Of a stretch of DNA of 40,929 bases, positions 1 through 40,929 are shown one piece after another. The translations under genes were made by a program, and so were the position numbers. How positions within the stretch are numbered: the stretch's first letter is position 1; the number at the start of each line of letters is the position of its first letter. The stretch lies in IMG/VR virus record IMGVR_UViG_3300025133_000256, positions 1-40,929 of that record. One strand, given 5' to 3'. The stretch comes from a virus. Below the pieces are notes generated by a model. That model was not told the origin of the DNA and ran no database searches. It saw only the letters and a program-made list of their open reading frames with translations.

Positions 1-146
1 GTATCCTTTCACCGAAAGGGTATTCCTTTCAGGGACTTACACGGGCTTTACGCACAATCACCATGTCGCCGTGACTTTAAGGTCTTGTACGCACCTAGGA
101 TTGTAGTCCCACGCACCTACGTCTACAACCGTAGGTAACCCGATGC
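1..146. repeat. Direct terminal repeat, left copy
   Basis: The first 146 bases recur at the right end of the window with one substitution (G at 20, A at the matching position 40803), leaving 126 exactly identical bases. This is what a circular or terminally redundant phage genome looks like after assembly. The left end contains a small hairpin, CCTTTC-ACC-GAAAGG; the differing base lies in its stem, and the right-hand copy pairs perfectly for nine base pairs. No coding gene lies in the repeat. Whether it is a true packaged terminal repeat or an assembly overlap cannot be decided from sequence alone. Confidence 0.85.
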
Positions 147-156
147 CACGCACCTA
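88..156. repeat. Three copies of a CACGCACCTA-like 10-mer
   Basis: TACGCACCTA (88-97), CACGCACCTA (110-119) and CACGCACCTA (147-156) lie in the gene-free stretch before the first leftward genes. A related CACGCACCT occurs at 36882-36890 in another intergenic region. The second copy overlaps a hairpin, ACCTACG/CGTAGGT, at 115-136. Repeated short sites in an intergenic region suggest protein-binding sites, but no function is shown. Apart from these repeats and the hairpin, I see nothing else in 147-218. Confidence 0.45.
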
Positions 157-218
157 TACAGATGCCGCTTGCAGCCTAAAGCCTATTTACCCTCGCTGCA
201 ACGAGCCAAAACTCAACT

Positions 219-258
219 CCCATCATCTCTCTCTCAAAAGAGAGAGAGAGATGATGGG
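219..258 (-). terminator. (CT)n hairpin, probable leftward terminator
   Basis: The arms CCCATCAT-(CT)n and (GA)n-ATGATGGG enclose an AAAA loop, giving a long perfect stem that begins 12 bases past the stop of the leftward gene ending at 270. The sequence after it on the leftward strand is only moderately T-rich (GAGTTTTGG), so it could be a terminator or a 3' stabilising hairpin. A closely similar hairpin follows another leftward gene at 39942-39981. Confidence 0.6.
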
Positions 259-269
259 GACTCCACACG

Positions 270-410
270 CTAGCCACGGGTCAAACCCTCTTCAGGCTTA
301 GCATTTCCACCGACAAACACCCACCCGCACTTAGAGCAAGCCCAATGCGTATTACTCTGGTTACGCACCAGATCATGCTCACACACCGTCGGAATATCAA
401 TCTCATGCAC
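270..410 (-). CDS. Small zinc-ribbon-like protein, 46 aa
   Basis: A GTG start at 410 overlaps the stop of the preceding leftward gene (GTGCATGA), consistent with translational coupling. The product has a cysteine/histidine arrangement, with CEH near residue 9 and WACSKCGW around residues 24-31, typical of very small zinc-binding phage proteins. It ends in an acidic-to-basic tail, PEEGLTRG. No specific function can be given. The (CT)n hairpin follows its stop directly. Other frames here give longer but less protein-like readings, so I prefer this one because of the coupling and the Cys pattern. Confidence 0.6.
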   Translation of the reverse strand: MHEIDIPTVCEHDLVRNQSNTHWACSKCGWVFVGGNAKPEEGLTRG

Positions 411-711
411 AGTACACCATCCTTCCACAATGACCGTAGGTCAATCCAAACGCATCCAACAACCGCCACTGCGCCAAGTCCACTGTATGCGTAGGATACA
501 ACTCCTCGCTCCAAGCGATAGACGCCCGAGGATTCCTGATCTCACGCAACTCCTCCGCATCAGGCCAATCCTCCCAATCCAACTCACGCCCCGCATCAAC
601 ACCCAACATTCGCAACAACTCCGCTTCGCCAAGCGTGTACCTACTTGGATGCAAAGCCGACAACACACGCCCAAGCATGTTGGGGCAATCAAACAACGCT
701 GATCCAAACAC
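403..711 (-). CDS. Hypothetical protein, 102 aa
   Basis: I chose the GTG at 711 because AGGAGG lies six bases upstream of it; a longer reading from 729 would place that Shine-Dalgarno inside the gene. The product is acidic and Trp-rich (ELDWEDWPDAEELREIRNP, RASIAWSEELYPTHT), with no recognisable domain, signal peptide or membrane segment. It is the first gene of a two-gene leftward unit with the 46-residue zinc-ribbon-like protein and is probably an early accessory gene. Bases 712-790 upstream show no further gene. Confidence 0.7.
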   Translation of the reverse strand: MFGSALFDCPNMLGRVLSALHPSRYTLGEAELLRMLGVDAGRELDWEDWPDAEELREIRNPRASIAWSEELYPTHTVDLAQWRLLDAFGLTYGHCGRMVYCA

Positions 712-790
712 TACGCACCTCCTGCGCACTCAACCACTTATCAAGAACTCTACACGCACTCATGTACACAGTGTACACAAGCGCAGTACA

Positions 791-885
791 GGGCGGGAGT
801 CGAAGACTCCCGCCCCGCACCACAGCGGGGGAGTCGAAGACTCCCCCGCCGCAGACGCTACGCCGTAGCCAGTCCCAAGGACTGG
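791..885. repeat. Hairpins 1-4 of the palindrome array
   Basis: Four consecutive perfect palindromes: 791-815 (arms GGGCGGGAGTC/GACTCCCGCCC, loop GAA), 825-849 (GCGGGGGAGTC/GACTCCCCCGC, loop GAA), 857-869 (GCTACG/CGTAGC, one-base loop) and 869-885 (CCAGTCC/GGACTGG, loop CAA). The third covers the stop codon of the leftward gene 858-1328, so the array runs from that gene's 3' flank into its coding region. The first two share the inner arm GGGAGTC. They may end the leftward transcript, but no T-run follows. Confidence 0.85.
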
Positions 886-1328
886 GCCTTGCTGACGATG
901 CGGTCCACAGTACCTTGCCAAGCAAGGTTCCCTTGCTTGTCAAGGTGCGTCGGGACCAACTCCATCGCTTCCCGAAGGGAAGCGAGTACCTTGTCGACAT
1001 CTCCGATGTCACTCGCCTTCGTCGCATTGGCTAGTCTGGCGTTAATGCTAGCATTAACGGCCTTGTTCTTCGCTGACTTGGCTGCTTTCTCCAACTTCCA
1101 AGCCGAAGGCTTGGAAGTCTTGGCAACAACTGGAGCCGAAGGCTCCACTACGTTTGAGGGAACCTCAAACGTTGGGATCGACGGTGCCGAAGGCACCGTA
1201 GCGACAACCGACGGTTCCGAAGGAACCGTGACCGTGCCGTCGGCATCGAAGATGCCGCTTTCCACGATCTGTTCGGCAAGCCGAACAATAGCCGAAGCCG
1301 AGGCTTCGGTGATGGTCAGGGTCTTCAT
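858..1328 (-). CDS. Hypothetical protein built around in-frame palindromes, 156 aa
   Basis: The ATG at 1328 is preceded by AAGGAGG with six-base spacing, a strong start. The N-terminal about 35 residues are helical (MKTLTITEASASAIVRLAEQ). Residues 36-75 are a Pro/Ser/Val linker with repeated VPSEPS, VPSAPS and VEPSAP peptides. The C-terminal half is helical and basic-to-neutral (KLEKAAKSAKNKAVNAS). No family is recognised. At least a dozen perfect DNA palindromes lie inside the gene; where the loop reads TTC on the coding strand within CCTTCGG, the same frame yields Pro-Ser, which creates the PSAP/PSEP repeats. Its ribosome site is buried in a long hairpin just upstream, so translation is probably controlled by RNA folding. 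Presumably an early protein. Confidence 0.75.
   Translation of the reverse strand: MKTLTITEASASAIVRLAEQIVESGIFDADGTVTVPSEPSVVATVPSAPSIPTFEVPSNVVEPSAPVVAKTSKPSAWKLEKAAKSAKNKAVNASINARLANATKASDIGDVDKVLASLREAMELVPTHLDKQGNLAWQGTVDRIVSKAQSLGLATA
912..1309. repeat. Hairpins 5-17 of the array, inside a coding gene
   Basis: Thirteen palindromes: 912-928, 931-945, 966-984 (CGCTTCCC-GAA-GGGAAGCG), 996-1010, 1041-1058 (loopless GTTAATGCTAGCATTAAC), 1094-1118 (11-bp arms, loop GAA), 1131-1147, 1150-1172, 1181-1199, 1211-1229, 1241-1257, 1271-1286 and 1292-1309. Seven have an exact GAA loop on the plus strand. The stems differ in sequence, so this is conservation of form, not of sequence. The density is far above chance. 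Confidence 0.9.
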
Positions 1329-1333
1329 ATTTC

Positions 1334-1392
1334 CTCCTTGGGGTATCTTCTTATCATCACCCTAAAGGGTGATGAGAAGATACCCCAAGGAG
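1334..1392 (-). promoter_or_regulatory. Hairpin sequestering the ribosome site of the 858-1328 gene
   Basis: On the leftward RNA, CTCCTTGGGGTATCTTC pairs with GAAGATACCCCAAGGAG, and the stem continues to CATCACCC/GGGTGATG around a small loop with a three-base bulge. The 3' arm contains the AAGGAGG that serves the ATG at 1328. The start would be inaccessible unless the hairpin is opened, for example by a ribosome, a protein or incomplete transcription. It is also the eighteenth hairpin of the array. Confidence 0.75.
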
Positions 1393-1395
1393 ATA

Positions 1396-1689
1396 TATTG
1401 GTTTCCCCCCATTTTCCCTTCAGGAAAATGGGGGGAAACCAATAAAATCTGGTTGCTTTACTCAACCTGAAGGTTGAGTAAAGCAACCAACCAAATTGCC
1501 AACCGTTGTTCTCATAACCCTAAAGGGTTATGAGAACAACGACAAAGCCACCAACCACTCTCTCCAACCAATCGTAGATTGGTTGGAGAGAGTGCCAAAC
1601 TGGTTGCTTTACTCAACGTAGTTGAGTAAAGCAACCAACCAAACCAGACTCCAATCAACCGCTTACAACTACGTTGTAAGCGGTGATTG
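1396..1689. repeat. Hairpins 19-24, long-armed section of the array (no gene)
   Basis: Six long hairpins: 1396-1444 (22-bp stem, CTTCA loop), 1450-1489 (19 bp), 1504-1541 (18 bp, AA loop), 1556-1594 (18 bp, GTA loop), 1601-1637 (17 bp, GTA loop) and 1652-1689 (12 bp perfect, loop TAC, with an extra CAATC/GATTG pair beyond a bulge). The arms of 1450-1489 and 1601-1637 share TGGTTGCTTTACTCAAC exactly but have different loop regions. Spacers are 5-15 bases. I see no credible gene in this stretch; open frames here only read across the palindromes. Confidence 0.9.
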
Positions 1690-1716
1690 CCAGAAGCCAG
1701 CCAGCCTCGCGTACGT

Positions 1717-1939
1717 ACACCAACCAAGGGTTGGTGTTGATTCCAGCCGTCCGAACGTAGTTCGGTACCAATTTAACATTCTCAACTACGTTGAGACTTC
1801 GATTCGGCCTGTTTCCCGTACTAAACCAGAGGTTTAGTAACTAGTTCAAGCACCTATGGTGCTTGCTGCTGCTGCTGACCGTCGGACGCCGTTGCAGTGG
1901 CAACGGCGAGGGTGCCGTACCCCCCCTTGGGGGGTACGG
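1717..1939. repeat. Hairpins 25-31, short-armed section of the array (no gene)
   Basis: Palindromes at 1717-1737 (ACACCAACC/GGTTGGTGT), 1751-1765 (CCGAAC-GTA-GTTCGG), 1780-1796 (TCTCAAC-TAC-GTTGAGA), 1819-1839 (TACTAAACC-AGA-GGTTTAGTA), 1847-1865 (CAAGCACC-TAT-GGTGCTTG), 1887-1908 (CGCCGTTGC/GCAACGGCG) and 1915-1939 (CCGTACCCCCC/GGGGGGTACGG). Loops are three or four bases. No ribosome site plus frame combination suggests a gene here. Confidence 0.85.
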
Positions 1940-1983
1940 GGCGCGCGCCTGCATATGTATAGATATGGAGGGGCAGATTGGGC

Positions 1984-2009
1984 AAAAAAAGAACCCCCTG
2001 TGGGGGTTC
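1984..2009 (-). terminator. Rho-independent terminator read leftward
   Basis: On the leftward strand the stem GAACCCCC-ACA-GGGGGTTC is followed directly by seven T residues, the textbook intrinsic-terminator form. No leftward gene lies immediately to its right (the late genes there run rightward), so it probably stops antisense or leftward read-through before the array and the 858-1328 gene. Read rightward it is only a hairpin preceded by A7. Confidence 0.65.
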
Positions 2010-2034
2010 GTGCGCCTGTACGCGATATTGGTGA

Positions 2035-2090
2035 TTTACTCAGTACCATTCCCCAACGCTGAAGGCGTTGGGGAATGTTTACTCAGTACC
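2035..2090 (+). promoter_or_regulatory. Hairpin flanked by two TTTACTCAGTACC repeats
   Basis: TTTACTCAGTACC occurs at 2035-2047 and 2078-2090, and between them is a hairpin with arms CATTCCCCAACGC/GCGTTGGGGAATG (2047-2077). The same 13-mer lies in transcription orientation 14 bases ahead of the leftward Cas4-like gene (34887-34899), again beside a hairpin. This placement ahead of both gene blocks suggests a binding site for a phage regulator or a promoter element. No canonical -35/-10 pair is evident. Confidence 0.55.
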
Positions 2091-2093
2091 AAG

Positions 2094-2158
2094 CAATAAT
2101 AGGCTGGGGTGTCCCATTATTGTACTAGTGGGTTGGTACAAAGCCCGTTTGGGACACC
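2094..2158 (+). promoter_or_regulatory. Candidate structured RNA leader of the late operon
   Basis: Three helices can be drawn: CAATAAT (2094-2100) with ATTATTG (2116-2122); GGTGTCCC (2108-2115) with GGGACACC (2151-2158); and, inside the latter, TTGTAC (2120-2125) with GTACAA (2136-2141). The first and second cross, giving a pseudoknot topology or two alternative folds. It lies 30 bases ahead of the small terminase start. It could be a leader RNA, a packaging-related site or coincidental pairing; the 8-bp outer helix is the best supported part. Confidence 0.4.
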
Positions 2159-2187
2159 TGCGCTTACAATCAGGAAAGGGGTTTCAT

Positions 2188-2640
2188 ATGGCTCAAAATG
2201 GTGGCGGCAAAGGCTGGCAAACAGACATTGACACAGGCAGCAAGGTTATGCCCGCAGCATGGGGCAACTTGCTAGATTGGCTGCTACAGGGGCCAGAACG
2301 TGCCCCGTCTACACAACGCGACTGGGCGGCAGAAAACGATCTCCATGAGGATTCGATTCGACGCATCAAGCGTGATCCACGCTTTATACGTGAGTGGGAT
2401 CGGCGCGCTGCCGAACTAAACATTAACCCTGAAAGGGTTCAGAGCGTCGTAGATGCTCTTTGGCAGCGTGCGTCTGCGGGGGATACGAAGGCTGCGTCTT
2501 TGTATTTGCAGTATGTGGAGAAGTTTACGCCGAAGCGGCGTTTGGTTGTTGATGATGAGCGTGCGGTGGCTGGGATGTCTGATTCTGAGTTGGCTGATGC
2601 TTTGGAGTCTGAGGTTGTTGGTCTTAGGGCGGTGTCTTGA
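2188..2640 (+). CDS. terS: Small terminase subunit (TerS), 150 aa
   Basis: Recognises phage DNA and presents it to the large terminase at the start of packaging. The ATG at 2188 has AAAGGGG six bases upstream; a longer reading from 2068 lacks a ribosome site and crosses the hairpin. Residues about 37-75 form a helix-turn-helix-like segment (STQRDWAAENDLHEDSIRRI), and residues about 87-110 (ALWQRASAGDTKAASLYLQY) match the second conserved helix of phBC6A51-type small terminases. A disordered acidic tail follows. Position directly ahead of the large terminase genes supports the call. First gene of the rightward block. Confidence 0.8.
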   Translation: MAQNGGGKGWQTDIDTGSKVMPAAWGNLLDWLLQGPERAPSTQRDWAAENDLHEDSIRRIKRDPRFIREWDRRAAELNINPERVQSVVDALWQRASAGDTKAASLYLQYVEKFTPKRRLVVDDERAVAGMSDSELADALESEVVGLRAVS

Positions 2641-2849
2641 TGGCTACTAGATGGTGGGAAGAGGATGGTCGGCCAAAGCGTAAGAAGCGGGTTACTACGC
2701 GGAAGAGGATACAGAAGCATTCGTCTGCTGATCGTGCGATGTTGACTTCGGCCAAGCGGTCGGGGTCTGGTACGGCTGGTTCTGCGCCGAAGAGGAAGCG
2801 GAGGGGTGCATCTCCGCGAAGTGGGCGTGGTCGTAAGGTGGGTCGGTAG
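2640..2849 (+). CDS. Highly basic small protein, 69 aa
   Basis: The ATG at 2640 overlaps the TGA of the small terminase (TGATG), so it is translationally coupled. After MATRWWEEDG the protein is almost entirely Lys/Arg/Ser/Gly (RPKRKKRVTTRKR, RGASPRSGRGRKVGR). This suggests a nucleic-acid-binding, disordered protein, perhaps associated with packaging or the capsid interior. No family is recognised. The next gene starts on the base after its stop. Confidence 0.7.
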   Translation: MATRWWEEDGRPKRKKRVTTRKRIQKHSSADRAMLTSAKRSGSGTAGSAPKRKRRGASPRSGRGRKVGR

Positions 2850-3965
2850 ATGCCCCTTTCAAGGCGTAGTTTTGATAATAACAATACTGGTAACACTGGC
2901 GCGCGTGGTAAGCCGCATAAGCGCGGTCTTACTCCTAAGCGTAAAAGTACGCCTACGTGGCGTGAGCGTGAGGCTACGTTGGCGATGGAAGAGTATATGC
3001 AGGGTTTGGTTGTTGATGGCGGCTCTGGTGGCGTCATTGGTGATGTGAGCGATTTGGGTATAGATGCGGCGATGTTGTTGCCGTGGGGTCGCGGCATCAA
3101 GGGTGCTGGTAAGATTGGTAAGGCGTTGGGTAAGGTGTTGGGTATTGGGAAGTTGCCGAAGACGTTGCCGCCGAGGGCGACGAAATCGGGTTTGCCGAAA
3201 GCGGGTTCTCGCTTTTGGCGTGATCCTGATGTTGCTGATGTGGTTGCTACGCAGGGTAAGGCTGCCGTTCACCCGATTGACTATGAGGTTTGGAAGACCG
3301 TTTCTGGTCGTGGTGCGAACCGACTTATCCGTCCAAAAATTACGGCTGATGATTTGGTAGCGACGAAGAGGGCTGATCCGACGGGTTACAGGAACTCTCG
3401 CGCTTGGCAGACTCCTGCTAGTGCTGCGAAGGGTAGAGAGGCGATGAGGGAGATTAAGAAGTTTGAGGAAGCGTTAGCCAGTAACCCTGAGTTGCGTTCG
3501 TACTGGGCAGCGAGGATGCATAAGGGAACTAATCTTGGTGGCCCTAATCCGAAGTGGGATTTTCTTGATTTGTTGGAAAATAATCCTACTTTCAGGGGTC
3601 GTGCAGCAGGTAATATACTTGGTAAACGGGGAAAGGACTTGCCGAAGGCGTTGAAGGCTGGTAGCGCGGGGCAGCGGTCACGGACGTTGCCGATGCAGGC
3701 TGAGAAGATGAGTGGTAACAGGTTTGGTTCGCGGTGGGATACTGCGGACGATTTGGCTGACAGGTTGGCTGGTCGTGCGCTTCCCCGTGATGCTGGGGCA
3801 AGGTTTGCCCAAGGTGTAGGTAATGCGGCTACTGATCCGTTGTATAATCTGCGTTGGGCGGTATTCGATGATATGCTTGCGAATACGCGCGCGTCTTCAA
3901 AGACGGCTGCCGATTGGGTGAAGCGTGCCGATTTCGATATGCTTCAGCAATACTTGGGCAGGTAG
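2850..3965 (+). CDS. Hypothetical protein sharing a module with the giant virion protein, 371 aa
   Basis: Starts immediately after the previous stop. The N-terminus is basic and disordered. Residues 45-110 are Gly-rich and hydrophobic (IGDVSDLGIDAAMLLPWGRG, IGKALGKVLGIGKLP), possibly membrane-interacting. Residues 122-149 carry FWRDPDVAD, then G, AV.P, DY and WK at conserved spacing. The same pattern occurs near residue 1741 of the 3153-residue protein (19068-28529). The C-terminal part is basic and helical. I do not recognise a family. Its position between TerS and TerL and the shared module suggest a head-interior or ejected protein. An unusual companion for packaging genes. Confidence 0.75.
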   Translation: MPLSRRSFDNNNTGNTGARGKPHKRGLTPKRKSTPTWREREATLAMEEYMQGLVVDGGSGGVIGDVSDLGIDAAMLLPWGRGIKGAGKIGKALGKVLGIGKLPKTLPPRATKSGLPKAGSRFWRDPDVADVVATQGKAAVHPIDYEVWKTVSGRGANRLIRPKITADDLVATKRADPTGYRNSRAWQTPASAAKGREAMREIKKFEEALASNPELRSYWAARMHKGTNLGGPNPKWDFLDLLENNPTFRGRAAGNILGKRGKDLPKALKAGSAGQRSRTLPMQAEKMSGNRFGSRWDTADDLADRLAGRALPRDAGARFAQGVGNAATDPLYNLRWAVFDDMLANTRASSKTAADWVKRADFDMLQQYLGR

Positions 3966-3969
3966 TCGA

Positions 3970-4062
3970 ATGACTCCTGAGGATCAAATAGAATGGGAGG
4001 ACGCTGATGAAGTGCTGTCCTGCGGATTGGAAGATCCCGAAATCTGCGAATCGTGTCAGTAG
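3970..4062 (+). CDS. Acidic mini-protein, 30 aa
   Basis: ATG at 3970, just after the previous stop, reads MTPEDQIEWEDADEVLSCGL and continues to a C-terminal CESCQ. It is strongly acidic with three cysteines, two as CxxC at the end. Its stop overlaps the GTG start of the next gene, which fits the coupling seen throughout the block. No family known; it may be a coupling leader rather than a functional protein. Confidence 0.4.
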   Translation: MTPEDQIEWEDADEVLSCGLEDPEICESCQ

Positions 4063-4280
4063 ATGGCGGGAATATAGCCAAGATCATCGGTGCAGTTGCT
4101 GCTCTTGTTGCTGCTGTCGGCGGTTTTTTGGTAGCCGTTGGGGATTCGGATTCCCAACAGGCTCCTGCTGTTATCATCATTAGGGGTTCTACGTTACCTG
4201 AGGATGATCTGACGGATTCCGAGAAGGACAGGGAGTGGGTGTTCAATGAGTCGCTTAGGGGAACTGAGGCAGGAGGCTGA
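4053..4280 (+). CDS. Small membrane-anchored protein, 75 aa
   Basis: The GTG start at 4053 lies inside the previous stop region. Residues 9-29 (AKIIGAVAALVAAVGGFLVA) form a clear transmembrane segment, followed by a polar acidic tail (DDLTDSEKDREWVF). It overlaps the terminase ATPase gene by 35 bases. A single-span protein with a short N-terminus could be a holin-like or spanin-like protein, but it lies far from the endolysin gene, so lysis is uncertain. No family is recognised. Confidence 0.55.
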   Translation: MSVDGGNIAKIIGAVAALVAAVGGFLVAVGDSDSQQAPAVIIIRGSTLPEDDLTDSEKDREWVFNESLRGTEAGG

Positions 4281-5133
4281 GTGGCGTAGGTGTCAGCGTA
4301 GCGAGGTTCATTTTTTAGAGAATTACTGGTATATTGCGCATCCTGCGCATGGCCGTATTTTGTTTAAGTTGCGGGGGGCGCAGTCGGAGGCGTTGAAGCG
4401 GTGGGATAACAACCGTTATTCGTTGACGTTGAAGGCTCGTCAGATTGGGTGGACGACGTTGGTGTCTGCTCATCAGTTTTGGTTGGCGTTTTTTCACGAC
4501 GATCAGAATGTGATTGATTTGTCGCGTACGGAGCGGGAGTCGATTCTGTTGTTGCGTAAAACCAAGTATGGGTTTAAGCATTTGCCGATGTGGATGATTG
4601 AGCGGGGTCCGCAGTCGTTGATGGATCATCAGCAACGTATGGGGTTCAGCAACGGTTCTCAGATTACGTCGATGCCTTCGGCATCTGACCCTGCGCGTGG
4701 TGAGTCTGCTACGTTGGTGGTTGTGGATGAGTGGGCGTTCCTGCCGAACCCTGAGGAGGCGTGGGCGTCTATTGAGCCTGTTGCCGATGTGGGTGGCCGC
4801 ATTATTGGGCTGTCTACTGCTAACGGGTCGGGAAACTTTTTTCATCAGTTGTGGGTGGGGGCGTCTACGGGGAACAATCAGTTTGATCCAATGTTTTTTC
4901 CGTGGTCTGCTTCCGAGGATAGGGATGAGTCTTGGTATGAAGGTAAGAAGAGTTCGATGTTGCCGTGGCAACTCGCACAGGAGTATCCGACGAGTGCCGA
5001 GGACGCATTTGTTCGTTCTGGCAACCCTGTATTCGATATTGACGTTCTTAATGATATGCGTGTGCATGTTCGACAGGGTGTGGACGGCTATCTCCATGAA
5101 ACGTCCAAAAACGTTTTGGAGTTCCGATGTTGA
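4246..5133 (+). CDS. terL: Large terminase, ATPase subunit (split TerL), 295 aa
   Basis: Motor ATPase that drives DNA into the procapsid. ARQIGWTT at residues 64-71 is the terminase-type Walker A variant (usually ..G-K-T; here Trp replaces Lys, as in some lineages with an upstream Arg). VVVDEW at 158-163 is Walker B with catalytic Glu162, and GLSTANGSGNFF at 188-199 is the coupling motif III. The protein stops at the point where a normal TerL continues into its nuclease domain. Its TGA overlaps the ATG of the next gene (ATGTTGA), which encodes that nuclease. AGGGAG lies ahead of the start. Confidence 0.88.
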   Translation: MSRLGELRQEAEWRRCQRSEVHFLENYWYIAHPAHGRILFKLRGAQSEALKRWDNNRYSLTLKARQIGWTTLVSAHQFWLAFFHDDQNVIDLSRTERESILLLRKTKYGFKHLPMWMIERGPQSLMDHQQRMGFSNGSQITSMPSASDPARGESATLVVVDEWAFLPNPEEAWASIEPVADVGGRIIGLSTANGSGNFFHQLWVGASTGNNQFDPMFFPWSASEDRDESWYEGKKSSMLPWQLAQEYPTSAEDAFVRSGNPVFDIDVLNDMRVHVRQGVDGYLHETSKNVLEFRC

Positions 5134-5792
5134 CGGTGTGGGAGCAGCCTGAGCGTTGGTCGGGGTACGTTTTGGGTGTCGATACTGCTGAGGGGTTGGG
5201 GCATGGCGACTACTCATGTATTCAGGTTATTGACGCGAAGAAGGGGGAACAGGTCGCTATTTGGCATGGACGTATCCCGCCTGATGAGTTGGCTACTGAG
5301 GTGTACCGTTTGGGTTTGTGGTACGGGAACGCTCTTTGCTGCGTTGAGGCCAACAACCACGGTTTGACCACGATTACGGTGTTGCGCCAGTTGGGGTATC
5401 CGAACCTGTACCGTCGGCGGGCGTTGAATACGTCTTCGCAACGTATTTCGCAGGAGTACGGGTGGAAGACGACACGTACATCGAAGCCGTTGATGATTGA
5501 TGATTTGGGTAAGGCTTTGAAAAACGATGAACTGATTTTGCATTGCGATTCTACGATTGCGGAGTTGCGTACGTTTGTACGCAACGACCGTGGATCAATG
5601 TCTGGTTCGCCGTATGATGATCGGGTGATGGCGTTAGCGGTGGCGAATCAGATGCGCAAGTTTGCGTATGTACCCGAGTTTGTACAGCATGTGGATGATA
5701 CGTGGACGTTTGATTGGTGGATGAGGCAGATCCCGTCAGGGGTTGCAACGGATGATACAATCGGCACTTACCTGTCGCGTGGGACAGCGTAA
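5127..5792 (+). CDS. Large terminase, nuclease subunit (split TerL), 221 aa
   Basis: RNase-H-fold nuclease of the large terminase, which cuts the concatemer at the start and end of packaging. LGVDTAEG (Asp19), VEANNHG (Glu74) and PYDDRVMALA (Asp164/165) supply the expected metal-binding acidic triad. The reading frame differs from the ATPase gene and overlaps it by seven bases, so the two domains are made as separate chains or joined by a rare frameshift. No intron or homing endonuclease lies between them. The C-terminus (DDTWTFDWWM) is aromatic and acidic. Confidence 0.87.
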   Translation: MLTVWEQPERWSGYVLGVDTAEGLGHGDYSCIQVIDAKKGEQVAIWHGRIPPDELATEVYRLGLWYGNALCCVEANNHGLTTITVLRQLGYPNLYRRRALNTSSQRISQEYGWKTTRTSKPLMIDDLGKALKNDELILHCDSTIAELRTFVRNDRGSMSGSPYDDRVMALAVANQMRKFAYVPEFVQHVDDTWTFDWWMRQIPSGVATDDTIGTYLSRGTA

Positions 5793-5829
5793 GCATTCTT
5801 GTAGGACACATTGAACAAAGGAGAGTCCT

Positions 5830-6087
5830 ATGGCAATTGGCCGAATGGCTAAGTACAACGACGTTGGTGCAGGCGCAAAGCCCATTTTGGGCAATACGTC
5901 GATGCTGTCCAACGGTCCCGCCCGACCGGGCGGGTCGCAGAAGGCTACTGTCGGCTTGGGCAAGGACAAGGCTCACCGTGGTGACAAGGCTGCGGGGACT
6001 CGTCCGCGTTCGACGCCTGAGAACCAGCACGGTAAGACGGGCAAAGTTGAGCCTGCTTCCAAGCAGCCCAACTCTGCTATTCGTTGA
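5830..6087 (+). CDS. Basic Gly/Lys-rich protein, 85 aa
   Basis: AAAGGAG lies seven bases ahead of the ATG. The product is disordered: Gly, Lys, Ala and Pro dominate (GTRPRSTPENQHGKTGKVEP). It contains a GC-rich palindrome coding GPARPGG. Such proteins next to terminase and portal are common in phages, but no function is assigned. A GGACAC motif (5804-5809) lies upstream, as before several other rightward genes. Its TGA overlaps the TTG start of the next gene. Confidence 0.65.
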   Translation: MAIGRMAKYNDVGAGAKPILGNTSMLSNGPARPGGSQKATVGLGKDKAHRGDKAAGTRPRSTPENQHGKTGKVEPASKQPNSAIR

Positions 6088-6350
6088 TTCTGCCTGCTGA
6101 CGCTTCCTATACAGAGTTTTGCGATTACGTTGTCGGGCAGCGAGGTCCGCTGCCCGACGACGAATTGCAGGACTTGTGGGAGTGGCGTCAGAAATTGCTT
6201 GGTCTGACGGTCGTGACTGGGCGCGGTTACCGCTCCCAGTTGCCACCTGATGAGCAACATATGACGTTGAATCAGCGCGAACAGAAGTTACTATCGGAAG
6301 CGCGTGCAGCGGGGAAAGACCCTGTGTACGTTGGACAACGTTGGGTATAG
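6084..6350 (+). CDS. Hypothetical protein ahead of portal, 88 aa
   Basis: A TTG start at 6084 overlaps the previous stop (TTGA). The protein is mostly helical and charged (LPDDELQDLWEWRQKLLG, TLNQREQKLLSEARAAGKDP), with an aromatic C-terminus, VYVGQRWV. No known domain. Placement between terminase and portal suggests a head-assembly or packaging accessory. An ATG farther in (HMTLNQ) would give a much shorter product, so the TTG start is preferred because of the coupling. Confidence 0.6.
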   Translation: MILPADASYTEFCDYVVGQRGPLPDDELQDLWEWRQKLLGLTVVTGRGYRSQLPPDEQHMTLNQREQKLLSEARAAGKDPVYVGQRWV

Positions 6351-6353
6351 GTT

Positions 6354-8249
6354 ATGGCACGGAAGAGCCGTTCAGAGCGTTACGAGAACACTAAAGAACG
6401 CTTAGAAATGGCGAAGCGTTGGCGCCACGACGAGGGTCACGAAACTAAGTGGCGGCGCATGATCGACCTGTACCGTGGGAAGACCTACTGGGATATAGGC
6501 GGTATCGGCACTCCTTCCGACCGCATCTCGGTCAATTTGGCGTTTTCTACGATTAACGTGATCGCTCCATCTGTTGCGGTTAACCATCCGAAGATTACGG
6601 TGATCGCCAACAGGGAAGAAGACGCCGACCGTGCCGTTTTTGTTGAGGCTATCGTCAACTATTTGTGGCGGCATCACGACTATCGTAAGCCGTTCCGCCG
6701 CACGGTTAAAGACTTTCTAATTTTGGGCCACGGCTGGATGAAGGTCGGGTGGAAGTTCGTTGAGGAGGAGCGTGAACGGTCAGAAGACGAAATAGGGGGA
6801 GACTACGCTGCCGCACAGATAGAGGTAGCCGACTTTGGTTACGAAAATCCTGAAATGGCGGGAGAATTGCCAACGGATCAGGAAATGCAGGATTCGATTC
6901 CGTTTACACAAATGGAAATCGTGGAAGATCAGCCATTCGTGGAGCGCATTTCACCGTTCGACATGTTTATCGACCCTGAGGCAACCTGTTTGGAGGATGC
7001 CAAGTGGATTGCGCAACGGATTGTGCGTCCGATTGAAGAAGTTCGGCGCGATAAGCGGTTCCGTAAGGGTGTCCGTCAGAATCTGCAAGCCGATTCGGGC
7101 TTGAAGGTACGTTGGGAAAACGACGACGAGCGTGACAAATACTCTGACCTGATTGAACGGGTTACACTGTACGAATACTACGATCTGGATGAAGGTTTAA
7201 TTTCGGTTTGCGCCGACGGTGCCGACGACTACCTGTTGGACCCGATACAGATGCCATACAACTTTGGGCATCCGTTTGTTCTGTTACGCAATTACGACAT
7301 TCCTGACATGTTCTACCCGATGGGCGACTTGGAGGCCATCGAGTCGCTACAGGAAGAGTTGAACAAGACACGCACACAGATGGTCAACCATCGTAAGCGG
7401 TACGCACGCAAGTACCTGTACCATGAGCGTTCGTTCGGTCCTGAGGGGCGGGAAGCGTTGGAGTCCGACGACGACGGACGGTTCGTACCTGTTGTGGATG
7501 AGAACAGGCCGCTGGGCGAGGTTGTTGTACCGTTGCCGCAGGTGCCTTTGGCGCCCGAGATGTACAATCATTCTAACCTTATCGAAAACGATGTTAACAC
7601 TGTCAGCGGTGTATCTGAATATGCTCGTGGTCAGATGCCTGAGATTCGTCGCACAGCGACGGAAGCGTCGATTATCGCAGATGCAGGCAATGCGCGTGCG
7701 TCCGACAAGTTGGCTATGGTAGAAATTTGTATCGGTGAGGTTGGCCGTCGCGTTATGCAGTTGATGCAGCAGTACATGACCCGCGACCAGATGGTTCGCA
7801 TCACGGGCAAAGACGACCAGCAATACTATGTTGCCTATACGCGGGACGACATTATTGGCGAGTACGACTTTTCGGTTGAGGGCGGTTCGACGCAGCCGTT
7901 GAACGAGACTGCTCGTCGGCAGCAAGCCATTTCGTTGATGAATGCAATTGCGCCTTTGGTGGGAACCGTTATTGATCCTGCTGAGTTGGCGCGTTACGTT
8001 CTACAGTTTGGGTTTGGGGTACAGAACCCTGAAAAGTTTTTGGTGCAACAGCAGCCGATGGCACCGCCAGAGGGTGCACCTCCCCCCGAAGGTGGAGTAC
8101 CCCCGCAGGGTATGGCACCACCGCCGATGTCGGGTGGGATGGGTCCAGCACCCCCTCCAGATCAGGTGTTTGAGGCCACGGGTGGGGTACCGCCCGAATT
8201 GTTGGCCCAGTTGCAGAATCAGATGGGTATGGAACTGCCAAATCTGTGA
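6354..8249 (+). CDS. Portal protein, 631 aa
   Basis: Dodecameric ring at the capsid vertex through which DNA enters and leaves. The N-terminal region (WRRMIDLYRGKTYWD, then RISVNLAFSTINVIAPSVAV), the acidic mid-region with SPFDMFIDPEA and later SLQEELNKTRTQM are typical of podovirus-like portals. Residues 570-620 are a Pro/Gly/Met-rich tail (MAPPEGAPPPEGGVPPQG). Length fits the family. It is followed by scaffold and capsid genes in standard head order. The next gene is preceded by a GGGACAC...TTACAAT element in a 48-base gap. Confidence 0.88.
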   Translation: MARKSRSERYENTKERLEMAKRWRHDEGHETKWRRMIDLYRGKTYWDIGGIGTPSDRISVNLAFSTINVIAPSVAVNHPKITVIANREEDADRAVFVEAIVNYLWRHHDYRKPFRRTVKDFLILGHGWMKVGWKFVEEERERSEDEIGGDYAAAQIEVADFGYENPEMAGELPTDQEMQDSIPFTQMEIVEDQPFVERISPFDMFIDPEATCLEDAKWIAQRIVRPIEEVRRDKRFRKGVRQNLQADSGLKVRWENDDERDKYSDLIERVTLYEYYDLDEGLISVCADGADDYLLDPIQMPYNFGHPFVLLRNYDIPDMFYPMGDLEAIESLQEELNKTRTQMVNHRKRYARKYLYHERSFGPEGREALESDDDGRFVPVVDENRPLGEVVVPLPQVPLAPEMYNHSNLIENDVNTVSGVSEYARGQMPEIRRTATEASIIADAGNARASDKLAMVEICIGEVGRRVMQLMQQYMTRDQMVRITGKDDQQYYVAYTRDDIIGEYDFSVEGGSTQPLNETARRQQAISLMNAIAPLVGTVIDPAELARYVLQFGFGVQNPEKFLVQQQPMAPPEGAPPPEGGVPPQGMAPPPMSGGMGPAPPPDQVFEATGGVPPELLAQLQNQMGMELPNL

Positions 8250-8252
8250 TTT

Positions 8253-8274
8253 GGGACACTACATTCTTTACAAT
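8253..8274 (+). promoter_or_regulatory. GGGACAC...TTACAAT element before scaffold gene
   Basis: GGGACAC (8253-8259) and TTACAAT (8268-8274) are separated by eight bases. A near copy lies ahead of the small terminase: GGGACAC (2151-2157), six bases, TTACAAT (2164-2170). TACAAT resembles a -10 box, but the spacing to GGGACAC is too short for a normal -35. It could be a late promoter for a modified polymerase. Low confidence. Confidence 0.3.
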
Positions 8275-8297
8275 AGGAATAACCGAAAGGATTCCAC

Positions 8298-8957
8298 ATG
8301 GAAAACGAAGAACAGCCAACAGGGAATTTGCATACCGTCAAAGTTGATGGTCAAGAACAGCAGGTTTCACTGGATGAACTTCAGAATGGGTACCAGCGTC
8401 AGGCGGATTACACCCGTAAAACGCAGGAGTTGGCATCCGAACGCGAGAGATTGGCTCAAGGAGAGGCAATCGTACAAGCACTAGAGGCTGATCCAGTCGG
8501 GGCAATCGAAGCATTGACCGACGCCTTTGGATTAACCTATGAGGACAACCAGACTACCCAGATGCCATCATTTGAAGATTTGGACCCCGAAGAACAACGC
8601 TTGCAACGAATTGAAACTTCCATTGAAACTCAAGAACGAGCGGGAAGACAGCAGAATTTGCAGAAGGATTTGCAGAATCTGCGCGACAAGTACGGAACTG
8701 ACATTAATGAGAGCGAACTGTACGCACACGCTCTTCGCAACAACATAGGCAATTTAGATGCCGCTTACACGCACATGACCTACGGGGCAATGCAGGAGCA
8801 GGCTAGAAATGCTAACATTGTGGAAGAGAAGCGGGCTGCGAACGTAGTCGATTCGACTACGGGAGGTTCAACCTCGGACAATGTGGAACGTGCTGTCGGC
8901 GCGGTATCTACGATCCGTGACGCATATCGTCTGGCTTTAGAAGAAGCAAACAACTAA
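8298..8957 (+). CDS. Scaffolding protein, 219 aa
   Basis: Guides capsid shell assembly and is normally removed before packaging. It has the usual position between portal and major capsid gene and the usual composition: Glu/Gln-rich and helical. VKVDGQEQQVSLDELQNGYQ followed by RQADYTRKTQEL is a segment seen at the N-terminus of many phage scaffold proteins. The central region (LQKDLQNLRDKYG) is coiled-coil-like. GAAAGGA precedes the ATG. No protease motif is visible. Confidence 0.8.
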   Translation: MENEEQPTGNLHTVKVDGQEQQVSLDELQNGYQRQADYTRKTQELASERERLAQGEAIVQALEADPVGAIEALTDAFGLTYEDNQTTQMPSFEDLDPEEQRLQRIETSIETQERAGRQQNLQKDLQNLRDKYGTDINESELYAHALRNNIGNLDAAYTHMTYGAMQEQARNANIVEEKRAANVVDSTTGGSTSDNVERAVGAVSTIRDAYRLALEEANN

Positions 8958-8986
8958 CCAACTATATTTGAAAGGGGTGACTTAAC

Positions 8987-9928
8987 ATGGCAGGAAATGA
9001 CGACTTCGATCAGATTTTATCGACCACGTTGAAGAACTACATCCCTAAGTTGACGGACAACATCTTCTCTGCCCGACCACTGTTTTACGCGCTGACCAAT
9101 GGACAGACCATTCGGCGCATCAGTGGTGGTGCAAAGATCGTTGTTCCGATCATCTATGGGACCAACAGCACCGCTGCCTCGTATAGTGGATCGGATACCA
9201 TTTCCACGACTGCTCAGACTGGCATTTCTGCCGCTGAGTACGACTGGAAGCAGTATGCGGTCACTATCACGATCAACGGTATTGAAGAAGCAAAGAACAA
9301 CGGTGAAGCCGAAATCATTGACTTGCTGGAAGGCAAGATCATGCAGGCTGAGGAAACCGTCATTGAGAACATGAACACCATGTTTTGGGCAGATGGCACG
9401 GGCAACAGCAGCAAGGACTGGATTGGTCTGGACCTGATTGTTGGCAAGCCTAACACCGCCCTTGGTGGAATTGATCCAACTGATTCGGGGAACTCTTGGT
9501 GGGCATCGACGGAAACCAACGAAGGTGGTGCTTTGGCGCTTGTCACAATGGCAAATGTCTATAACACCGTTTCGGTTGGTAACGACCAGCCAACCATCCT
9601 GATCGGCACACAGGCTGTTTACGAGTCCTATGAGGCTCTGCTTCAGCCGCAGTTGCGGTATTCAGATGCTAACACGGCAGATGCTGGATTCCAGAACCTG
9701 CTTTACAAGGGCGCACCCGTCACATTCGACGGGGCAGCCACTACGGGAGAATTGATGTTCTTGAACACCAAGTACCTCCGTCTTGTGGCTCATTCGGACG
9801 TTTGGTTCAAGCCAACACCGTTCGTGCGGCCTACCAATCAGGATGCGCGTTACGCGCAGATTCTGTCGTATGGAAACTTGACTTGCAGCAACCGCGCTCG
9901 TCAGGGTTACATGCACGGCATTACCTGA
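8987..9928 (+). CDS. Major capsid protein, 313 aa
   Basis: Forms the icosahedral shell, HK97 fold. After the N-terminal helix (DQILSTTLKNYIPKLTDNIF) it has the Gly/Ser/Thr-rich loop GTNSTAASYSGSDTISTT. The spine-like helix EEAKNNGEAEIIDLLEGKIM follows, then acidic A-domain strands and FKPTPFVRPTNQDARYAQ near the C-terminus. GAAAGGGG precedes the start. Placement after scaffold and the length fit. A strong hairpin lies 10 bases after the stop, which would give the capsid mRNA a defined 3' end or stability. Confidence 0.88.
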   Translation: MAGNDDFDQILSTTLKNYIPKLTDNIFSARPLFYALTNGQTIRRISGGAKIVVPIIYGTNSTAASYSGSDTISTTAQTGISAAEYDWKQYAVTITINGIEEAKNNGEAEIIDLLEGKIMQAEETVIENMNTMFWADGTGNSSKDWIGLDLIVGKPNTALGGIDPTDSGNSWWASTETNEGGALALVTMANVYNTVSVGNDQPTILIGTQAVYESYEALLQPQLRYSDANTADAGFQNLLYKGAPVTFDGAATTGELMFLNTKYLRLVAHSDVWFKPTPFVRPTNQDARYAQILSYGNLTCSNRARQGYMHGIT

Positions 9929-9937
9929 TAACAATTT

Positions 9938-9970
9938 GTTTGTGGGGGCGGAAGTCCCGCCCCCACAAAC
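9938..9970 (+). terminator. Strong hairpin after the capsid gene
   Basis: Arms GTTTGTGGGGGCGG and CCGCCCCCACAAAC form a 14-bp perfect stem with a five-base AAGTC loop. No T-run follows, so it is either a weak terminator or an RNA-stabilising or processing element that separates abundant capsid mRNA from the downstream tail genes. Confidence 0.55.
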
Positions 9971-9991
9971 TGCCTAGCAGAATGGAAACAA

Positions 9992-10264
9992 ATGGCACGT
10001 AACAGCGTCCCTGCACTCGCATACCGATCCAACGCTATCCCAGCAGGATCGGTTGGCGCTCCTCCCGCCGTATATGCGATGGGGGCTGCTAAAGGCGCGC
10101 GTTTGGTGGCAGGGGTTTCAGAACTCGTTGACGAGTGGGAACCCCCTCAGCCCACACTCTGTTCTGCTACGACCCGCAGCGGGGCCGCGTGTAAAGCGCG
10201 CCCCGTTGCTGGGTCTATTCTTTGTGCTTCACATATGCGACAGGCGGCAAAGGCGGCACTGTAA
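9992..10264 (+). CDS. Small Cys/His zinc-motif protein, 90 aa
   Basis: The N-terminus is hydrophobic and Ala/Pro-rich. Residues about 58-82 have LCSATTRSGAACKARP and then SILCASH, giving C-x8-C-x10-C-x2-H, the pattern of small phage and bacterial zinc-binding domains (CxATTxxGxxC). The role is unknown; position between capsid and adaptor suggests a virion or assembly factor. Its TAA overlaps the next ATG (TAATG). Confidence 0.65.
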   Translation: MARNSVPALAYRSNAIPAGSVGAPPAVYAMGAAKGARLVAGVSELVDEWEPPQPTLCSATTRSGAACKARPVAGSILCASHMRQAAKAAL

Positions 10265-10986
10265 TGGCGATGACTATTAAACAGATGCGGGATCAAATCC
10301 GTTCTGTTATCGACATCGACTCTACTGATGTGTCTGACGCGGTGCTTGATGTCATGTTGGGGCAGGGCTTCGATACTATCGTTTTCAGTGAAAAGCGTTG
10401 GCCGTTCTTCGAAACTACAACGACCTTTACTACCACATCGGGAGAAAAAGATTACACGTTCGCCTATATCGGAGCAGACATTATCCAAGGAACGGGGCTA
10501 CGGGAAGTAGCAGCGATACGCACCAACGATCACGTACTGACGTATATCGGAAGAGATACGGCAGAGTTCAGTCATCCGTTGGATGTGTCCTCTTCAGGCG
10601 AACCGTGGGAGTACAGTATCTGGAACGATACTGTACGGTTCTACCCGACTCCCGACAGCAGCACTCTCACGGTTACTGTACGCGCTATCCGTAACCCGAC
10701 CGCCTTCGGGGTCGGAACGGACGACAACACAGAACCTGACCTACCCGATGCTTTCCATCCTATTCTCGCTACCTACGGGTTGGCGAAGGCGTATTTGCAG
10801 CAGGAAGACCCGCTGATGGCGAGTCAGTACATGCAACAGTTTCAGATCGAACTAGACAACGTGGCACGCAGATATGCTGATACGCCTGCACCACAACCGA
10901 TGGTGGCTAATTCCCGCACAAATACTCGCTATTTGGCTGGGTATGGGGCGTTGCGGTATGCAAGCACAGGTGGGATTGTTTGGTAA
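10264..10986 (+). CDS. Head-tail adaptor/connector protein, 240 aa
   Basis: Sits under the portal and joins head to tail. The ATG at 10264 overlaps the previous stop; a longer reading from 10222 is unnecessary. The N-terminal helices (IKQMRDQIRSVIDIDSTD) and the repeated beta segment around WEYSIWNDTVRFYPTPDSST are typical of podovirus-like adaptor proteins. The helical C-terminus (HPILATYGLAKAYLQQEDPL) also fits. Followed by the tail nozzle-like gene, as expected. Confidence 0.75.
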   Translation: MAMTIKQMRDQIRSVIDIDSTDVSDAVLDVMLGQGFDTIVFSEKRWPFFETTTTFTTTSGEKDYTFAYIGADIIQGTGLREVAAIRTNDHVLTYIGRDTAEFSHPLDVSSSGEPWEYSIWNDTVRFYPTPDSSTLTVTVRAIRNPTAFGVGTDDNTEPDLPDAFHPILATYGLAKAYLQQEDPLMASQYMQQFQIELDNVARRYADTPAPQPMVANSRTNTRYLAGYGALRYASTGGIVW

Positions 10987-10992
10987 CTCGTT

Positions 10993-12567
10993 ATGTCTAA
11001 ACGCGACTTCAGGTTGGCGACATTAGAATCATTTGCTGGTGGCCTGAATTTGCGGGCAGATCAGTTCGACCTTGCCGAAAACGAATCCCCCGACATGATG
11101 AACGTCAGTGTCGATCCCCGTGGCGGGGTCGCTATGCGTTGGGGCATCGACCGACGCAACTCTACGGCTTTGAGTGCCGACGTAAAGGGCATTTGGGGTT
11201 TCCATACTGACGGTGGCACGAATCAGTTGATGGTCAACTACGGTACCGCCGTTGCCCATTCTGCAACCACCAACTTTACCGCTTTGACAAATATTACGGC
11301 GCGAACTGCGGGTTCGCGCGTATACGGGGTCACGTTCAATAACGTCGCATACGGTGTCTCATACGATCAGGTATCGTTTAAGTGGGATGGTTCCACTGAT
11401 GCCAACTTGGGAACCACGATTGACGGTTCGGCAGGGAATATGCCGAAGGCGCAGTATATTGCAGTCTGGAATAACTTTGTTTGGGTTGGCAACATTGAAG
11501 GCGAAAAGTTTCGCCTACGTTGGTCGAACCTGAACGATGCCGAAAAATGGTCGGCATCCGACTATGTGGACATTGATAAGGGCGAACACGGTGACTACAT
11601 CACTGGGTTGGTTCCCCACGGCGACCGTCTGGTCGTGTTTAAGAACAACAGTGCGTATGCCGTATTCGGCTTCGACTCCGATTCTTTCCAAGTGGTTCAA
11701 CTATCGAACTCAGTTGGCTCAGTAGCACTTTCTAGCCCCGTGTCCACCCCTTATGGGGTGTTCACATGGCACGGACATCAGGGCATCTACCTGTATGACG
11801 GGGAACGGTTCCAGTGGGTGTTCAACAAGTTGCAGCCCGCTATTGACGACGGGCGCATTACGTTTACGAATCCGCCTCAGTTGGCATGGGCCAACAACCG
11901 TCTGTATGTGTCGGTTGATTGGACTGCCAGTGGTGCTTCTACAGTACGACGCACGCTGGTGTACGATCCGTCGTTGGGTGAGGGTGGGGCGTGGACGACG
12001 ACAGATATTGATGCGGGGCCGCTGTATGCGTATCGGCCTCCGAACTCTACTCCGATTGCAGTCGGTGGCTGTGTTACAAACACAGGCAGCGTTGTTCACC
12101 TTGACGCGGATGACACACGGGTTACAGACCGCTACCTTGCTTCCACGGAAGTCCACATTGATTCTCACTTTACAACCCCGTGGGTAACGACAAAGAACCC
12201 AATTGTTAAGAAACGGTGGGGTAAAGCCCGCATGGTGACGTTGGCTAAATCGGCTATTACGTTGGGTGTAAGCGTCTATCGTGACTTTGATAAGGCACAG
12301 GCGTATAAGGCATTCGACGTTGTGGTCGCGGGCCGCGACTCAACGTCTGTATGGAACACCGCTGAGTGGGATGACAACGAAGCAGGTTCAGCAGAATTGG
12401 CGTTGTGGGCCGCTGACGCAGAGGCAGTTGTGACTGATGTTAAGCGTTTGCCGACAATCGGGACAGCGCAGGCAGTAAGTATGCGGATTGACGGTCCAAA
12501 ATTGACAAATCATACGTGGGAAGTAAACGCTTTAGCGTTTACGTACCTTCCACGCCGACTAAGGTAG
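10993..12567 (+). CDS. Tail hub/nozzle-like beta-propeller protein, 524 aa
   Basis: Starts with FAGGLNLRADQFDLAENES, then NVSVDPRGGVAMRWG, a segment seen at the N-terminus of podovirus tail tubular/nozzle proteins and related beta-propeller virion proteins. The rest is rich in Trp, Gly and Asp beta repeats (YIAVWNNFVWVGN, YGVFTWHGHQGIYLYDG). No enzymatic motif is seen. It follows the adaptor and precedes the fibre, consistent with the short tail tube distal part. Confidence 0.7.
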   Translation: MSKRDFRLATLESFAGGLNLRADQFDLAENESPDMMNVSVDPRGGVAMRWGIDRRNSTALSADVKGIWGFHTDGGTNQLMVNYGTAVAHSATTNFTALTNITARTAGSRVYGVTFNNVAYGVSYDQVSFKWDGSTDANLGTTIDGSAGNMPKAQYIAVWNNFVWVGNIEGEKFRLRWSNLNDAEKWSASDYVDIDKGEHGDYITGLVPHGDRLVVFKNNSAYAVFGFDSDSFQVVQLSNSVGSVALSSPVSTPYGVFTWHGHQGIYLYDGERFQWVFNKLQPAIDDGRITFTNPPQLAWANNRLYVSVDWTASGASTVRRTLVYDPSLGEGGAWTTTDIDAGPLYAYRPPNSTPIAVGGCVTNTGSVVHLDADDTRVTDRYLASTEVHIDSHFTTPWVTTKNPIVKKRWGKARMVTLAKSAITLGVSVYRDFDKAQAYKAFDVVVAGRDSTSVWNTAEWDDNEAGSAELALWAADAEAVVTDVKRLPTIGTAQAVSMRIDGPKLTNHTWEVNALAFTYLPRRLR

Positions 12568-12571
12568 ATAA

Positions 12572-14404
12572 ATGGCAGTATTAGGAGTAACGAACACGTT
12601 CTCGTCGGGCACCGCAATCGTTGCCTCGCAGATGAACACCAACTTTGACGACATCGAAGCATTCGTCAACACTACGCCCGGAGTTTTACAACTCACGGGC
12701 GGTACTGTGACGGGTGCTGTTCAGTTGAACAACACTTTGACGTTGGGGTCGTCGGGTGCTGGACATGATGTTAAACTGTGGGGTGACACCGCAGATGACT
12801 ATTTTGAGTGGGATGCTGATACGAACAAGTTGATTCTTGAAGGTACGAATGGTTCGACGGTGTTGGATGTTACTGATGGCAATGTTGTTATCGGTGATGG
12901 CACCCTGACGGTGGGTTCTGATGGTGCGGGTGAGGATGTTACTTTCTATTCTGATACCGCAGGTGACCATTTTGTGTGGGATTCGTCCGCTGAGAAATTG
13001 ACGATTACTGGTACTGCCACCAATACTGCGTTGGATATTCCTGATGGTAACGTCACAATCGGTGACGATCTTGACGTTGACGGCACTACGAACCTTGACG
13101 CTGTAGACATTGATGGTGCAGTCCAGATTGACGGCACGGTAACTGTCGGTGTGAATGACACAGGTTTCGATGTCAAGTTTTTTGGTGCGACGGCGACGAC
13201 TGGTTACATGCTGTGGGACGAGTCGGAGGACGACCTGATCTTCGGGTCTTCATCGAACATCTTCATGGGCCAAACCTCCACCTACACCTTCACTGGATCT
13301 TCCGACGGCAACACGTTTATCAACGCAGCGGACACGAAGGCAACCTACCACCGCATCAACAACGCCACCAAGATGCAGGTCAGTGCGGCTGGTGTGTCGA
13401 TCAACAATGGTGACAACGCAGCGTCGGCTGCCCAGTTGCATGTGATCGGCAACCTCTTTTTGCAAGGTCCAGATGGCTGGAACGGTACAGGCGACCTCGC
13501 CATTACGCGGCTCGGCTCGTCGGCGGCAAACGAGATGTTCGGCTGCGGGTACAAGTACGGGACAGGGATGATCCTGTCAACGTACAAGTCGGGCGGCAGC
13601 GGGTCGTTCGGGTCCAACTCTTACGATGCTGTGACGATTACAGATGTGAACGGCGACGTTGGCGTCGGCTTGTCATCTCCGTCAGCGAAGATGCACCTCT
13701 ACGTTGGATCGGGTTACGATTCTACTTCTCCTGTTCTAAAGGTTGAAAACGATGAAACTGGAGCCACTCATGGTCACGGACTGTGGATCAAGGCGGGTTC
13801 GGATAATGCGAGTAGTTATTCGCTGATTGTTTACGATCATTCGTCTAACGCAGATTTCTATGTCACAGGTGCAGGAGTCACTTACGCAGAAGTGATGTCG
13901 AAGGGCACTGGGTCGTTTGATATTCCTCACCCGACGAGGGGCGGCAACTGGCGTCTGCGACATTCGTTCATTGAAGGCCCGCAGGCCGACAACATCTACA
14001 GGGGCACCGTCACACTCTCAGGCGGTACTGCTGCCGTTGATCTGGACGCAGTATCCAACATGACAGACGGGACATGGGAGGCGTTGAATCGTGATCCGTG
14101 GGCGATGGTGGCTTCATCGGGCAATGCGGTGGAGTGGTCGTTGTCGGGCAAGACGTTGACGGTTACTTCCGATACGGCTGATGCTGTGTGTTCGTGGATG
14201 GTGATTGGTGAACGTCAAGATGCCACAATGGTCGGATCACCTCTTGCGGACGACGAAGGACGCTTGATTGTGGAGCATGAGGAGGAAGTCACACTTCCCG
14301 ATTTCGGTGATACAGAAACCGATCCAACGCCTGACCCTGACTTCAAATACCCCTCAGCCCAAGAAGCAGCCGAAACGCACGAAGTAGTCAATGAGGCAGC
14401 GTAA
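12572..14404 (+). CDS. Tail fibre/spike protein with repeated beta modules, 610 aa
   Basis: Probably contacts the host surface. The N-terminus (FSSGTAIVASQMNTNFDDIE) is the adaptor-type anchor found on many aquatic phage fibres. Three repeats of about 50 residues follow near residues 56, 111 and 189: LTxGSxGAGxDVxxxxDTA, a short aromatic WD, then xLTITGT. The middle section (residues 230-470) is Gly/Ser-rich. The C-terminal domain (HSFIEGPQADNIYRGTVTLS) is a beta-sandwich-like tip, and the tail is acidic. No chaperone or depolymerase motif is evident. Confidence 0.75.
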   Translation: MAVLGVTNTFSSGTAIVASQMNTNFDDIEAFVNTTPGVLQLTGGTVTGAVQLNNTLTLGSSGAGHDVKLWGDTADDYFEWDADTNKLILEGTNGSTVLDVTDGNVVIGDGTLTVGSDGAGEDVTFYSDTAGDHFVWDSSAEKLTITGTATNTALDIPDGNVTIGDDLDVDGTTNLDAVDIDGAVQIDGTVTVGVNDTGFDVKFFGATATTGYMLWDESEDDLIFGSSSNIFMGQTSTYTFTGSSDGNTFINAADTKATYHRINNATKMQVSAAGVSINNGDNAASAAQLHVIGNLFLQGPDGWNGTGDLAITRLGSSAANEMFGCGYKYGTGMILSTYKSGGSGSFGSNSYDAVTITDVNGDVGVGLSSPSAKMHLYVGSGYDSTSPVLKVENDETGATHGHGLWIKAGSDNASSYSLIVYDHSSNADFYVTGAGVTYAEVMSKGTGSFDIPHPTRGGNWRLRHSFIEGPQADNIYRGTVTLSGGTAAVDLDAVSNMTDGTWEALNRDPWAMVASSGNAVEWSLSGKTLTVTSDTADAVCSWMVIGERQDATMVGSPLADDEGRLIVEHEEEVTLPDFGDTETDPTPDPDFKYPSAQEAAETHEVVNEAA

Positions 14405-14631
14405 TGGGTATCGAATGGGTCGGAGCAATCGGCGCAACAGCAACAGCGTCGGTGACGGGCCTGTTCGGACTTTTGATAGCGAGGCTGCGTAAAGAAAACA
14501 CGGAACAACATGCAGCGAACCAAGCGAAACTGGAAGCAATAGGAACCGATGTGTGTGAAGTAAAAGGCGATGTGAGAGAAGTGCGTTCAGCACAACAGCG
14601 CCACCTTGAGTGGCACGCAGAGGTAGCGTAA
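14404..14631 (+). CDS. Small membrane protein with coiled-coil tail, 75 aa
   Basis: The ATG overlaps the previous stop (TAATG). Residues 5-27 (GAIGATATASVTGLFGLLIA) form a transmembrane helix, followed by basic residues and a helical coiled-coil-like tail (KENTEQHAANQAKLEAIG). The layout resembles DUF2746-like or holin-like proteins of actinobacteriophages, but the gene lies among virion genes and far from the endolysin. Holin or virion membrane protein cannot be separated from the sequence. Confidence 0.6.
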   Translation: MGIEWVGAIGATATASVTGLFGLLIARLRKENTEQHAANQAKLEAIGTDVCEVKGDVREVRSAQQRHLEWHAEVA

Positions 14632-14921
14632 TGCCTACCTACACTCCAACACACCGTTTTGTAGGTGCTAATGCTCGTTCGATTGAGTATGAGTTGCGAA
14701 AGATTTCGCAAAACATTTCGGGCGATATTACAGGGGTTACGGCAGGCGTTGGTCTGTCAGGTGGTGGAACGTCTGGTACAGTAACGTTAACTCTGGATGT
14801 GTCGGAATTGTCGGCGCTGGGTACAGACGCAGCGTTGACTGATTACGTCATCATTCAGGATGTGACAGATAATTCATCAAAGAAAGTGCTGGTAACGAAC
14901 TTGCCAGCCGTTTGGGGTTAA
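14631..14921 (+). CDS. Small fibre-like virion protein A, 96 aa
   Basis: ATG at 14631 overlaps the previous TAA. After a basic helical N-terminus the protein is a Gly/Thr beta segment (GDITGVTAGVGLSGGGTSGT) ending in ALTDYVIIQD, KKVLV and NLPAVWG. It is a paralogue of the protein at 15365-15613, which ends NIPITWG. The shared GDI.G, ALG..AA.TDYVI and KKVLV.N.P..WG blocks suggest a small repeated tail or decoration domain. Confidence 0.6.
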   Translation: MPTYTPTHRFVGANARSIEYELRKISQNISGDITGVTAGVGLSGGGTSGTVTLTLDVSELSALGTDAALTDYVIIQDVTDNSSKKVLVTNLPAVWG

Positions 14922-14923
14922 AC

Positions 14924-15085
14924 ATGGAAACAAGCATTGGTATCGAAGATGTTCTGCGGAACCTGTCGGAGCGTGGACAGTTGGAATGGGAACTCGCTGT
15001 GAAGCGGGCCGAAAACGCTGTATTACAGGAGCAGTTGGCAGGCATGAACGGTGCATCAGTAGAAGAGGATTTAATTGTCCCTTAG
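14924..15085 (+). CDS. Small helical protein, 53 aa
   Basis: METSIGIEDVLRNLSERGQ, then a Glu/Ala-rich helix (LAVKRAENAVLQEQLAGMN) and a short acidic end. The start is three bases past the previous stop, and the end overlaps the next gene by 11 bases. Helical heptads suggest a coiled-coil assembly factor or virion component. No family is known. The position among virion genes and the tight overlaps argue that it is real. Confidence 0.55.
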   Translation: METSIGIEDVLRNLSERGQLEWELAVKRAENAVLQEQLAGMNGASVEEDLIVP

Positions 15086-15365
15086 AAACCGATCTACAGA
15101 TTTTGGGGTTGCTCAGAGCGACCAGTCGTTGACGGTTTCGTCAACGGCTGTCGCTTTGACGGTCCCGTCAGGAACTTATTCTGCCCTGTTGACTAACGGG
15201 GCGGAGGCTGTGCGCCTACGGTGGGGTACACCCACGGCAAGTGTGGGGCATTATCTGGCCCCGTATACGAGCATTGAGTTGTTTACTGACATGGATGCTG
15301 TGAAGTTGATTCGGGTCGGTTCGTCCGATTCGGTTGTATTCGCTACCTATTACGGACCTTCATAA
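15075..15365 (+). CDS. Small beta virion protein, 96 aa
   Basis: TTG start at 15075 with GAGGA seven bases upstream. A beta-rich sequence (LTVSSTAVALTVPSGTYSAL, LRWGTPTASVGHYLAPYTS) reads like the small capsid-decoration or tail-accessory proteins of aquatic phages, in which a short sandwich follows a disordered start. No enzymatic residues stand out. It overlaps both neighbours. Confidence 0.55.
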   Translation: MSLRNRSTDFGVAQSDQSLTVSSTAVALTVPSGTYSALLTNGAEAVRLRWGTPTASVGHYLAPYTSIELFTDMDAVKLIRVGSSDSVVFATYYGPS

Positions 15366-15613
15366 TGAGAAATCAGCGAACTTCTGAACAGTCGTCAGCG
15401 TTTGAGGGCGACATTGAGGGCATCGTTACGGCTGCTACGAGTGGTCTGAATGGTGGGGCTACGACGGGTACAGCCACGTTGATAGTGGATGCGAGCCGTC
15501 TGACTGCGTTGGGTGCGGAGGCGGCTGCTACGGATTACGTGATTTTGTATGATACGGATGCGTCTGCTACGAAGAAGGTTTTGGTTAGCAACATTCCGAT
15601 TACTTGGGGTTAA
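15365..15613 (+). CDS. Small fibre-like virion protein B, 82 aa
   Basis: ATG overlaps the previous TAA. Paralogue of the protein at 14631-14921: GDIEGIVTAATSGLNGG, LTALGAEAAATDYVILYD, KKVLVSNIPITWG. The two copies differ in their N-termini. They probably form related short fibres or bind the same partner. Confidence 0.6.
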   Translation: MRNQRTSEQSSAFEGDIEGIVTAATSGLNGGATTGTATLIVDASRLTALGAEAAATDYVILYDTDASATKKVLVSNIPITWG

Positions 15614-15619
15614 TTAGTT

Positions 15620-16033
15620 ATGGCTTATGGTGACTTTACAGCACGCGCTGGCGGTATCGGCAAGCGTGTAACCGATTACGGTTACGGCTTTGACGATATT
15701 CAGCGTGCCCGTGAAGGGTTGCAGCGTCAAAACGTGTTCGGAAAATATCAAGCAAAAAAGCAGGCACAAAATGCTGCACGCGCTCTTGGAGGAACTTTTA
15801 ATCGTCGCGGGATGGTTGACTCTGGTTTGCATCGTCGCGGTCGTGAACGAGGTGCGGCGCAGGCAGAGTTGGCACAGTATGGTTTGGCGGCTCAGACGGA
15901 AGAAGCAGGACGCCAACTGGATCGTCAGCGTCAACAAATAGAAGAACAGTTTTATGGCGGTACGATGTCGGATCAGATCGCTAACGCGCTACGTAGATTC
16001 GGTGTTACCCAGTCGCTGCAAGGGGTACTCTAA
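15620..16033 (+). CDS. Basic helical internal-type protein, 137 aa
   Basis: The N-terminus is Gly/Tyr-rich (MAYGDFTARAGGIGKRVTDY). The rest is Arg/Gln-rich and helical (YQAKKQAQNAARALG, EEAGRQLDRQRQQIEEQF), with DSGLHRRGRERGAA in the middle. Such proteins next to large internal virion proteins in podovirus-like phages are often ejected proteins. No family is known. It overlaps the next gene at TAATG. Confidence 0.6.
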   Translation: MAYGDFTARAGGIGKRVTDYGYGFDDIQRAREGLQRQNVFGKYQAKKQAQNAARALGGTFNRRGMVDSGLHRRGRERGAAQAELAQYGLAAQTEEAGRQLDRQRQQIEEQFYGGTMSDQIANALRRFGVTQSLQGVL

Positions 16034-19000
16034 TGGGTGGCGGCGGCTTGGACTTCAGGGCAATTCTAAAAAGTAAGGTTCCTCACCTTAGCCGTTTGGA
16101 TGCGCCTTCGTTTGAAAGGATTTATAAGACCTTTTCTGAACAGGTCGGAAAGCATGGGCTTGGTGATTTAGATTCGTATTACAAGGCTGCGGGGCGGTCG
16201 GGGAATATTCAACTTCAAGCGATACAGGAACGTGTTGCGCAGCAGGCGGCAGGCGGTCCACCGAATACGCAGACACAAGGCGGCGGCGGTCCACCGAATA
16301 CACGGGGACAAGGTGGCGGTGGCGGTACAACTGTAAACGTCTTCAGTCCTGAGTCAATGCGGCAGCCGACTCCGCAACCGCCCTTTAGCCCTGAGTTGGC
16401 TCGCGCTCAGGGAGCGCAGCCACCTCCCGCTGGGCCAAGTGATCCTGCACTCCGAGGTGGTGGTGGGCCAGTTGCAAGTCCCGAAGCATTGCGTACAGGT
16501 GCAGGTGCAGGTACGACTTTGCCGAATACAAGTCCTGAGGCGCAACGTGGAGGCATGGGTGCTGGAACGGTTGGTTCTGCTTACGCTAGCCCTGAGTTGG
16601 CTCGCGCTCAGGGAGCGCAGCCACCTCCTGCTGGACCGAGCGATCCTGCGTTGCGAGGCGGCGCTGGCCCGATGGCAAGCCCTGAAGCGTTGCGTACAGG
16701 AATGGGTTCGGGAACTGCCGCTCCCAATACTGCTGACCGAAACCTGTTGGCGATGGCTGAACAGAGAGGTGCGGGTACTGTTTCAAATTATGCTAGTCCC
16801 GAAGCGGCTCGTATGCAGCCGCAAGATACCTTTAGTCCCGAGGCGGGGCGTGCAGGTGTAAGTGGGGGTACAGCGAGTAACTTTAGTCCCGAGGCGGGGC
16901 GTGCAGGTGTAGGTGCAGGTGCGGTTGGTTCTGTTTACGCTAGCCCCGAGGCGGCTCGTATGCAGCCGCGAGATACCTTTAGCCCTGAGGCAGCGCGCGC
17001 TCAAGGAGCGCAACCGACGCCCACTGGTCAAGGTAGCCCCCATCTACAAAATCCAAGTAGCCCCGCGCTGCAACCCACTGGTCAAGGTAGCCCCCATCTG
17101 CAAGATGCGAATAGCCCCGTACCGCAGAATGGCTGGACTCCGACTACCCCCGCAGTCGATCCTGCTACACGAGGTCAAGATACTCAAGCAATTATGGAGT
17201 GGTTGGACACAGAGGGCGCACGTAATTTGTTGCATCCAACTGGCTGGCAAGGTAACACAGGATTTGGCAACCAGCCGCTGCCCGCAGGTGGCGCTGGTGC
17301 TGGTGGCGGTGGTGGAATGCCACCCGCAGGTGGTGATGGTGCAGGTCAACACCAACTGCTACCCATTGATGCAGGTGCAGGCGGTGGTGCAGGTGCAGGT
17401 GCAGGTGCAGGTGGAGGTGCAGGTGGAGGTGCAGGTGCAGGTGCAGGTGGAGGTGCAGGTGGAGGTGCAGGTGGAGGTGCAGGTGGAGGTGGCGGAGTCC
17501 CTGCAACTACTGGATTCGCTACTCCAACTGATCTGACTGAGCAGATCAATACTGCGTATGACACGTTGGAGCAAACTACCAGAGATGAATTTGGCGCTTT
17601 ACAGACGCAAGATTTCTCCGACCAGATTCGGGCATTGGTCGAATCAGGTCGTGTAAGCCTAAACGAGTTGAACGCGCAGCAGTTGGCTACATTACAACAG
17701 AGCGAACAGCGCCGTATGGGTCAGATTGGTGACATTCAAGGTCAACTCCAAGGCGATCTGAGCCAACAGGAACAGTACCGTCAGGACATCCAGCGGCAAG
17801 TAGCGGAGCAGGCGGCTACTCGTGCTGGTCAGATGACTGCCGATCAGCAGGCACGCATTCAGGCTTCCCGTGGCGCATTGGGTGGTCAGGTTACTTCAGA
17901 GTTTGAAGAAGTAGCGGCGCTTACAGGTGGTTTGACTGGTTCGCAGGCGCAGTCTACGACTGCGGGTATGGATCGTTTGGCTCAGGTTGCTAATCAGGGT
18001 GCGGCGTCGCGTTTGGCGGCGCCTGCGACGTTGGCTGCTGAGGCCAAGATGGCTGTAGGCGATGAGAAGTTCCGTTTGGAGAACCAGTTGGCTCAGTCGT
18101 TGTCTGAGGGTATGGCTGAGTTGAACGTACAGGAACAGCAGCAGGTGATGCAGGAAGCGATGCGTCAGGAGCAGTTTGGTATTCAACGCGATCAGGCGCT
18201 AGCGCAGGCGTTGACCAATATTGCTGGTCAGCGTACGTCTGGAACGTTGAATGAGGCTGGACGTTTGGAAGACATTGCTCAACGGCAGGGCGAGATCACG
18301 CAGGGTCAGGGGTATCAGGCTGCTGCGGCTCTTGCAGATCGTACATGGCGTGGTCAGCAGGCTGCCGATCAGCGTACATGGCAGGGTCAGCAGGCTAGCG
18401 ATGAGCGTGATTGGCGGAGACAGGAAAGCATAGATCAGCGTGAGTGGCAGAAGACAGAAAACGAAACAGCGGCTGCGGCTCGTTTGAATGAATTTACCCA
18501 GAACATCCAACAGGGCGCCGACCAGTTCGCGGCAAAGATGGAATTTGACGAGGATCAGGCAAAGGAGGCCCAGTACCAGTTTGATACGATGGAACTGTTC
18601 AGGCAAGGTGAATATGAGGAAGGTGTCCGTCGGTTCAACAAGTTGAACCCAGATTTGGTTCCTGATGGAAGCCCATTGGGTGTCCTCAACGATAAGTGGC
18701 CTGACATAGATCAGGGTTTGAAGGCAATTGCGATTGGCATGACCGCACTGTCACCAGCCGAGCAGGTGGCGTATCTGGAGAGTCTTTCGTCCCCGCAGCA
18801 GAGCGGCATGGGGACGGTAGGCTCTAAGCCAATAAGTCAGGAAGAAAAGGCTATCATAAATGCGATGCTTGGTCTTGCGGGTGACGTTATAGCGGGCCAG
18901 ACAGCGGCAGAACGGGCCGTTTTGGATGCAGACAGGCTCCCATTTGGACGGCCACCTTTGCGTGGTGATGCGGATATAGCCCGTGAGGAAGATTATTGGC

Positions 19001-19062
19001 GTAATCAGGGCTGGTCACCGTCACCTACTGGGACACCTTCTAGTGTTGGCCCGCGCAATTAA
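16033..19062 (+). CDS. Large Gly/Pro-rich internal virion protein, 1009 aa
   Basis: Layout: a short helical N-terminus; residues about 75-400 of Pro/Gly with repeated SPE[AL]xRA units (for example SPELARAQGAQPPPAGPSDP occurs twice); a Gly/Ala run about residues 417-492; then a long Gln/Glu/Ala-rich helical region. Near residues 770-812 short WRGQQAADQRTW-type repeats recur. This composition and position match internal or ejected proteins of short-tailed phages, which form a conduit through the envelope. No transglycosylase motif was found. The repeated DNA is prone to length change. Confidence 0.65.
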   Translation: MGGGGLDFRAILKSKVPHLSRLDAPSFERIYKTFSEQVGKHGLGDLDSYYKAAGRSGNIQLQAIQERVAQQAAGGPPNTQTQGGGGPPNTRGQGGGGGTTVNVFSPESMRQPTPQPPFSPELARAQGAQPPPAGPSDPALRGGGGPVASPEALRTGAGAGTTLPNTSPEAQRGGMGAGTVGSAYASPELARAQGAQPPPAGPSDPALRGGAGPMASPEALRTGMGSGTAAPNTADRNLLAMAEQRGAGTVSNYASPEAARMQPQDTFSPEAGRAGVSGGTASNFSPEAGRAGVGAGAVGSVYASPEAARMQPRDTFSPEAARAQGAQPTPTGQGSPHLQNPSSPALQPTGQGSPHLQDANSPVPQNGWTPTTPAVDPATRGQDTQAIMEWLDTEGARNLLHPTGWQGNTGFGNQPLPAGGAGAGGGGGMPPAGGDGAGQHQLLPIDAGAGGGAGAGAGAGGGAGGGAGAGAGGGAGGGAGGGAGGGGGVPATTGFATPTDLTEQINTAYDTLEQTTRDEFGALQTQDFSDQIRALVESGRVSLNELNAQQLATLQQSEQRRMGQIGDIQGQLQGDLSQQEQYRQDIQRQVAEQAATRAGQMTADQQARIQASRGALGGQVTSEFEEVAALTGGLTGSQAQSTTAGMDRLAQVANQGAASRLAAPATLAAEAKMAVGDEKFRLENQLAQSLSEGMAELNVQEQQQVMQEAMRQEQFGIQRDQALAQALTNIAGQRTSGTLNEAGRLEDIAQRQGEITQGQGYQAAAALADRTWRGQQAADQRTWQGQQASDERDWRRQESIDQREWQKTENETAAAARLNEFTQNIQQGADQFAAKMEFDEDQAKEAQYQFDTMELFRQGEYEEGVRRFNKLNPDLVPDGSPLGVLNDKWPDIDQGLKAIAIGMTALSPAEQVAYLESLSSPQQSGMGTVGSKPISQEEKAIINAMLGLAGDVIAGQTAAERAVLDADRLPFGRPPLRGDADIAREEDYWRNQGWSPSPTGTPSSVGPRN
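17371..17500 (+). repeat. GGTGCA/GGTGGA hexamer microsatellite
   Basis: About 20 units of GGTGCA or GGTGGA in tandem encode a Gly-Ala/Gly-Gly run in the 1009-residue protein. In-frame six-base units allow length variation without a frameshift. A larger duplication in the same gene repeats about 90 bases at 16385 and 16591. Confidence 0.8.
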
Positions 19063-19067
19063 CTCTT

Positions 19068-22000
19068 ATGGCGCGTCCCGTAACACCTAAAGAGGATTTT
19101 CGTCCTCGCGCTGCGGCAGCGGTTAAAAATATTAACCCACGGATGCCCAAGCGGGAAACCATGTCCATTGAGCCTCCGCCTCAAAGTGATTTACTTAAGG
19201 CTTTAGGGGTTGAACTTTCGGCTGATCCAGCCTCCTATTACAGCGGGGCTGGTTCTACTACGTGGACTCCTGCTGCGCCGATGCAAGAGTGGCGGCAGCA
19301 GCACGCGCACGACACTATGGTTGCCAACTTGGATTGGCAGGGGAAACTCGCCTACGATGTCGGGAGCGCGATGACGGAGGGTCCGTTTGCCACTGCGTTA
19401 GAGTATTTGTTGAAGCCTCTAACTGTTGCGGTTACGGGTACTCGTTTGCTTGTGGAGAATGTTCTCAGGAAGCGTCCCGAAGAGGGTGGTCTGAGTTGGG
19501 GGGATGCTTGGGACAAGATTGGGGGCACCTATACGTTTGGTGAGATGCTTGCCGATTACGACATTTGGCAGGAACCTGAGAATTTGAAGTGGGCACGGAT
19601 GGCTGGCTTTGCGGGTGATGTTGCGCTTGATCCGTTGACTTGGCTTGGCTTGGTTGGTAAGGCAATCGGTATCGGGGCTAAATTGACGGGCGAAGGTGCC
19701 CGTGTTATCAGTGGTCACGCTGTCCGTAATGCGATTATAGCCCATGTAGGCGATGATGCTGGCAAGGTGTTCGGTGGTATATTCCGAAACACTAGATTGT
19801 TGGATGATAATGTCATGCGTGGGGTTGCTGACGATCTTGTAAAGGGAACCGATAACTTTGTTACGCGGGTTTCTGATGATGTCGTTGAGTTGGATTTGAA
19901 CAAGTTGGGTGGTGTTGTGGGTCCGACCGATCCGCTTGATACTTCACTCATTATGACATTAGATAATGCTTTGATTGATGATATTACGAAATTGTATGAT
20001 GCGGGTGCCCGTGCAATTCGGCGGGGAGCGACTGCGGTCACCGACGACGAAATGCGTATCGCAGCCCGCCATATTGCCGCTAGCCAGTTGGACAACTCGC
20101 TGCGCTCACCGTCGCAGATAGCGACTCGCGCCGTTGACGATGTAACAGCAGGTACAACTAGGGGCTATACGAATCCGTGGATTGTTGCCGACGAGGTTGA
20201 AGACCTGACATTTGCATTTGGGTGGAGGGTTCCATTCACGGGTAGAGTCGGTAAGGCGATATTCCGCCACAAACTGCAACAGCCGATTGGGTTAAAGTTT
20301 TGGGGGTCTAACACGCGGGCACCGTTTATTGGTACGTGGGTACGTGGTGTGCCACAGGCTGCCCGTACTGTCTTCTTTGGTCGCAACATTATTGGCAAAG
20401 GCCCAGTTGCCAAGGCTGCCCAAATGGCTGGCAAAGCAACACAGGAGAAGGTCGGAACGGGTTACGGTGGGCTGATTGGTTGGATGAAGCGTGGTGGTCG
20501 CGCTCCTGAAATACGCCAGTTGATGAAGACGGCAATGCAGGAGGGTGACGCTGTAGGCGTTCATCACATGAAAGCGTTTTTGCACGCTGCTGGACGGGGC
20601 GACATGGCGGGGCGCGTCGTACGGCAGGAAATGTTGAGGAAGGTGGATGCCTTTTTCAAGGAAGCCGATGTGGCGGGTGCCAATAGTGCTGATTTGTACC
20701 ATGCCATCGCGGGCAGCGAGGACGCTGCCGCGAGGGTTGGTCAAGAGTTGACGGACAAGGGGCGCTTGTTGATGCGAGATTTGCGTCAGTCGGCTAACGA
20801 ACATGGGGGGCAAAACTTCCTCGGTCATTCTTCCGATTACGTTCCTCGCGTTTTGTCCGAAGAGGCACGTACCTATTTGGAGGCCAAAGGTAGGGGGCTT
20901 GTCAACAGGTCACACAAAGGCCATGCATATAAAGAGAGTGGCTTTGAACAGACACGCTCGTACATTTCTAAAGAAGAATTTGATTTCTTGGTTGATGCAC
21001 AGGTCGCCAAGGGTGCGTCACCTGCTGAAGCAGACGCAGCCGTGCGTGCGTCAGGGCGCCAGCACGACTTCTTAGGGGAAGACTTGTATAAGGCGGGTTC
21101 GGAGATGCCCAGCGGTGAGATCGCTCAAGACGTTGAGAAGCAGATCGCTGACATCATGGAGCGACATGCAATCTCCTACTCTCTGTTTGACGAAGACCTG
21201 CGGGTGGCCCTCAGCGCGTACGTTGACGCGATTTCCAAGCGTGTGGGTGAGGTATTCACTGACACGCTAATGAAGAAGCAGGGCATCTTCTTTGACCGTA
21301 CGGCAATGGCCGTTCACATCCCTGACCTCAGAATGACTGATGCTGTCATGGATGTTCGTTCAGCAGCGTCCACGCTGCTTCGTGCTGAGACAGACTTGGA
21401 TCACAAGTTGAAGGTAGCGATAGAACGCTTTGGTAAAGATCAGGCTGATGCAGCGGACTCGGTAGTGGAGGCCAGAGAGACACTGCGAGTGGCTGACGAA
21501 TCGTACAAGCGGGCTGTAGAAGCACATGACGTAAAGGCGCAAGAGTTCCTGTTGCTTGAACAGGAGGTTATGTTTATTGAGAAGCGGATTCTTGATCTTG
21601 AGGGTAGGGAGCGGGGGCTGCGTGTAGACATGGAGGGCGCTCCGTTTGAGCGCCTTGTGGAGATGGAGCGTGAGGTTCAGGAAATCGTCAAGGTGTTGGA
21701 TGATTTGTACAAGTCGAAGCCCATGTTTGAACTGGAGTTGTCAAGGTTGCGGGCGTCAACTTATGCAGTGTTGACTTTGGAAGACAAAATATACACTGTC
21801 TTTGGAGATCAGAAAACGTTTGAAAAGTTTGTTGGTGCGTTCGATGAGTACGTCGGGGGAAGCGTAGACGAGTATGCGATGGCGGCTGCGCGCGACGGGA
21901 AGAAGGGCTTCACACCTATCCGCGATACTGTTGCTCCAGCGGAGGCTGGCGTTGTTGATGAGGCTGGAAACGTCGTGTACCAGCAGGCTTCTGATGTTGT

Positions 22001-25000
22001 CGGGTGGGAGTTGAAGGTCGGGGACAGGGTTATCAACTCTGATGAAGCAACTCAGATGCTTGGAAACGTTGAAGCGATTATCGCGGACTTGGACGGTACT
22101 GGGTTGGCGAATTGGCTTGGCTTGGAAATGCACGTAAGGGCTAAGGACGCTACGGGGATTGCGTCGTCGCTGTCGCAGGTTGAGTCCGCTAGAACAATTT
22201 TGACCGATCAGGTGAAGAGGGCGGTTGAACGGTTGGAGAAGGGGATTCAGCACCTTGGCCCTGATGAACTGGTGGGGAGCATTCCTTCTCCGATGAATGT
22301 TACGGATTCAAAGAGGTTGATGCTTACCAAGTTGGACGAATTGTGGAAGCAGGCGAACGATCCAGCCAGCAATATGTTGTGGGATGACATATGGCCGACG
22401 GTGATGAAAGATCCTGAATTCGTAAATGCGGCTTCCACGTATTATGGCGTTTTCGGGGATTCGCGGGCGGTGACCACGATCCCCGACGGGTTGGCCCTTG
22501 ACCAGTACATAGAAACTGCGAAGATATCCTTGCGGGCGCGGGCGCAGCACTTGGAGACACAGTTGGCTGATGCGCCTGTGATTACGGCGACGACACCCGA
22601 AGGGTTGATCTATGAAAATTTGACCATCTCTGATGTCGTTTATATCATGCGGTTCCAAAACGAAATCATACGTGCCCCCCACGGTTCTCAGATGCCGTTT
22701 GCAACAGACAATATCCCCATCAGTAAATTGTTTGCTGATGGGGAGATTACTGGCGGTTGGCAGGGGAGCGGGGGAATGGCTTTTGCTGAAGATGCTGGTT
22801 CTGACTTGGGGGTGAAGGGCGGCTCCAACGAAGGGTACAAGATTAAATACACGTTGGCTGATGGAACCATTAAACGTTTCTACGTTAAAAAGTATGTAGA
22901 TGTTGCGGGATCATACCCTTCAGGGGCGACCGCTGATGCGGCACGCCACCGTGTAAGCGGCGAAGTTCTCGCTGATCGCCTCTACAACGAAATCGTTACT
23001 GGTAGTGCCCCTGCGAGTTGGTACGGTCAGGTGGATGAGGGCCAGTTTGCGGGTATATGGAAGGCCACCGATTGGGAAGACGAACTCGTTCAAGGCATAC
23101 ATGTGCCAATGACCCACCAGTATCGGGAGAAGATGGCGGACGGCACGTATCGTATCGTTCAAACGTACTCCGAACATCCTTACGGCGCAATATATGACGA
23201 TGTGCACGATTACATCACTCCTGAAACGCTTGACCTTACTGTGCATACGCCTATGTCTGACCTTGTTGGCGACCAGATGGCAACAGACATGCTCATTGGG
23301 AACCTTGATGCGGTCGGATTCGCAGGTGACAACATCGGTGTCAACAAGATGACGGGTGAAGTTTTTCGGTTGGACAACGGGTCAGCGTTCCACTATCGGG
23401 CACAAGGAGAACTTAAGGGCGGATCGTATGACTATAGGAACGTTGACGAAATCACAGGTTTCTTTGATTTAGCATTTGAGGGAAATCAGGCGAAGACTAT
23501 CAGCATGTGGCGGCAGTTTCGTTCTACATTCGATGACGTTGAAGGCGGGATCGGCATGGCGGCTGAGTTGTCTCGGCAAACTGATCGCCTGTTGGCTGCA
23601 CGTACCGCGAATGGGGGCTGGGCCAAGTGGGTGCGAAAGCAGTTGCCAGATGCCCCTGAAGAAGATATTCACATGTTTGTTGACTGGTTGGAAACACGCA
23701 CTCAGAAGATGGCTGAGCAATTCGGTTTGACGTACAACACGGGCGACGACATGATCGGGGAAGCCCTTGCACGGACGGGGGTTGGTCCCGCACAGATTGA
23801 TGAGGCGCTTACAGGCACTTATGGAGCGACGCAGCGAACGTCGGAGCGGTTGGGTTTGCGGGCGTGGCTTTCCCCCAAGGGTGGGATGAGTGGAGTACCT
23901 GAAAGTCAGGCGTTGGAATCGTTTACGATTACGGATGCAATTGACGAGTTGCTTCGCAACGCTGACAACGTTGGTTCGCAGGCCCGCGATGTAGAAGTTG
24001 TGAGGCATCTCTGGGATTTGCGGGAAAGCGGGATACTGCAACGCATGTTGGCATCCCGCCACGCTTTAGACATTGACGATCCTACCTTGATGCACGCGAT
24101 GTTCAGGAGCGAAATTGATGAGACAACGTTTGCGGCTGCGGAGGCAGGGCCAAAGCAGGCGAGCGATGTCGAAGACTGGATGGCGCAGTTGTCGGGAGAT
24201 GATCTGATAGAGGCGCAGATGTTGATGAAGGGGCAGGAGACTCCTGCTGGAACTGTTGATGAAGCGTTGCCGCCACTATCTCACCCATTTTGGAAAGACC
24301 CTGATGTTGCCGACACCGTTTCCCAATTTGGTAGGGACGCCGTTGAACCCGAAGACTATGCTTCGTGGAAAATTGCTGAGCAACAGCACGAAGTAGCATG
24401 GAACGTAGAAGCGGGCTATAAATCCGCGCCCGAAGCATCTGCCATACGGGCGACAGAGTTCTTGCCGAAGACAGCCGACGAGGTGCCGTGGGAGCAAGCG
24501 ACGAATCGTTACGGTGTTGTCATTATGGATGGCGTAGATTCTGTCTATTTGCGTATGCCCACTAACGATCCCCTTACAGGCCAGATCGACGGGGGTAATC
24601 GTTGGACGCATTCCTATGGAATGCAGACTCGTACCGCAGGTATGGCTGACGAGAACCCTATGCAGGTTGCTGTACGCGAGGCATATGAGCAAACGGGCCT
24701 TGATGTTGAACTTGTCGGGTTTGTCCCCGAGGTGTTTCATGGTGCTGAACAAACTCATTACTTTGTTGGACGGGTTAGGGCAGGAACCTCTTCGGGTCGT
24801 ACTGTTCCCACAAGCGACCCGCAGGTACACAACCAGTTGTTGAGGCTGAACCATGCATCAGGTCATGGTGGCTATTTCGCTCCGCATTGGCTTTTAGGTA
24901 CCAATAGTGCCAATTGGATAGATCAGTCTGCTCCCAATGCGAACATCATGGCAGTCGTGTACGACATGGTTTCCAGTAGGTACCAGCATCAATTCAGGGT

Positions 25001-28000
25001 CAACTTGCCGCATGGTGCGTCAAGTATCAAAGTGTACGGGCTTCCTGCACATGACCGTCTGCGTGCAGCGGAGGCTATTGTGAAGCAGGCCGACGGCCTT
25101 GATCCTAGAGTTCCTGAGCAGTTGACTAGGTTGCAAGGGCTTCAAGGCGAGATTGAGAATCTTCTTAGCGGAGAAGGGAACGCTGCTGGTCTTTTCGGAA
25201 CCGAGGGTCAATACAGTCACGCTACTACGGAACACGGTCAGTTCGACATGATGTTTGACATGTATGAACGTGTCCGCGATGTGGACCCTGACTTGTGGGA
25301 AGGGTTGTTGCACGATTGGCGTGCGGGTAGGGCTATCAACACGATTGAAGAAAATACTGCTGCCAGCCAAAAGATTAAGCAGGGGGCAAAGGTGGTTGAT
25401 ACGGTAACCGCGTTGGAGGCTCGCGGAGTTTTCCCTGAAGGCATGTCGTGGCGTCACAAGATGACGTTCATCGGGTGGCTTAACACGAACAGCGCATACG
25501 ATGGGAATATCAGGTCTGCGTTGCACGCAATGCATGACGGCGTTTCAGTACCTTTAGCGCAGAATCCGTTGCAGTCGCTAATCCTGACTGTGGAGGCGGC
25601 GGGTGGCAATCTGTCTCGCTACGAAATGTATACGAAGGGTTTGGATAACCTTGCCGCGCAACCCACCGCGCAACTTAAAGAGGATGTATTGACATTCATT
25701 GCTTCGATAAGCAACGATTCGTCAAAGGTTGGTTCAGGTTTCAGCAATCGGTTTGATGCGGAAGGCGCTCAGGTTCTTAATCCCTTCCTTGGACCCCAAG
25801 ATAGAACTGGAGGCCGTAATATTCTCGTCCAAATGGGCGAGTATGCGCATCAGTTTGGCGCGCAACATGCCCGTGAAACGGGTCCGATGGCGGCGAGGGC
25901 AACGTTCAAGCCAATTGACACAGTGCAGCAGTATGGGGGTCCGTTGTATACTGGGAGGACGAGGGGGTGGGCGACAGCGGAGACTCCTTCTCACGTTCCT
26001 CCTGATCCGACGGTACTGGGTGGCCCAACACCACGTTCGCCGTACGCGCAGGAACAGTTGAGGGCTGCTGTTCGTACGCACGCTCGTTTCTTGGAGGCGT
26101 ACAGGCGGTCGTTGTCTTCGGGCAGTTTGGCTAGTGACAACAACGGGTACGCTGTTTCTGTTTGGTTCAACCAAGAAAGTGCCCGTTGGAATACTGCTCA
26201 GGGCCACTCGGACAATCCTACGTTGGCTAATTTCATGTTGACAAATCCGCGCGCAATTATGCCTGACACCATACACACTGGTGGCCTCGTATCAGAATTG
26301 GATAAGTTCAGAGGGCAGACAGGTACGAGGGGCAGCGCGGAACATGATGTCTTTATGAATGCGGAACAGTTCCTGAAAGAATACGAGGAAATGGCGAACG
26401 CTCAGTTTGTGCCTCGTGAGTTTGACGAGGCACAACAGCCCGATTTGTTGGCAGCCTTGCAGCAAGAAAAGGCTGAAGTGTTGTTGGATCGGGACGCTGC
26501 CAACAAAGCACTTGTTCTGTCACGTTCAGAGTTGCAAACCGCACGTAACCAAGTAGATGCTCTCAAGAAACAACGCGACTGGGGAAGGGACCACTTCGAC
26601 CGCGCCGATGCTGCACTGGACTTGGCAGATGAGCGCGTCGCTCATGCGGTGAAAGCGCAGGAACAGTTGGAAGCGTTGCGGGTGAGTGCGGCGGCGACCC
26701 CTGACGACGAGTTGGCAGACATATTTAAAGATATAGCAGTAGCGGTGTCACACATACACATGGTTACCGTGAACCAAGTAGATCAGTCTATTAGCAACGC
26801 GCTGGCGTGGTCTATCCAAGGGCCAAAAACCGTCAAGGCAGGCGCAAGACCGTCTGATTACAAACATCAGGCTAGAATAATGGATGGCATTTTCGGGGAA
26901 GTAGGATTCCCACCTTCGGAGGTGTCAGAGGTGGGGAAAGATTTGCAGGCAGGTCTTGAAGGGATAGCAAAGATCCGAGCGGGGAAGGCTGAAGGACCGT
27001 TTGATACGTTCGTTTCTGACGACGAGTTCTGGTTCCCGCTCCGCGACTTCGCAGACCGCGAAGAAGTCCTAGAGCAACTATGGATGTCAGGGTACAAAGC
27101 CTTCGGGTCTAACTCGCAAGGACCAGAAGCAATGGTCGAAGCCATGACTGCCGTGACACGCTTCAATGCGCAGGGCGGATGGGGTGAATTCCTACGCCAC
27201 TATGACAAGGTGCACAACCTGCTTAAAGGCTACATGATTGCCAAGCCCGGTTTCCATATGCGTAACTTCTTTTCTGCAACGTTTATGAATTTCTTGCATG
27301 GTGTGAAGTTCAGTAGTTATCGTCAGTTTCAGCGTGCGTATTGGAAGTTCCAGCATGACCTTGCGGTTGAGCAGGGGATGACTCGTAGGGCTGATTCGAT
27401 GAAGGCTTCGATGAAGAAGCGTGGCATTTGGAATAATGTCAATGCTGACGATGTTGCGATTGTACGCGAGATGTATGAGGGTAACATTCTAGGTGGTTCC
27501 AGTGGTCAGGTTGCGGCAGAGTTTCTACAGTCTCCGTTGGAGCAAGGCGGGTTTCGTCGTGCGTGGGGTACGGTCAATCCGTTCAATTCGCGGAACGCTC
27601 CGTTGCGACTGTCGCGCAACGTCGGTGTTGGAACTGAAACCTATGTACGCGGCGTGTTGGGATTCGATGTCTTGAAGCATAGCAACGGCACCGTTGACGA
27701 TGCTTTCGATGCGATTACGAAGTGGCACTTCGACTATAGTGACCTGTCGGCCTTTGAGTCCAAGGTCATCAAGCGTCTTGTTCCGTTCTATACGTGGACG
27801 AAGCACGCGCTACCGTTGATGATTGAGCAGGTTGGGAAGAACCCTGCGAAGATGTCGATGTATTTGAAGGCCAAGCGCAACATTGAGCATGGACAGGAAA
27901 AGGCGGGGATTGTGCCTCCGTACTTTCTGCGACAGGGTGCCATTCAGTTGCCGTTCAAGTTCAAGGGTGAGAACATGTTTGTTCTGCCTGACTTGCCGTT

Positions 28001-28529
28001 CAAGACTCCGTTGGAGTTGATTGATCCTGCGTTGGCGCTTGACAAGGACATGTCGGTTACGGATCGTATTCAGGTCATGTTGGGTAGTGTGGGTACTCAG
28101 ATTACACCGTTGATTAAGGCACCGTATGAGTGGAAAGCCAAGCAAAATTTGTGGAAGGGTTACAACTTTGATGGTCGGTATCAGCAGGTGCCCACTGCGT
28201 ATCGAAACATTCCGTTGTTGATGCCGATGTTGGATGCCCTTGGGTTGGCTGAGAAACAAAACGATGTTTGGTTGATGCGTGATTATGAACTGCATACGAT
28301 GGGGCAGTTGTTGCCTACGTTCACGGACATGCGGCGGCTGTTTCCGTCGGAGGAAAGGTACCAGCAGCGCACGCTGTCTACGTGGATGAGTTTCGCATTC
28401 GGTATGGGTTTGCGCACTAATACTTTGGAGGAACAACGGCGTGTGATAGAGTCTGCGTACTGGCAGCAAGTGGAAAAAATGGGGGACATGCGTCAGTTGC
28501 TGCAAGAAAGCCAAAACGAAAACCCGTAG
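19068..28529 (+). CDS. Giant polyvalent virion protein, 3153 aa
   Basis: One gene occupies almost a quarter of the genome. Visible parts: residues about 180-195, AGFAGDVALDPLTWLG; coiled coil about 775-885; a kinase-fold-like segment about 1215-1445, with a Gly-rich loop and FYVKKY, catalytic-loop-like LIGNLDAVGFAGDN (near 1409) and metal-site-like RLDNGSAF (near 1434), resembling HipA/FAM20-type kinases; FWKDPDVAD near 1741, shared with the 371-residue protein at 2850; a Nudix-like segment about 1815-1990 with REAYEQTGL near 1870 (first box Glu missing); a second coiled coil about 2460-2543; and a C-terminal region with MIAKPGFHMRNFFSATFMNF and LVPFYTWTKHALPL. Such large multidomain proteins are probably packaged and ejected. 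Domain calls are by motif only. Confidence 0.7.
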   Translation: MARPVTPKEDFRPRAAAAVKNINPRMPKRETMSIEPPPQSDLLKALGVELSADPASYYSGAGSTTWTPAAPMQEWRQQHAHDTMVANLDWQGKLAYDVGSAMTEGPFATALEYLLKPLTVAVTGTRLLVENVLRKRPEEGGLSWGDAWDKIGGTYTFGEMLADYDIWQEPENLKWARMAGFAGDVALDPLTWLGLVGKAIGIGAKLTGEGARVISGHAVRNAIIAHVGDDAGKVFGGIFRNTRLLDDNVMRGVADDLVKGTDNFVTRVSDDVVELDLNKLGGVVGPTDPLDTSLIMTLDNALIDDITKLYDAGARAIRRGATAVTDDEMRIAARHIAASQLDNSLRSPSQIATRAVDDVTAGTTRGYTNPWIVADEVEDLTFAFGWRVPFTGRVGKAIFRHKLQQPIGLKFWGSNTRAPFIGTWVRGVPQAARTVFFGRNIIGKGPVAKAAQMAGKATQEKVGTGYGGLIGWMKRGGRAPEIRQLMKTAMQEGDAVGVHHMKAFLHAAGRGDMAGRVVRQEMLRKVDAFFKEADVAGANSADLYHAIAGSEDAAARVGQELTDKGRLLMRDLRQSANEHGGQNFLGHSSDYVPRVLSEEARTYLEAKGRGLVNRSHKGHAYKESGFEQTRSYISKEEFDFLVDAQVAKGASPAEADAAVRASGRQHDFLGEDLYKAGSEMPSGEIAQDVEKQIADIMERHAISYSLFDEDLRVALSAYVDAISKRVGEVFTDTLMKKQGIFFDRTAMAVHIPDLRMTDAVMDVRSAASTLLRAETDLDHKLKVAIERFGKDQADAADSVVEARETLRVADESYKRAVEAHDVKAQEFLLLEQEVMFIEKRILDLEGRERGLRVDMEGAPFERLVEMEREVQEIVKVLDDLYKSKPMFELELSRLRASTYAVLTLEDKIYTVFGDQKTFEKFVGAFDEYVGGSVDEYAMAAARDGKKGFTPIRDTVAPAEAGVVDEAGNVVYQQASDVVGWELKVGDRVINSDEATQMLGNVEAIIADLDGTGLANWLGLEMHVRAKDATGIASSLSQVESARTILTDQVKRAVERLEKGIQHLGPDELVGSIPSPMNVTDSKRLMLTKLDELWKQANDPASNMLWDDIWPTVMKDPEFVNAASTYYGVFGDSRAVTTIPDGLALDQYIETAKISLRARAQHLETQLADAPVITATTPEGLIYENLTISDVVYIMRFQNEIIRAPHGSQMPFATDNIPISKLFADGEITGGWQGSGGMAFAEDAGSDLGVKGGSNEGYKIKYTLADGTIKRFYVKKYVDVAGSYPSGATADAARHRVSGEVLADRLYNEIVTGSAPASWYGQVDEGQFAGIWKATDWEDELVQGIHVPMTHQYREKMADGTYRIVQTYSEHPYGAIYDDVHDYITPETLDLTVHTPMSDLVGDQMATDMLIGNLDAVGFAGDNIGVNKMTGEVFRLDNGSAFHYRAQGELKGGSYDYRNVDEITGFFDLAFEGNQAKTISMWRQFRSTFDDVEGGIGMAAELSRQTDRLLAARTANGGWAKWVRKQLPDAPEEDIHMFVDWLETRTQKMAEQFGLTYNTGDDMIGEALARTGVGPAQIDEALTGTYGATQRTSERLGLRAWLSPKGGMSGVPESQALESFTITDAIDELLRNADNVGSQARDVEVVRHLWDLRESGILQRMLASRHALDIDDPTLMHAMFRSEIDETTFAAAEAGPKQASDVEDWMAQLSGDDLIEAQMLMKGQETPAGTVDEALPPLSHPFWKDPDVADTVSQFGRDAVEPEDYASWKIAEQQHEVAWNVEAGYKSAPEASAIRATEFLPKTADEVPWEQATNRYGVVIMDGVDSVYLRMPTNDPLTGQIDGGNRWTHSYGMQTRTAGMADENPMQVAVREAYEQTGLDVELVGFVPEVFHGAEQTHYFVGRVRAGTSSGRTVPTSDPQVHNQLLRLNHASGHGGYFAPHWLLGTNSANWIDQSAPNANIMAVVYDMVSSRYQHQFRVNLPHGASSIKVYGLPAHDRLRAAEAIVKQADGLDPRVPEQLTRLQGLQGEIENLLSGEGNAAGLFGTEGQYSHATTEHGQFDMMFDMYERVRDVDPDLWEGLLHDWRAGRAINTIEENTAASQKIKQGAKVVDTVTALEARGVFPEGMSWRHKMTFIGWLNTNSAYDGNIRSALHAMHDGVSVPLAQNPLQSLILTVEAAGGNLSRYEMYTKGLDNLAAQPTAQLKEDVLTFIASISNDSSKVGSGFSNRFDAEGAQVLNPFLGPQDRTGGRNILVQMGEYAHQFGAQHARETGPMAARATFKPIDTVQQYGGPLYTGRTRGWATAETPSHVPPDPTVLGGPTPRSPYAQEQLRAAVRTHARFLEAYRRSLSSGSLASDNNGYAVSVWFNQESARWNTAQGHSDNPTLANFMLTNPRAIMPDTIHTGGLVSELDKFRGQTGTRGSAEHDVFMNAEQFLKEYEEMANAQFVPREFDEAQQPDLLAALQQEKAEVLLDRDAANKALVLSRSELQTARNQVDALKKQRDWGRDHFDRADAALDLADERVAHAVKAQEQLEALRVSAAATPDDELADIFKDIAVAVSHIHMVTVNQVDQSISNALAWSIQGPKTVKAGARPSDYKHQARIMDGIFGEVGFPPSEVSEVGKDLQAGLEGIAKIRAGKAEGPFDTFVSDDEFWFPLRDFADREEVLEQLWMSGYKAFGSNSQGPEAMVEAMTAVTRFNAQGGWGEFLRHYDKVHNLLKGYMIAKPGFHMRNFFSATFMNFLHGVKFSSYRQFQRAYWKFQHDLAVEQGMTRRADSMKASMKKRGIWNNVNADDVAIVREMYEGNILGGSSGQVAAEFLQSPLEQGGFRRAWGTVNPFNSRNAPLRLSRNVGVGTETYVRGVLGFDVLKHSNGTVDDAFDAITKWHFDYSDLSAFESKVIKRLVPFYTWTKHALPLMIEQVGKNPAKMSMYLKAKRNIEHGQEKAGIVPPYFLRQGAIQLPFKFKGENMFVLPDLPFKTPLELIDPALALDKDMSVTDRIQVMLGSVGTQITPLIKAPYEWKAKQNLWKGYNFDGRYQQVPTAYRNIPLLMPMLDALGLAEKQNDVWLMRDYELHTMGQLLPTFTDMRRLFPSEERYQQRTLSTWMSFAFGMGLRTNTLEEQRRVIESAYWQQVEKMGDMRQLLQESQNENP

Positions 28530-28548
28530 GACACGGAGGCCAATAGGT

Positions 28549-29298
28549 ATGAAGTACGTATCGCGCACCCAATGGGGTGCGCTGGACACAGGGAAGCCCC
28601 TCAGAGCCTTCAGGAAGGCTCCTCAGGGCATCGTGGTGCATCACACGACAGGAGGTACCTCCAACCCTGCGGAGCGTGTCAGAGGCCACGACAGATACCA
28701 TGTTCATACGCGGGGGTGGACAACTATCGCATACAATTGGTTGGTGTCGGGTGACACGGGGGAAGTCTTTGAGGGTCGCGGCTGGCATGTAGGCGGTGCT
28801 ACACGCGGCTGGAATTCAAAGACTATTGCGATCTCATACATCGGGTCGGGAGATGACCTGACGGAGAAGGGGAAGGCTGCTATCCGTACAGTTGTGGACG
28901 AGATACAGCGCAAGTATGGGGGGAACCTGTGGATCAAATGCCACAGGGATTTCAAGAAGACCTACTGTCCCGCAGACGTACTCGCTAAGTGGATCAAAGA
29001 GGGTATGCAGGAGGAGGCAGAGAACCCTGCGGGTGTGGATTGGGACGGAATCGTCAAGTATTTAATAGACGTTGGTGCGAAAGTGCTGGCGCAACGTCCG
29101 TTGCGTAAGGGTTCTCGCGGCAAGTATGTGTCTATGGTACAGTCGCGGTTGAATGAGCGAAGCGGTGCTGGGCTGACTGTGGATGGTTCGTATGGACGTA
29201 AGACGAAGCGGGCGGTGTGGAAGTTTCAGTCTAAGTATTCGATCAAGGCCGACGGGATCGTCGGCCCGACAACATGGAGATACCTATGGGTAGTCTAG
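28549..29298 (+). CDS. Endolysin: N-acetylmuramoyl-L-alanine amidase with peptidoglycan-binding domain, 249 aa
   Basis: Cuts the amide bond between MurNAc and L-Ala of peptidoglycan. The N-terminal Amidase_2 domain spans about residues 1-150, with zinc ligands His31 or His32 (VVHHTTG), His132 (KCHRDF) and Cys140 (TYCPAD). The C-terminal PG_binding_1 domain, about 178-249, reads LRKGSRGKYVSMVQSRLNE, VDGSYGRKTKRAV and DGIVGPTTW. GGAGG lies 11 bases ahead of the ATG. No signal peptide is seen, so export needs a holin; a small membrane gene overlaps its end. Confidence 0.92.
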   Translation: MKYVSRTQWGALDTGKPLRAFRKAPQGIVVHHTTGGTSNPAERVRGHDRYHVHTRGWTTIAYNWLVSGDTGEVFEGRGWHVGGATRGWNSKTIAISYIGSGDDLTEKGKAAIRTVVDEIQRKYGGNLWIKCHRDFKKTYCPADVLAKWIKEGMQEEAENPAGVDWDGIVKYLIDVGAKVLAQRPLRKGSRGKYVSMVQSRLNERSGAGLTVDGSYGRKTKRAVWKFQSKYSIKADGIVGPTTWRYLWVV

Positions 29299-29438
29299 GA
29301 CGAAGTGAAATTATGAGTTTGGCTGCGCTTGCAGGCGTGGTGGTGCTGGCTGTGGTCGGCTCCATCGGTGGCGACGCAGCCGTTGCCTTTATCGGTGGCT
29401 TAGTGCTGAAGAATCCTGCTGGCGTATTGAAGCGTTGA
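29286..29438 (+). CDS. Small membrane protein, probable holin, 50 aa
   Basis: ATG at 29286 has GGAG seven bases upstream and overlaps the end of the endolysin gene by 13 bases. After nine polar residues the chain is hydrophobic from MSLAALAGVVVLAVVG through GGDAAVAFIGGLVL, giving one long or two short membrane helices, then a basic end (KNPAGVLKR). Position and topology fit a small holin, although no family signature is present. Confidence 0.6.
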   Translation: MGSLGRSEIMSLAALAGVVVLAVVGSIGGDAAVAFIGGLVLKNPAGVLKR

Positions 29439-29439
29439 C

Positions 29440-29748
29440 ATGGAGCAGGACGAGGTTGCCTTTGAGCAATGGCGTGCGGAAGAAGGCGATGCTATTGCGG
29501 CTGAGATTCAGGAGAGCCTGAAGGCCAGTTCCAGCGTGTTGAACGTGGACGATGGCAGTCATGCCGTGTGGCATGAGGGCAGTTTGGGTCTGCTATTGGT
29601 GCTTCCGTTTGAACACGCGATGGCTTTTTCGGCGGAGTCTCTTACGGGAGACTTTGAGAACAGTCCCTTGCACAGTTATGTGTTTTCCACGATCAGCGAG
29701 TTGATCGTTCGTGCGACTGCGATCATGGACTTTGACGAAATGGATTAA
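29440..29748 (+). CDS. Hypothetical acidic protein, 102 aa, last rightward gene
   Basis: The ATG is one base past the previous stop. An acidic N-terminal helix (EQDEVAFEQWRAEEGDAIAA) and a hydrophobic segment (LGLLLVLPFEHAMAF) are followed by a helical acidic end. It converges with the leftward gene ending at 29745, sharing four bases, so no terminator fits between the blocks. The hydrophobic stretch is too short for a certain membrane helix. A lysis accessory is possible but unproven. Confidence 0.6.
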   Translation: MEQDEVAFEQWRAEEGDAIAAEIQESLKASSSVLNVDDGSHAVWHEGSLGLLLVLPFEHAMAFSAESLTGDFENSPLHSYVFSTISELIVRATAIMDFDEMD

Positions 29749-30275
29749 CGCATTGACGGGTGGACGAACTGGTCGTTCAACGGCAGTCTCCACAAGTCCA
29801 TCGCTACCATGCATCCGATGATGCAGTAGCCGATGATGTCAGCGTGCGTGTCTGTAAGCGATTCATTGTTCGCTTCCGTACCTCGCTCCCAGAGATTCTC
29901 TAGGCGTGCGATCTTGTCGTGCAGGCGCACAAGCAGACCGTCCAGTCCGAACCTGTCGATGTTGTCGTACCCGTAGTCTTCCATCTTGCTACGCAGCAAC
30001 GGCAACACGGCTGAGGCTGACTCACTGTGGTCACCGAGGTCTAGCGTTATGATTGCGATTGCCTGAAACCAATTGCAGGCAATGTCTTCATGTACTTCCG
30101 CTCCGTAGTAACGGGCGGAGAAGTGGTCGTACTCATTGCGCAACACTCCCAGCGACGCATCAGGGTCAGCGTGGAAAGGGTGGCGTACCCCACGGGCACG
30201 TTTCATATCTATGCTGTTAGCCATCAGCCCTGCGGCTGCGTCCCACGTTTCAGGATTTATCCGTGGAATTTTCAT
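29745..30275 (-). CDS. DUF1599/Nmad1-like protein, 176 aa
   Basis: ATG at 30275 with AAGGAG seven bases upstream. The C-terminal half contains the pattern of the nucleotide-modification-associated Nmad1/DUF1599 family: KMEDYGYDNIDRFGLDGLL, VRLHDKIARLENLW, then ESLTDTHADIIGYCIIG. These proteins are all-helical and MazG-like, and probably bind or hydrolyse nucleotides in DNA-modifying or dNTP-managing systems. No base-modifying enzyme is visible nearby, so the substrate is unknown. It overlaps the preceding regulator gene by 26 bases. Confidence 0.7.
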   Translation of the reverse strand: MKIPRINPETWDAAAGLMANSIDMKRARGVRHPFHADPDASLGVLRNEYDHFSARYYGAEVHEDIACNWFQAIAIITLDLGDHSESASAVLPLLRSKMEDYGYDNIDRFGLDGLLVRLHDKIARLENLWERGTEANNESLTDTHADIIGYCIIGCMVAMDLWRLPLNDQFVHPSMR

Positions 30276-30585
30276 ATAAATACTCCTTCACTAGTGGGTG
30301 TTTAGATAATTCTTCACCCAGTTTACGTAATATTTGATCTCGTTTACGCGCCACTGTAGTCTTCGGAATACCCAATACTTCTTGGACAGTCCGCAGACTT
30401 AAGCGTTCAAACAGTAGCGCATTTATCATCCATGTATCCCTTTCGTCTAGTTGGTCGTACACGCTCAGTACGAGGTCGTGTAATTCTGCACGTTCTTCGG
30501 ACGAGAACCTCTCGTCCGTAGCGCCAAGTGACTCCTGCAACCACCCAAGGTGGGTGGGGTCAGTTGGTATTTCTTTGCGACTCAT
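30250..30585 (-). CDS. Sigma-70 region 4-like regulator, 111 aa
   Basis: The helix-turn-helix segment at residues about 50-90 (ERDTWMINALLFERLSLRTV, then EVLGIPKTTVARKRDQIL) matches sigma-factor region 4, the part that contacts the -35 element. No region 2 is present, so it is likely a class-switch regulator that acts with the host polymerase rather than a full sigma factor. It is a candidate reader of the repeated TTTACTCAGTACC or GGGACAC motifs. The gene contains a 9-bp palindrome at 30498-30518. Confidence 0.7.
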   Translation of the reverse strand: MSRKEIPTDPTHLGWLQESLGATDERFSSEERAELHDLVLSVYDQLDERDTWMINALLFERLSLRTVQEVLGIPKTTVARKRDQILRKLGEELSKHPLVKEYLYENSTDKS

Positions 30586-31009
30586 CTGCCCATACTAGCG
30601 TGGCAGGAATCGCATAGTATTCTTTTCCTTCAGGGAACGCCTTTACTTCAGCGCCCACGCATAATTTTTGTAACTGTCCGAGAGGTATGTTGGCGTGTCG
30701 ATCATTGGACGAATCGTATACAAACAAAACAACACGATGCATTCGATGCCACGACCGTAGCGCCTGCATCTTCTCCAACTTCAACTTCAACACCTGATCC
30801 GACCCAAGCCCCTGTACTTCTACAAAGGATTCAGAGGTCAAATAGTCAGGTGTGTACCGTATGCTAGGCGGCAACGAACCCATGTGAATCGGCGGACGAT
30901 TCAGCCCGTAGCGACAGAACTTACGGTCGCACAATTCCTCAAACTTGCGTTCCGAAATATCTCCCATCGTCTGAAAGCGATGCGAGAATGGCTGATCCGC
31001 AAATGACAT
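30560..31009 (-). CDS. PD-(D/E)XK-like nuclease, 149 aa
   Basis: The central region reads IRYTPDYLTSESFVEVQG, a PD...ExQ arrangement close to the PD-(D/E)XK nuclease core, with an N-terminal helix containing ERKFEELCDRKF. It is followed by HRVVLFVYDSS, the next strand of such folds. Replacement of the Lys by Gln is known in several subfamilies. Probably acts in DNA repair or resolution next to RusA. It overlaps the sigma-like gene by 26 bases. Confidence 0.5.
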   Translation of the reverse strand: MSFADQPFSHRFQTMGDISERKFEELCDRKFCRYGLNRPPIHMGSLPPSIRYTPDYLTSESFVEVQGLGSDQVLKLKLEKMQALRSWHRMHRVVLFVYDSSNDRHANIPLGQLQKLCVGAEVKAFPEGKEYYAIPATLVWADESQRNTN

Positions 31010-31013
31010 AGCG

Positions 31014-31409
31014 TCACACTTTCGTAGCGTCGATGTGAACGACCTGCTGGTCGTTCACGATAATACCAGCACGTTGAATACCATCCAAAGCCAACTTCAC
31101 ATAGTTGTCCAAGTCGCCACGCAAAGGAGTAGACCAATCCTCCACTGGCGTGATGGTAACCGCTGTATGTTCTTCCGTGAAGATCAACTCTACCCGAACT
31201 GGTCCGTCGAAGACGGGAGCGTCTTCTCCTACAGCCACAGCATACTCCGCCTCCGCGCGTACAGTCGTGGCAGGGGTGTACACACGACCCTTACGGGACA
31301 TACGAGGACGCCCCTTAGGCAAGGGGCGCCCCTCCACCAAGAACGAAAACTCAGTGGACGGTTGCACGTTGCTGTGCGTCGGTAACGAGTCGTTCGACTT
31401 GTCGGTCAC
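31014..31409 (-). CDS. rusA: RusA-like Holliday junction resolvase, 131 aa
   Basis: Cuts four-way junctions and branched replicative DNA, probably before packaging. PLPKGRPRMSRKGRVYTP and RGDLDNYVKLALDGI followed by VNDQQV contain the conserved RusA Asp residues (DLDN, and D of VND). I use the GTG at 31409, which has AGGAAGG at seven bases; a TTG farther upstream would put that site inside the gene. It overlaps the primase gene by 59 bases. It contains a 10-bp palindrome at 31035-31058 and another at 31309-31328. Confidence 0.85.
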   Translation of the reverse strand: MTDKSNDSLPTHSNVQPSTEFSFLVEGRPLPKGRPRMSRKGRVYTPATTVRAEAEYAVAVGEDAPVFDGPVRVELIFTEEHTAVTITPVEDWSTPLRGDLDNYVKLALDGIQRAGIIVNDQQVVHIDATKV

Positions 31410-32361
31410 AGTCTTGCCTTCCTGCAAACTTCGGTCCTTCGGCCCACCATGTACCTAGACGGGAATCCAAGTCCTTCGTCCATACCAAGATGTCGGTTGC
31501 TCCGTATCCTGCTTCCCACATAGCGCGAGCGAACCTGTTGAGGAATCCATGTCGTCCTCTGCCAGCGCCATGCGACTGAGTGTAGTACGAATGGGGACCG
31601 TCGTCGTACATCCTGCGTGCCACCCCTCGTAGGCGGGTGCCGTCAATCTTCATCAATGGCTCACGCGAGTACACTCGGGCAGGTGGCAGGTCAGGTGCTA
31701 CCCACAAGGCTGCTGCAATTTCCAACAGGTCAATCTTGACACGGGTATTTTCGGCGTCTATCACAAAGTTGTAGTAGTCAATCGGGTACCCGTTGTCGTC
31801 CACCATTTCCTGACGACCTTCAGGTCTAGCGCCACCATACGGTAGACGCATGTAGTTGCCCGGTGGACCGGGCAACGAGTCTTGCTTGGGGTACACGGCA
31901 TCGTATTTGATGCCAGCCATCTGGCACACCGCCTGCAATGCTCGTCGCATCGTAGGCGCTTCAACCCAGTCTTCGGCAAAGACCCATACGTGACAGCCCT
32001 TGGAGCGAGACAGTTCCACCCATCCCTGCATCGCTAGCGCCTGTAGCACGGTGGCTACGTTCTGCGCGTAGATGAGCGAGTCGTCGCCTTCGTCAATGTC
32101 GATGGCACCCCACATGCACTTCCACAATTCGGGTTTCATGTCAGGGTAAACTTTATGCCCGTCAACCTCTCGCCACCCACCGCATCCAGCGGCGTGAGTT
32201 TCTTCAGGGTCGTACACCATTGGGTACACCCCGATCATTTCCTCACCGCTGCGGTGGCGTGAAATCAGGTGTCGGTCTACGTGTTCCCATACACACCCGC
32301 CAGCGTCGCTGCCGTATGCGTATGGGAACCCTTCAAATAATTTCCAGATTGGTTCAGACAT
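31351..32361 (-). CDS. Archaeo-eukaryotic-type primase (AEP), 336 aa
   Basis: Makes primers for phage replication. WGAIDIDEGD (Asp88, Asp90) is the DxD metal site, SRSKGCHVWVF at 118-128 is the SxH motif with His124, and GNYMRLPYGG near 168 follows the third motif. Cysteines around residues 23-82 could bind zinc. The C-terminal half (LNRFARAMWEAGYGATDI) is helical. Its start lies inside the last codons of the ATPase gene (ATGTCTGA), so the two are coupled. Contains a GTTGCCCGG/CCGGGCAAC palindrome at 31855-31876. Confidence 0.8.
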   Translation of the reverse strand: MSEPIWKLFEGFPYAYGSDAGGCVWEHVDRHLISRHRSGEEMIGVYPMVYDPEETHAAGCGGWREVDGHKVYPDMKPELWKCMWGAIDIDEGDDSLIYAQNVATVLQALAMQGWVELSRSKGCHVWVFAEDWVEAPTMRRALQAVCQMAGIKYDAVYPKQDSLPGPPGNYMRLPYGGARPEGRQEMVDDNGYPIDYYNFVIDAENTRVKIDLLEIAAALWVAPDLPPARVYSREPLMKIDGTRLRGVARRMYDDGPHSYYTQSHGAGRGRHGFLNRFARAMWEAGYGATDILVWTKDLDSRLGTWWAEGPKFAGRQDCDRQVERLVTDAQQRATVH

Positions 32362-33352
32362 CGAAGCCGTCCAAGTTCATCTGCTCCCACGTTACGCCCG
32401 GTTCCAGTAGTCTGCCACTCGGGTGGATGGTGAGGTTCACCTCTGCCTTTTCACCTTCGCCTGCCTTGTTCTTGTGTAGGCCCACGCTGACTTCATCTTC
32501 GTAGTAGCGGCGTACGTCTTCCTCTAGGCTAACGTCGTCCCATCGGCGCCATGTTTCTATGACGAAGTGGCTTTCGCTGGTGGAGGCGTATCGACCTGAG
32601 TCGATGCCGCCTGCTCGTCCGCGATTGCCTGCTCCTCTGCCTGATTGGTGGACTACGACTCCGATTACTCGCCAGTCGGATACCAGTTGCTTGAAGGATT
32701 CAATTTTTGCTTGCACGCTGGCGTGGTCATTTGGTCCACCTCCACGTATTAATTCTAAATAATCATATACAAGCACCTGTGGACGTTGACCGTCCCACAG
32801 TTGCGCCGACGCAATCCGCATCGCCTTGTCCAGATCATCCACAGACATACCCGTGGACTCAAAGTGCAGGTTGGTTTCATTCGCCATGATCTCGCTTGTG
32901 CGCTCCCATGCCACTTCGTCACCACGGATAAGGCGACCGAGCCAATCCTTCTGGCTGATCTCCAAACGCATAGCCGTGTACCGCCCCCAAAACATTGATT
33001 CAGTTTCATCGGGGCTAACCCACAGCGTCCTGTGGTTGCGGTTACGTGCAGCCATGTTCATAGCCAGCAACGTCTTACCAGTGTGCGTCTTGCCGATCAG
33101 GGTCACCAACTGACCTGCACGGGCACCACCTAGCGTGGCTTCGTCAAACCCTCGTATTCCAAACTTCCATTCTCCTCCTGCACTCAGGTCTGTTCGCATC
33201 CGTGACATTTGCTCAGTCTTGGGGGTGTACAACCGCTTCAAGTCAGCAGATGTAATGCCCTCAATCTCAGCCGCCGCTGGGGCGGGAGCAGCCTTAGCCG
33301 CTCCCGCCCCTACCAGCCTCATTGCGTCTTCAAGGCTTAGACGCTCAGGCAA
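32354..33352 (-). CDS. RecA/DnaB-fold replicative ATPase/helicase, 332 aa
   Basis: Hexameric RecA-fold ATPase. GKTHTGKT at 87-94 is Walker A, VSPDETES near 112 a motif 1a region, VLVYDYLELI at 193-202 Walker B, and VVVHQSGRG later a sensor-like strand. It resembles phage DnaB/RadA-type helicases but lacks a long N-terminal domain. I set the start at TTG 33352, overlapping the previous stop; an ATG at 33322 is the alternative and neither has a strong ribosome site. It precedes the primase gene, giving a helicase-primase pair. Confidence 0.75.
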   Translation of the reverse strand: MPERLSLEDAMRLVGAGAAKAAPAPAAAEIEGITSADLKRLYTPKTEQMSRMRTDLSAGGEWKFGIRGFDEATLGGARAGQLVTLIGKTHTGKTLLAMNMAARNRNHRTLWVSPDETESMFWGRYTAMRLEISQKDWLGRLIRGDEVAWERTSEIMANETNLHFESTGMSVDDLDKAMRIASAQLWDGQRPQVLVYDYLELIRGGGPNDHASVQAKIESFKQLVSDWRVIGVVVHQSGRGAGNRGRAGGIDSGRYASTSESHFVIETWRRWDDVSLEEDVRRYYEDEVSVGLHKNKAGEGEKAEVNLTIHPSGRLLEPGVTWEQMNLDGFDV

Positions 33353-34073
33353 TTGCCGCCAACCAGTTCTGCGGGTCAATCGCTTCTGGACGCTCACCCC
33401 ATGTGAATGGGCTGTGCTTGACCAGCCCACCGAAGTAACCGCTCTTGTTGGCAAGCGTGTGGTTGCCTTCACCCTGAACCACGGTATGTGTACCGTCTTC
33501 GTTCAGGGTAGTGCCACGCTTAATCTTGAAGTCACCAAGTCCGCACTTGCCGTTCTTGGTGATGGGAATGTCCTTGCCACGCATGGACTCTGCCCAGTAG
33601 TCGTCAGGGAACTGACGGCTACCTGCGGCGAACAACTTTCGGATCGCCTGATTGTCCATGAACGCTGACTGCTGTGACGCATACTCAATGCCAATGGCAC
33701 GTTCATGCATGAACAGTTTGTTGACTGCCGCATACTCGCTGTCGTCAATGTACAACGACGGCCTACCCGACGGCGCAGCCTGCTGCACAGGCTGTGCCTG
33801 CGGGAAGGCTTCCACGACGGTCGCTATGGCAGTCGCTGTTGCATCCGTTACGTTGACGGCAGGCTGTACGTCTGCGACTGGCTGATCCAGCAACGTCCGC
33901 TTCACCTCCGACAACCCTTGCGCCAGAGCGATAGCGTTATCTACTGCCATCGTCACGGCCACACCTTCGTCGCCGTTGTTGATTTCAGCGACGGTCAGTT
34001 CAACCGCAACCTTCATCAACACCTGCGCTTCAATTGATGCCCTTTCACTAGGGCTTAGTGGCGTAAATGCCAT
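33345..34073 (-). CDS. Hypothetical recombination/replication accessory protein, 242 aa
   Basis: ATG at 34073 overlaps the TAA of the Cas4-like gene (TAATG) and has GAAAGGAAA upstream. Residues 1-60 are helical (SPSERASIEAQVLMKVAVEL), followed by an Ala/Val/Thr linker with PQAQPVQQAAPSGRP and a C-terminal Gly-rich beta part (NGKCGLGDFKIKRGTTLN, GYFGGLVKHSPFTWGE). No family is recognised. Its place between nuclease and helicase would fit a ssDNA-binding or adaptor protein, but that is inference. Confidence 0.65.
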   Translation of the reverse strand: MAFTPLSPSERASIEAQVLMKVAVELTVAEINNGDEGVAVTMAVDNAIALAQGLSEVKRTLLDQPVADVQPAVNVTDATATAIATVVEAFPQAQPVQQAAPSGRPSLYIDDSEYAAVNKLFMHERAIGIEYASQQSAFMDNQAIRKLFAAGSRQFPDDYWAESMRGKDIPITKNGKCGLGDFKIKRGTTLNEDGTHTVVQGEGNHTLANKSGYFGGLVKHSPFTWGERPEAIDPQNWLAAIA

Positions 34074-34873
34074 TATGGTTTCCTTTCGTTGGAACCTTTG
34101 CAATGCGCCCAGTTGGCGCACCATTTCTCAGAACACCACCACCCGTTGTCACCTAATACCCACGGCGGTGTGGGCATGGCTTCAACGTAGCGGCATAGTG
34201 CTAAGACCTTCGTACGTAGCCAGTCGAAGTGCGTCTGGTCACGTACCAAATCCATGCGACCCACCCCATCGGGATGCATGATCGCATATGAAAAGTTAGG
34301 AATGCCCAGTGCGTAACAATACGCAATGCTTTGCACATCCCACCTTTCGTACTCCCAAGCAGTCCTAGAATAGTCACGCTTGGGGAACTTCCAATCCCAC
34401 AAGCGGTCACCTTCTACTAGGTCAACTGTCCCTGTGAGATTCACTATCCGCTCATCGTCTTCGATGAGCGGAACCTCAAAGTAATGCTCCACCGCTACGG
34501 GCTTGACAGTGGGGTACACCTCCGCATACCACGACGACAATTTGTTCTTCCCAACTGTCGCCGCAATCGACGGCGTATACGATTCCCAACGTTCTATCGT
34601 GGGTTCCATCTCCCCCCAATAGTAGTCAAACGCAGCGTGCAGATCAGATTCTTCCATCGGCCCATACCCGTCCATCACCGCCGACAAGGCATCCTCTGCA
34701 ACCGCATGGCATACAGTCCCCAGCGAGGCAGCGTCCTTCGTCGGCTCCTCACTGAGTCCGAAAATCGTGTTTCGGAATCTTTCCATACACATGTCCGCAG
34801 TCTTGATCGAAGACTGACGAACCCACGTATGCACCCACCGCCCGTCGCCTGCTTTCTGCAATGCGCTTTTCAT
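34073..34873 (-). CDS. Cas4/RecB-like nuclease with Fe-S cysteines, 266 aa
   Basis: A PD-(D/E)XK exonuclease probably used in recombination or end processing. GTVCHAVAE (His56) is the family His motif, GTVDL (Asp151) and DWKF (Asp160-x-Lys162) supply the metal site, and ERWDVQSIAYCYAL is the downstream Gln/Tyr helix. Four cysteines (29, 247, 252, 258; CSEKWCANWAHC) would hold a 4Fe-4S cluster as in Cas4/AddB. The start has AGGAGG six bases upstream and is preceded by the TTTACTCAGTACC motif, so this gene probably heads the leftward recombination-replication operon. Confidence 0.82.
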   Translation of the reverse strand: MKSALQKAGDGRWVHTWVRQSSIKTADMCMERFRNTIFGLSEEPTKDAASLGTVCHAVAEDALSAVMDGYGPMEESDLHAAFDYYWGEMEPTIERWESYTPSIAATVGKNKLSSWYAEVYPTVKPVAVEHYFEVPLIEDDERIVNLTGTVDLVEGDRLWDWKFPKRDYSRTAWEYERWDVQSIAYCYALGIPNFSYAIMHPDGVGRMDLVRDQTHFDWLRTKVLALCRYVEAMPTPPWVLGDNGWWCSEKWCANWAHCKGSNERKP

Positions 34874-34886
34874 ATTTCCTCCTAAC

Positions 34887-34951
34887 GGTACTGAGTAAAC
34901 TCCTCCCCCCTAAAGGGGGGGAGGAGGTACTGAGTACCACTGAGTTTACTC
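34887..34951 (-). promoter_or_regulatory. Motif-hairpin regulatory region of the leftward replication operon
   Basis: GGTACTGAGTAAA (34887-34899) is the exact complement of the TTTACTCAGTACC seen twice before the late operon. Beside it are a CTCCTCCCCCC/GGGGGGAGGAG hairpin (34900-34926) and GGTACTGAGTACC (34926-34938). GAGTAAACTC (34893-34902) and GAGTTTACTC (34942-34951) are inverted copies that would enclose the hairpin. The remaining bases, 34952-35020, hold no gene or structure that I can support. Confidence 0.6.
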
Positions 34952-35020
34952 GCCCGAATGTGTCGGCGTGGCTCATTTCGGTTAAGATTCTGCGCCAACT
35001 CTGTTACGAACGTGTTACGG

Positions 35021-35263
35021 TCATCGGTATCCCTTCATTCGTCCACGAAAGTCAGGCCGCTGCAACATTTCAACGCACTCAGGCGGTTCCCACCTGCGTC
35101 TAGTCACAATGCGACACATACGAACGAACACTTGAACCCGTTGCACATGAACCGACTCGTCGTCGTACAACTCTGCTAACGCAACGTCATATTCCGTGAA
35201 AGCAGCAATCATTTCATCATACTGGACGGGTGTCAACGATAACGTGATCTCCCGTTTACCCAT
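35021..35263 (-). CDS. Hypothetical protein, 80 aa
   Basis: ATG at 35263 overlaps the preceding TAA (TAATG) and has GGAGG upstream; longer readings run into the neighbouring gene. LSLTPVQYDEMIAAFTEYDV is helical, followed by a basic Arg-rich section (RMCRIVTRRRWEPPECVEML). Unknown function. It is the last gene before the regulatory region of the replication operon. Confidence 0.6.
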   Translation of the reverse strand: MGKREITLSLTPVQYDEMIAAFTEYDVALAELYDDESVHVQRVQVFVRMCRIVTRRRWEPPECVEMLQRPDFRGRMKGYR

Positions 35264-35727
35264 TACGCCTCCAAGTTTGACCAATCCCAATGCCACTTGT
35301 CCGTAGGCCAATAGTCCTTCATGGTACACCACAGTTCCATCAACGCTAGACTGCGCTGTCTTCCCACATGCGGCCCGTACTGCTCAGTCCACGCTTTGCT
35401 CAAGTACGTCTTGAAACTCGGGTAAGTTAAATTGGCGCCATGCCATTCCAGCAACTGCGCCCATAAATGCCTCGGCATCAACATCCGATGCTCATAGTCC
35501 GAATTATCAAGAGTCCATATCGTGCCAGTCCACTCGCCTTCAGGCGGCTCAATGCCCGCCGTCATAACGCGCAACTTAGCGTTCTCCATAGATTCGGTAT
35601 CGCGGGTACGTATCAACAGATACTCTTCCCGCTCTAAACTAAATCCCTCAGGCTCCCACTCAAACAGATGCGGGTGCTTGGCACCCTGCGTCACTGAGTA
35701 GAAACCATCTTGTGTAAATATCCACAT
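35263..35727 (-). CDS. MWIF-type actinophage protein, 154 aa
   Basis: Begins MWIFTQDGFYSVTQ and has YLLIRTRDTESMENAKL, features of a protein family common in actinobacteriophages (MW.FT..GFYS, R.R...D). The middle has GTIWTLDNSDYEHRMLMPRH, and the C-terminus HVGRQRSLALMELWCTMKDY is helical. The molecular function is unknown to me. TAGGAGATAT precedes the ATG. A GC-rich hairpin lies just upstream at 35746-35783. Confidence 0.75.
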   Translation of the reverse strand: MWIFTQDGFYSVTQGAKHPHLFEWEPEGFSLEREEYLLIRTRDTESMENAKLRVMTAGIEPPEGEWTGTIWTLDNSDYEHRMLMPRHLWAQLLEWHGANLTYPSFKTYLSKAWTEQYGPHVGRQRSLALMELWCTMKDYWPTDKWHWDWSNLEA

Positions 35728-35745
35728 ATATCTCCTATCTTACGA

Positions 35746-35783
35746 GCGGGGGCGAGGGGCGGAGGGGGCCACCCCTCGCCCGC
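35746..35783 (-). terminator. GC-rich hairpin between leftward genes
   Basis: GGCGAGGGG (35751-35759) pairs with CCCCTCGCC (35772-35780), with a further GCG/CGC pair outside. It lies 10 bases past the stop of the DGQHR-like gene and 18 bases before the start of the next. No T-run follows, so it may act as a processing or attenuation hairpin rather than a full terminator. Confidence 0.5.
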
Positions 35784-35793
35784 ACTCTAGTTC

Positions 35794-36687
35794 TTAGATC
35801 GGCTGCGGATACTCTTCCCGCTTCTGACCGTACGGACGGTAAACCAAACGGGTTACCAAACGGCCCGAACGGAAAGCGTTCCACGCCTTGATGAAGTAGG
35901 CCAAACCCAACCGCTGATCGGCACTGAAACTCGGGTTCCGCAAGTTGCGGTCCTTCAGCACCTGTGTCTGCAACACCCAAGCAGGATTCCCCTCCGTGCC
36001 TGTAGGCGCAACCAACTCTTCGACAAACGCCTCAGTGTCTTCCTCGCTCAACTCGTTGAACAAGTACAAACCAGCAGTCGTTGCACTACGCACCAACGGA
36101 ACATGATGCATCACACGGGAAGCCCGTGTACACGCCTGTTCCAACGGCACCTGATTCTGGAAGATAAACTCCAAGATCATGCGCTCACTCATGGTACGAG
36201 CAACAGCCTGATTAGTATTCGGATCGCCAGTGTTCTGCATCAACAGCACGGACCTAGCAGCAGCAGGTAACGCCTGTACGTACTTGAACTGACGATTATC
36301 GTCAGGATCGGTACTTACAATACGCAACACATCTGCAACCGTCCGCTTGCGGCCAAAGTCAACAGCAAGCAGCAAAGACGCATAGTCTGCACCCTTCACA
36401 ACGGAGAACCGTTGCGCTGTCTCGCTCTCAACGACCGCCTGTAAGCGATGCTGTCCATCAGCAAGGCGCCCCTTCTCATCAAAGATGATCGGGATGCCTA
36501 TTTCTGCCCACTCGCCTTCCAGCATTGCAACCGCATACTTCGTGACCAACAGGTCACTCATGCTGCGATTGGGGGCAGCATTCTTCAGGATCAAAGCCGC
36601 CTCTTCGGGGCCAATCACCTGCGCAGACGTTTCATGTCTGCTAATGGGCGGCACGACTCGCCCTTTACGTGCAGTAAAGTTTCCCAT
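35794..36687 (-). CDS. DGQHR/ParB-fold-like protein, 297 aa
   Basis: RLADGQHRLQAVVES near residues 73-87 is the DGQHR motif of ParB-fold/DndB-like proteins, followed by VDFGRKRTVADVLRI. The remainder is helical (QALPAAARSVLLMQNTG, LNELSEEDTEAFVEE-like segments). Such proteins are widespread in phages and may bind DNA or nucleotides; the precise role is unknown. GAGGAG lies seven bases ahead of the ATG. An ACACGGG/CCCGTGT palindrome lies at 36113-36129. Confidence 0.65.
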   Translation of the reverse strand: MGNFTARKGRVVPPISRHETSAQVIGPEEAALILKNAAPNRSMSDLLVTKYAVAMLEGEWAEIGIPIIFDEKGRLADGQHRLQAVVESETAQRFSVVKGADYASLLLAVDFGRKRTVADVLRIVSTDPDDNRQFKYVQALPAAARSVLLMQNTGDPNTNQAVARTMSERMILEFIFQNQVPLEQACTRASRVMHHVPLVRSATTAGLYLFNELSEEDTEAFVEELVAPTGTEGNPAWVLQTQVLKDRNLRNPSFSADQRLGLAYFIKAWNAFRSGRLVTRLVYRPYGQKREEYPQPI

Positions 36688-36892
36688 ATCGCTCCTCTGT
36701 TTGGGTTTCTTTACGGGTAAACAGGGGCAGGGACACGTACGTCCTCGATAACGGTCGTAACAGTTGATGCCCTCCTATCCTTTCAGATAGTTGGATGTAC
36801 TGTTACGTGTGTCCCTACCCCCGAAAGTGGTGCGTGACCACCATGCACCCGAAGGGTCGGGTGGAGGTCATGCACAGCAGCCACGCACCTGA
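36688..36892 (-). promoter_or_regulatory. Gene-free region with two large stem structures
   Basis: Structure one: GGGG (36724-36727) and AGGGACAC (36729-36736) pair with GTGTCCCT (36809-36816) and CCCC (36818-36821), and the inner CGTAACAGT (36756-36764) pairs exactly with ACTGTTACG (36799-36807). Structure two: GGTGCGTG (36829-36836) with CACGCACC (36882-36889), enclosing a second and a third helix (CACCC/GGGTG). The CACGCACCT half matches the repeat at 88-156. This may be a small RNA, a termination and promoter region, or both. No reading frame is credible. Confidence 0.5.
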
Positions 36893-37921
36893 CTAAACGG
36901 TAACCTCTGCCAGATACTTCAACGCAGCATCTGCAATCGGTGTCTTACCGTCCAACGCACGGGTGTAGGAACGCTCTTTAGCAGAGTCCGTATCCTTGAA
37001 TCCCGTGCTGATGCGGTGCTGTTCGGCACCTTGAAACGCATTGTAGGCCAACCAACGGTCACCCACCTGCGTGTTCCAGTATTCCTTCTCGGCACGCCAC
37101 GCTGTACCAACAGCAGCCACTCGCAGATTGCGAGCCGTCACCGTCTTGTGGTGGGCGTCAGGCTCAGGATTCGGAAACACCTTGTTCACCAACTGTGCGA
37201 ACTGCAAGTCAGTGAACTCCTGATCCTTCAACACACGGGCCATGACCTGCATGGTTCGTGTCTGCTCCATCGAAGACTCCAACACAGCCGCACGCATGGT
37301 GAGCATGTTGTCGTGGTTCTTCGTGGCCTTCACGCCAATCAACTGACCAGCGTGTCCAAGCATGTTCTCGCAACTGATGCGCTGCTGAATCGGGATAATC
37401 TCCGTCTTCCACACACCATTAAGCGACATACGGGTATAGATGAACGGCTGGATAGTGTCGCCACCACCCAAGTCGAATGGCTCGTCAAGCACCTGCTCAA
37501 CTACCACACGCTCACCGTTTCCAAACACGCTTACGCTGCTGCATGACTCGGGGAACAACTGCTCCAACGTGTCGTACACATGCTGATAACCTTCACGCTC
37601 AGGGTACTTCCCTGAGTGTGAACCAAGCACCTGTCCCGTGTCGCCACGAAGCACGTACCTATCAAGGGGCTGACCCTTGCTCTTGCCATGCTGATACACG
37701 GGGGCGTAAAACGCTCCGTCGTTAGCCATGTACCCTGAAGGTACATACATGACGGGGAACACACCGCCCATTGCCTCAGCCATAGCGGGAACCGACGCAC
37801 CTATGCCCGTCGCAACTTCCTGACTGCGGTCGGGATCAGTACCGTCTTCACGGTAATCCTCCAACTTCTTCAGGAAGTTGTGTACGCCCGCTAAGGCGTT
37901 GTCAACTGTCTCTCTGCTCAT
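36893..37921 (-). CDS. DUF932 phage/plasmid protein, 342 aa
   Basis: MYVPSGYMANDGAFYAPVYQ, YTRMSLNGVWKTEIIPIQQR and ISCENML match the DUF932 (TIGR03299) family found on phages and plasmids. The function is unknown; members are often highly expressed early proteins. I use the ATG at 37921 because AAAGGAG lies eight bases upstream; a TTG start farther out would place that site within the gene. It contains three palindromes (37594-37619, 37727-37745, 37862-37880) like those of the array. Confidence 0.85.
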   Translation of the reverse strand: MSRETVDNALAGVHNFLKKLEDYREDGTDPDRSQEVATGIGASVPAMAEAMGGVFPVMYVPSGYMANDGAFYAPVYQHGKSKGQPLDRYVLRGDTGQVLGSHSGKYPEREGYQHVYDTLEQLFPESCSSVSVFGNGERVVVEQVLDEPFDLGGGDTIQPFIYTRMSLNGVWKTEIIPIQQRISCENMLGHAGQLIGVKATKNHDNMLTMRAAVLESSMEQTRTMQVMARVLKDQEFTDLQFAQLVNKVFPNPEPDAHHKTVTARNLRVAAVGTAWRAEKEYWNTQVGDRWLAYNAFQGAEQHRISTGFKDTDSAKERSYTRALDGKTPIADAALKYLAEVTV

Positions 37922-38094
37922 ATATTCTTCTCCTTTGCCCAATCATAAGGGCGTTTACTTGGTATGTCATGCTTCTGACGCAGAGCAGCCACGAAGGCCA
38001 TACGCTCCCGTCGTCTGTCCTTCATACGCCTAGATACCATCATCCATACGGACGCACCTAAGCATATGACGATAAATGACCACATATAATACAT
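37918..38094 (-). CDS. Small membrane protein, 58 aa
   Basis: GAGGAG lies six bases ahead of the ATG at 38094. MYYMWSFIVICLGASVWMMV is one membrane helix, followed by a strongly basic cytoplasmic tail (SRRMKDRRRERMAFVAALRQ) and KRPYDWAKEKNI. Its stop overlaps the start of the DUF932 gene (ATGA). Function unknown; possibly a membrane-acting early protein. Confidence 0.65.
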   Translation of the reverse strand: MYYMWSFIVICLGASVWMMVSRRMKDRRRERMAFVAALRQKHDIPSKRPYDWAKEKNI

Positions 38095-38107
38095 AAGGAA
38101 CTCCTCG

Positions 38108-38398
38108 CTAATCACGCGGTTCATCTTTCCACGGAGGCTCAGGCTTATCCCACGTAGGCGGGTCCACCTCATCCTCATCGTCATCATCCTCTGCCATCAC
38201 CGTGTCCCAGCACCTATTGCAGACGTACCAACCGCCCCTATGGCCGATCAGCAACTCGCGCTGCGAGGCAGGTAGGTCAGGAAACACATTCTGCACCAAC
38301 CCTTCACGGTTCATCCAACGGTCATAGTCACCATCGTCAACCCGTATGGTGTCCGTCGTCTTGCAATGCCTACACTCAGCGGATACTGCTGCCATCAT
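38108..38398 (-). CDS. Zinc-ribbon-type protein, 96 aa
   Basis: The start overlaps the preceding stop (ATGA). Two CxxC pairs, ECRHCKT near residue 9 and YVCNRCWD near residue 60, form a zinc ribbon. The C-terminus is extremely acidic (EDDDDEDEVDPPTWDKPEPP). Acidic tails with zinc ribbons suggest binding to host proteins or nucleic-acid mimicry, but no function is established. AGGAGG lies very close, favouring the second of the two adjacent ATGs. Confidence 0.6.
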   Translation of the reverse strand: MMAAVSAECRHCKTTDTIRVDDGDYDRWMNREGLVQNVFPDLPASQRELLIGHRGGWYVCNRCWDTVMAEDDDDEDEVDPPTWDKPEPPWKDEPRD

Positions 38399-38610
38399 GC
38401 CTCCTCGGTACATGCGTCTATGAACTTGACCCGATTAAACTGCGGGTTAAAGTCCTCAAATACGGTTGCCAAACGTGACGTAACACGCCACAAAGCAGTC
38501 TCGTATCCGTCCAGAAACGCTACGTCCACATCAGGGGCGTGCGTCTTCGTGTATTCACGGTTCATTACCCGTGCCACCTCAGTAAAGTGCATACGTGTCA
38601 TGCCGCCCAT
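38395..38610 (-). CDS. Hypothetical protein MTRMHFTEVA-type, 71 aa
   Basis: Starts MGGMTRMHFTEVARVMNREY, and the ATG overlaps the previous TAA (TAATG). FTEVARVM.. and VTSRLATVFEDFNPQFNRVK describe a small helical protein similar in appearance to conserved short actinophage proteins; I cannot assign a function. Coupled on both sides. Confidence 0.65.
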   Translation of the reverse strand: MGGMTRMHFTEVARVMNREYTKTHAPDVDVAFLDGYETALWRVTSRLATVFEDFNPQFNRVKFIDACTEEA

Positions 38611-39227
38611 TAGAACGGCTCCGCAATACGGACGGCTTCCCGCTTGTCCTGCACAGCCATCAGGATGTGCTTCAGCGTGGACTCAGCCTGTGCCAACGTG
38701 CCCTCGGGAGTGTCATGCTTGGGCCTGAACCCATGTGACTCTGCCAATAGGCGTGACACCATGCCCGTCAGTTCCGCAACCTTGGCTTCCAACTCAACAT
38801 ACGCAACCTCGTCAGGGTTCATAACCGTCTGCGAAGACAGCAAACCACCATCCTCAAACGAGGTGTCCAAGTGCCACTGGATAACCTTCGTCACCAACTC
38901 AGTCGCACGAGTACCAATGGTACAATGGTTCCCCACGCTTATGCCGTTGTACTGACTCAACAGTTCAGACACAACGCCCTCAACGTCATCGCTGTTGCTG
39001 TTGTATTCCTCCGCAGCCTCACGGGCAGCGTCATACACGTTGTCCTGCACAGCATCCCACGCCTCATCACAGATGAGGTCAGACACCTGCGAAGACACGG
39101 TACCCCACGCATCATCGGCAATCTTCTCATCCACCGTGTCAGAGATGTTCTCCCACACGCTCTGTGCGAAGTTGGACATCTCGTCCTCATCCGCTGTCAC
39201 CTCTGCTCTAAACGCTATTGCACTCAT
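38610..39227 (-). CDS. Acidic helical protein, 205 aa
   Basis: GGAGG lies seven bases ahead of the ATG at 39227. The first 90 residues are acidic and helical with repeated aromatic positions (DDAWGTVSSQVSDLICDEAW, DAVQDNVYDAAREAAEEYNS). The C-terminal part is a coiled-coil-like helix (YVELEAKVAELTGMVSRLLA). No family recognised. It carries a CCTCATC-ACA-GATGAGG palindrome. Perhaps a DNA-mimic or scaffold-like early protein, by composition only. Confidence 0.65.
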   Translation of the reverse strand: MSAIAFRAEVTADEDEMSNFAQSVWENISDTVDEKIADDAWGTVSSQVSDLICDEAWDAVQDNVYDAAREAAEEYNSNSDDVEGVVSELLSQYNGISVGNHCTIGTRATELVTKVIQWHLDTSFEDGGLLSSQTVMNPDEVAYVELEAKVAELTGMVSRLLAESHGFRPKHDTPEGTLAQAESTLKHILMAVQDKREAVRIAEPF

Positions 39228-39361
39228 ACCTGCACCTCCAGTGCGTCAAATATGTCTTCTACGGCTTCCGCAAGCAGGTCATCGTAACCGATACCCGCTT
39301 CCAGATCAGCAAACAAGCGCATAAGCACCTGCTCTATACTCTCACGCTCATGGTCTTTCAT
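39224..39361 (-). CDS. Small acidic protein, 45 aa
   Basis: ATG at 39361 overlaps the previous TGA (ATGA), and its own TGA overlaps the next ATG (ATGA). Product: MKDHERESIEQVLMRLFADL, then EAGIGYDDLLAEAVEDIFDA and LEVQV, acidic and helical. The double overlap in a continuous chain of coupled genes makes it convincing despite its size. Function unknown. Confidence 0.7.
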   Translation of the reverse strand: MKDHERESIEQVLMRLFADLEAGIGYDDLLAEAVEDIFDALEVQV

Positions 39362-39600
39362 ACCACACTCCCACGGTCCATCATCTTCCGCAAAACCTCA
39401 AACACATCCGCTCGCGCTTCCGCATGGCTGACCTCGCCAGCCATCGCACTCGGATGAATCCTGTAATGCTTGTACCGCTCCGTAGCGTGATACATCACAG
39501 TCTCCAAACGCGACCAGTTGATCGGATTACCCTGCTTCTCCAACTGATCCATCAGCGCCTCATGTATCACCTTCTGGCCTTCATTCGCATACCACATCAT
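39358..39600 (-). CDS. Hypothetical protein, 80 aa
   Basis: ATG at 39600 overlaps the preceding stop (ATGA). Helical protein with MMWYANEGQKVIHEALMDQL and INWSRLETVMYHATERYKHY. The pattern resembles short conserved proteins of actinophage early regions, but no domain is recognised. Coupled to the 45-residue gene downstream. Confidence 0.65.
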   Translation of the reverse strand: MMWYANEGQKVIHEALMDQLEKQGNPINWSRLETVMYHATERYKHYRIHPSAMAGEVSHAEARADVFEVLRKMMDRGSVV

Positions 39601-39902
39601 GCGTCTACCTCTTCCTTATCCCAATTCATCAACACGCCAAGGTCGTCACCCTCAATCGCAAACCCATACTCAGCAGCCGCATCATTCGTCCACACATACT
39701 CACATGAGTAGTACGTTCCGAAGTCATGCGGGTTCGCCTGAATACACAACAACCCACCGTCAGGCTCATTACCGTAATGGCGCCTAATCTGCTCAATGAA
39801 CCGCCTCAAATGCGCCTGTGCCTCACGAATGTAAGCGTCACCGCCCAACTGCGGACAAGGCTCATCCCACGGCCCATCACCGATATACATGCTGTCTCTC
39901 AT
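39597..39902 (-). CDS. Hypothetical acidic protein, 101 aa
   Basis: GGAGG lies six bases ahead of the ATG at 39902. Acidic protein with GDGPWDEPCPQLGGDAYI, a helix (EAQAHLRRFIEQIRRHYG) and a beta-like C-terminal half (GGLLCIQANPHDFGTYYSCE, NDAAAEYGFAIEGDD). Fold unknown. It heads the chain of coupled leftward genes down to 38395 and follows the (CT)n hairpin at 39942-39981. Confidence 0.7.
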   Translation of the reverse strand: MRDSMYIGDGPWDEPCPQLGGDAYIREAQAHLRRFIEQIRRHYGNEPDGGLLCIQANPHDFGTYYSCEYVWTNDAAAEYGFAIEGDDLGVLMNWDKEEVDA

Positions 39903-39941
39903 AACGTACCTCCGTACATTAAATGGCTATTTCCAACACTT

Positions 39942-39981
39942 CCCATCTTCTCTCTCTCAAAAGAGAGAGAGAGAAGATGGG
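39942..39981 (-). terminator. (CT)n hairpin, second copy
   Basis: The stem CCCATCTTC-(CT)n with (GA)n-GAAGATGGG and an AAAA loop begins 15 bases past the stop of the gene at 39996. Its core is identical to the hairpin at 219-258, and the sequences just before both hairpins are also similar, so the two are copies of one element. Probable terminator or mRNA 3' element of the upstream gene. Confidence 0.6.
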
Positions 39982-39995
39982 GGATTCCATACGCA

Positions 39996-40394
39996 TCAAC
40001 CCTGACCCTCTTCCGCATTACGGACGAACTCAGCGCACTCAGCCTCAAACTTCTCCAACGCACTTTCATGCATCGGAATGATCGGCCTCCAACGCTCATC
40101 ACGCGCAGCCAAGTTAGCCTCAGCCTCCATCTCCTTCGTACTCTTCGGACGAGGTGGCGCATTAGCCGACAACGCACTCATCGACCCACGCCTAACCTCA
40201 TCGTCACCGTAATCAAACTGATCCGTGTCCGTAGGCAACCAACGCACATTAACCTCACGGTCAAAGAACGACGGGTCCGCTTGAGTCTCATCTAGCGCAC
40301 TCTCAACACGGTTACGAGCCTCATCCTCGTCATCCGCTTGGATATGAAACTCCCAATGCGCAGTCTCAATTACCTCAACCACATACATATTCAT
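39996..40394 (-). CDS. Hypothetical acidic protein, 132 aa
   Basis: Of two in-frame ATGs, the second (40394) has AGGAGG at seven bases, the first only one base, so I use the second. The N-terminal beta-alpha part (MYVVEVIETAHWEFHIQADD, then EDEARNRVESALDE) resembles small DpnD/PcfM-like early phage proteins. The remainder is acidic, with a Pro-containing linker and helical C-terminus (ALEKFEAECAEFVRNAEEG). First gene of the leftward run after the tRNA-like elements. Confidence 0.65.
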   Translation of the reverse strand: MNMYVVEVIETAHWEFHIQADDEDEARNRVESALDETQADPSFFDREVNVRWLPTDTDQFDYGDDEVRRGSMSALSANAPPRPKSTKEMEAEANLAARDERWRPIIPMHESALEKFEAECAEFVRNAEEGQG

Positions 40395-40446
40395 ACGCAT
40401 ACCTCCTGTAAGCGTCTATTCATTGCCAATGTATACTCATGCAGCA

Positions 40447-40482
40447 GGAGGGTGCCACCTGCTTAGGACAGGCACACCCTCC
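40447..40482 (-). terminator. Bulged hairpin downstream of the tRNA-like elements
   Basis: GGAGGGTGCC (40447-40456) pairs with GGCACACCCTCC (40471-40482) through one small bulge, with an inner CCTG/CAGG. It lies between the tRNA-like elements and the first leftward protein gene. No T-run; possibly a terminator or processing hairpin. Bases 40395-40446 contain a possible -10-like TATACAT on the leftward strand but no clear -35. Confidence 0.4.
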
Positions 40483-40512
40483 CATTCGCCGCAACCGATT
40501 GTGCTACGGAAA

Positions 40513-40582
40513 ACACGGGGCGGGAATCGAACCCGCAAACGCAACACACTGCGCATCCTCAGCCCCATCTAGCGACCCGTGT
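40513..40582 (-). tRNA. Degenerate tRNA-like element
   Basis: A perfect 7-bp acceptor (ACACGGG/CCCGTGT) and a perfect T arm (GCGGG-TTCGATT-CCCGC) are present. The inner part is abnormal: only 39 bases between acceptor and T arm, no D stem, and an anticodon-like GCGCA/TGCGT stem with a six-base GTGTGT loop. No CCA is encoded; T follows the acceptor. It could be a decayed tRNA, a tRNA-like regulatory RNA or a tRNA with an unusual core. I do not assign an amino acid. Confidence 0.5.
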
Positions 40583-40605
40583 GTGGGTTAGGGGCTTCCC
40601 GTGCA

Positions 40606-40688
40606 TGGTGGAGGTGAGGGGAATCGAACCCCTGTCCGCAAGCGTCCGACATGCGGCTTTCACTTGCGTCGAAACCATAGCCACCCCC
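40606..40688 (-). ncRNA. Miniature tmRNA-like RNA (tRNA-like domain only), 83 nt
   Basis: Read leftward, GGGGGTG pairs with CACCTCC, giving an acceptor stem with a G3-U70 wobble, then A73 and an encoded CCA. GGTTTCGAC follows the 5' strand at the position of the universal tmRNA signature, there is no D stem, and AGGGG-TTCGATT-CCCCT is the T arm. CGCAAGTG/CGCTTGCG forms the P2 helix, closed by a 16-base loop with a small CCG/CGG stem. In ordinary tmRNA that site holds several hundred bases with pseudoknots and the tag reading frame; here they are absent. By the G3-U70 rule it could be charged with alanine. Confidence 0.75.
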
Positions 40689-40783
40689 GTGGCGTCTGTT
40701 GCGGGGGACGTAACCCTTCCGCTCCTTGGGGACAGACAACTCCCACTCGCACCTATTCGCAGGCGGTACAAGCCAACCTGTAT

Positions 40784-40929
40784 GTATCCTTTCACCGAAA
40801 GGATATTCCTTTCAGGGACTTACACGGGCTTTACGCACAATCACCATGTCGCCGTGACTTTAAGGTCTTGTACGCACCTAGGATTGTAGTCCCACGCACC
40901 TACGTCTACAACCGTAGGTAACCCGATGC
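40784..40929. repeat. Direct terminal repeat, right copy
   Basis: Copy of bases 1-146 with A at 40803 instead of G at 20. With A, TATCCTTTC-ACC-GAAAGGATA is a perfect 9-bp hairpin; with G it has one mismatch. The copy begins 96 bases beyond the 5' end of the tmRNA-like RNA. The bases between, 40689-40783, contain GTCTGT/ACAGAC and CCCCCG/CGGGGG pairings upstream of that RNA but no gene. Confidence 0.85.

Follow-up and report, generated by a model that had tools for sequence, protein, structure and literature searches.

Organization of the leftward unit

The window, that is, the whole stretch of 40,929 nucleotides analysed here (IMG/VR virus record IMGVR_UViG_3300025133_000256), looks like a complete circular phage genome, and its ends repeat over 146 nt. 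Near its left end lies a leftward unit that consists of a 625-nt leader without genes and a gene for a 156-aa protein (Table 1). The unit is headed by a promoter-like motif at 1954-1965, with a further conserved sequence, CGCACTG, ~8-15 nt upstream. Judged from its sequence, the motif is a putative leftward promoter, and the transcript is expected to start just to its left. Two hairpins beyond the motif, at 1991-2009 and 2047-2077, probably belong to the late side. Read leftward, the former is a hairpin followed by a T-run and could be regarded as terminator-like. The latter is part of a block (2035-2160) conserved in relatives, in which the TTTACTCAGTACC repeats flanking the hairpin are followed by a long-range inverted repeat, GTGTCCCA...TGGGACAC, that precedes a small-terminase-like gene.

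Between positions 791 and 2077 we counted 31 non-overlapping perfect hairpins (stem of at least 6 bp, no mismatch, loop of 2-6 nt), compared with a mean of 1.5 and a maximum of 6 in 300 dinucleotide shuffles. Stems of at least 8 bp were observed 25 times (0.1 in shuffles) and stems of at least 10 bp 13 times (0 in shuffles). The hairpins cover 742 of the 1287 bases and follow each other at a median start-to-start distance of 41 nt; 22 of the 31 have a loop of three nucleotides, and stem length lies between 6 and 22 bp; a longer hairpin, at 1334-1392, contains mismatches. In the genome outside the array, hairpins occur at 2.9 per kb (stem of at least 6 bp) and 0.6 per kb (at least 8 bp). Within the 156-aa gene 13 coding hairpins were found, where permutation of synonymous codons gave 1.3. 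The palindrome array described in the first-pass annotation is hence real: its counts, spacing and loop sizes were essentially right, it does extend over both a coding gene and a stretch free of genes, and shuffling, named there as a check, did not give a similar density.

Apart from a stem shared by the hairpins at 1450-1489 and 1601-1637 and the relatedness of those at 791-815 and 825-849, nearly all stems differ. The array contains no family of near-identical direct repeats as in a CRISPR array, and only few of its hairpins are related to one another in sequence, unlike the conserved repeats of REP elements or iterons, in agreement with the original exclusion of all three. It is not a repeat family, and it coincides with one leftward transcription unit.

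Table 1. Features of the leftward unit and its surroundings (window coordinates).
Feature	Position	Strand	Remarks
Second GC-rich hairpin past the stop	791-815	-	leftmost hairpin of the array
GC-rich hairpin 9 nt past the stop	825-849	-	gcgggggagtc-GAA-gactcccccgc
156-aa gene	858-1328	-	homologues in relatives
Coding hairpins (within 869-1309)	869-885, 919-939, 965-985, 996-1010, 1040-1059, 1094-1118, 1131-1147, 1150-1172, 1181-1199, 1211-1229, 1241-1257, 1270-1287, 1292-1309	-	
Hairpin with the gene's Shine-Dalgarno sequence in its stem	1334-1392	-	inner perfect part 1354-1375; arms co-change in L164 and L165
Leader hairpins (within 1395-1908)	1396-1444, 1450-1489, 1504-1541, 1556-1594, 1601-1637, 1658-1684, 1717-1737, 1751-1765, 1780-1796, 1819-1839, 1847-1865, 1887-1908	-	
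First hairpin beside the motif	1915-1939		ccgtacccccc-CTT-ggggggtacgg; GC hairpin here in most relatives, array present or not
Promoter-like motif (putative)	1954-1965	-	TATCTATACATA (reverse complement TATGTATAGATA); exact or one-mismatch copy in ~45 of 59 relatives, beside the GC hairpin
Hairpin beside an A-run	1991-2009		outside the unit; conserved in L013, L164 and L165
Late-side hairpin between direct repeats TTTACTCAGTACC	2047-2077		outside the unit; conserved in relatives

The array in related phages

Terminase searches yielded several hundred related contigs, the relatives being metagenomic fragments, and comparisons were made within a set of 59 non-redundant genomes (window included) whose upstream sequence exceeded 2 kb. 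About 20 of the 59 carry at least five hairpins (stem of at least 8 bp) within 1 kb at the array locus, for which shuffles gave ~0.2. In 14 genomes the density of hairpins with stems of at least 7 bp was 16.4 per kb in the leader and 19.3 in the coding part, and it was 14.9 in the 120 nt that directly follow the stop codon. Outside, the value was 4.5 on the upstream side of the motif and 3.7 beyond those 120 nt. All 14 genomes tested have a hairpin at a distance of 6-15 nt behind the stop codon. L013 shares ~87% of its flanking nucleotides with the window, yet its leader stems are wholly different; the position of the array is conserved while the stems are replaced wholesale. The array is thus conserved in position and largely confined to the unit, whose limits are the promoter-like motif and a point shortly after the stop codon.

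Some relatives deviate from this arrangement. In L043 and L047 the hairpins extend past the first gene into the next one, some genomes have the array gene with few hairpins, and in some units with an array no homologue of the gene was detected. Six phages (L020, L041, L061, L070, L073 and L120) contain two homologues of the array gene, of which mostly only one has coding hairpins; in L020 and L120 neither copy has many. Masking of the Shine-Dalgarno sequence by a hairpin is not general among the relatives.

Among named phages no nucleotide relatives were found; the one nearest in terminase and capsid, MW202803, has neither the motif nor the array. A related terminase was seen in only two MAG contigs, with conflicting labels (Acidimicrobiaceae and Euryarchaeota).

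Evolution of stems and loops

Nearly every hairpin recurs in L164 and L165; no other close relatives were found with the array gene itself. The comparison shows joint changes of both arms, for example from ACGGTTCC-GAA-GGAACCGT to ACGGTGCC-GAA-GGCACCGT, or from TTTACTC to TTTGCTC with the opposite arm changing likewise, as well as flipped loops (GTA to TAC, TAAA to TTTA) and hairpins that were inserted or replaced whole. The leader hairpins between 1395 and 1908 were kept, jointly changed, loop-inverted or swapped as whole units. L059 and L061 presented the same picture. Across 16 genome pairs, which share ancestors and were compared in both directions, so that neither these counts nor those of the loop inversions are independent, 103 stem pairs had changed to another Watson-Crick pair and 91 on one side only. 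Paired changes make up 53% of the changed stem pairs (69% in the window trio), compared with 8.9% for chance-complementary pairs in linkers. Exact inversions account for 33 of the 128 changed loops in these comparisons, with 20 of 25 among loops of two nucleotides and 13 of 93 among loops of three.

The stems also change more slowly than their surroundings. Third codon positions of the gene differed at 4/71, 1/66 and 5/70 sites in stems, while the respective values for linkers were 18/73, 20/71 and 14/69. In the shared part of the leader, differences amounted to 3.5-10.5% in stems, 15-23% in linkers and 50-61% in loops.

Template switching is known to homogenise the arms of inverted repeats and to invert their spacers (PMC8604942, PMC8794818), and the level of transcription influences it (PMC8604942). 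Both footprints, an excess of paired arm changes and the inversion of loops in place, are found here and constitute a signature of template switching between arms during DNA replication, through which the perfect stems persist. Unbiased homogenisation of arms would not by itself slow the stems; as they are slow, broken pairing must be selected against. The array shows the compensatory changes of a conserved structured RNA, and since pairing is kept by matched mutations while the sequences differ, folding itself appears to be under selection. Pairing is selected at the level of the nucleic acid, including in the coding part. These comparisons (L164, L165, L059, L061 and the 16 genome pairs) bear out the proposal that hairpin shape and not sequence is conserved, with stems maintained in relatives by compensatory change. 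The suggestion of a relic of template-switch repair held in one part: the switching is evident from co-changing arms and loops inverted in place, but the array is more than a relic, as its stems evolve several times more slowly than the linkers, third codon positions included.

Which molecule folds

Perfect stems kept by matched mutations without a conserved sequence normally mark functional RNA. The array departs from this norm in that it runs through a protein gene, shuns wobble, flips its loops and has loops of DNA type; it only half-fits a structured RNA. Stems with a single mismatch in the units comprised 6 A-C mismatches on the plus strand (equivalent to G-U on the minus strand), 7 G-T and 25 others. 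G-U pairs on the transcribed strand, which a structured RNA tolerates, were accordingly not favoured, and an asymmetry in an initial count (7 G-T versus 12 A-C), which would have indicated strand-specific RNA selection, was not seen in the units (7 versus 6). C-T mismatches were more frequent than T-C (14 versus 0 in the initial count, 9 versus 2 in the units), several of them being homologous. Paired changes were divided into 40 transitions and 20 transversions, with no excess over the background outside the array (roughly 2:1 to 3:1). RNA folding gave z values that ranged from approximately -3 to -5.7 across the main units of the array and lay near 0 in control coding sequence; both strands scored equally, and folding was therefore dropped as a means to distinguish RNA from the plus strand.

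The loops are more distinctive. Counting either strand, GNA or TNC makes up 108 of the 173 three-nucleotide array loops, in 88 cases with a C-G closing pair; the respective numbers among 36 control hairpins were 5 and 3 (Fisher 8e-7 for 88/173 versus 3/36). The C-G-closed form is that of N4-type promoters, where hairpin extrusion needs a 5' G and a 3' A in the loop and a C-G closing pair (PMC4496689). The RNA-type tetraloops GNRA and UUCG are absent from the array loops, and no motif common to all loops or all stems was found. Rfam gave no match above the gathering score inside the array; sub-threshold miRNA and sRNA matches were of the generic long-hairpin kind and were rejected.

Taken by themselves, the missing wobble preference, the equivalence of the strands and the C-GNA-G loops point to DNA. 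The boundaries of the unit, the hairpin masking the Shine-Dalgarno sequence and the weakly bS20-like fold of the product point to RNA.

The encoded protein

The long N-terminal half of the 156-aa product is basic, of low complexity and disordered, and the C-terminal part forms a three-helix domain (AlphaFold pLDDT of 92). The best 14 PDB fold matches of this domain are all ribosome entries, mostly of chain T or t, at Foldseek E values of at least 0.16. From chain letters and sizes we take this chain to be bS20, as is the convention. Alignment with hhalign to 31 bS20 sequences gave a probability of 26%, with less than 1% for the best of 20 column-shuffled decoys, and a profile score of 23.3 compared with 13.3 for the best decoy, over a gapless match of 40 residues. 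None of 24 homologues of the array gene matched Pfam S20 at E values up to 0.1. The modelled domain may thus weakly resemble bS20, below significance. Any likeness to bS20 would lie in the basic three-helix domain, the best fold matches and the profile match; the product differs in the disordered N-terminal half, the missing Pfam S20 match and a similarity that is not significant.

Possible roles of the array

Our best guess, with a probability of about 0.43, is a hairpin-armoured early transcript whose stems template switching keeps perfect. This phage family would have saturated the first of its leftward early units with local hairpins, foldability being the selected trait. The working form would mainly be the transcript, a leader and mRNA whose armour would leave nucleases few single-stranded entry points. 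In the lineage of the window the transcript may also keep its own Shine-Dalgarno sequence paired; the small basic protein would thus be made from a long-lived and metered message, and template switching in the DNA would keep the stems without wobble or mismatch. More speculatively, the 156-aa protein might bind the array hairpins.

This reading is consistent with the concentration of hairpins in leader and coding part, the constraint on third codon positions in stems but not in linkers, the paired changes and inverted two-nucleotide loops, the RNA folding scores, the joint arm changes of the Shine-Dalgarno-masking hairpin, and the ribosomal fold matches and profile score of the product. A leader RNA had been among the roles proposed in the first-pass annotation, and that idea gains support because the array matches the leftward transcription unit; the interpretation as a whole is partly supported. 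Evidence to the contrary is that wobble is not favoured, paired changes show no excess of transitions, both strands fold equally well, and the loops follow a DNA-type grammar. Moreover, masking of the Shine-Dalgarno sequence is not shared by the relatives in general, the bS20 resemblance stays below significance, gene and hairpins do not always occur together, and the hairpins overrun the first gene in L043 and L047.

In the main rival reading the DNA itself folds: the duplex or a displaced single strand would form hairpins or cruciforms where the early unit starts, beside the switch between the divergent early and late genes. Such a foldback array could be a supercoil sink or a structural landing platform for the initiation of replication or transcription, and only Watson-Crick pairing and stable DNA loops would matter. 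The C-G-closed GNA/TNC loops, the lack of a strand preference and of wobble tolerance, and paired changes without an excess of transitions argue for it, and the phage encodes an archaeo-eukaryotic-type primase and a DnaB-like helicase. A role in DNA does not predict, however, that the array ends where the transcription unit ends, and primase and helicase are also encoded by array-poor relatives and relatives without the array, for which reason we rejected them as an explanation of its presence. The GC-skew switch at ~2 kb coincides with the change in transcription direction and is therefore no independent mark of an origin; confounded in this way, it was set aside as origin evidence. DNA-type loops and missing wobble can also stem from template switching, itself a DNA process. 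We regard a DNA foldback array as somewhat unlikely. A sequence-free structural code is doubtful as well, and we rate it as rather unlikely: the whole unit, coding part included, would be selected as a chain of extrudable DNA hairpins with strict C-GNA-G and T-NN-A loops; template switching would renew the hairpins continually, and replication or transcription would use them as a platform in cruciform or single-stranded form. As the DNA-type features may themselves come from template switching, the transcript reading is slightly ahead.

Template switching could also act with little function behind it, in a heavily transcribed or fork-stalling stretch where tolerated palindromes are made and perfected. 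Such a mutational hotspot would be expected to leave joint arm changes and inverted loops as its footprints, the effect of transcription level on template switching fits (PMC8604942), and the leader loops are the fastest-changing part. The slow leader stems, the similarly restrained third codon positions and a position that is conserved despite wholesale stem replacement speak against it; already weakened by the stem constraint, a pure hotspot is improbable. Still more improbable is a decoy or binding scaffold for an RNA- or DNA-binding protein of the host or the phage, such as an RNase III-like nuclease, an immune sensor or the encoded bS20-like protein. It would agree with the conservation of shape and not sequence and with a product that has a basic three-helix domain of weak bS20 resemblance, but the hairpins have no stem or loop motif in common, and arrays occur without a detectable gene homologue and the gene without arrays.

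Comparison with known systems

In plastid genomes, the loops of small hairpins flip between relatives and the stems stay perfect. The array shares both properties; the plastid hairpins are isolated, whereas the array runs through a coding gene. Sponge RNAs of the CsrB/RsmZ type carry many serial hairpins per transcript with a shared GGA loop motif. The array likewise has serial hairpins; it differs from them in lacking a motif shared by all hairpins and in belonging to a coding unit. Inverted repeats maintained by template switching in yeast genes (PMC8604942) and RNA genes (PMC8794818) are like the array in their co-changing arms, perfect stems and inverted short spacers, but are scattered single events, while here a single phage unit contains ~30 hairpins whose stems are several-fold more conserved than the linkers. 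In cluster K mycobacteriophages, the extended start-associated sequences are likewise inverted repeats upstream of early genes near starts; each site has one repeat of conserved sequence that overlaps the promoter, in contrast to unconserved sequences filling a whole unit (PMC11373665).

The early promoter hairpins of phage N4 also have short stems and a three-nucleotide GNA-type loop with a C-G closing pair (PMC4496689). They are few and contain conserved bases for the virion RNA polymerase; ~30 hairpins with sequence-free stems are unlike such a promoter set. Although the loops would fit, we also regard N4-like virion RNA polymerase promoters as unlikely since searches of Pfam, PHROGs and PDB sequences with a 3153-aa ORF (19068-28529, plus strand) gave no match to a polymerase. 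This ORF belongs to no clear family, has a sub-threshold NUDIX match at 1860-1907 and, by its sequence, looks like a large injected multi-domain protein.

In the open-access literature we found no comparable phage hairpin array and no description of a unit saturated with sequence-unrelated perfect hairpins. If functional, the array would be a regulatory or structural device without a described counterpart that we could find. With hundreds of hairpins in many related genomes, it provides a dense natural data set with which template-switch mutation and selection on the folding of either RNA or DNA can be told apart, a matter not yet settled in research on the evolution of hairpins.

Other features of the genome

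The large terminase subunit (4246-5792, plus strand) is apparently split into two overlapping ORFs of 295 and 221 aa, of which the profile identified only the first. A mini-tmRNA at 40606-40688 (minus strand; Rfam RF00023, 76.7 bits) consists of the tRNA-like domain of tmRNA with a CCA end, the mRNA-like part and the pseudoknots being replaced by ~14 nt; a near-identical copy is found in L013 (2917-2999). Perhaps it is a decoy for trans-translation factors. A tRNA-like sequence at 40513-40582 (minus strand) matches tRNA-Sec weakly (20.5 bits) and was not called by ARAGORN. A Pistol self-cleaving ribozyme (144-206, minus strand; RF02679, 53.5 bits) lies between the mini-tmRNA and a hairpin at 219-258, which is comparable to those of the array but located outside it. 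This hairpin has a near-identical counterpart at 39942-39981, both with 17 bp and the loop AAAAGA and with one compensated pair different; they are 39.7 kb apart in window coordinates and 1.2 kb apart on the circle, and the one at 39942-39981 precedes the start of an early gene by ~40 nt.

What the first reader, a model, noticed from the sequence alone, without database searches (positions are those of the whole stretch)
19068..28529. 3153-residue virion protein with kinase-like and Nudix-like segments
Nearly a quarter of the genome encodes one protein. It combines a HipA/FAM20-like catalytic pattern (GNLDAVG, DNIGV, RLDNGSAF), a Nudix-like box (REAYEQTGL), coiled coils and membrane-proximal-looking C-terminal motifs. 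If ejected with the DNA, it would deliver enzymes to the host at once, for example to modify host proteins or hydrolyse nucleotide signals.
Basis: partly seen in the sequence, partly recalled or inferred. Interest (0 to 1): 0.8.

Follow-up and report, generated by a model that had tools for sequence, protein, structure and literature searches.

The report
Giant phage protein with kinase core
A marine phage devotes almost a quarter of its genome to one giant, probably virion-carried protein whose core is a kinase that looks fully functional and that also contains a Nudix domain, so the virus may inject a protein-modifying enzyme together with its DNA; the kinase belongs to a widespread phage family that I did not find described.

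Summary
The 3153-residue ORF (19068-28529, 23% of the record) is real and has at least 30 homologues of 2.6-3.6 kilo-residues in marine virus contigs. The kinase call is right. Residues ~1214-1580 are predicted to fold like CtkA, CotH, actin-fragmin kinase, Fam20, PI4K-II and HipA (VIA-align Z 11-15). Lys1274, Glu1299, Asp1414, Asn1422 and Asp1436 are invariant from this family to cultured phages and prophages of many phyla. No Pfam or PHROG kinase model recognised the marine copies. The Nudix call is also right as a fold: relatives carry perfect boxes (Pfam 2.4e-11). But it is an optional insert, absent from most relatives; this copy has Gln for the last metal-binding Glu (REAYEQTGL) and looks under weaker constraint. 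Elsewhere the same kinase is fused to MuF or minor-capsid domains, ADP-ribosyltransferases and Nudix, or encoded right after the portal or two genes upstream of a Nudix gene. Best reading: a virion-carried, multi-enzyme ("polyvalent") effector whose conserved C-terminus anchors it in the particle and whose kinase phosphorylates host protein on entry. Virion incorporation, injection and substrate are inferred, not shown. The "membrane-proximal" idea was not supported; coiled coils were inconclusive. New variant of a known kind; the kinase family is the new part.

The parts
19068..28529 (+). Giant multidomain protein, 3153 aa
   Evidence: Single open frame; full-length relatives of 2.6-3.6 kilo-residues in marine viral contigs
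19245..22097 (+). N-terminal half, residues 60-1010: conserved in the family, no known fold assigned; residues 169-221 match PHROG 36598 (E 3.6e-5), and residues 177-223 align with the podovirus MW202803 protein
22707..23807 (+). HipA/CtkA/actin-fragmin-kinase-like kinase domain, residues ~1214-1580: Gly-rich loop GGSNEG 1251-1256, Lys1274, alpha-C Glu1299, catalytic loop N1412-L-D1414, Asn1422, metal Asp1436
   Evidence: AF2 pLDDT mostly 70-90; VIA-align Z 14.8 to CtkA 3akk; invariant residues; actin-fragmin kinase 1cja is the only PDB sequence hit of the family profile; dN/dS 0.25
23808..24437 (+). Linker, residues 1581-1790, specific to this sub-lineage and evolving nearly neutrally
   Evidence: dN/dS 0.96 against the 90% identical relative; not aligned in most relatives
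24480..24797 (+). Nudix-like domain, residues 1805-1910; box G1851-x10-E1862-x7-R1870-E1871-A-Y-E1874-Q1875-T-G1877-L, with Gln at the last metal-binding Glu position
   Evidence: Pfam NUDIX, PDB profile hits to Nudix hydrolases, relative L108 has REAYEETGL; dN/dS 0.88, small sample
24798..25517 (+). Conserved domain of unknown fold, residues 1911-2150 (LNH..W.D..N..IKVYGL), present in the whole family with or without the Nudix insert
   Evidence: AF2 low confidence, pLDDT 55.8
26985..28526 (+). Highly conserved C-terminal module, residues 2640-3153, probable particle-anchoring part
   Evidence: 63% mean column identity in 29 relatives, dN/dS 0.14; homologous to the C-terminus of the MW202803 late protein (hhalign 1.5e-21) and, over ~60 residues, to solved phage 'Tail protein' 9k3a (E 5.6e-4) and PHROG 19395 'tail'
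16033..19062 (+). Upstream 1009-aa late protein, ending 5 bases before the giant gene; its C-terminal part has counterparts upstream of the giant gene in relatives
28549..29298 (+). Endolysin: Amidase_2 plus peptidoglycan-binding domain, immediately downstream
6354..8249 (+). Portal protein (SU10/P22-like)
8987..9928 (+). Major capsid protein
   Evidence: PHROG 9953 E 3.2e-70; 80 relatives fetched
10993..12567 (+). Protein with a PHROG 511 'internal virion protein' match
   Evidence: E 1.3e-9

Best explanation
It is a virion-carried multidomain effector of the 'polyvalent protein' kind. The giant protein is made late with the other structural proteins. Its strongly conserved C-terminal module (and probably the N-terminal half) fixes it inside the particle or in the tail/ejection apparatus. 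It enters the cell with the DNA, and there its HipA/actin-fragmin-kinase-type domain uses ATP (Lys1274/Glu1299 bind it, Asp1414 activates the acceptor, Asn1422/Asp1436 hold Mg) to phosphorylate one or more host proteins and so switch host functions or defences at the start of infection. The Nudix insert is an accessory module that is probably active in some relatives (likely substrates: ADP-ribose/NAD-type or dinucleoside-polyphosphate compounds) and is probably impaired or being lost in this phage. Shown: the ORF, family, kinase fold prediction, invariant catalytic residues, Nudix homology, and recurrent fusion to or neighbourhood with virion, ART and Nudix genes. Inferred: packaging, injection, protein as substrate, role in takeover or counter-defence.
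For: Kinase fold: AF2 model with pLDDT mostly 70-90 over the domain; best structural neighbours CtkA Z 14.8 (rmsd 4.2, 240 aligned), CotH 13.3, MavQ 12.6, actin-fragmin kinase 11.8, PI4KII 11.8, Fam20 11.5, HipA 11.5, above VPS34 and conventional kinases at about 8-9. The profile of marine plus outside relatives hits one PDB sequence, actin-fragmin kinase, aligned through the catalytic loop (E 0.007). One of 38 prokaryote-genome relatives hits Pfam PI3_PI4_kinase at 6.8e-6. Invariant K, E, D, N, D residues. Purifying selection: kinase dN/dS 0.25, and 0.19-0.30 in three other pairs. Virion context: late gene block and endolysin; C-terminus related to other late-block proteins; the same kinase fused to MuF or Phage_min_cap2, encoded right after the portal in Gordonia phages GodonK and Forza, and between minor head protein and capsid genes in a Pseudomonas prophage-plasmid. 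Partners: ADPrib_exo_Tox in 13 and NUDIX in 8 of 38 relatives; NUDIX gene two genes downstream in four cultured phages. Precedent: polyvalent, virion-embedded effectors (PMC5512222; PMC9503650).
Against: No virion proteomics or activity data for this family were found. PHROG labels for the C-terminus are 'tail' and the matches are short. The kinase could act on lipid or a small molecule (PI4K-II and MavQ have the same fold). One lineage (L151) has lost the catalytic Asn/Asp, so the catalytic role is dispensable there. The window protein itself has no recognised MuF domain. AF2 mean pLDDT for the whole segment was only 55. The kinase dN/dS is higher (0.46-0.57) in two very close pairs with few changes.
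Confidence: 0.62

Rival explanations
1. A late, non-packaged kinase: made during virion assembly and acting inside the producing cell (for example superinfection exclusion or timing of lysis), as proposed for the HipA-like kinase of Gratiaviridae encoded between portal and MCP.
For: The kinase gene sits in the late block; the Gratiaviridae proposal is in PMC8008677.
Against: Fusion of the same kinase family to MuF/minor capsid domains, which are particle components, in several proteins; fusion here to a C-terminal module related to other late-block and tail proteins.
Confidence: 0.2
2. Purely structural giant protein (internal core, tape or tail component) in which the kinase and Nudix folds are fossil or ligand-binding scaffolds without catalysis.
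For: The Nudix box is altered here and degenerate or absent in many relatives; the L151 lineage has lost kinase residues; the C-terminal module is by far the most conserved part.
Against: All five canonical kinase residues are invariant in the other aligned family members and in highly divergent outside relatives; kinase dN/dS 0.25 against 0.96 for the adjacent linker (Fisher p 0.0016).
Confidence: 0.12
3. Both enzymes act together on nucleotide or ADP-ribose chemistry: the kinase and Nudix (and ART in relatives) form one pathway, for example making and erasing a modification or destroying a defence signal, rather than the kinase acting alone as a protein kinase.
For: Kinase, Nudix and ART co-occur in one polypeptide or neighbourhood in unrelated phages and prophages.
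Against: In most marine relatives the kinase occurs without Nudix; Nudix in this copy is probably impaired.
Confidence: 0.12

Closest known systems
Polyvalent proteins / virion-embedded polyvalent effectors (Iyer, Burroughs et al. 2017, PMC5512222; PMC9503650)
   Same: Very large, multi-enzyme, encoded among virion genes, with domains for modifying host protein and nucleotides; outside relatives carry MuF, ART and Nudix domains.
   Different: The kinase described there is a different type (eukaryote-like, HxD motif, C-lobe lost). The HipA/AFK-type kinase found here is not mentioned there (no 'HipA' in the text), and the marine family has its own C-terminal module instead of MuF.
CtkA of Helicobacter pylori (3akk) and HipA toxins (3dnu, 4pu5)
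   Same: Same predicted fold (Z 14.8 and 10.5-11.5), with the residues expected for catalysis in this fold.
   Different: Sequence identity only 13-15%; stand-alone or toxin-antitoxin proteins, not embedded in a 3000-residue virion protein; no HipB partner; substrate unknown here.
Actin-fragmin kinase (1cja), CotH (5jd9), Fam20 (5xoo), PI4K-II, MavQ
   Same: Atypical kinase fold family; AFK is the only PDB sequence hit of the profile (E 0.007).
   Different: Eukaryotic, spore-coat or effector contexts; remote sequence similarity.
HipA-like kinase of Gratiaviridae (PMC8008677) and phage CotH-lectin fusions
   Same: Phage-encoded HipA/CotH-type kinase near portal/MCP genes.
   Different: Reported with a proposed superinfection role; no giant fusion, Nudix or ART link in the passages read. 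Direct sequence comparison not made.
Phage T7 kinase and T4 Alt (recalled, and cited in PMC5512222 / PMC9503650)
   Same: Phage enzymes that modify host proteins early; Alt enters with the virion.
   Different: T7 kinase is not virion-borne and is a different kinase group; Alt is an ART.
Large late protein of podovirus MW202803 (1312 aa, annotated 'chromosome segregation')
   Same: Homologous C-terminal ~400-480 residues and a short N-terminal motif; same place upstream of a lysis-type gene.
   Different: Lacks the whole ~1900-residue central block with kinase and Nudix.

Membership tests
HipA/CtkA/AFK-type (atypical) protein kinase superfamily | Two-lobed kinase fold of this group | tested here: met
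   AF2 + VIA-align Z 14.8 CtkA, 13.3 CotH, 11.8 AFK, 11.5 HipA; conventional kinases about 8-9
HipA/CtkA/AFK-type (atypical) protein kinase superfamily | Catalytic set: ATP-binding Lys, alpha-C Glu, catalytic-loop Asp and Asn, metal Asp | tested here: met
   K1274, E1299, D1414, N1422, D1436 invariant
HipA/CtkA/AFK-type (atypical) protein kinase superfamily | Significant match to a curated family model | tested here: not met
   No kinase model in Pfam or PHROGs for the marine copies; NCBIfam was scanned only with prokaryote-genome relatives; one such relative hits PI3_PI4_kinase 6.8e-6
HipA/CtkA/AFK-type (atypical) protein kinase superfamily | Phosphotransfer to protein | not testable with these tools
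   needs an assay
HipBA toxin-antitoxin system | Adjacent HipB-like antitoxin / toxin-antitoxin operon | tested here: not met
   Flanked by a 1009-aa late protein and an endolysin
Nudix hydrolase superfamily | Nudix sequence homology | tested here: met
   Pfam NUDIX in 7 of 24 members, best 2.4e-11; PDB profile hits 2e-7; fold of this segment not resolved by AF2
Nudix hydrolase superfamily | Box G-x5-E-x7-R-E-U-x-E-E-x-G-U | tested here: not met
   This copy: G-x10-E-x7-REAYEQTGL, last Glu is Gln; perfect in relatives L109 and L121 and nearly so in L127
Polyvalent (virion-embedded) effector proteins | Large multidomain protein encoded among virion genes | tested here: met
Polyvalent (virion-embedded) effector proteins | Several enzymatic domains typical of the class | tested here: met
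   kinase and Nudix here; ART, Nudix, MuF in kinase relatives
Polyvalent (virion-embedded) effector proteins | Packaged in the virion and injected | not testable with these tools
   needs virion proteomics
Kinase family of PMC5512222 polyvalent proteins | Conserved His and Asp of phosphotransfer (HxD type) with loss of the C-terminal subdomain | tested here: not met
   Catalytic loop is N-x-D, and C-terminal helices are present in the model

The most novel reading that the evidence does not exclude
A widespread, so far unnamed family of HipA/actin-fragmin-like kinases is a standard virion-delivered enzyme of tailed phages. It works with Nudix and ADP-ribosyltransferase partners (fused or adjacent) as one injected takeover or counter-defence kit, and the marine giant proteins are an elaborate form of it.
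Probability: 0.4. Interest if true: 0.82.

Novelty: new variant of a known kind. Interest (0 to 1): 0.66.

Why it matters
Few phage protein kinases have been characterised, and none that I know of acts from inside the virion. This links an abundant marine phage group, cultured Gordonia/Pseudomonas/Aeromonas phages and prophages of many phyla through one kinase domain that the family libraries searched do not cover, and it shows that kinase, Nudix and ART enzymes repeatedly travel together. Cultured relatives (GodonK, Forza) make the virion-delivery idea directly testable.

Tried and rejected
(1) Whole-protein PDB sequence search: only antibody chance hits. (2) Profile of the marine kinase alone against PDB: no credible hit; success came only after adding outside relatives. 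(3) tblastn of most of the giant protein against cultured phages: one hit, Touem01, in the kinase; it proved the key to the wider family. (4) First prokaryote-genome scan with the marine profile: none; repeated with an outside-relative profile: 55 loci. (5) The conserved LNH...IKVYGL domain as a hidden ADP-ribosyltransferase (H-x-T-like start): PDB profile and hhalign gave nothing and the AF2 model was too poor (pLDDT 55.8), so I make no claim and ran no fold search on it. (6) Coiled coils: heptad periodicity not significant. (7) Transmembrane or membrane-proximal segments: none. (8) Identity of the phage of 9k3a: not found in the library. (9) Foldseek alone gave weak kinase matches of several groups; VIA-align sorted them.

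Full report
Observation. The window (an IMG/VR virus record of 40929 bases) holds one uninterrupted ORF of 3153 codons at 19068-28529, 23.1% of the record. The gene lies in the late block: split large terminase 4246-5792, SU10/P22-like portal 6354-8249, scaffold 8298-8957, major capsid protein 8987-9928, a PHROG 'internal virion protein' match 10993-12567, a 1009-aa protein 16033-19062, then the giant gene, then an amidase endolysin 28549-29298.

A family of giants. The major capsid protein has hundreds of relatives in IMG/VR. Their records carry giant proteins in the same family: 3167 aa at 89-91% identity (L108/L085), and others of 2575-3590 aa at roughly 25-40%. Three layers are visible. 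The C-terminal ~510 residues are very strongly conserved (63% mean column identity over 29 sequences; dN/dS 0.14). The kinase and the N-terminal half are conserved throughout. The segments between them come and go. The C-terminus is homologous to the end of a 1312-aa late protein of podovirus MW202803, which lacks the central block. About 60 residues of it match a solved phage 'Tail protein' (9k3a, E 5.6e-4) and a PHROG labelled tail (23 of 24 members). I therefore take it as the particle-anchoring part; that step is inference.

Kinase. No Pfam or PHROG kinase model sees this domain in the marine proteins. An AlphaFold2 model from 24 aligned relatives has pLDDT mostly 70-90 over residues ~1214-1580. 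Structural comparison puts CtkA of H. pylori first (Z 14.8, 240 residues, rmsd 4.2), then CotH, MavQ, actin-fragmin kinase, PI4K-II, Fam20 and HipA (Z 10.4-13.3), above PI3K and conventional kinases at about 8-9. In the family alignment the invariant residues are N1254 of the Gly-rich loop, K1274, E1299, N1412, D1414, N1422, R1434, D1436, G1438 and others (numbers are alignment positions plus 1184). The same K, E, N-x-D, N and D are invariant when ten outside relatives at 23-31% identity are added. The profile of that joint alignment finds exactly one protein among 177635 PDB sequences, actin-fragmin kinase, aligned through the catalytic loop (E 0.007). The kinase is under purifying selection (dN/dS 0.25 against the closest relative; 0.19-0.30 in three other pairs), whereas the adjacent linker is near-neutral (0.96; Fisher p 0.0016). 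One lineage (L151) has lost the Asn and Asp, a useful internal contrast.

Outside relatives. The domain was traced through Pseudomonas phage Touem01 and IMG/VR loci L194-L196 to cultured phages: ST4, phiT5282EW, Jeremy, Dolphis, fHe-Yen8-01, Mecenats66, GodonK, Phendrix, Forza, Sixama, DSL-LC01 and others. It also occurs in plasmid records and in 55 prokaryote-genome contigs from Verrucomicrobia, Proteobacteria, Actinobacteria, Cyanobacteria, Chloroflexi and others. The profile built from marine proteins only finds nearly all of them at about 1e-6 to 1e-19, scaled to 100000 sequences. Among 38 of the prokaryote and plasmid proteins, Pfam finds ADPrib_exo_Tox in 13, Phage_Mu_F in 8, NUDIX in 8 and Phage_min_cap2 in 2, plus one PI3_PI4_kinase match at 6.8e-6. 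L194 and L196 fuse the kinase to MuF and Phage_min_cap2. In GodonK and Forza the kinase gene follows the portal directly. In a Pseudomonas juntendi prophage-plasmid a 1466-aa Nudix-kinase-ART protein sits between the minor head protein and the capsid genes. In Touem01, ST4, phiT5282EW and Mecenats66 a separate NUDIX gene lies two genes downstream of the kinase gene, which also carries an ART in most of them. So the combination kinase + Nudix is not peculiar to this window; it recurs in different orders, as fusion or as neighbours. The four neighbour cases may be one lineage.

Nudix. The domain is real: Pfam NUDIX in 7 of 24 family members with best E 2.4e-11, and a profile of seven members hits Ap4A hydrolase and other solved Nudix enzymes (2e-7). 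Relatives L109, L121 and L127 have perfect or nearly perfect boxes. It is an optional insert: most members lack it, and two (L116, L145) have degenerate versions. In the window the spacing is enlarged (G-x10-E) and the last Glu of the box is Gln (codon CAA against GAA in L108). In MutT this Glu is a metal ligand whose replacement by Gln cripples the enzyme (from memory). dN/dS of this segment is 0.88; the contrast with the kinase is suggestive only (p 0.08), with the C-terminus clear (p 0.003). I conclude that the Nudix activity is doubtful in this phage but likely in relatives.

Mechanism. Most likely the protein rides in the virion and enters with the DNA, and the kinase phosphorylates host protein at the start of infection. 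This follows the published idea of virion-embedded polyvalent effectors (PMC5512222; PMC9503650), which names ARTs and Nudix fused to MuF or portal but, as far as I could search, not this kinase. Their kinase family is another one (HxD motif, C-lobe lost). Gratiaviridae carry a HipA-like kinase between portal and MCP, with a different proposed role (PMC8008677). A lipid or small-molecule substrate is not excluded, because PI4K-II and MavQ share the fold.

What stays open: presence in virions, substrate, host, the fold of residues 1911-2150 and of the N- and C-terminal parts, and whether the kinase family is named in a database or paper that I could not search.

Noticed in passing
window 4246-5133 and 5127-5792: The large terminase is encoded by two overlapping ORFs in different frames (ATPase part and nuclease part). 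Both parts lie in the same arrangement in at least eight relatives (L006, L009, L010, L013, L054, L067, L074, L078), while the podovirus MW202803 has the two parts in one annotated gene, so it looks like a natural gene split or programmed frameshift rather than an error.
   Followed up: partly
window 24798-25517 (residues 1911-2150): Conserved domain starting L-x-H-x-[ST], with W-x-D, N and IKVYGL, present in all giants; reminiscent of ADP-ribosyltransferase beginnings but unproven.
   Followed up: partly
L151 (IMG/VR relative): A 3505-aa relative whose kinase domain has lost the metal-binding Asn and Asp (HQDVMGLDLR-HLGL, RLSVEKTF): a natural pseudokinase version.
   Followed up: no
window 31351-32361 (-): Primase-polymerase like the AEP domain of TOTE conflict systems (Pfam 1.9e-15), next to a divergent DnaB-type helicase at 32354-33472.
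   Followed up: no
window 36893-37942 (-): DUF932 protein (Pfam 3.8e-11).
   Followed up: no
L220, L221, L223, L249, L254: Kinase-family proteins in genomes of the Pseudomonas syringae group; at least some may be prophage-encoded. Not examined.
   Followed up: no

Follow-up and report, generated by a model that had tools for sequence, protein, structure and literature searches.

Messenger-less tmRNAs reduced to the tRNA-like domain form a broad phage family and may divert stalled ribosomes from host tagging

Introduction

The closest described counterpart of the RNA reported here comes from Mycobacterium phage DS6A, which was classed as 'TLD only' (Hudson et al. 2014, PMC4131195) and, like our element, is a phage tmRNA comprising approximately the tRNA-like domain (TLD) alone, with no tag reading frame (tmID 11587; PMC4131195, PMC11915505; Mao et al. 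2009 cited there). A molecule similar to the DS6A RNA is a strong inhibitor of tmRNA in E. coli in chargeable and unchargeable form alike, perhaps through titration of SmpB (PMC4131195). The 2025 tmRNA database repeats this inhibition, discusses a single phage case, DS6A, and lists 9 unique tmRNAs of the 'standard, no CDS' class among 97,179 (PMC11915505). The integration site of DS6A is tRNA-Lys and not ssrA (PMC10865867).

Three other groups of RNAs invite comparison. The CDS-less tmRNAs of jakobid and oomycete mitochondria (RF02544) and of Mallomonadaceae plastids likewise lack a tag reading frame, although they are mostly permuted two-piece molecules served by a nucleus-encoded SmpB, and no relation to the phage RNA has been shown. 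Full phage tmRNAs, among them that of Wakanda and the second one in Tomas and in Riptide, agree with our element in TLD signature, acceptor identity and the start of P2, but they also carry a tag (DNSNVAFALAA, ANSKFAFALAA) and a messenger domain, both of which it lacks. The ssrA-derived attP fragments of Shandong1 and phiGD17-1 share the ssrA 3′ end with it; however, they consist of the 3′ half only, with no 5′ acceptor strand or P2 partner, and come from integrating phages or lie next to an integrase. Full-text searches of the open-access literature turned up no description of a broader family of TLD-only RNAs in phages.

Results

A complete tRNA-like domain without a messenger domain

The window, which is the whole stretch of 40,929 nucleotides of viral DNA analysed here, contains on the minus strand of 40606-40688 a complete tmRNA TLD, 83 nt in all. 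It reads GGGGGUG-GCUAUGGUUUCGA-CGCAAGUG-AAAG-CCG-CAUGU-CGG-A-CGCUUGCG-GAC-AGGGG-UUCGAUU-CCCCU-CACCUCC-A-CCA, with the following parts:

40606..40688, minus strand: TLD-only tmRNA, whole element, CCA encoded (RF00023 76.7 bits; family model R1 76.4 bits)
40682..40688, minus strand: acceptor stem 5′ strand GGGGGUG, G3 at 40686 (7/7 pairs with 40610-40616)
40669..40681, minus strand: D-loop analogue GCUAUGGUUUCGA with the tmRNA signature (RF00023 alignment)
40661..40668, minus strand: P2 helix 5′ strand CGCAAGUG (8 bp with 40637-40644)
40645..40660, minus strand: AAAG bulge, mini-hairpin CCG-CAUGU-CGG and 3′ A, replacing messenger domain and pseudoknots (hairpin covariation)
40637..40644, minus strand: P2 helix 3′ strand CGCUUGCG (own-partner versus swapped pairing)
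40617..40633, minus strand: T arm AGGGG-UUCGAUU-CCCCU (element sequence, RF00023 alignment, family alignment)
40606..40616, minus strand: acceptor 3′ strand CACCUCC with U70 at 40612, A73 at 40609 and CCA at 40606-40608 (element sequence)

The Rfam tmRNA model RF00023 matches the element at 76.7 bits (E 3e-28; gathering cut-off 47 bits) with both model ends aligned and 306 central model positions absent. A reading made earlier from the sequence alone had proposed a tmRNA reduced to its TLD at this place, and the features that it named (signature, P2 helix, T arm, G3-U70, A73 and encoded CCA) are all present, with an acceptor stem of 7 bp, a T stem of 5 bp and a P2 helix of 8 bp. No messenger domain, resume codon or tag reading frame was found in the element, where 16 nt separate the P2 strands, and pseudoknots PK1-PK4 are absent, 83 nt leaving no room for them. 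These 16 nt (AAAGCCGCAUGUCGGA) had been described as a loop; the length stands, while the interior is better described as a 3-bp hairpin with an AAAG bulge on its 5′ side and a single A on its 3′ side, the hairpin being conserved and covarying in the family described below.

The D arm and the anticodon arm with a 7-nt loop of an ordinary tRNA are missing, no RF00005 match is listed at the element, and ARAGORN makes no call on it. A match to the permuted two-piece tmRNA model RF04321 at 40559-40633 was rejected, as its 26.8 bits fall below the cut-off of 47 and rest on the element's T arm and acceptor 3′ strand. In energy folding the TLD fold ties with another fold at -31.9 kcal/mol (z -1.4). 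Since the folding of one sequence by itself gives the TLD fold no advantage, support for it is comparative.

In being phage-borne, having both acceptor strands and lacking a tag reading frame, the window element resembles the DS6A RNA; the kind of molecule is therefore already published and the window RNA is not unprecedented. DS6A differs in being a single case from a temperate mycobacteriophage, and the comparison, made by description, covers the features just named.

Distribution in viral genomes

A strict pattern (TGGTTTCGACRN{4,30}GGACNNGGGTTCGATTCCC) matched 18 viral contigs in IMG/VR, and a looser one (TTCGACN{8,38}GGACNNNGGTTCGANTCCC), run split by the next base, matched 76 (T), 62 (G) and 55 (A). 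Altogether, about 200 IMG/VR contigs carry a TLD-only element. The set of distinct sequences, nearly all viral, numbers 132 after 9 pattern matches that do not form the acceptor (ordinary tRNAs or chance) were left out. Clustering of their flanks by nucleotide sequence, with the element masked, gives 59 unrelated clusters that share no neighbor gene, any one protein occurring in at most 6 of the 59. A closely related pattern run over 11.3 million bacterial and archaeal contigs gave only four matches, three of them clear cases: L131 and L134 are clear family members in actinobacterial MAGs and L133 is a shorter form, the fourth being chance or a tRNA. The possibility that these elements are debris of tRNA clusters was discarded, as 101 of the 132 loci have no ARAGORN tRNA within 2.5 kb.

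In L103, L111, L133, L169, L086 and L074 the RNA has a second, shorter architecture, in which the P2 ends are 14-21 nt apart and the mini-hairpin is missing.

Conservation, covariation and the alanine identity signal

The search patterns left the acceptor, position 73 and the P2 strands (beyond the first pair) unconstrained. Nevertheless, among the 132 distinct elements pair 3-70 is G-U in 131, base 73 is A in all 132, all seven acceptor pairs form in 131, and GG precedes UUCGA in 131. CCA is encoded in 31 of the 132 and differs even among the near relatives of the window, as expected for an RNA completed by the host CCA enzyme. For P2 pairs 2-7, pairing is seen in 90.2% of cases with the true partner and in 42.6% (sd 1.9) once partners are swapped between sequences.

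A family covariance model, R1, was built from 12 other sequences with the window left out, and recovers the element in 100 of the 100 sources searched, the window included (76.4 bits). In the R1 alignment 96.0% of cells pair versus 68.5% when shuffled, the covariation score of 0.650 falls to 0.131 on shuffling and to 0.091 or less on sliding, and double changes occur in 8/8 P2 pairs and 3/3 mini-hairpin pairs; this alignment leans toward its model, whereas the partner-swap test is independent of alignment. In most cases the mini-hairpin has a CACG, GCAA, CAUG or CAAG tetraloop and follows an AAAG bulge or a comparable one rich in purines. Given its presence in about 200 viral sequences from dozens of unrelated phages, the TLD-only RNA is a real phage gene.

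Among the 103 aligned sequences, pair 3-70 is G-U in 102, while acceptor pairs 4, 5 and 6 vary freely with compensation. A fixed 3-70 pair beside drifting pairs 4-6 points to selection for charging and not for shape alone, and the acceptor pairs match the pattern that would be expected if alanylation were under selection. This bears on the simplest reading of the DS6A work, namely that the RNA is purely a sponge that withholds SmpB from host tmRNA, with charging irrelevant. That a DS6A-like molecule inhibits tmRNA chargeable or not speaks for it (PMC4131195), but G3-U70, A73 and full acceptor pairing are kept in essentially all relatives though neighboring pairs drift, and we regard a pure sponge as quite improbable. 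Because inhibition in E. coli does not need charging, the conservation of G3-U70 may mean a role beyond SmpB titration. The strict alanine identity leads us to argue that the RNA works on the ribosome in its charged form and is not a bare sponge.

Carriers, SmpB and coexistence with a full tmRNA

In the 51 carrier records examined, no strong tmRNA match other than the short RNA was found. None of these records encodes SmpB, so that host SmpB would be used. Cultured carriers include the Streptomyces phages LuckySocke, GiJojo, pSt2308, BRock, Shaeky, Alone3, Riptide, Tomas and Naboo; in annotated Streptomyces phage records the element lies beside or inside tRNA clusters and bears no tmRNA annotation. 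BRock has been described as virulent and devoid of lysogeny genes (PMC7453282). Tomas, Riptide and Naboo carry a full tmRNA as well, ~9-12 kb from the short RNA and with the tag DNSNVAFALAA or ANSKFAFALAA. It indicates that the short RNA in these phages is a second, separately maintained gene. Their short RNAs keep G3-U70 and the mini-hairpin, and have a degenerate D-loop which makes SmpB binding there doubtful.

These observations, with the covariation over 132 sequences, also bear on whether the element is what remains of a once full tmRNA gene, or an att-site copy of host ssrA. Real ssrA 3′ fragments do occur beside integrases or in integrating phages (Shandong1, phiGD17-1), and a tyrosine integrase is present in 7 of the 51 carrier records, near the element in only a few. 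However, the covariation already contradicts such an origin, the 5′ half is present, the carrier BRock is reported virulent (PMC7453282), and Tomas, Riptide and Naboo have a full tmRNA in addition to the short RNA. A search of the window for tyrosine and serine integrases (PF00589, PF00239) found none, in agreement with the earlier view that both acceptor halves and the lack of an integrase speak against an ordinary attachment site. That view had named a full tmRNA at the same locus in relatives as the sign of a deletion relic; all near relatives carry the short form. We therefore reject the relic or att-site origin, which is almost certainly wrong.

Genomic context in the window

A terminal direct repeat of 146 nt (1..146 copies 40784-40929 with one mismatch) indicates that the window genome is probably complete. 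The record is classed as linear, and the sequence is probably that of a complete, circularly mapped genome. Two further features flank the element:

144..206, minus strand: Pistol ribozyme (RF02679 53.5 bits)
40513..40582, minus strand: degenerate tRNA-like sequence with T arm GCGGGUUCGAUUCCCGC (tRNA-Sec 20.5 bits, below cut-off)

With the ends joined, the minus-strand order is Pistol ribozyme, ~330 nt, TLD, degenerate tRNA-like sequence and a leftward gene cluster, and the order Pistol-TLD is kept in the relatives L006 and L010. The element itself occupies non-coding sequence with minus-strand ORFs on either side, and a scan of 39900-40929 gave no match to a sigma-70-like promoter. By protein the nearest to the window phage is an uncultured podovirus, in which no tmRNA-like match was found.

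The tRNA-like sequence lies 23 nt downstream of the TLD RNA, lacks both a normal anticodon loop and an encoded CCA, and recurs as a near-identical copy in L006 and L014, being absent from the flanks of L009, L010 and L076. A Pistol ribozyme is also found in the unrelated carrier L093, elsewhere in its sequence.

This neighborhood raises another role for an alanylatable RNA without an anticodon, as a non-translational alanine donor, an RNA processing signal or a stability element in the Pistol leader. The location in a non-coding stretch between minus-strand ORFs, together with the Pistol ribozyme and a second tRNA-like sequence, is in keeping with such a role. Against it, the tmRNA-specific D-loop signature and P2 are kept over 59 unrelated contexts with no common neighbor gene, and a processing signal would need neither, so we consider it very unlikely.

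Elsewhere in the window, the large terminase is represented by two overlapping ORFs, 4246-5133 and 5127-5792 (plus strand), for the ATPase and nuclease parts; it is one CDS in the nearest relative MW202803, and the window may hold a split gene or a frameshift. A single ORF of 3153 aa occupies 19068-28529 (plus strand) of the 41-kb genome and has no Pfam match. Long near-perfect intergenic hairpins at 1336-1400 and 1449-1490, with sub-threshold Rfam matches, are probably bidirectional terminators.

Discussion

The breadth of the family, the conserved mini-hairpin, the strict conservation of the alanine signal and the coexistence with a full tmRNA appear to be new relative to the DS6A precedent. 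The reading that we favor, with a confidence somewhat above even, is that the RNA is an alanylated, SmpB-binding competitor of host tmRNA that would accept nascent chains without tagging them. We infer from sequence that the phage RNA would be transcribed, processed by RNase P and completed with CCA, and that host AlaRS would charge it with alanine through G3-U70 and A73. It could then bind host SmpB via the D-loop and elbow and EF-Tu via the charged acceptor, and enter non-stop ribosomes in competition with host tmRNA for both these ribosomes and SmpB. Once there, it would accept the nascent chain but offer no resume codon or tag, so that stalled chains would remain untagged for proteolysis and host trans-translation would be blocked or diverted, presumably to the benefit of the phage. 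By analogy, this competition is supported by a published precedent, the inhibition of tmRNA in E. coli by a DS6A-type RNA (PMC4131195, PMC11915505). A tagging inhibitor is odd, on the other hand, in a phage with its own full tagging tmRNA, as in three carriers, unless timing or host specificity differ.

The main rival to a charged competitor is productive rescue without a tag, in which the charged RNA and host SmpB would free ribosomes from broken mRNAs, the peptide being hydrolyzed later, at no cost of tagging and proteolysis. The strict alanine identity across the family fits this equally charged role, and CDS-less mitochondrial tmRNAs persist together with a mitochondrion-targeted SmpB, from which the authors infer help with incomplete mRNAs (PMC11915505). 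However, no release step is known without the tag stop codon, and the DS6A-type RNA behaves as an inhibitor in E. coli (PMC4131195). Productive tag-less rescue is thus unlikely in our judgment.

More broadly, our results can be read to mean that phages widely encode alanylated, messenger-less tmRNAs with a conserved P2 mini-hairpin, which would capture host SmpB and steer stalled ribosomes away from tagging, and which in some phages would act alongside a full tmRNA of the phage's own, as a separate RNA for anti-rescue or for rescue without a tag; we hold this general statement to be evenly balanced between right and wrong. Current annotation overlooks these genes, since ARAGORN skips the window element and those of BRock, LuckySocke, Riptide and Tomas are unannotated. 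The laboratory Streptomyces phages that carry the element make the question testable now. With 132 distinct sequences in 59 unrelated clusters, nearly all viral, the TLD-only RNA represents a broad phage gene family instead of a curiosity. Such breadth points to the control of ribosome rescue as something that phages commonly target. The RNA probably interferes with host rescue and tagging of stalled ribosomes.
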